Shown here: piece by piece, positions 1 to 23,222 of the stretch
How the letters are laid out: each line of letters opens with the position of its first letter
Numbering within the stretch: position 1 is the stretch's first letter
Source of the DNA: a virus
Direction: 5' to 3' (one strand)
Virus record (IMG/VR): IMGVR_UViG_3300042391_001875
Span: 1-23,222 of that record
DNA length: 23,222 nt
Notes under the pieces: generated by a model
Databases searched by the model: none
Seen by the model: the letters and a program-made list of their open reading frames with translations, nothing else
Told to the model about the DNA's origin: nothing
Position numbers and translations under genes: made by a program

Positions 1-1
1 G

Positions 2-337
2 ACCGACCAAGTTACGTATACATTGCGACTACAAGCACCCTACACGCTCAATGTAGGCCAACCATGGGATAAATTAAATAATAGCAATACGGTAGCAATT
101 ACTGGGCTAAGTAACGGTACCGCCTACTATATCTCAATTGATTCATATAATAATTTCTATCAACGCAGTGGAACATTTTCTACAGGAGGAGGAACTATAA
201 CTCCAGTAGCCCCACCATATTTCCCGCCGTTCTTTCCGCCGTTCTTCCCGCCGTTCTTCCCGCCGTTCTTTCCACCGTTCTTCCCACCGTATTTCCCTCC
301 ATTCTTCCCACCGTTCTTCCCGCCTAGATTTAAGTAG
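2..337 (+). CDS. Fibronectin-III-like phage structural protein with proline-rich C-terminal tail (5' end missing)
   Basis: The reading frame is open from the left edge, so the start lies outside the window; the internal TTG at 23 is not a convincing start. The first ~55 visible residues resemble the end of a fibronectin-III domain, with the typical late-strand pattern 'ITGLSNGTAYYISI'. A Gly/Thr linker follows, then ten tandem four-residue PP-[FYR]-F units, then Lys and the stop. The role is probably a virion surface or tail protein, because FN3 modules of this kind are common in phage tail proteins and another FN3 adhesin lies downstream. The Pro/Phe tail is unusual and is the closest proline-rich sequence to the oxygenase array that begins 8 bases after the stop. 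Full length and identity cannot be judged from this fragment. Confidence 0.7.
   Translation, partial: TDQVTYTLRLQAPYTLNVGQPWDKLNNSNTVAITGLSNGTAYYISIDSYNNFYQRSGTFSTGGGTITPVAPPYFPPFFPPFFPPFFPPFFPPFFPPYFPPFFPPFFPPRFK
212..331 (+). repeat. Ten 12-bp tandem units encoding PP-[FYR]-F
   Basis: The DNA unit is close to CCGCCGTTCTTC. The ten units encode, in order, PPYF, five PPFF, PPYF, two PPFF and PPRF. Synonymous changes between units (CCA/CCG, TTC/TTT) show that the peptide pattern is kept while the bases drift. Strict PP spacing makes it a plausible prolyl hydroxylase substrate, but this is inference. Confidence 0.9.
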
Positions 338-345
338 GTTTGAAT

Positions 346-963
346 TTGAACTCATTAGTTGAACCTGGACATTTTGGTTCAAAAAAAGATTCCATCGTTG
401 TTATTGGAAATTTTGTTGAACCAGAACATTTAAAAACTATACAAAAATTCTTACCGACAATCAATGAATGGGTAGACCCAGGCGAAAGTCAATATTCCGA
501 AGATGGAACATGCCTCTATAATGCCGACTATTGGCGCCATAGGCAATGTAGTGGGGAGATTATTCAAAAATTAAATAATGATATTTATAAAATTATTGAA
601 TTTTATATTAATAAAATGCAAAAAGTTTTAACAGAAACATTTTCGGTTCAACTATCAAGTAGGCCGCCAGTTCTTGTCAAATGGACACCAGGGACAGAAC
701 AACGACCACATGCCGATAAACAATTAAACGATGGCTCACCAAACCCGTTTCCTGATTATGATTTAAATTCGCTTATCTACTATAATGATGATTTTGAGGG
801 TGGCGAATTATATTATCCAGAACATGACATTGTAATAAAGCCGGAGCCAGGCCTAGCCGTCGCTCACCCAGGTGATATACATTTTCTACATGGTGTAAAA
901 CGTATTATTTCTGGCGAAAGATGGACTACACCATCTTTTTATACAGTGAAGGAAATTTTATGA
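346..963 (+). CDS. 2OG-Fe(II) oxygenase, prolyl-4-hydroxylase-like (short type, copy 1)
   Basis: The protein of ~205 aa has the double-stranded beta-helix core of 2-oxoglutarate/Fe(II) dioxygenases. The iron ligands are H122 and D124 ('RPHADKQ') and distal H182 ('HGVKRI'). R192 ('SGERW') should bind 2-oxoglutarate. The 'DDFEGGELYYPE' strand between the motifs is typical of P4H-like enzymes. The family uses 2OG and O2 to hydroxylate an unactivated C-H, often proline. I chose TTG at 346 because an AGTAGG sequence lies 7 bases upstream; TTG at 340 is possible. It sits directly after the proline-rich structural gene, and its stop overlaps the next start (ATGA). The substrate is unknown. Confidence 0.85.
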   Translation: MNSLVEPGHFGSKKDSIVVIGNFVEPEHLKTIQKFLPTINEWVDPGESQYSEDGTCLYNADYWRHRQCSGEIIQKLNNDIYKIIEFYINKMQKVLTETFSVQLSSRPPVLVKWTPGTEQRPHADKQLNDGSPNPFPDYDLNSLIYYNDDFEGGELYYPEHDIVIKPEPGLAVAHPGDIHFLHGVKRIISGERWTTPSFYTVKEIL

Positions 964-1526
964 GATTGTTAAAACACAAAAATTTTACAATTATTTTTGA
1001 TTTTTTGACAGAGCACGAGATTGCCGTGTTCTCACAATATTTTTCTAATGTTGAATGGGTGGAGTCACATGGTGATAGACATTTTTCAAACAACATTACG
1101 TCGCTTGATATTGGAGAAATCGCGCTCAAAGTACAGGGCCGATTAAAATCAGCAATAGAAAATATTTATTCATGTAGTCTGAGTGATGAAACTCTTGGTA
1201 CTTTTGTCAAATATCGACTTGGCCATGGACTACCTCTTCATTACGATTCAGTAACAGTAGACGAAATAACGGGGGAGGAAACAATACATAAAACATTTAG
1301 TGGGTGCGCTAAGTGCGACATAACATCAACACTTTATTTAAACAATAATTCTGTAGGTGGAGAAATACATTTTCCGAACTTGGACATCACCTACTATCCA
1401 CTGGAAGGTTCTGTAATTGTATTTCCGTCATCCAAGGAATACGAACACGAAGTATCTTCAGTGACGAGCGGCGACAGGATTATGACTACCACTTTTTGGC
1501 ATGTATTTGATGATGCGCAAAACTAA
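960..1526 (+). CDS. 2OG-Fe(II) oxygenase, prolyl-4-hydroxylase-like (short type, copy 2)
   Basis: This 188-aa protein has Fe(II) ligands H94 and D96 ('LPLHYD') and H163 ('YEHEV'), with 2OG-binding R173 ('SGDRIM'). The core strand is 'VGGEIHFPNLDI'. The start at 960 forms an ATGA overlap with the previous stop and has GAAGGA upstream, so translation is likely coupled; the longer frame from 921 lies inside the previous gene. It is colinear with the next copy, with ligand positions H94 and D96 in both, so the two look like a local duplication. Between the motifs it carries a short insertion with two Cys residues ('GCAKC'). Confidence 0.85.
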   Translation: MRLLKHKNFTIIFDFLTEHEIAVFSQYFSNVEWVESHGDRHFSNNITSLDIGEIALKVQGRLKSAIENIYSCSLSDETLGTFVKYRLGHGLPLHYDSVTVDEITGEETIHKTFSGCAKCDITSTLYLNNNSVGGEIHFPNLDITYYPLEGSVIVFPSSKEYEHEVSSVTSGDRIMTTTFWHVFDDAQN

Positions 1527-2085
1527 ATTTAAAAATATAACAATCATTAACAATTTGATTAGTCCACAGGATGTTGCTAAATTACGCACATATATTGATT
1601 CTTCTCCTCTTCAGGATGAAGAAAATAACCCTAATAAATTTATTAATGTACAAGATAATGAATGTAATACCATATTGTTAAATGCTCAACAATTACTTAA
1701 AAGCAATATTGAGAAAGATTTCAATACACCGGTAAGCGACGAAGGAATAGGTACAGTAGTAAAATTCTCTATAGGCTGGGAACTACCGTATCACTGCGAC
1801 CAATGGTCGAGCCTACCCACATACGGTGGCGCCCCAAAACGTGATATTAGTTCGATAATCTATTTGAGCGATGATTTTGAGGGTGGCGAATTGGTTTTTC
1901 CTGACTTGGATATATTCATACAGCCTGTGGCCGGGTCCGCTATCTATTTTACGGGTACCGAGGAATATATGCATCAAGTAACCCCATTACTTTCCGGAAC
2001 AAGATTGACTTGCACTGGTTTTTGGGGTAATCTTTCACTCTATGACAATGTTTCGATACCCCGAACCGCTACCGTTTCGTTTTGA
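1513..2085 (+). CDS. 2OG-Fe(II) oxygenase, prolyl-4-hydroxylase-like (short type, copy 3)
   Basis: This 190-aa protein has Fe(II) ligands H94 and D96 ('LPYHCD') and H154 ('YMHQV'), with 2OG-binding R164 ('SGTRLT'). The core strand 'DDFEGGELVFPDLDI' is nearly the same as in copy 1. In-frame ATGs occur at 1501, 1510 and 1513. I chose 1513 because the N-terminus then aligns residue for residue with copy 2. Its 5' end overlaps copy 2 by 14 bases and its 3' end overlaps the next gene by 44 bases. It is likely a cytoplasmic enzyme acting on a protein or small molecule; the sequence does not show which. Confidence 0.85.
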   Translation: MRKTKFKNITIINNLISPQDVAKLRTYIDSSPLQDEENNPNKFINVQDNECNTILLNAQQLLKSNIEKDFNTPVSDEGIGTVVKFSIGWELPYHCDQWSSLPTYGGAPKRDISSIIYLSDDFEGGELVFPDLDIFIQPVAGSAIYFTGTEEYMHQVTPLLSGTRLTCTGFWGNLSLYDNVSIPRTATVSF

Positions 2086-2809
2086 AAAACATTCAGTAGG
2101 TGCCCCAGAACTAGGGATACGCTTATATAAGGGTGTTTTGCCGCTCGCGGCAATGATTCCTGAGCGGCTCGAAAAAACTTTAGCAAGCAGCAGTCACCCT
2201 TATTTCCGTTGGCACGATTCACTCGTTGGAGAGGGAGTAAAGATGCCTGAATACAGGGATTGTGTTGATTTCAAATACGACAAGGAGTACGACGACAAAA
2301 CTCCACCTGAATTCAGGGACATAATTGATGTCTATTATACGGTTGCTAATGTTCAGAATGAATGTTTGCGTGATTATCAATCCGAGTACAACATTAATAT
2401 GACTTATATGGAGGCAATTAATTTTGTAAAATATACCGCTGGTCAACATTTTAATGTCCATACTGACCATGGTTTTTCTTATGTTTGTACCGTATCGTCG
2501 GTGATGTATCTCAATGATTCCTATGACGGCGGGGAGTTGTGGTTTCCAAAACTTGACATAAAAATTACGCCTGAATATGGGGATGTAGTATTTTTTCCTT
2601 CTACCTATATTTATGCACATGCTTCAATGCCTGTAACTTCGGGGGCGAAGTATTCCGCTGTGACGATGTATGACTACAACGACGATACGCATAAGTATGG
2701 TGGATTTACGCGCGATTTTGGGCAAACAAATAATCAACCATATGAACCATCAACTAGCAACAGTATAGTTCTTGGCCCGATTACCCCAATAGAGAGTACT
2801 TCTTTATGA
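2042..2809 (+). CDS. 2OG-Fe(II) oxygenase, prolyl-4-hydroxylase-like (short type, copy 4, divergent)
   Basis: This 255-aa protein is longer than the three before it, with extra sequence at both ends. Fe(II) ligands are H140 and D142 ('NVHTDH') and H193 ('YAHASM'). The core strand is 'DGGELWFPKLDI', followed by 'GDVVFFPS', a very typical P4H-like pattern. The residue expected to bind the 2OG C5-carboxylate is K203 ('SGAKYS') where the neighbours have Arg. Lys fills this role in some 2OG oxygenases (for example FIH), so activity is still possible. The start is ATG 2042, with ATG 2048 as an alternative. The stop overlaps the next start as ATGA. Confidence 0.8.
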   Translation: MTMFRYPEPLPFRFEKHSVGAPELGIRLYKGVLPLAAMIPERLEKTLASSSHPYFRWHDSLVGEGVKMPEYRDCVDFKYDKEYDDKTPPEFRDIIDVYYTVANVQNECLRDYQSEYNINMTYMEAINFVKYTAGQHFNVHTDHGFSYVCTVSSVMYLNDSYDGGELWFPKLDIKITPEYGDVVFFPSTYIYAHASMPVTSGAKYSAVTMYDYNDDTHKYGGFTRDFGQTNNQPYEPSTSNSIVLGPITPIESTSL

Positions 2810-3531
2810 CGCTACTAACGTTGACTAGAACACATCAACTTTCTCCAGAAATAAAACAATCACGATTAAAGCGCGACTGGATGGACGATACGTACAACAA
2901 ACATGCTTATCGATGTCTGCCATTAAGCGCAGCAAACGTTAATGGATGGGAAATAATCTTACAAAAAGAAATTGTTGCTATTTGGGATGGTGGAATGTCG
3001 GTTCCCAGAATTATTTCGGATGATTCATTTGATGGTAGAACTATCGCCAATTGTAACAAAATTGGGATGATTGATATTCATATTGGGTGGGCGTTTGGTA
3101 CGGAGCAAGGTTTTGACACCGTTGTTACTGGTTCCCCAAATTTTTTTATTGACGGACTAGAACCACTGACTGCATTGATACCGAGTAGTTGGTGGCCTGA
3201 TGAAGTGCAGATGACATGGAGATTCACTACGCCAGGGAAAGAGGTTATTTTCCCGCAAGGAATGCCTTTTGCATTTTTTTATATTCAACCTTCCCATCTT
3301 CTAGAAGAAGTCAATTTCAAAATTAAAAATCTTTGGGATGACTACGAACTTATTCAAAAAAGAATGTCATATAGTGATGCCAAGATGAAAAAACAAACAG
3401 ATGAACCGTGGACGTGGATGAATGGTATTCGGACTGGTCTCAATGAACATGGAGAACAAATAGGTCCACGTCACGATGGTCTCATGCAATTATCCGAACC
3501 GGAAATCCCCGAGGTGAATAATGTTGATTGA
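2806..3531 (+). CDS. DUF6065-like protein of unknown function
   Basis: The protein of 241 aa resembles, from memory, the DUF6065 family seen in phages and in bacterial clusters. The visible pattern is 'NVNGWEIILQKEIVAIWDGG' near residues 45-64, a central 'TGSPNFFIDG' near 108-117, and 'TWRFTTPGKEV' near 136-146 followed by 'FPQGMPFAFFY'. These look like a beta-rich fold. Function is not known to me. It starts by ATGA overlap with the oxygenase upstream and overlaps the next small gene, so it is probably co-translated with the oxygenases and may be an accessory or another modification enzyme. No HxD...H iron motif is visible. Confidence 0.6.
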   Translation: MTLLTLTRTHQLSPEIKQSRLKRDWMDDTYNKHAYRCLPLSAANVNGWEIILQKEIVAIWDGGMSVPRIISDDSFDGRTIANCNKIGMIDIHIGWAFGTEQGFDTVVTGSPNFFIDGLEPLTALIPSSWWPDEVQMTWRFTTPGKEVIFPQGMPFAFFYIQPSHLLEEVNFKIKNLWDDYELIQKRMSYSDAKMKKQTDEPWTWMNGIRTGLNEHGEQIGPRHDGLMQLSEPEIPEVNNVD

Positions 3532-3829
3532 TTCAACTTCAACTTTCAAAGTAACTGCCCATACTCCTTTGGGTGATGAAGATTTCCATATTTCACTGAT
3601 TAAATGCAATGACGTTATTGGTGGAAGAATATGGAATGACAAGGGCGAAATTAGTTTTTCTGATTCGATTGAAGAAAATGATTCCCTAATATGGAGCATT
3701 CCTATAGAAACACCATTTGAAACAATTCTTAAATTTGTCGTTGCCGTGTCAAAGGAAGAGAACAGAATGAGTGGACGAGTCGTTATTGGTGATTATGGTT
3801 CTGTGGACTTTCAAGGGTTTGGTGAATAA
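3521..3829 (+). CDS. Small beta-rich protein of unknown function
   Basis: The protein of 102 aa has no signal peptide or membrane segment. Its pattern ('TAHTPLGDEDFHISL', 'IWSIPIETPFETILKF', 'MSGRVVIGDYGSVDFQGF') resembles a widespread ~100-aa bacterial beta-sheet family, often unannotated, whose members read like TPxG...V..W.v.i..P....l.f...v....isG.v..g.fG...f. This match is from memory and moderate at best. GAGGTGA precedes the ATG, and the start overlaps the DUF6065-like stop by 11 bases. Function is unknown; co-expression with the oxygenase genes is likely. Confidence 0.6.
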   Translation: MLIDSTSTFKVTAHTPLGDEDFHISLIKCNDVIGGRIWNDKGEISFSDSIEENDSLIWSIPIETPFETILKFVVAVSKEENRMSGRVVIGDYGSVDFQGFGE

Positions 3830-3830
3830 A

Positions 3831-4460
3831 ATGTCTGATGATAAAAATTGCGTTTATAACGTGGGTATGTCCTCAATTGATGGTGAAGCAGATTTTTTGA
3901 GTCAATTTCATGGAAAAGTAACACTTTTTGTTAATATTGCATCCAAATGTGGTTATCAACCAAAATGCAGCAATTTTTGGTCTTATGCCAGAAGTTTGCG
4001 TCAATTCAAGCAACTGCAAGTTGTGCACGACGAGTTTAAGGACAGGGGTTTCAGCGTTGTGGGTATTCCATGTAACCAATTTGGGAAGATGGAACCATGT
4101 CCGAACCATGAAATTTCATCATTCATAAAAAAGTCATATGAATTTGTTAATTTTCCTATTTCTGAAAAAATTGATGTCAATGGTGCCAATGAGCATGAAT
4201 TGTACTCAATTATTAAAGGAAGAGAAAAACGCAACAAGTCTGACTCTAGGGCAAATAACAGCGATGAAGCATTTGCTGGGTGGAATGTAGAAGGTGCTGC
4301 CTTGGCTAGAATCCCTGGTAATTGGGAAAAATTCATAGTTGGCCGAAGCGGTACAGTAATTGCTAGATTTAATTGGCAGTCAATGCCTCTTGACGACGAG
4401 CCCTTAACCACCGGCGAAAGTTGGACCATAAGAGAAGCAATTGACGAAATACTGGGTTAA
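3831..4460 (+). CDS. Glutathione peroxidase (Cys type)
   Basis: This 209-aa thioredoxin-fold peroxidase reduces hydroperoxides with glutathione or thioredoxin-like thiols. Visible signatures are the active-site 'NIASKCGY' with peroxidatic C40, 'GIPCNQFGKMEP' with Q83, and 'GNWEKFIV' with N164 and W165, which together complete the Cys-Gln-Trp-Asn tetrad. About 12 extra residues between the Cys loop and 'DRGFSVVG' make it longer than usual. The common resolving Cys in 'EI..FC' is replaced, though C81 and C90 are nearby. The start at 3831 has GGTGA upstream; the frame extends to 3771 but that lies inside the previous gene. Glutathione peroxidase is unexpected in a phage. It may counter peroxide from the iron oxygenases or host oxidative stress. 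Confidence 0.85.
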   Translation: MSDDKNCVYNVGMSSIDGEADFLSQFHGKVTLFVNIASKCGYQPKCSNFWSYARSLRQFKQLQVVHDEFKDRGFSVVGIPCNQFGKMEPCPNHEISSFIKKSYEFVNFPISEKIDVNGANEHELYSIIKGREKRNKSDSRANNSDEAFAGWNVEGAALARIPGNWEKFIVGRSGTVIARFNWQSMPLDDEPLTTGESWTIREAIDEILG

Positions 4461-4480
4461 TAGAGGCAGTAGTCTTTTCA

Positions 4481-4510
4481 TTGTAACTAAATGATGGGAT
4501 AATATATAAT
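4481..4510 (+). promoter_or_regulatory. Candidate sigma70-type promoter
   Basis: TTGTAA at 4481-4486 and a perfect TATAAT at 4505-4510 are separated by 18 bases in the 65-base gap before the gene at 4526. This is one of the few non-overlapping gene junctions in the block, so a promoter restarting transcription here is reasonable. It is called by eye only. Confidence 0.4.
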
Positions 4511-4525
4511 GGTTGGAGGTGTCCT

Positions 4526-5374
4526 ATGTCAAGTTTGTCAAATCAAATAAAAATTAAAGCACTTAGAGAAAAAATTGATGAACTTGAAGTATCGCTCTAT
4601 CGGTCGCTTGCTGGAAATGGTTTTGATTTAGATTTATTTGAATCCGAAGACGATGTTATTAGCCACATTGGCTCAATGTTTAGCCTATTCACCACGCCAG
4701 CAATACGATTCAGATACGGATTCAGAGTATGGAAGAGTATCCCAATTTCTGAGCAACCAGAACACTGGATGGCGCCAACATGCTCATCAACCGATACCCA
4801 CATGAATATCCCAATGGACGAACTTTACGGTCGCACCGAATTCAAAGATATCCTCATGGACACTGGCTTCTTGGAGAAAATCGTAAATCATGTAGTAATT
4901 TACAACATTCCAGGTGGAGCCTCAATTATCTACAACGAATTAACACCGGGCTCCGAACACCTAATCAAGCAGTACCAGATGATTCACCCATATCCTGGGG
5001 CGCCATCATTACACGAACTATTTAAACTATTACTAGAGTGGCAATGGGCCTACGTTTATGCAGAAAGTCGCGAGCCAATGGCAGAAGTTGCTCACGAAAT
5101 ACTGACCAGTCTTGGACTTCATATTGACCAACAAAATTCAGTTGAACCAGTAAAATCACTCATGCAACTACCCGACATGCAAGTTGCTCAATACTTCAAA
5201 ACTGGTACATGCTTACTGCCGGAAATAGCGCCACCAGAACCAGTAGAATTTAAACTATGGGTAGCAAAAATGGGAATTTTTAATTTGCATAAAAAAGAAT
5301 TTGCCGATATGTACGAAACTTGTTTACGGATAAAAATTGTGAAGGCAAAATTGTCCTCATTGGAGAATGAATAA
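4526..5374 (+). CDS. Unknown phage protein, 282 aa
   Basis: I do not recognise this protein. It opens with a charged helical segment (residues ~1-30, coiled-coil-like 'ALREKIDELEVSLYRSL'), then mixed alpha/beta sequence with several Trp residues and 'NVVIYNIPGG'-like hydrophobic strands near 120, and ends in a Lys-rich helical segment. No signal peptide, membrane segment or catalytic motif is visible. A strong ribosome site (GGAGGT) precedes the ATG, and a candidate promoter lies just upstream. It begins the run of unknown genes that separates the two oxygenase groups. Confidence 0.7.
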   Translation: MSSLSNQIKIKALREKIDELEVSLYRSLAGNGFDLDLFESEDDVISHIGSMFSLFTTPAIRFRYGFRVWKSIPISEQPEHWMAPTCSSTDTHMNIPMDELYGRTEFKDILMDTGFLEKIVNHVVIYNIPGGASIIYNELTPGSEHLIKQYQMIHPYPGAPSLHELFKLLLEWQWAYVYAESREPMAEVAHEILTSLGLHIDQQNSVEPVKSLMQLPDMQVAQYFKTGTCLLPEIAPPEPVEFKLWVAKMGIFNLHKKEFADMYETCLRIKIVKAKLSSLENE

Positions 5375-5377
5375 ATC

Positions 5378-5596
5378 ATGGCATTAAATGAACAACAAAA
5401 ACAAAAAGCCAAAGACAAGGCAACGTCTTTCTTGGAGAAAAGCATATTTGATTTATGTCTAGTTTTGGGCGTTGACCAAGATGACTTAACGTCTGATTAC
5501 GAAATTCCAGTAACAGAGGATAACCCTGATTATAAGGGTTATTTTTCACTTGTCAAAATGTTTCAGAATTTAGAAAAAATAGAGAATGGTTCGTAA
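5378..5596 (+). CDS. Small acidic protein of unknown function, 72 aa
   Basis: The protein has a Lys/Gln-rich first ~15 residues followed by a helical segment ('FLEKSIFDLCLVLGV') and an acidic half rich in Asp and Glu. No motif is recognised. It starts 4 bases after the previous stop, with GGAGAATGA upstream, and its stop overlaps the next start as TAATG, so it is part of the same translated series. Confidence 0.6.
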   Translation: MALNEQQKQKAKDKATSFLEKSIFDLCLVLGVDQDDLTSDYEIPVTEDNPDYKGYFSLVKMFQNLEKIENGS

Positions 5597-5835
5597 TGAA
5601 AAAAATTAATTTTCATACAATTAAAAATGACGACCTTGAGAAACAACATGGGTGGGCTATCGTTTCTGCACCAGAAGGAGTATTGGGGGTGTCATCCTTT
5701 GATAATAATAATTTTTCTGAAGATGTTGTCAGATTTGATAGCGCGACCATGACATGGTCAAGAGGAGGGAACTCGGGTCATTACTGCAATAGTTTGAGTG
5801 AGTCTGAAGAAATTATGGATGATAATGACAACTAG
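5596..5835 (+). CDS. Small protein of unknown function, 79 aa
   Basis: The N-terminus is basic and the C-terminus is very acidic ('SESEEIMDDNDN'). The middle contains a short beta-like segment ('HGWAIVSAPEGVLGV') and 'TWSRGGNSGHYC'. No family is recognised. The TAATG junction with the upstream gene and overlap with the downstream start support it as a real gene. Confidence 0.55.
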   Translation: MKKINFHTIKNDDLEKQHGWAIVSAPEGVLGVSSFDNNNFSEDVVRFDSATMTWSRGGNSGHYCNSLSESEEIMDDNDN

Positions 5836-6124
5836 AATTGGCAATAAGAATAGTCGCGCATACGACGCAACGAGCAATATCGTTTATTTGGACACAATCA
5901 TTTTATCAATAATGTATACAGTTGGCATGAGTGAAGAGGAATTATACTCAGCCACAATTGATGAAATTATTTTTAACGTACGTAGCACTTTTGAATATAG
6001 AAAAAATACGCTGCCTACAGCAAGCCAAAATACTGTTCGCGGAATCAATATGTTGCTTGTATTGAATTTACGACGCGCCTGGTTCGATAGGCAGATTGCT
6101 CTAGAGGTTATGGCTCGTGGATAA
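5825..6124 (+). CDS. Small helical protein of unknown function, ~99 aa
   Basis: The likely start is ATG 5825, which overlaps the preceding gene by 11 bases; upstream ATGs at 5798 and 5819 are inside that gene. The sequence is predicted helical, with hydrophobic 'IVYLDTIILSIMYTVGM' that is not a clear membrane span and a basic C-terminus ('LRRAWFDRQIALEVMARG'). No motif is recognised. It overlaps the next GTG start. Confidence 0.5.
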   Translation: MTTRIGNKNSRAYDATSNIVYLDTIILSIMYTVGMSEEELYSATIDEIIFNVRSTFEYRKNTLPTASQNTVRGINMLLVLNLRRAWFDRQIALEVMARG

Positions 6125-6860
6125 AATACTTGGTAACAAATTTTTGCTTGCGTCTTTGATTTCAAGTGAATTGACAAGAGACCTGTCCGATGGTCTTGAA
6201 TACAACTACGACTCTGCTTATGACGACATTAATACATCTATCAAAGAATATTATAATTCTATGACCCTAGATAGGCGGGCAATTGCCATAGGCACAGATG
6301 GTGTGATGTTATCGCATGAAGTATTTGATAATCCTCAAATTGGCTGGAAGCAATCCCTATATTTATGTACTGATTATTTTGCTTTGATGATGGCAAATGT
6401 AAAAAGACCAAAGAATGCCTTAATTAATGGGCCAGACAAGCATTTTAATTTAGTTGCAACATTGGCTTCCATGGGTTGCAAATTAACTTTTCTAAATAAC
6501 AAATATTTAAATAATTTTGAATTGTTTGTGTTAAACAATCCAGAGTACCCATTTGACATTGAGTACGAAGTTATTGAACAAGAAGATATTTACGGATATT
6601 CTGGTCTGAAATTTGATTTTATGTTACTTGGTGCGGTCTATCTGGTATTGGACGATGAATTAATAAATTCTCATATAGAAGCACTTGATATAGGAGGAGT
6701 TATTCATCTCATAAATACTAATGATAACTCTGAAATCTATGGCGAAAACTATGCTCATTCTCCAAGTTACAAATTGTTTGAAGTTATAGATGATTATCCG
6801 AATATCACCACCTACCATATACCTTTTGGTATTGGTCATAACTTCATTATTAAAAACTGA
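6117..6860 (+). CDS. Possible Rossmann-fold methyltransferase-like protein
   Basis: The protein of 247 aa starts at GTG 6117, overlapping the previous stop by 8 bases. The central order of strands and helices ('NALINGPDKHFNLVATLASMG', 'CKLTFLNNKYL', 'FDFMLLGAVYL', 'DIGGVIHLINTND') resembles a class I SAM-dependent methyltransferase, but the glycine-rich motif I is poor, so it may be degenerate or something else with a Rossmann fold. An N-terminal helical segment of ~60 residues precedes it. It lies directly before the second oxygenase group. If it is a methyltransferase it could act on the same target as the oxygenases; that is speculation. Confidence 0.45.
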   Translation: MDKILGNKFLLASLISSELTRDLSDGLEYNYDSAYDDINTSIKEYYNSMTLDRRAIAIGTDGVMLSHEVFDNPQIGWKQSLYLCTDYFALMMANVKRPKNALINGPDKHFNLVATLASMGCKLTFLNNKYLNNFELFVLNNPEYPFDIEYEVIEQEDIYGYSGLKFDFMLLGAVYLVLDDELINSHIEALDIGGVIHLINTNDNSEIYGENYAHSPSYKLFEVIDDYPNITTYHIPFGIGHNFIIKN

Positions 6861-6872
6861 TATAGTAGCAAA

Positions 6873-7856
6873 ATGAAACCTCATCCAGATACACCTAATA
6901 TTGGCGATAACGAAATATTGGAAATATCAAATTATAAAATTGAGATTTTAGGTCCTGGAATAGTTGTTTTTAGAAATGTATTACAATTTGACCAAAGATT
7001 AGTATTTGACTATATCGATAGCAAGGCCGACGAGGCGCATAAAAATCGTTGGAATTATATAGTTGGCGAAGATGGTCAAACATATGGAATTAACGAAGAC
7101 GGTTTTCGTTATCTCCCAGAAGATATCCCTTCAACACCCGTAAGACTTTTGCGCCCGGTAGAAGAAGAAACTCCAGAAAATGTTGTTAATTTTTTTCATA
7201 ACATAGAAGAGACTATTTACAAATGTTTACTTCGTTATATCGATATTTACCCACTGCTTGTCGGTTGCGTTTGGTGGCGTAATCGCGGACATATTCTCCG
7301 ATACATCGATGAAGGCATTCTTGGTTCGCATTGTGACAATGATACTAACTATAAAGTAACCAACGGTGTTCGTTATATGCCGCGCGGTCAAGTCGCTGCT
7401 CGCCAAACTTGCGGAGCACTCGTGTATCTTAATGATTGCGTTGATGATGATTCGCAACTAGACGGCACTAATTTTGTTGGTGGCCACCTTAGGTTTTTCC
7501 ATCTTGGAATTGAATATAAACCACAAAAAGGCGACGTTATCATGTTCCCCACAAACTATATTGCATCTCATGATGTGACGCGAATGACTGCCGGAATCAG
7601 GTATACGTATTTGTCATTTTTTGGTCAAGGCTCACCTGACCATAACGTTCATATCAATATAGTTGAACCAGAAGATAGTTTTGATTGGTGTCCTGCAATG
7701 TGGATGAATCAAATTTATGATGACTATGAGCGTTATTGTAAATCTGAATTTTCTCTATATTCTCAGGACGAAGTTGAATTGGGCATTAACCCGGTATATC
7801 AGGGCCGTTGCGTTGCTCAATATAATACTACCCATGACACAGAAGTATTGAAATAG
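6873..7856 (+). CDS. 2OG-Fe(II) oxygenase (long type, copy 1)
   Basis: This 327-aa protein has Fe(II) ligands H153 and D155 ('GSHCDND') and H233 ('ASHDV'), with 2OG-binding R243 ('AGIRYTYLSFF'). The core strand is 'VGGHLRFFHLGIEY', then 'GDVIMFPTNYI'. It shares with the next three genes an N-terminal 'GPGIVVFRN' segment, 'YGINEDGFRY', a 'YPLLVGCVWWRNRGH' region before the HxD motif and an insertion between core strands. These four form a subfamily distinct from the shorter group at 346-2809. A C-terminal tail of ~70 residues is unique to this copy. Cytoplasmic; substrate unknown. Confidence 0.85.
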   Translation: MKPHPDTPNIGDNEILEISNYKIEILGPGIVVFRNVLQFDQRLVFDYIDSKADEAHKNRWNYIVGEDGQTYGINEDGFRYLPEDIPSTPVRLLRPVEEETPENVVNFFHNIEETIYKCLLRYIDIYPLLVGCVWWRNRGHILRYIDEGILGSHCDNDTNYKVTNGVRYMPRGQVAARQTCGALVYLNDCVDDDSQLDGTNFVGGHLRFFHLGIEYKPQKGDVIMFPTNYIASHDVTRMTAGIRYTYLSFFGQGSPDHNVHINIVEPEDSFDWCPAMWMNQIYDDYERYCKSEFSLYSQDEVELGINPVYQGRCVAQYNTTHDTEVLK

Positions 7857-7866
7857 GAATTTCGGA

Positions 7867-8700
7867 ATGAAAAATTTAGGAAATGGAATCATCTTGTTTC
7901 GTGATGCATTTTCTGTAGAAGATAAAATCATTCGATTTTTGAGTTCATTACGCGAAAGTGACATTCAGGACAATTATATCCATGAGTTTAATGAGGATGG
8001 GTCAATTAAATGTTTGGTCAATAAAAGTGGCCATAGATTTCTTCCGGACGATTTATCAAAAACATGCATTCGTATGGGTGACTATTATCAACATGCAAAT
8101 TCGAAGGACGCTATAGATTTTTTCAACTATTGCGACGAGGGTGTGTATCAGAAACTTTTAGAGTACGTTGAGGTATTCCCAATGTTATTGCCGTGCATCT
8201 GGTGGAAAACAAAGGGGCACCCCATACTCTATCCAAAGGGCTCAGAACAAGGGTTGCACTGCGATAATGACATAAACTATATGCCGGGATTTGAGCCAAA
8301 AATGCAATTAGGTTCTAGGCATGTACTTGCAGCGATGTGTTACCTAAATGATGATTTTACTGGTGGCGAGATTGTTTTTCCATATGCTGGAGTAGTTCAT
8401 GCGCCAAAAGTTGGTGACATTCTTTTATTCCCAGCAAACTATATTTGTGCTCATTATGTCGCTCAAGTTACCGATGGTGAAAGATATGCATATCTTCAAT
8501 ATTTTGGGAACGGGTCTTCTTCACCAGAATATGGGGTGTCGGTGTGTGATGACCTTGCAAATGTCCATAGTGGCCAGGTGTGGATGAATAACTTGTTTGC
8601 CGATTATCGCAAGTATATTGAATCAAAATATGATGTCAATAATTACGGAGACCTACTACTCCCGCTACAGCGAGAATTTCATAGTTCTAGGCTAGAGTAA
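7867..8700 (+). CDS. 2OG-Fe(II) oxygenase (long type, copy 2)
   Basis: This 277-aa paralogue of its neighbours has Fe(II) ligands H131 and D133 ('LHCDND') and H196 ('CAHYV'), with 2OG-binding R206 ('DGERYAYLQYF'). It has 'GNGIILFRDAF' at the N-terminus, 'IWWKTKGHPILY' before the iron motif, then 'TGGEIVFPYAGV' and 'GDILLFPANYI'. It begins 10 bases after the previous gene, with AGGAATTTCGGA in front of the ATG. The insertion between core strands is shorter than in the copies on either side. Substrate is unknown. Confidence 0.85.
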   Translation: MKNLGNGIILFRDAFSVEDKIIRFLSSLRESDIQDNYIHEFNEDGSIKCLVNKSGHRFLPDDLSKTCIRMGDYYQHANSKDAIDFFNYCDEGVYQKLLEYVEVFPMLLPCIWWKTKGHPILYPKGSEQGLHCDNDINYMPGFEPKMQLGSRHVLAAMCYLNDDFTGGEIVFPYAGVVHAPKVGDILLFPANYICAHYVAQVTDGERYAYLQYFGNGSSSPEYGVSVCDDLANVHSGQVWMNNLFADYRKYIESKYDVNNYGDLLLPLQREFHSSRLE

Positions 8701-8704
8701 TTGT

Positions 8705-9589
8705 ATGGAAATTTTGAATAATGATGTCAAAATAGAGCACCTTGGTGGCGGTGTTTGCATATTTAGGAATGCGTTTTCTACTGATTGGGCTGCCATATTT
8801 GAAACTGCCGTAGAACTAGTTGACCTAGAACATGCCGACATGTATCAACCAACTGTTCATCCAGAAACTAAGGAAATGGCATATATAAATAAAAGTGGCT
8901 ACCTCTTTGATAGTGAATCAATAGATGCAATGCCTCGCCGTGGTTCTGTAATTCATCGTGATTCTCGTCCACAAATTGCAAAAATGCTTCATGATATTGA
9001 AACTATAAAAGATTTGTATTTGTTGAAGTACTTTGAATATTTTCCACTTGCATATAATTGCGTTTGGTGGAAAGTCAAAGGACATCTTGTTTCCTACTCG
9101 CCAGGAGTTTATCTTGGACCCCACTCTGATATCAGTGCAGAATATGTGTATGGGGTGCATCAAACTTCACAAGAACTCGCCCTCCGTAATGTGATAACAT
9201 CGCTTGTATATTTCAATTCATCAATTAATGAAAATTCGTCAGATAATTGTGATTTTACTGGCGGAGAACACATATTCAATTATTTGGGGATAGAATATTC
9301 TCCACGTGCCGGTGATGTCATGATGTTCCCATCTAATTACATGGCCGCACATGAGGTACGTCCTGTCGTATCTGGTAGACGTATCTCCTATCTTGGTTGG
9401 TATTCGCAAGGAACGCCGAATCAAGAAGTCGGAGAAAGCGTATGTGACCCAAAAATAAATCCAGACGGCGCAAGAATCAGTACAAATGTCTATATGCCGA
9501 CGCTTCGCGATGACTATAGGGAGTTCCTGAAATCGCGGGGGTATGACGAATCGTCAGAACAATTTAATGCAACAAGACTGGTTGGTTGA
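8705..9589 (+). CDS. 2OG-Fe(II) oxygenase (long type, copy 3)
   Basis: This 294-aa protein has Fe(II) ligands H140 and D142 ('GPHSDI') and H216 ('AAHEV'), with 2OG-binding Arg at R225 or R226 ('SGRRISYL'). It has the subfamily segments 'GGGVCIFRNAF', 'CVWWKVKGHLVSY', 'TGGEHIFNYLGIEY' and 'GDVMMFPSNYM'. The gap from the previous gene is 4 bases. The stop overlaps the TTG start of the next gene (TTGA), which implies coupled translation. It differs most from the other long copies near residues 45-100, which may set substrate choice. Confidence 0.85.
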   Translation: MEILNNDVKIEHLGGGVCIFRNAFSTDWAAIFETAVELVDLEHADMYQPTVHPETKEMAYINKSGYLFDSESIDAMPRRGSVIHRDSRPQIAKMLHDIETIKDLYLLKYFEYFPLAYNCVWWKVKGHLVSYSPGVYLGPHSDISAEYVYGVHQTSQELALRNVITSLVYFNSSINENSSDNCDFTGGEHIFNYLGIEYSPRAGDVMMFPSNYMAAHEVRPVVSGRRISYLGWYSQGTPNQEVGESVCDPKINPDGARISTNVYMPTLRDDYREFLKSRGYDESSEQFNATRLVG

Positions 9590-10386
9590 GAGTGAAATCA
9601 ACGCATGTAGGAATGGGTGTCGTTGTCTGTGAGGACGTCATAGATGTGGACCAAGTATTTTTAAAAAAGTATGTAGCAGCATTGCGTAGTGCTAAAGAGA
9701 ATACTTTTACATATATTGAAGAAAACGGTATTGAATACGCCATCAATGCTACTGGTTTTAAATTTGATATTGCGGATATTGCCATCGCTCCCCAGAGATT
9801 TCTTAATACACGTTCATCTGAAGCACTAGGACAATTGGCAGATGAAGCAAATAAATTCATCGATAAATTAGAAAATGGAATATATGATGCACTAGTTGAA
9901 TATTGTCGTTATTTTCCTGATGCAGCAACGACGGCATGGTGGCGACCCTTGGGGCATCTAGCAGGATACGAAAATGGTCAAAAAATTGGTCCTCATTGCG
10001 ACGACCAAGTTCCTTTTGAATGGGGTCAGAAAACAGGAAATCAAGTATCAATGCATAATAGTACGAGCATAAACTTATATTTAAATGATTGCGTTGAATC
10101 AACTGAAGAACTTAATGAAACAAACTTCATAGGTGGAGAACTGTGCTTCCCTCATATCCCCTATAAATGGAAGCCTAAATCCGGTTCAGTCATTGCCTAT
10201 CCTTCAAATTATGTTGGAAGACATGAAGTTTTACCCGTAACCCATGGTCAGAGGTATGCCTATCTGAGCATGGCGTGTTATGGAACATCATTCACATCGG
10301 AAGAAATTGTCGGTCAACAAAATCCACATAGAATTTGGATGCCTGACCTTATTGAGAATTCACGTCATCATCTGACGGAATTATAG
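9586..10386 (+). CDS. 2OG-Fe(II) oxygenase (long type, copy 4)
   Basis: This 266-aa protein has Fe(II) ligands H137 and D139 ('GPHCDD') and H213 ('GRHEV'), with 2OG-binding R223 ('HGQRYAYL'). Subfamily segments are 'GMGVVVCEDV', 'AWWRPLGHLAGY', 'IGGELCFPHI' and 'GSVIAYPSNYV'. The start is TTG 9586 (TTGA overlap) or GTG 9592; the N-terminus is shorter than in its relatives. It is the last gene of the plus-strand oxygenase block and runs 38 bases into the end of the convergent glycosyltransferase gene. Substrate is unknown. Confidence 0.82.
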   Translation: MRVKSTHVGMGVVVCEDVIDVDQVFLKKYVAALRSAKENTFTYIEENGIEYAINATGFKFDIADIAIAPQRFLNTRSSEALGQLADEANKFIDKLENGIYDALVEYCRYFPDAATTAWWRPLGHLAGYENGQKIGPHCDDQVPFEWGQKTGNQVSMHNSTSINLYLNDCVESTEELNETNFIGGELCFPHIPYKWKPKSGSVIAYPSNYVGRHEVLPVTHGQRYAYLSMACYGTSFTSEEIVGQQNPHRIWMPDLIENSRHHLTEL

Positions 10387-11311
10387 GTTTTTCGGACCGA
10401 TAATCAAATCCTAAATTTTGAATATATATTTCATATGCTTCTTTTGTCGGAGCACCCCAATATCCAATAATATCTCCATCAAGTACTTGTTTAACTATTG
10501 TATTTACATCATAGATTTTATCATCAAAATTTACAAAAGGTTTTTGGTCCGTTAATGATTCAGTGAATATTTTCTTCCAGTCCGAGGCATTGCGGTTATC
10601 TGGCTCACTCTGCTTGCCAAGATGATAAAAGAAATTATCATCTATCGAAAAGATCCTCCAGCCTCTCGTGCAAGCCCTAAGCGCCAGAATGTGCTCTTCG
10701 CCGTAAAACGCTATACGTGGGTCGGGGAGTAGTTGGTTGAAAAACTCCATTCGCGAAAATACAAAGTGCCCGGAGGCTAGATAATGTTCAATATACCCAA
10801 CGCCCAATGTGCCAGCAGAGTTGCCCTGCATACCATATTCTTTTGAAGTTTCATCTATGGCTAATCGGTCACCATTGGTATCATGAAATATTATTACACC
10901 ATTAGCGTCTCGTTCAAACCATTTGGTTCTTTGGCTTATGGCGACGTCTCCATACATTGACTGAAGTTTTGAGTACTCCCTAAGGAGATTGACGTCCCAG
11001 TTTTTTTCAAATATTGTGTGGGCATCAATTTGAAGACAGTAGTCTTGATTTTCATGAAGCATTAGGGCATTTAGGCGGCCCAACCCTAGCCCTAGTGGAA
11101 ATTCATAACTTATGTTTACCTTTTTAACATTCCTATAATGAGATGTATCTGCAAATTTGCCATCTGTTCGCTGGTCTATTATGCCAAAATAAATGCGTGA
11201 AGGAAAACGTGCATTCTCGTACGCCGTATTTACCGTTAGGCCAATATCATCCTCATTGACACCGCAGGTGGATATATATATTGACCTTAAAAGTTTATTT
11301 ATTGCACTCAT
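10349..11311 (-). CDS. GT60-type glycosyltransferase (GlcNAc-transferase family, Skp1 Gnt1-like)
   Basis: This 320-aa protein resembles the GlcNAc-transferase family (PF11397, CAZy GT60). Visible marks are 'SIYISTCGVNEDD' at the N-terminus, 'ARFPSRIYFGIIDQ' near 35-47, the DxH metal/nucleotide motif D96-A-H98 in 'YCLQIDAHTIF', 'ASGHFVFSR', 'IAFYGEEHILALRACTRGW' and a late 'FFYHLGK'. The best-known member, Dictyostelium Gnt1, adds GlcNAc to a hydroxyproline of Skp1 after a P4H-type enzyme has made it. I chose ATG 11311, which has GGGTGA upstream; GTG 11323 is possible. It overlaps the end of the upstream oxygenase by 17 bases, so the two are probably made together. Donor and acceptor are unproven. 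Confidence 0.78.
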   Translation of the reverse strand: MSAINKLLRSIYISTCGVNEDDIGLTVNTAYENARFPSRIYFGIIDQRTDGKFADTSHYRNVKKVNISYEFPLGLGLGRLNALMLHENQDYCLQIDAHTIFEKNWDVNLLREYSKLQSMYGDVAISQRTKWFERDANGVIIFHDTNGDRLAIDETSKEYGMQGNSAGTLGVGYIEHYLASGHFVFSRMEFFNQLLPDPRIAFYGEEHILALRACTRGWRIFSIDDNFFYHLGKQSEPDNRNASDWKKIFTESLTDQKPFVNFDDKIYDVNTIVKQVLDGDIIGYWGAPTKEAYEIYIQNLGFDYRSEKPIIPSDDDVNSQ

Positions 11312-11987
11312 AAAAAAATTCACCCGTACTTAAGGCTAGTGGTGGGGAATCTTTGTGCCATACATTAATAACCATTACTTGACGTACCCCATTGGCCGCT
11401 GGAGTCGTTTCATGGGGACGCCTGCCAGCGTCGAAACAAATCAAGCGATTGGGTCGATAGGCGATTCTTTCCCTCTCTTCAGGAGATGATGTGAGATTTA
11501 TTACATTTTCTATTTCAAGAGCATTCTCGGGAGACCCCTCAATGCGTTTATTGTGTATTTCCAAAAAACCACCGTCAGAGCAATCCGTAAATCCGTACCA
11601 TATAGAACCAATGCACGGTGCATTAAATGTTTTATCGTGTGCATAAGAAAAAGTATCTGCGTCAACATGTATTTTTAGATGTTGTCCAGTCTTAAACGTT
11701 CTACACCAATATTCGAAGCCACATAACTCTGATGTTTGAAACGGCAGCAATCCAGGCGTTTTCCAAATTGCCTCAATGACTCGTTTCCGTGTTGTATTGG
11801 CCGGGCTGGACCACCACCCATCCCAGAACATGAAGGGGGAATAACATGCAGATGCCTCCGAATGAAAATAATTGGTCTCATGACCAAAATTTTCTATATC
11901 ACCCATATCTGGGGGAAAAAATTTAGTGTCATTCCTTATATCGTTTAGGAGATTTACATCATTAATGAAGTCATCAATTATTATCAT
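11295..11987 (-). CDS. 2OG-Fe(II) oxygenase, minus-strand copy
   Basis: This 230-aa oxygenase has Fe(II) ligands H107 and D109 ('LKIHVDAD') and H192 ('RRPHET'), with 2OG-binding R202 ('NGVRQVMVINVW'). The strand 'DGGFLEIHNKRI' corresponds to the GGEL strand of the others. It belongs to a different, more distant subfamily than the eight plus-strand copies, and a longer segment of ~45 residues separates the core strand from the distal His. I chose ATG 11987 because a small upstream ORF ends 14 bases inside it, a coupling arrangement; upstream in-frame starts lack a ribosome site. It is followed by the GT60-like gene, suggesting hydroxylation followed by glycosylation. Confidence 0.82.
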   Translation of the reverse strand: MIIIDDFINDVNLLNDIRNDTKFFPPDMGDIENFGHETNYFHSEASACYSPFMFWDGWWSSPANTTRKRVIEAIWKTPGLLPFQTSELCGFEYWCRTFKTGQHLKIHVDADTFSYAHDKTFNAPCIGSIWYGFTDCSDGGFLEIHNKRIEGSPENALEIENVINLTSSPEERERIAYRPNRLICFDAGRRPHETTPAANGVRQVMVINVWHKDSPPLALSTGEFFYECNK

Positions 11988-12150
11988 TCTGAGATTCTTC
12001 TTTCGGGGGTGGACCATAAACTGCATCAACGACGGACTGCAGTGGGACCAGCACAAGCCCTAGTGTTTTCTTTTCAAAATATTGATTTGAAGATTGTGCA
12101 TATGGGTCCGAGCAATAAATAACTTTAGTCATTTCAATCTGCTTTGGCAT
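11974..12150 (-). CDS. Small protein of unknown function, 58 aa, leading the minus-strand operon
   Basis: Read on the minus strand from ATG 12150, the frame gives 58 residues, starting MPKQIEMTKVIYCSDPY and ending with a PPP-containing acidic tail. AAAGGTGA precedes the start. Its stop lies 14 bases inside the oxygenase gene, the usual pattern of a coupled operon. No family is recognised and no membrane segment is visible. It could be a real small protein or a leader that couples translation. Confidence 0.5.
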   Translation of the reverse strand: MPKQIEMTKVIYCSDPYAQSSNQYFEKKTLGLVLVPLQSVVDAVYGPPPKEESQNDNN

Positions 12151-12171
12151 TCACCTTTTATAGCATAAGAT
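12144..12171 (+). promoter_or_regulatory. Candidate promoter for the plus-strand tail-fibre block
   Basis: TTGGCA (12144-12149) and TAAGAT (12166-12171) are 16 bases apart in the divergent space between the minus-strand operon and the gene at 12203. A divergent promoter pair is expected here because the strand switches. On the minus strand the TATAAAAGG upstream of 12150 could be the matching -10, but I see no good -35. Confidence 0.3.
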
Positions 12172-12202
12172 GAGCCAATGGGCCAGACATCAAGGAGACA
12201 GA

Positions 12203-12358
12203 ATGTCAAATACACAAATTGAACTGACCAAAGTCATTGAAAGCCTTCTTTCACAAATGTCCCAACAGTTCTCTCAGCAAGCACAAAAAATTGCGATGCT
12301 TGAAGCGACTGTGGATGCCCTTTTGAAGAATGTGAATTCGGAGAAACCAACTGAATAA
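12203..12358 (+). CDS. Small coiled-coil protein, 51 aa
   Basis: ATG 12203 has a clear AAGGAGA ribosome site; the frame extends to 12170 but without one. Most of the protein forms one amphipathic helix with heptad-like spacing (Ile/Leu/Met in 'IESLLSQMSQQFSQQAQK' and 'IAMLEATVDALLKNV'), suggesting an oligomeric coiled coil. The stop overlaps the glycosyltransferase start as TAATG. It may be a small virion or chaperone-like component; no family is recognised. Confidence 0.6.
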   Translation: MSNTQIELTKVIESLLSQMSQQFSQQAQKIAMLEATVDALLKNVNSEKPTE

Positions 12359-13137
12359 TGATTTCCATCATTACGCCCACATATAACACTCCGCAGGACA
12401 TTCTTGCTCGTACTTGGGGTTCGTTGAGGTCTCAGACTTTTAAGGATTGGGAATGGGTTATTTGGGATGACTCTACGAATAATGAGACTTGGCGTCAGTT
12501 GTATGGATTCTGCTCTGATGAACGGTACAGGATTTCTATGCATCGCTCCCATGTTCATTCGGGGTCTATTGGAGATGTTAAGCGAAATGGCTTTATGGTT
12601 GCCAAGGGTGACATTTTGGTTGAACTTGACCATGACGACGAGTTGATGCCTGATGCACTCCAATTGATTTACGATGCGTTTAATGAGAATCCTGATGTAG
12701 GGTTCGTTTACTCTGATTGGTGTGAAATACTCCCAGACGGGCAGTCAGGGCGTTATCCAGACGGTTGGGCCTTTGGGTACGGCAGTGACTATTGGGACCA
12801 GGAGCACGGCGTTTGGACCATGCGTGCGCCAGAACTAAACACCACTACCATGCGCCATATTGTTTCAGCACCGAATCACGTTCGTGCTTGGCGAGCAGAC
12901 GTCTATCACGCCCTCAATGGGCATGACTGGAACCTCAAAGTGGCTGATGATTACGATTTGTGTGTCCGAACGTTCCTGGCGACTAAATGCTTACATATAC
13001 CGAAAATGATATACAAGCAGCACATATCCCCCAAGACTGCTCAACGACAACACAATCCTTTGATTCAAGAAAATGTCGGAATTATTGCTGAGAAGTACCG
13101 GACTTTTCTTGATAGCAAATTTGGTTTAGGTATCTGA
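12358..13137 (+). CDS. GT2-family glycosyltransferase
   Basis: This 259-aa GT-A fold transferase has the N-terminal nucleotide-binding pattern 'MISIITPTYNTPQDILARTW', 'WEWVIWDDST' near residues 31-40, and the metal-binding DxD-type 'LDHDDEL' at 91-95. A late 'VADDYDLCVRTF' segment is typical of the acceptor/catalytic region. GT2 enzymes transfer a sugar from a nucleotide sugar to a glycan, lipid or protein. It has no membrane segment. It is translationally coupled to the coiled-coil gene and followed by virion genes, so modification of a virion or host-surface component is plausible. Donor and acceptor cannot be read from sequence. Confidence 0.82.
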   Translation: MISIITPTYNTPQDILARTWGSLRSQTFKDWEWVIWDDSTNNETWRQLYGFCSDERYRISMHRSHVHSGSIGDVKRNGFMVAKGDILVELDHDDELMPDALQLIYDAFNENPDVGFVYSDWCEILPDGQSGRYPDGWAFGYGSDYWDQEHGVWTMRAPELNTTTMRHIVSAPNHVRAWRADVYHALNGHDWNLKVADDYDLCVRTFLATKCLHIPKMIYKQHISPKTAQRQHNPLIQENVGIIAEKYRTFLDSKFGLGI

Positions 13138-13167
13138 TAAACTACAGGCTGTTAGTGCGCTAAACTA

Positions 13168-13187
13168 CTTAATGAACGTTCATTAAG
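13168..13187 (+). promoter_or_regulatory. Perfect 20-bp palindrome overlapping a ribosome binding site
   Basis: CTTAATGAACGTTCATTAAG is its own reverse complement. Its last bases form the start of AAGGAGG, the ribosome site of the gene at 13198. It could be a repressor operator or, in RNA, a hairpin that hides the ribosome site. Two copies of TAAACTAC (13138-13145 and 13161-13168) lie just upstream, 23 bases apart start to start. Confidence 0.55.
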
Positions 13188-13197
13188 GAGGCCACAG

Positions 13198-13530
13198 ATG
13201 GCTTTTACGCAAAAACGCGTTTATGGTCCAGCAGCGATGGCCACAAGTGCTGCAATTATTCATACATCGCCATCGTCACCGGCAACAGCGACAATCATTA
13301 AGCAAATACTGCTTTGTAATACTACTGGCGCCGTACAGACGGCGACACTCTATGTTGCCGCAGTTGGAGCCGTCAGCGACGCAAAAACAATCTTTAAAGC
13401 AATTTCTTTAGACTCCAGCGAAACGCTCATTTTAAACCTTGTGCTCGTTTTGGCTGCTGGAGAAATAATTTCTGGTTTTGCATCAAACGCTGGTGTCACA
13501 ATTACGATAAACGGAATCGAAGAGGCATAA
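13198..13530 (+). CDS. Small phage virion protein, head-fibre or tail-decoration-like, 110 aa
   Basis: This beta-rich protein lacks a signal peptide. Its pattern ('TIIKQILLCNTTGAVQTATLYV', then 'SLDSSETLILNLVLVLAAGEIISGFAS' and 'VTITINGIEEA') resembles small immunoglobulin-like phage proteins found beside tail-fibre genes, in which a loop of 'NTT' and a 'AAGDxI...s...vt.tisG.E' ending are common. The match is from memory. A strong AAGGAGG ribosome site overlaps the palindrome upstream. It is 3 bases from the next virion gene. Confidence 0.6.
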   Translation: MAFTQKRVYGPAAMATSAAIIHTSPSSPATATIIKQILLCNTTGAVQTATLYVAAVGAVSDAKTIFKAISLDSSETLILNLVLVLAAGEIISGFASNAGVTITINGIEEA

Positions 13531-13533
13531 GGT

Positions 13534-14076
13534 ATGACAGTAAAAAACATGCCCTCAAAAGTTCGCGTCAACAATATTGACACCATTGTTGAACTCAACG
13601 AAACCGAAACACTCACCAACAAAACCCTAACTGCCCCAATAATTAACGCGGGAACAGTTAGTAAGGCTGTTCTTACTATGCCAGTAGAACAAATCACCTA
13701 CAACGCGACGACAGAAAATCTTCCCGGTACATCATTGGCATTGGGTGTGCAGACAATTGATGTCACTACAGCAACGGCATACTATTATAATCCTACAACA
13801 GGCAAAAGTGTGACTTGGGTTCCAACATTCACAAACGTAGGGACACTCCTTAATGCAGACGGGAAATCTGTTACGGTCACAATTATTGCTAAAATTGCTT
13901 CAAGTGGTGGATTTGCGGCCACAATCTCTTTAGCAACAAGCACTCTCATTTGGCAAGGTGGCGTGACGCCGGCATCAACCAACACAAGTGCCGGAACAGA
14001 CGCTTACACCTATACAATAGTTAGGACTGCAGAAAATACATATACTGTATTTGCCTCACGAACACGGTTTGCGTAA
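13534..14076 (+). CDS. Phage tail-fibre-like protein, 180 aa
   Basis: The N-terminal 'LNETETLTNKTLTAPIINAGT' (residues ~23-43) is a hallmark short repeat of phage tail fibres and neck appendages ('tLtNKTLtsPti'). The C-terminal ~100 residues form a beta-rich domain ending in 'YTYTIVRTAENTYTVFAS', a pattern often seen at the tips of virion proteins. No signal peptide or catalytic motif is seen. It likely forms part of a fibre together with the FN3 protein that starts in its TAATG stop overlap. Confidence 0.7.
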   Translation: MTVKNMPSKVRVNNIDTIVELNETETLTNKTLTAPIINAGTVSKAVLTMPVEQITYNATTENLPGTSLALGVQTIDVTTATAYYYNPTTGKSVTWVPTFTNVGTLLNADGKSVTVTIIAKIASSGGFAATISLATSTLIWQGGVTPASTNTSAGTDAYTYTIVRTAENTYTVFASRTRFA

Positions 14077-16196
14077 TGCCCATTATCTCCTCGTTTACTG
14101 GGATAGCGGCAAGAGGTTTGGGTTTCACCAACGGGCTACCACCATTGCCGCCAACATCCATATCTTTTAGTTCAATTTCGGCGCTCAATGCTGTAGTTAC
14201 ATTTACGACAACCCCCACTTCTTATCCTGTTGCCCTTGTTCAAAAAAAGATTATGCTAGACGACACGTTAATATCTGATTGGGAAACAATAACGAGTGGT
14301 AGTAATATTTCTGCCTCAAACTTGACCCCCGATAATGAATACACCGTCTATTTCAGAACACAAGATACTGGCGGACAAATAAGTGAAGAAGTAACTGCAA
14401 CATTAACTACATTGGAAGAGACCCCTCCTGGGGCGCCGACTTTCTCGTTGGCGCCTGCAGCCGGTGATGCCGGAACATTCAAATTTAATATTACTTGGAC
14501 AGCCGGAACTGCAGGGACGTACTCACGAACAACTCAATACAGAGTTGAAGAAGCGAACGGAACACAGAGGATAGATTGGACAACAGTTTCGTCTAGTCCA
14601 ATCGCCCATGGCGCAGATACCTACAACGGCACTGGAGCACTCACTCCAGGGGAGACATATAAAGTTCGTTTAAAGTCGGTAGCCGCAACATCAGGAACAG
14701 AAACACCCGCCGCATATCAGACACAGGCCACTAACGGCATCGTTGCTCCCAACGCCCCAACCGGCCTCTCTGCAACGCCTGTAGCAACAGGTAATCAGGG
14801 CGAATTTTCTTTCACATTCTCGCACACCCCGGGGACCGCCAGATCATATCCGGTATCAGGTTCGCAATACAGAGTAAGATCAAACAACACCGAACCATAT
14901 ACTTACGTCACTGGTTTTTCTACGTATCAAGACTTTTCTGGAACAATCTCAATTGGCACACCCACACACTCAGGTGCCATCATGTCACCCGGAAGCACCT
15001 ACTATGTCGATACACGAACATACGACTCCCAGGGAACATTCAGCGCCGTAACATCAACTTCCGTCACACTGACCGCGAAACGTGACCCGACAGTAAGTTC
15101 CCTAACTGTCGCAGCACCAACATACAACGGCACCAACACCACTACTTTGAATGTTACGTTCAATGGCGTTCCTGGAACATGGCCCATTTCCTCCTATCAA
15201 TACAGCACCAATGCTGGCACAAACTGGAAAACATTTTCAGGGAGCGCACCCTACAGTTTTAGTGTTCTTTCATCATCAACCGCATCATTGGTTGCCGATA
15301 CGTCTTACACAGTGTATGTGCGGGCAGTCGATAGTCAGGGTAATGTGTCGGGATTAGGAAGTGGAGTAGCAGCAACAACGAATGCCTCAGTTCCATCAGC
15401 ACCAACTTTGACTTGGAATCCTAACATGACGAGTTCTTCTGTAGATAACGCTTATTTAATATTGTCTCAACCGAGTTATGGCGATGTTGCCTATGTTGAA
15501 GTAAGCACAAATAGTAACTTTTCTGGGGCAACAACATATAATAGTTCTACTCATCCAACCATTGTCGCATATGACAATGGTCTTAGTAGGTGGCTTGTTA
15601 GTATTGGTAGCCAAGCATTCAACTCAACCTACTATTATCGCGCATATGTGAGAAATAAACACGGCGCAACCGGTGAAAGTGGCTATAGCGGTACACGCAC
15701 TTGGGTGACGGTGAAAAAGGAAATTGATTGGAGCATTAGCGACGCGACTGAAGTTTTAATCGGCGACTCGGAAGACCCTCCGACCGGCAGTTGTGCTAAT
15801 GCTAATTATAGAATAGGTATTGTAATGAGTGGGGTATCTCAACATGACTACCAGGTTGGATACAAGAGGGTCACTAAAATATCGGCTGAACTTGCATGTG
15901 GAGCGACATGCAACTTGCGTCCGACAGGGTACACGACAGCATGGAAGATACCGAGTGGTACCGAATATACGACAGGGCTAAGTGGGACTCTGGATGCACC
16001 ATTTGAAACCAGGGAAGTTACTGGCCTCAACATTACCGGACTTGCCGTTAATGGAACATTCTATTTACGCACTCCATCATCTTGGCCAAAAACATCATCG
16101 GGTGGCTTCGGATGCCTCCCCTATAATGGCGACTACATAAAAGGCAGAAACTTTACACTCACAGGTAAAGAAACACAGGCAGGCTCAGTCACATAG
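14076..16196 (+). CDS. Multi-FN3 phage adhesin / tail protein, 706 aa
   Basis: About five fibronectin-III-like domains follow a ~20-residue N-terminus (approx. residues 22-110, 114-219, 223-333, 334-437 and 438-545), each with the late-strand pattern 'L.PG..Y.V...' such as 'LTPDNEYTVYFRTQD' and 'LVADTSYTVYVRAVD'. A final ~155-residue domain contains four Cys ('GSCAN', 'LACGATC', 'GFGCLP') and may be a disulfide-stabilised tip that binds the receptor. There is no signal peptide, so it is a virion component rather than an exported protein. FN3 repeats in phage tail proteins commonly bind surface carbohydrate. It may share a domain type with the truncated gene at the left edge. The start is at a TAATG overlap. 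Confidence 0.78.
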   Translation: MPIISSFTGIAARGLGFTNGLPPLPPTSISFSSISALNAVVTFTTTPTSYPVALVQKKIMLDDTLISDWETITSGSNISASNLTPDNEYTVYFRTQDTGGQISEEVTATLTTLEETPPGAPTFSLAPAAGDAGTFKFNITWTAGTAGTYSRTTQYRVEEANGTQRIDWTTVSSSPIAHGADTYNGTGALTPGETYKVRLKSVAATSGTETPAAYQTQATNGIVAPNAPTGLSATPVATGNQGEFSFTFSHTPGTARSYPVSGSQYRVRSNNTEPYTYVTGFSTYQDFSGTISIGTPTHSGAIMSPGSTYYVDTRTYDSQGTFSAVTSTSVTLTAKRDPTVSSLTVAAPTYNGTNTTTLNVTFNGVPGTWPISSYQYSTNAGTNWKTFSGSAPYSFSVLSSSTASLVADTSYTVYVRAVDSQGNVSGLGSGVAATTNASVPSAPTLTWNPNMTSSSVDNAYLILSQPSYGDVAYVEVSTNSNFSGATTYNSSTHPTIVAYDNGLSRWLVSIGSQAFNSTYYYRAYVRNKHGATGESGYSGTRTWVTVKKEIDWSISDATEVLIGDSEDPPTGSCANANYRIGIVMSGVSQHDYQVGYKRVTKISAELACGATCNLRPTGYTTAWKIPSGTEYTTGLSGTLDAPFETREVTGLNITGLAVNGTFYLRTPSSWPKTSSGGFGCLPYNGDYIKGRNFTLTGKETQAGSVT

Positions 16197-16237
16197 TACA
16201 ATAGAAAGTATTACACTATCCTGCAAAGTGGTGAGAA

Positions 16238-19189
16238 ATGCGAAAAAGGGGCGCCCGTAAAGGGCAATGGATATTTTGGGTTATCGCGTTTTTTGGTTGG
16301 TTTGCGCCTGCCGGAGTTATTGCTACGTCTGAAAACCTATTAGTAAATGGTGATTTTGCAGCCGATGGTGGTGGCTGGATTGGTGCGAGCGGGGGTGGTT
16401 CTTGTTCTGGTGGAGTGCCTAGTCTTGGTGTTTGGGGTGGTGAACCGCAACTGACATTTAGTTATATGCAGAATTCCGTATCTCAGCAAGTGACTGTTTC
16501 GTCTCCATCGGCACTAGAACTTTCTTTCCTTGCGAATGGGCCTAATGGTGGAACGTATAGCGCGACGATTTCTGACTCAGATGAGTCTGTAACAACTGGG
16601 GTGCTGACTGCAGGTGCAAATCAGGTTTCTAATCTAGGGATAACTACAACACAGAACGATGAAGTCGTCACAATCACGTTTGCTGGTAAGGATTCATTAT
16701 TTTGGGCTGGATGCTATGGGCCAGTAATTAGGAACGCATCGTTAACGGTGGTTACTCAGCCGACCTCGCTGGTTGTTACGAGTCTTTTGGATGATGGTTC
16801 CGTTGGAACGTTACGTTGGGCAATTATCCAAGCCAACGCTACTGCTGGTGGAATCTACGACGCCATTGACATCACCACAGAAGGAACCATTACTCTTACT
16901 TCCGACCTGCCTGCGATTACGGCTGGGGTAACAATCACCGGTACAGGAATGGTCACGACGATTATTGACGGAAACAACCTAAATCGGGCGATTTACAACA
17001 ATGGCTCAAGAACAATTGTTGTCCAGGACATGACATTCAAGCAAGGAAAAAACGTGTCGTGGAACGGTGGACTCATCTACAACAGCAACGGAACAATGAC
17101 ATTCAACCGAATAAAGATTTCCAATCATTCATCGTGGGCCTTCTATCAAGGAAATGGTGGAGTAACCACATTCAATGATTCTCAATTTACCAACAACGGT
17201 TACGCGATTACCTCTGACCACGGAGGCACCCCCTCTTCGCTGAGCCTTACAGACACTAATTACTCAAACCGCATCTACATCAATAACTCGGTATTCACAT
17301 CAAACACTTATGGTATTCGCACCGAGCGATTTACGAAGGTTGTAGACAGCCAATTTACAAACAATACCTATGGTGCATTGCTCGGTGGGCTGAATCGCCA
17401 ACAGGTAATCAACTCCACATTTACTAGCAATAATGTTGGCGTTTACTTGTCTTCTTGGATTCCAACATCGTGGACCCCGGGTGCTGGTAACCAAACTGTT
17501 TCAAACAACGCATTCAATGGGAATACGACTGCTATTCAGTTTGCAAACAACTGGAATAACGGCTCTTCGATGTACAACGGAGTAAGTGCAAACTCTTTCT
17601 CCACAGCCAGTGGGAATATATTTGGTACCACTGCGCTAAATACAAATAATTTCTCAGGCGCTGGGTATGTGGAGTCCAACAATACAACCACTGCGGCTTA
17701 CCTTAACCCAGTTACGAACTTGACGGCTGTTGCAAACGCAGACGGAAGTGTTGACCTTGATTGGGATGCGTCAGCGGCAAGCAATGCTGCCATCTACGGT
17801 TACTCGGTTAGTTTCTACGACCTTGACGAAATTGGTGGAACCACATCAGGAGGATGGGGGGTTTGGACCAATCAAGGAACCACCTATTCGTTAAGTACTG
17901 GAATGTTCTCTGGCAGCAATCCTGTCACGACTGGATACGGACCAGTTCGCTTTGGTATCAAAGCAGGAAATCAAAGTTGTTTCAACTCAGCAGGAGTGGG
18001 GCCGTGTGTCTATGGACCCGAAATAACCGTTGATGTAACCGTTATTGACCCAACCCCGCCCACTACAACCACAACAGAAGTTCCCACTACAACAACCGAG
18101 CCTCCAACTACTACGACAACAGAGGTGCCAGAAATAGAAGAACCAACAACAACTGAACTTCCAGTTACTTCGCCTCCTGATACGGAGCCAGAAGATACAA
18201 TAGTAACAACACCAGATACTACCGATGGAGGAACTGATGGAGGAACCGGAGATTCCGACGACACAACGTCACCCGAAACAACCGTACCTGAATCAGCCCC
18301 AGAAGAAGAAACGCCAGATACAACACCGGAATTACCGGTAGAAGAAGAAACACCAGAAGCGGTCGTTGACGACATTCTCGCAGGGGACCCGTCACCTGAA
18401 GAATTGACAGATGCTGTCAGTGACGCACTGTCCGCAACAGAGTCGGAAGAAGAACTGGTCGGTGTTGCTACTGAACTCCTGACGTCAGACCTTGACACAG
18501 AGCAATTTATTGCAGTCATTGATGAAGTTTTCAGTCAAGACTTATCCGATGAAGCACTTGCCGAACTCGTTACTACTGTATTCGCCGAAGATTTATCAGA
18601 TGAAGAAATCGCCGCTGTCGTGGACCAGGTATTTACCGCCGACATCAGCGATGAGGCGTTTGCTGAAGTTCTTGACACCATTTTTGAAGAGCCATTAAGC
18701 GACGAGGCTTTTGATTCTGTTATCGACGCCATTTTAGACGAGCCGATTTCGGATGAAGCGTTTGATGAGTTGGTTGATGTTTTGGGTGGCGACAGTGTTA
18801 GCGATGAGCAGGTCGTGGCTGCGGTTGACTCTATTATCGAAAATGGTCTTTCGGACGAGCAATCAATAAGTATTGCTACAAGTGGCGAGGTGTTGGAGTC
18901 AATTACGGGCGACCAGGCTACTGAAATTTTTGCCACCGTTCCAATTGGGGACATTTCGGATGCTGAGGCTGCTGCTCTTGTTGAAGCAGTACAGGACGCC
19001 CCCGTTGAGGTTAAGGAAGCATTTGAGGAAGAAATCAATATTTTTGCAGCAGGAAATGTAGACACGTACGTTCCTCTCGGCTCCAGTATTCCAGTAAGCA
19101 CCCGGCGTGTTCTGATTGCCGGAACCGCACTGACCCTCACAATGATTCCTATCCCCGTACAAATATCACCATCACGCATAGGTAAGTGA
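16238..19189 (+). CDS. Large exported surface protein: beta-helix, FN3, Thr-rich linker, acidic 17-residue repeats, C-terminal hydrophobic anchor
   Basis: This 983-aa protein has a Sec-type signal peptide (basic first 8 residues, hydrophobic 'WIFWVIAFFGWF', likely cleavage after AGVIA near 29). Residues ~30-170 look like a jelly-roll ('NLLVNGDF'). From ~178 a PMP-type entry ('SLLDDGSVGTLRWAIIQAN') leads into a right-handed parallel beta-helix with Asn-rich turns up to ~470. An FN3-like domain spans ~487-600, a Thr/Pro/Glu linker ~605-705, then ten acidic 17-residue repeats to ~885. It ends in 'STRR' plus a hydrophobic segment and a basic tail (955-983), which looks like a membrane anchor without LPxTG. 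This is the architecture of an actinobacterial cell-surface protein, not a virion tail spike, because it is exported. The role in infection is unknown. Confidence 0.75.
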   Translation: MRKRGARKGQWIFWVIAFFGWFAPAGVIATSENLLVNGDFAADGGGWIGASGGGSCSGGVPSLGVWGGEPQLTFSYMQNSVSQQVTVSSPSALELSFLANGPNGGTYSATISDSDESVTTGVLTAGANQVSNLGITTTQNDEVVTITFAGKDSLFWAGCYGPVIRNASLTVVTQPTSLVVTSLLDDGSVGTLRWAIIQANATAGGIYDAIDITTEGTITLTSDLPAITAGVTITGTGMVTTIIDGNNLNRAIYNNGSRTIVVQDMTFKQGKNVSWNGGLIYNSNGTMTFNRIKISNHSSWAFYQGNGGVTTFNDSQFTNNGYAITSDHGGTPSSLSLTDTNYSNRIYINNSVFTSNTYGIRTERFTKVVDSQFTNNTYGALLGGLNRQQVINSTFTSNNVGVYLSSWIPTSWTPGAGNQTVSNNAFNGNTTAIQFANNWNNGSSMYNGVSANSFSTASGNIFGTTALNTNNFSGAGYVESNNTTTAAYLNPVTNLTAVANADGSVDLDWDASAASNAAIYGYSVSFYDLDEIGGTTSGGWGVWTNQGTTYSLSTGMFSGSNPVTTGYGPVRFGIKAGNQSCFNSAGVGPCVYGPEITVDVTVIDPTPPTTTTTEVPTTTTEPPTTTTTEVPEIEEPTTTELPVTSPPDTEPEDTIVTTPDTTDGGTDGGTGDSDDTTSPETTVPESAPEEETPDTTPELPVEEETPEAVVDDILAGDPSPEELTDAVSDALSATESEEELVGVATELLTSDLDTEQFIAVIDEVFSQDLSDEALAELVTTVFAEDLSDEEIAAVVDQVFTADISDEAFAEVLDTIFEEPLSDEAFDSVIDAILDEPISDEAFDELVDVLGGDSVSDEQVVAAVDSIIENGLSDEQSISIATSGEVLESITGDQATEIFATVPIGDISDAEAAALVEAVQDAPVEVKEAFEEEINIFAAGNVDTYVPLGSSIPVSTRRVLIAGTALTLTMIPIPVQISPSRIGK
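18050..18359 (+). repeat. Thr/Pro/Glu-rich low-complexity linker
   Basis: Runs of TTTTTEVP and TTTTEPP units, then Asp/Glu/Thr/Pro-rich sequence, link the FN3-like domain to the acidic repeats of the beta-helix protein. Such linkers are extended and often O-glycosylated in exported bacterial proteins. A long open frame on the other strand here is a by-product of this composition. Confidence 0.8.
18386..18844 (+). repeat. Nine tandem 17-residue (51-bp) acidic helical repeats
   Basis: The units begin at 51-base steps with no gaps; the clearest are DLSDEALAELVTTVFAE, DLSDEEIAAVVDQVFTA and DISDEAFAEVLDTIFEE. The consensus is (D/P)-(L/I)-S-D-E-x-(F/L/I) followed by an amphipathic helix. A tenth, degenerate unit follows. 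The DNA of the units has diverged strongly, so the array is old and kept by selection on protein. Confidence 0.85.
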
Positions 19190-19215
19190 AATTAACAAAA
19201 TAGAAAGAGGAAATA

Positions 19216-19398
19216 ATGAAAAAATATTGGCATAAATTCTTAGAAGTTCTTGACGGTCTTAACTGGACAGTCGCGGGAACGGTTCTGGTCCTGATTACCC
19301 TCAGCGGACCAACGAAATCTCAAGGAATTCAAATATTTGTCTTTGCCTTAATCTTGCATCTTTTGATTGCAATGTTGAAGCCATCTGACGAAGAGTAG
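19216..19398 (+). CDS. Small membrane protein, possible holin, 60 aa
   Basis: Two hydrophobic segments (residues ~18-33 and ~36-54) are separated by a short 'GPTKSQG' turn, with a basic N-terminus and an acidic C-terminus ('KPSDEE'). AAAGAGGAAATA precedes the ATG. Size, topology and position directly before the endolysin fit a holin, the protein that opens the membrane for the endolysin, but several other small membrane proteins nearby are equally possible. Confidence 0.55.
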   Translation: MKKYWHKFLEVLDGLNWTVAGTVLVLITLSGPTKSQGIQIFVFALILHLLIAMLKPSDEE

Positions 19399-19413
19399 TA
19401 AATCCTGTACAAT
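19385..19413 (+). promoter_or_regulatory. Candidate promoter for the endolysin gene
   Basis: CTGACG (19385-19390) and TACAAT (19408-19413) are 17 bases apart, in the end of the small membrane protein gene and the gap after it. A second TACAAT lies at 16197-16202 before the beta-helix gene, but without a good -35. Judged by eye only. Confidence 0.3.
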
Positions 19414-19447
19414 ATATATTTATAACTCTAATATTCGGGAGATAAAT

Positions 19448-20257
19448 ATGAGCAAATATCCTTTTATCAAACTTGTAGTACCAACACCGCTTAAATCATA
19501 CAAAAATGGTCAACTGCCTGCAAATCTTCTGGCTAAAGTCAAAACCGGCGGACAAATGTATGCTCCCGTAGCGGCACATTTCAACAATCTGTATGATGCC
19601 GCCCTCGCCGCAGGCTTCAAACTCAAGAATGTTGGTGACTATCGTTCATTTGAGGGTCAGTTAAATATGTTTATGGACCGCTACGTCACCACCGACACCG
19701 GTACTGGCGTAACCCGTCAGTACGAAGGTAAGACCTGGTACCTCAAGAAGGGCAAGGCTCCCTCGGCAGCACCAGACCCCACTGGCCTCAAGGGCTCTAA
19801 CCACGGTTGGGGACTTGCAATTGACCTTGGCTATGACGTCAACGGCAAACTCACCTCAATGGGTGGTGCCTGTGGTGACTGGATGTGCGCCAACGCTCCC
19901 AAGTACGGTTTCTACCTACAGGGCGACAACCCGGCTTCTAAAGAATTTGAACTATGGCACTGGCAGTACGCTCTCGGTGATGCCGCCCCTAATGGCGCTC
20001 CTGCTGCCGCACCTGCGCCCGCCGCTGCTGCTGCACCTGCCGGTGGCGGCGGGATGCGCTTTGACTATCCAGGAACTCCAGTAGGTTTGGGCTCAAAGGG
20101 CGCAAGCGCCTCACTTGTCCAAGCAATTATTGGTGCTAAGGCAGACGGCGACTTTGGTCCCAAGTCTGTCGCTTCGCTCAAGGCATGGCAAACAGCGAAC
20201 GGCCTGACCGCAGACGGCTCCGTCGGCCCGGTCACATGGAAGAAAATGTTTGGCTGA
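19448..20257 (+). CDS. Endolysin: M15-type D-Ala carboxypeptidase/endopeptidase with peptidoglycan-binding domain
   Basis: This 269-aa enzyme cleaves peptidoglycan peptide bonds at the end of infection. The N-terminal zinc peptidase (residues ~1-178) has the VanY/M15 ligands H119 and D126 in 'SNHGWGLAIDLG', plus E168 and H171 in 'FELWHWQY'. A Pro/Ala/Gly linker (~180-203) joins it to a PG_binding_1 domain (~207-269) with 'KADGDFGPKSVASLKAWQ' and 'LTADGSVGPVTWKKM'. There is no signal peptide, so a holin or similar must release it. GGGAGATAAAT precedes the ATG. Base use is visibly more GC-rich than in the oxygenase genes, which suggests a different origin or stronger codon selection. Confidence 0.9.
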   Translation: MSKYPFIKLVVPTPLKSYKNGQLPANLLAKVKTGGQMYAPVAAHFNNLYDAALAAGFKLKNVGDYRSFEGQLNMFMDRYVTTDTGTGVTRQYEGKTWYLKKGKAPSAAPDPTGLKGSNHGWGLAIDLGYDVNGKLTSMGGACGDWMCANAPKYGFYLQGDNPASKEFELWHWQYALGDAAPNGAPAAAPAPAAAAAPAGGGGMRFDYPGTPVGLGSKGASASLVQAIIGAKADGDFGPKSVASLKAWQTANGLTADGSVGPVTWKKMFG

Positions 20258-20276
20258 TATTCCCAGAAAGGGAGCC

Positions 20277-20468
20277 ATGAAAATTACTAAATTCATAATC
20301 TGTTTGTCTTTACTACTTGCCCCAATACTCGCTTCTTGTGGGGATGGAACCTATAGATACCCATGTCAAGACCCCGCGAACTGGGAGAATGAAGAATGCA
20401 ACCCACCTATTTGCGAAGTAAATGGCTCGTGTTGGTACACGCTTATCGGAAAAGGAAGTCAGCCATGA
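20277..20468 (+). CDS. Small lipoprotein, 63 aa
   Basis: ATG 20277 is preceded by GGGAGCC; the frame extends to 20250 inside the endolysin gene. The product starts with basic residues, a hydrophobic segment and the lipobox 'APILASC', so it should be exported and lipid-modified at C18 or so. The mature part is short and Cys-rich ('YPCQDPANWENEEC', 'PPICEVNGSC'). I recall similar small phage lipoproteins with 'YPCQDP' and 'PPIC' next to lysis genes, but not a proven role. It overlaps the next gene by 4 bases. Confidence 0.65.
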   Translation: MKITKFIICLSLLLAPILASCGDGTYRYPCQDPANWENEECNPPICEVNGSCWYTLIGKGSQP

Positions 20469-20734
20469 GGAAGAAACGCTATACAGCAGACGAGTTAGAC
20501 GCCCGACTAAAATTTGTTATTGGTTGCGTCCTAGGTGGGGTTCTTCTTCTTACAACAGGGGCAATTTTATATGCGCTTGTATTTGTTACCCAGCCCATCG
20601 GCGTTCAGGCAGAGAACGACAAAATGTTTTTTAGCGTACTTTCAAGCGTTGCCACGTTTATTACCGGAACTCTCGCCGGATTAATGATTTCTAATTCTCG
20701 CAAAGGTAAAGACGACTCGGATTCGGAAATCTGA
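20465..20734 (+). CDS. Small membrane protein, possible holin or lysis accessory, 89 aa
   Basis: Start ATG 20465 overlaps the lipoprotein stop (ATGA). The N-terminus is basic and charged ('RKKRYTADELDARLK'), followed by two membrane segments (~15-40 and ~62-80) and a charged C-terminus. The organisation recalls conserved phage proteins found next to the Cys-rich lipoprotein. It is tightly coupled both ways (TGATG to the next gene), so these three small proteins likely act together at the membrane. Confidence 0.6.
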   Translation: MRKKRYTADELDARLKFVIGCVLGGVLLLTTGAILYALVFVTQPIGVQAENDKMFFSVLSSVATFITGTLAGLMISNSRKGKDDSDSEI

Positions 20735-20913
20735 TGGTTGAGATTGTGGTCGCCCTTATTGGCTCTATGAGCATTGTTCTTGTAGCCCTCGTAGAGAAGG
20801 GTCGTCGTGAGAACAAGAATGACCACAATCGTGTTGTCGTGTCATTAGACCGTATAGAAAGCAAAATTGATGGCCATATTAATGACCATGCAAAGGGTGA
20901 ATTTGACGAATAA
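20734..20913 (+). CDS. Small single-span membrane protein with coiled-coil tail, 59 aa
   Basis: ATG 20734 overlaps the previous stop (TGATG). One hydrophobic segment (residues ~3-20, 'IVVALIGSMSIVLVAL') is followed by a basic stretch ('EKGRRENKNDHNR') and an amphipathic helix ('VVVSLDRIESKIDGHINDH'). This resembles small phage membrane proteins near lysis genes, such as DUF2746-like proteins. Function is unconfirmed. Confidence 0.6.
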   Translation: MVEIVVALIGSMSIVLVALVEKGRRENKNDHNRVVVSLDRIESKIDGHINDHAKGEFDE

Positions 20914-20934
20914 AAATTATTAAAGGGGATTCAG

Positions 20935-22239
20935 TTGAAAATTAGACCTGCATTTAAAAAATCTTTGATGGTTGCTGTCTGCGCTGCTACGGGGATATTC
21001 GCTTTATTTAGTAGTGCCCCATTTGTTGCATCTGCTGATGTTATTTCTAGTACCGATTTTGAAACCGGAACATTAAATGGGTGGAACAAAAGCCCAGTAT
21101 CTGGCACTAGTGCACTCACAACCATCACGCAAGAAGGTTCTGGTGTCAATATTGCGACTGGAAGCATTTCATTCAGCGCACCTTCACATAACGCCGTTGG
21201 TAGTCCGACCCTAGGCAATGGTCAACCCAACCCGTATTATGCGCCGGCAGTCACCCCGACTACTTGGACATTCTCTCCATATGGCACGTATGCAGCATCA
21301 TTGCAGCCGAGCGGTTCTCCCACATTCGATAATGCCACTAGCGCATTGGGTCTCACCCCAACTCAAAATACTGCAATCAAGACACTTCTAACCCAGCAGA
21401 AGCAGGCGTCAGGTTTGGGTGATTCCAACCCAACAAATGCGGCATGGATAACTAAAGAAGTTACATTAAGTGCAGGCGCAACCTACACAATGTCATGGAA
21501 CTATATTGGAACAGATTACGTTCCGTTCAATGATGGTTCTATTACATCGCTTGTTTACACTGGAACTGGAACAGCACCACAAATCACTGTGAATAATGGC
21601 GTGGGCAACTATGCTCTGCTCGGATTTACCAACCCTGGAACTGGCGACTACTCCACCGGAACATATGGCTCAACCGGCTGGCAAGTATCCACCTATCAGG
21701 TTTCGACTACAGGAACATATCTACTTGGTTTTGCAGTTTTTAATCTTGGTGATACCGGACTCTCGCCTGTCTTACTAGTTGACAGCCAGCCAGGCAACAC
21801 TGTAAAAAATGGTGCACCATTTGGTGCTGTTGTCCCCAATAACCCGAATGCGCCTGTAGCCCCATCCACAACAACAGAGGCCCCCGCAACTACGACAACT
21901 ACGACGACTACGACCACCACAACAGTCGCGCCTACAACGACTACGGAAGCCCCAGCAACTACCACCACTACAGAAACGCCCGCTACTACTTCAGCCCCCA
22001 CTACAACTACGGTGGCTCCTGCGACAACCACCACAATGGCACCCACAACTACTTCGGAAGCCCCCGTGACAACTACAGAGGCCCCTGCGGTGACAACAGA
22101 GGCACCCACGACAACAGTTCCAACTCAAGTCACCACCCTCCCAATTACGGGCTCGGATACAGACAATTCAGGTCTTATCGCATTTGGCATTCTCGCTTCT
22201 GGTTTTGCCATCTATTTATTCGCTAAAAAAAATAAATAA
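20935..22239 (+). CDS. Sortase-anchored (LPxTG) surface protein, 434 aa
   Basis: The start is TTG 20935, with AAAGGGG upstream. A Sec signal peptide is clear ('MKIRPAFKKSLMVAVC...', cleavage near 'FVASA-D'). The mature N-terminal ~270 residues are beta-rich, beginning 'STDFETGTLNGW', which is typical of jelly-roll carbohydrate-binding-like domains. A Thr/Ala/Pro/Glu linker of ~90 residues follows. The C-terminus is a full cell-wall sorting signal: L402-P-I-T-G406, a hydrophobic span and a KKNK tail. It should be exported and attached to peptidoglycan by a host sortase. Phage genes for wall-anchored proteins are uncommon; it could alter adhesion or block superinfection. It lies inside the lysis region. 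Confidence 0.8.
   Translation: MKIRPAFKKSLMVAVCAATGIFALFSSAPFVASADVISSTDFETGTLNGWNKSPVSGTSALTTITQEGSGVNIATGSISFSAPSHNAVGSPTLGNGQPNPYYAPAVTPTTWTFSPYGTYAASLQPSGSPTFDNATSALGLTPTQNTAIKTLLTQQKQASGLGDSNPTNAAWITKEVTLSAGATYTMSWNYIGTDYVPFNDGSITSLVYTGTGTAPQITVNNGVGNYALLGFTNPGTGDYSTGTYGSTGWQVSTYQVSTTGTYLLGFAVFNLGDTGLSPVLLVDSQPGNTVKNGAPFGAVVPNNPNAPVAPSTTTEAPATTTTTTTTTTTTVAPTTTTEAPATTTTTETPATTSAPTTTTVAPATTTTMAPTTTSEAPVTTTEAPAVTTEAPTTTVPTQVTTLPITGSDTDNSGLIAFGILASGFAIYLFAKKNK
21868..22137 (+). repeat. Thr/Ala/Pro/Glu low-complexity linker
   Basis: TTTEAPATTT-like units, including a stretch of twelve Thr codons, form the wall-spanning stalk of the LPxTG protein. Codons for Thr vary (ACA, ACT, ACG, ACC), so the stretch is kept as protein rather than a recent DNA expansion. 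Confidence 0.8.
22138..22239 (+). other. LPxTG cell-wall sorting signal
   Basis: LPITG is encoded at 22138-22152, then a short acidic spacer, a hydrophobic helix of about 18 residues and a KKNK tail before the stop. This matches the three-part sorting signal recognised by class A or E-type sortases. No sortase gene is in the window. Confidence 0.85.
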
Positions 22240-22251
22240 AGGAAAATTATT

Positions 22252-22485
22252 ATGAAAACTCTTGCATTCCGGATTTTGGCAACATTTGCAGCCTCAGGGC
22301 TTGGCGTTATTGGGGCTGGCGCTATCGCCAATATCCCGTTATGGAAGGCAGTTTTCATGGCTGGCGTCGCTGGAGTCGCACAAGTTGTTGAAGGGTTGTC
22401 ACGAGCGTACCTAGATGACGGTAAACTATCTGTAGCGGAAATAAACTCCGTGTTTAACAAAGTTGACAGAGCCGATAGCGAATAG
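22252..22485 (+). CDS. Small membrane protein, holin-like, 77 aa
   Basis: AAAGGAAAATT precedes the ATG. Two hydrophobic Gly/Ala-rich segments (residues ~5-26 and ~30-48, 'ATFAASGLGVIGAGAIANI' and 'AVFMAGVAGVAQVV') are followed by a charged C-terminal helix ('YLDDGKLSVAEINSVFNKV'). This resembles actinophage holins of the r1t-like type, with two membrane spans and a polar tail. It is the strongest holin candidate by composition, though it is not next to the endolysin. Confidence 0.6.
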   Translation: MKTLAFRILATFAASGLGVIGAGAIANIPLWKAVFMAGVAGVAQVVEGLSRAYLDDGKLSVAEINSVFNKVDRADSE

Positions 22486-22554
22486 TAGGCTCATGTTAAC
22501 TTCGCCTCAAGACGTAGGTGAAAAATATAAATCTCACTGAGGATGCGGCACGAC

Positions 22555-22878
22555 ATGGAAGACAATGAATTGGTCTGGCATACGGACGGCCACAAAATTA
22601 GGTTGCGCCTAAATAAGACCGAAGTCGAAATTGTTGAGATAGTTTGTCCACATGGACACTCCGGAGCATGTTGGCATAGCCGATCAGGCTGCCTTGTCCA
22701 GTTTTTTTTGACACGATATGGTTTTGAGTGCAATGTTGGAGTATGCCCCATTGAGGAAGTTTTAGAATTGTGCTGGTCTATTTCTGGAGACAGCAATGAT
22801 CCTGAGGCATGTCAATTATGGTTTGTGCCAATGAACGATGAGGCATTCCACGCTTGGCTGGTTTCTAAGAATCTTTAA
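22555..22878 (+). CDS. Conserved-looking phage protein of unknown function, 107 aa
   Basis: The likely start is ATG 22555, with a GAGG 12 bases upstream; ATG 22543 is adjacent to the GAGG and too close to it. The protein has an acidic N-terminus, Cys/His-rich 'IVCPHGHSGACWHSRSGC' near residues 32-49 that could bind a metal, and 'VGVCPIEEVLELCWSI'. No family is recognised. Its stop overlaps the convergent minus-strand gene stop by a few bases. Confidence 0.6.
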   Translation: MEDNELVWHTDGHKIRLRLNKTEVEIVEIVCPHGHSGACWHSRSGCLVQFFLTRYGFECNVGVCPIEEVLELCWSISGDSNDPEACQLWFVPMNDEAFHAWLVSKNL

Positions 22879-23141
22879 TTATTCCCGTGGGCTTGGCTAA
22901 TTCCAAGACGTCTTGCCATCACATATATATGATCTATGCCAGATAGCGTAATCATATATTGCCCATCGTTGCAGTCTTTTAAGTATCCATGTTCTATTAA
23001 TGTTTTGATTGAACGTTCAATCTTGGAGACTCTGTCCATTTTTGCAAAAATAACCATTGGGTCAGTTGGCTTAAAAGGTTTATTCATCATTTTTGCATAC
23101 ACCAAAATGTCATGTGTTACTGAGTCGTGTTTGATTGTCAT
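22875..23141 (-). CDS. Small winged-helix-like protein, possible regulator, 88 aa
   Basis: Read from ATG 23141, with AAAGAG upstream. The pattern 'TIKHDSVTHDILVYAKMMNKP' then 'KIERSIKTLIEHGYLKD' and 'GQYMITLSGIDHIYVMARR' looks like a winged helix: two or three helices followed by a beta wing, as in small phage or archaeal-type regulators. DNA-contacting residues are not certain, so a regulatory role is a suggestion only. It contains a 16-bp palindrome in its coding sequence and overlaps the partial gene upstream by 32 bases. Confidence 0.5.
   Translation of the reverse strand: MTIKHDSVTHDILVYAKMMNKPFKPTDPMVIFAKMDRVSKIERSIKTLIEHGYLKDCNDGQYMITLSGIDHIYVMARRLGISQAHGNN
23007..23022 (-). repeat. 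Perfect 16-bp palindrome sharing a core with the one at 13168
   Basis: GATTGAACGTTCAATC is its own reverse complement and lies inside the winged-helix-like gene. It shares the 10-base core TGAACGTTCA with the palindrome at 13168-13187. Two perfect copies of the same core might be sites for one DNA-binding protein, or coincidence because the core is itself palindromic. Confidence 0.4.
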
Positions 23142-23222
23142 AAAACTCTTTCATAATTTTGAAGTCTCTATCACAATAAACAACATCCCAAACTATTGTG
23201 TATTTATTGCGACGGCCTTTTT
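23110..23222 (-). CDS. 3' end of an unidentified minus-strand gene (truncated by window edge)
   Basis: One minus-strand frame stays open from the right edge to TGA at 23110-23112, giving at least 36 residues ending 'KEFYDNQTRLSNT' and including 'TIVWDVVYCDRDFKIM'. The other two minus frames are closed early. It overlaps the start of the winged-helix-like gene. Too short to identify. Confidence 0.4.
   Translation of the reverse strand, partial: KGRRNKYTIVWDVVYCDRDFKIMKEFYDNQTRLSNT

Follow-up and report, generated by a model that had tools for sequence, protein, structure and literature searches.

A phage genome recovered from environmental DNA encodes, on overlapping genes of one strand, a 2OG-Fe(II) oxygenase and a GT60-like glycosyltransferase. 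Both enzyme families are identifiable, the two genes are conserved as a pair in related phages, and the pairing or fusion of 2OG oxygenases with GT60 enzymes recurs elsewhere. On the basis of family identity and genomic association, the pair can tentatively be read as a cassette for sequential prolyl hydroxylation and glycosylation. The chemistry of hydroxylating a proline and then attaching a sugar to it is known from amoebae and plants.

The window, by which is meant the whole stretch of DNA analysed, is a complete virus record of 23,222 bases from a phage known solely from environmental DNA. The first ORF encodes a tail-protein end of the (PP[FY]F)n type; an oxygenase region follows, and then structural, Thr-rich, and lysis genes (Table 1). 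Nine 2OG oxygenases are encoded in total, one of them in the GT60 pair, which sits inside the oxygenase-rich region on the opposite (minus) strand. The eight further oxygenases (340-10386) are kept in relatives, as are the DUF6065 and glutathione peroxidase genes.

Table 1. Features of the 23,222-base window discussed in the text.
Feature	Position	Strand	Details
Tail-protein C-terminus	2..337	+	weak fn3, E 0.015, below cut-off
2OG oxygenase	340..963	+	PF13640 25.6 bits; class often nearest to PPFF tracts
2OG oxygenase	921..1526	+	PF13640 39.7 bits
2OG oxygenase	1501..2085	+	PF13640 43.4 bits; PHROG 61
2OG oxygenase	2042..2809	+	PF13640 49.6 bits; class most often nearest to PPFF tracts
DUF6065 gene	2806-3531		between oxygenase genes
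Glutathione peroxidase gene	3834-4460		between oxygenase genes
Four tandem 2OG oxygenases	6873-7856, 7867-8700, 8705-9589, 9586-10386	+	PF13640 32-44 bits each
GT60-like glycosyltransferase	10349..11311	-	PF11397; 320 aa from ATG
Gene overlap (ATG reading)	11295..11311	-	17 bases
2OG-Fe(II) oxygenase of the pair	11295..11987	-	PHD-like, 230 aa, ATG start
58-aa ORF	11974..12150	-	mechanical ORF, no family; overlaps oxygenase start
GT2 glycosyltransferase	12358..13137	+	PF00535 68.1 bits; adjoins pair, opposite strand
983-aa protein	16238..19189	+	Thr/Pro-rich tract
Thr-rich protein	20935..22239	+	Gram_pos_anchor domain, PF00746 27.2 bits

The oxygenase and transferase of the pair

The sequence-only reading described an oxygenase and a GT60-like transferase sharing 17 bases on the same strand, and this arrangement is confirmed when the transferase is read from its ATG; an alternative GTG start at 11323 would lengthen the protein to 324 aa and the overlap to 29 bases. 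The pair is kept in the same arrangement in four related contigs, across which the transferase is 62% and the oxygenase 73% identical, with an overlap there of 8 bases (L002). Substitutions are mostly synonymous in both genes (pN/pS 0.24/0.72 and 0.17/0.74), and both bear the signature of purifying selection. Because the overlap is kept in four contigs and the changes are mostly synonymous, the arrangement of the pair is not due to chance. Further island genes in the same contigs encode another 2OG oxygenase, a GT4, and a probable methyltransferase. Comparison of the window with L002 gives a pS of 0.72-0.74 in the island (10349-12150) versus 0.32 in the flanking oxygenase (9586-10386), and the island thus has a history separate from that of its flank, which suggests that the inverted island either is an exchanged cassette or evolved separately. 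The short ORF just upstream of the oxygenase on the minus strand is possibly the first gene of the pair's transcript.

Relatives of either protein in cultured phages were not found by tblastn, and single-sequence phmmer of both against the PDB returned nothing useful, so that profiles and folds were needed for their assignment. The transferase matches PF11397 alone, at 67.8 bits versus a cut-off of 21, which upholds its proposed GT60 membership at the Pfam level. The expected DxH site is present as D96-A97-H98, with D and H invariant, alongside the motifs EHYL-x-SG, PDPR-x2-FYGEE, and RGW. The structure model (pLDDT 76) has the fold of polypeptide HexNAc transferases, and its best Foldseek match in the PDB is GalNAc-T2 (E 5e-10). 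By profile and model, the protein is assigned to PF11397/GT60, with a GT-A fold and a DxH-type metal site, and is predicted to be a polypeptide HexNAc transferase. A GT60 profile matched none of the PDB sequences, so that a sequence search revealed no solved GT60. BFVD contains phage GT60 proteins with up to 31% identity and a TM of 0.80 to the window transferase.

GT60 holds both Hyp-specific and Ser/Thr-specific enzymes (PMC6939170, PMC8724618), and one member, Gnt1, is reported to act only on an acceptor whose proline has already been hydroxylated (PMC6939170). The top PDB folds for the transferase model are Ser/Thr polypeptide GalNAc-transferases. This similarity, and the presence in GT60 of Ser/Thr polypeptide alpha-GlcNAc transferases (PMC6939170, PMC8724618), would suit enzymes that act separately within a shared virion-modification island, the oxygenases on PPFF or other tail proteins and the GT60 enzyme, in T. 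cruzi GT60-like fashion, adding alpha-GlcNAc to Ser/Thr of Thr-rich proteins. The window offers alternative Ser/Thr acceptors in its two Thr-rich proteins (16238-19189 and 20935-22239), the second of which has 37 S+T within 60 residues; the oxygenase family, moreover, occurs mostly without GT60. Separate action, the main alternative, is nevertheless considered rather unlikely, as the direct overlap of the two genes is kept in relatives and bacterial gene associations, described below, point to Hyp acceptors.

The oxygenase scores 26.8 bits against PF13640, just below the curated gathering cut-off of 27, and its placement in the 2OG superfamily, likewise sustained, is drawn not from this single-sequence score but from a 46-member alignment, a model with a pLDDT of 88, and profile and fold matches. 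In the alignment, H107, D109, and H192 are invariant and R202 is present in at least 90% of members; alignment and model together describe an H107-x-D109...H192...R202 site on a double-stranded beta-helix 2OG-Fe(II) fold. The top matches by Foldseek and profile are EGLN1/PHD2, PiuC, and Dictyostelium PhyA (6t8m), and EGLN1/2, PiuC, PhyA 6t8m, and P3H1 are among the 41 matches of the profile to the PDB (E 4e-5 to 0.07). Similarity to PHD2/EGLN, PiuC, and PhyA 6t8m is modest (TM about 0.5, E 4e-5 to 3e-4). These comparisons place the oxygenase with the PHD/PhyA branch, and most of the solved structures nearest to it are prolyl hydroxylases.

Fold matches of the oxygenase also include small-molecule enzymes, e.g. 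WelO5, and the island holds a GT2 here and a GT4 and methyltransferase in relatives, as might be expected if both enzymes modified small molecules or a host surface glycan in place of protein. Such a role is improbable, given that the GT60 fold and family are those of polypeptide transferases and that the fusion partners found in bacteria are of protein-modifying types. Oxygenase-glycosyltransferase pairs also serve DNA hypermodification in phages, in which case a TET/JBP-like oxygenase would hydroxylate a base for the transferase to glycosylate. The paralogue at 7867-8700 matches Tet_JBP only at E 0.016, but the pair oxygenase has no Tet_JBP (PF12851) match at E<=1, nor is any TET structure among its listed fold or profile matches; DNA hypermodification is hence very improbable and was rejected.

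The oxygenase family is present in 76 viral loci. A PF11397 gene occurs in 3 of 50 contigs that carry it, with the closest four excluded and the contigs often being fragments, which speaks against a family dedicated to GT60 and always found with it. The pairing is therefore optional, and the oxygenase has a role without GT60. Of 51 distinct cases of remote members, from marine phages, 20 have a different glycosyltransferase no more than three genes away, the partners being GT2, a GT25-2OG fusion (PF01755 + OGFOD2-like), GT4, and a PLOD-type GT; the family thus tends to accompany glycosyltransferases, of which GT60 is one of several.

The GT25-2OG fusions that adjoin remote members are similar to those of the PLOD/mimivirus type. 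PLOD/LH3 and the mimivirus lysyl hydroxylase-glycosyltransferases share the logic of hydroxylating and then glycosylating, but with a different GT family and probably a different residue. In a scheme of this kind, hydroxylation by the window oxygenase would fall on lysine or some other residue, which the transferase would then glycosylate, in keeping with the GT25-OGFOD2-like fusions and PLOD-type GT beside remote members in marine phages and with a cyanobacterial GT60-2OG fusion that matches both PiuC and LH3. That the closest solved relatives of the oxygenase are mostly prolyl hydroxylases, and that Hyp and Ser/Thr are the acceptors known for GT60 (PMC6939170, PMC8724618), makes it a poor prospect relative to prolyl hydroxylation followed by glycosylation. 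Among the marine phages, PLOD-reminiscent GT25 + OGFOD2-like/2OG fusions (L048:4569-5999, L065:4506-5996, L067:4566-5990) stand directly before a member of the window-type oxygenase family, and a gene encoding a GT domain of PLOD type (PF25342; L075:6594-7400) stands directly after another.

Pairing of 2OG oxygenases with GT60 in bacteria

The two-step idea is best supported by gene pairing and domain fusion in bacterial genomes. A GTDB scan with a wide GT60 alignment as the query recovered 116 GT60 relatives, and the best 80 were kept. Among these best 80 of 116, 2OG oxygenases make up 24 of the 128 immediate neighbors of GT60, versus 2 of 424 other genes at the same loci. The pairing is seen in SAR86, Saprospiraceae, and Cyanobacteria, and the GT60 tree, several rows of which are long branches, needs seven changes of the 2OG-adjacency trait, at least five of them on well-supported branches. 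The adjacency set consists mostly of SAR86-type genomes in which the pair is divergent and about 47 bases apart, and most bacterial GT60 genes in the best 80 of 116, including most cyanobacterial and many proteobacterial ones, have no 2OG neighbor. Divergent P4H/GT60 pairs are found at L384:4331-5981 and at about 22 similar SAR86-type loci.

The SAR86 neighbor matches, by phmmer against the PDB, Bacillus-type P4H (2.4e-34), algal P4H (about 1e-30), and human P4H alpha-2 (5e-30), and on homology is taken to be a true prolyl 4-hydroxylase. In a gammaproteobacterial MAG, a single 1184-aa protein (L505:4593-8147, minus strand) comprises HPAT-like, GT60, and P4H domains, the first of which matches the hydroxyproline O-arabinosyltransferase family PF23452 at 43.7 bits versus a cut-off of 23.9. 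A further C-terminal stretch of this protein resembles a second 2OG domain, judged by eye. A cyanobacterial protein (L520:2409-4664, minus strand) fuses GT60, AhpC-TSA, and 2OG domains, and in a second cyanobacterium, a 2OG gene adjoins the GT60 gene. In a betaproteobacterial locus (L406:1-3691), a GT60 gene has on one side a gene for a PTPEP-repeat protein and on the other, two genes away, a P4H-like 2OG gene.

In the SAR86, gammaproteobacterial (L505), and cyanobacterial (L519/L520) cases, as in the phage, GT60 thus adjoins a 2OG oxygenase or is fused to one. The SAR86 and L505 oxygenases, however, are collagen-type P4Hs, whereas the phage enzyme is PHD-like, and the bacterial fusions carry extra domains (HPAT-like, AhpC-TSA). 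P4H adjacency and the P4H-GT60-HPAT-like fusion point to Hyp acceptors within the GT60 family, and this argues against independent action of the phage enzymes on different proteins. The two-step Hyp pathway put forward in the sequence-only reading accordingly stands in part: bacterial P4H-GT60 pairs and fusion, along with PHD/PhyA kinship, speak for it, but the prevalence of the oxygenase family without GT60, the inclusion of Ser/Thr enzymes in GT60, and the Thr-rich proteins of this phage count against it. Its label, Skp1-type, fits only as a description of the chemistry and implies neither Skp1 itself nor the later transferases of the Skp1 pathway.

The PPFF tail tract as a candidate acceptor

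At the window's left edge, the tail protein terminates in (PP[FY]F)9-PPRFK (tract 212-337), ahead of the eight further oxygenases. Its units differ at third codon positions, with no change in either P or in the final F, indicating that the peptide is what is kept. Repeats of the (PP[FY]F)n type (L108-L227) are common in viral contigs, often closing a tail protein with PPxFK and lying in 2OG-rich regions. A degenerate search for PPFF recovered at least 120 viral loci. Among the matches listed, 39 of 42 PPFF contigs of at least 20 kb carry PF13640, usually in 5-11 genes, compared with 3 of 37 random contigs (Fisher 2e-15). An oxygenase is present in the fetched DNA of 87 of 120 listed loci versus 3 of 120 controls, and the nearest one lies at a median of 614 bases from the tract among the matches listed.

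The PPFF phages are mostly one related group, with 103 of the 121 listed loci joining at 50% protein identity, and no decay of the PPFF-2OG association with distance is seen within 10 kb, 2OG density being flat inside the cluster. The link is, therefore, regional and partly one of lineage. PPFF is present in all six checked relatives of the window clade that carry the pair-type oxygenase, and in the contigs of near GT60 relatives, one 13-kb fragment excepted. It is absent from the remote viral GT60 contigs L357-L362 and from all 24 remote contigs with the pair-type oxygenase family; PPFF need not, then, be the pair oxygenase's own substrate. A role for this oxygenase as the dedicated PPFF enzyme was dropped, since the classes of 2042 and 340 are nearest to the tracts and remote members lack PPFF.

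PF11397 is not clearly enriched at PPFF loci (5 of 120 versus 0 of 120, P 0.06, among the matches listed; 2 of 42 contigs). PPFF, 2OG, and GT60 genes do occur within a few genes of one another in phages with very different GT60s (L169, L181, L205, L217). In two of these, L181 and L205, the sequence around the tract within the PPFF protein is rich in Thr, as it might be if GT60 acted separately on Ser/Thr.

In the sequential reading, the hydroxylated residue, acceptor protein, sugar, step order, and adsorption effect are all elements that we infer. A virion protein would first be hydroxylated on a side chain, most likely that of proline, by the PHD-like oxygenase; the resulting hydroxyl would then receive from the GT60 enzyme an alpha-linked HexNAc, probably GlcNAc. 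The foremost candidate acceptor, and candidate substrate for prolyl hydroxylation, is the (PP[FY]F)n terminus of the tail protein, and the neighboring oxygenase classes of 340-963 and 2042-2809 may also hydroxylate PPFF prolines. The modification would perhaps alter tail surface properties or adsorption. A broader and more doubtful proposal is that a large aquatic phage group builds Hyp-rich (PPFF)n tail ends by means of clustered, dedicated prolyl hydroxylases and that some of its members, including this phage, cap Hyp with GT60 sugars, in a prokaryotic counterpart of the Hyp-glycosylation of plant extensin or Skp1; bacteria, SAR86 among them, would have related P4H-GT60 machinery.

Relation to known hydroxylation and glycosylation systems

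The Skp1 pathway of Dictyostelium and Toxoplasma, which employs the PHD-type P4H PhyA and the CAZy GT60 enzyme Gnt1, uses the same two enzyme families, including a GT60 of DxH type, and its Dictyostelium PhyA (6t8m) is matched by the phage oxygenase in both profile and model. The phage enzymes differ in being encoded by overlapping genes and in having no Skp1. Among viruses, the chlorovirus PBCV-1 encodes a prolyl 4-hydroxylase (Eriksson 1999, as cited in PMC9301287). Its prolyl hydroxylase is likewise virus-encoded, but PBCV-1 infects eukaryotic algae and the present virus is a phage. To our knowledge, no GT60 is coupled to the PBCV-1 enzyme. Phage proteins of the same family as the window transferase appear in BFVD ("Glycosyltransferase, GlcNAc", uncultured Caudovirales phage), where they are listed as predictions with neither pathway nor substrate. 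The enzyme families are thus known, and phage GT60 genes have already been predicted and named; no description of a phage or bacterial P4H-GT60 pairing, or of PPFF tracts, was found in the open-access literature.

A survey of the Baltic Sea places prolyl 4-hydroxylase among the most abundant viral auxiliary genes of the water column and notes that its viral use "remains cryptic" (PMC9301287). The window, with its proline-rich tail tract, oxygenase cluster, and GT60, offers a concrete, testable answer. Phages and bacteria may, then, use the chemistry of proline hydroxylation followed by sugar attachment. If true, Hyp-linked glycosylation would extend to phages and, given the SAR86 P4H-GT60 pairs and the fusion of HPAT-like, GT60, and P4H domains, also to free-living bacteria, with implications for how the eukaryotic Hyp-glycosylation pathways arose. 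PPFF was not found near the oxygenases of the cultured phages Melnitz-3 and S-SCSM1 in the stretches covered; the latter, a Synechococcus phage (L528), has seven annotated 2OG oxygenases around its tail fiber genes and is a possible laboratory system.
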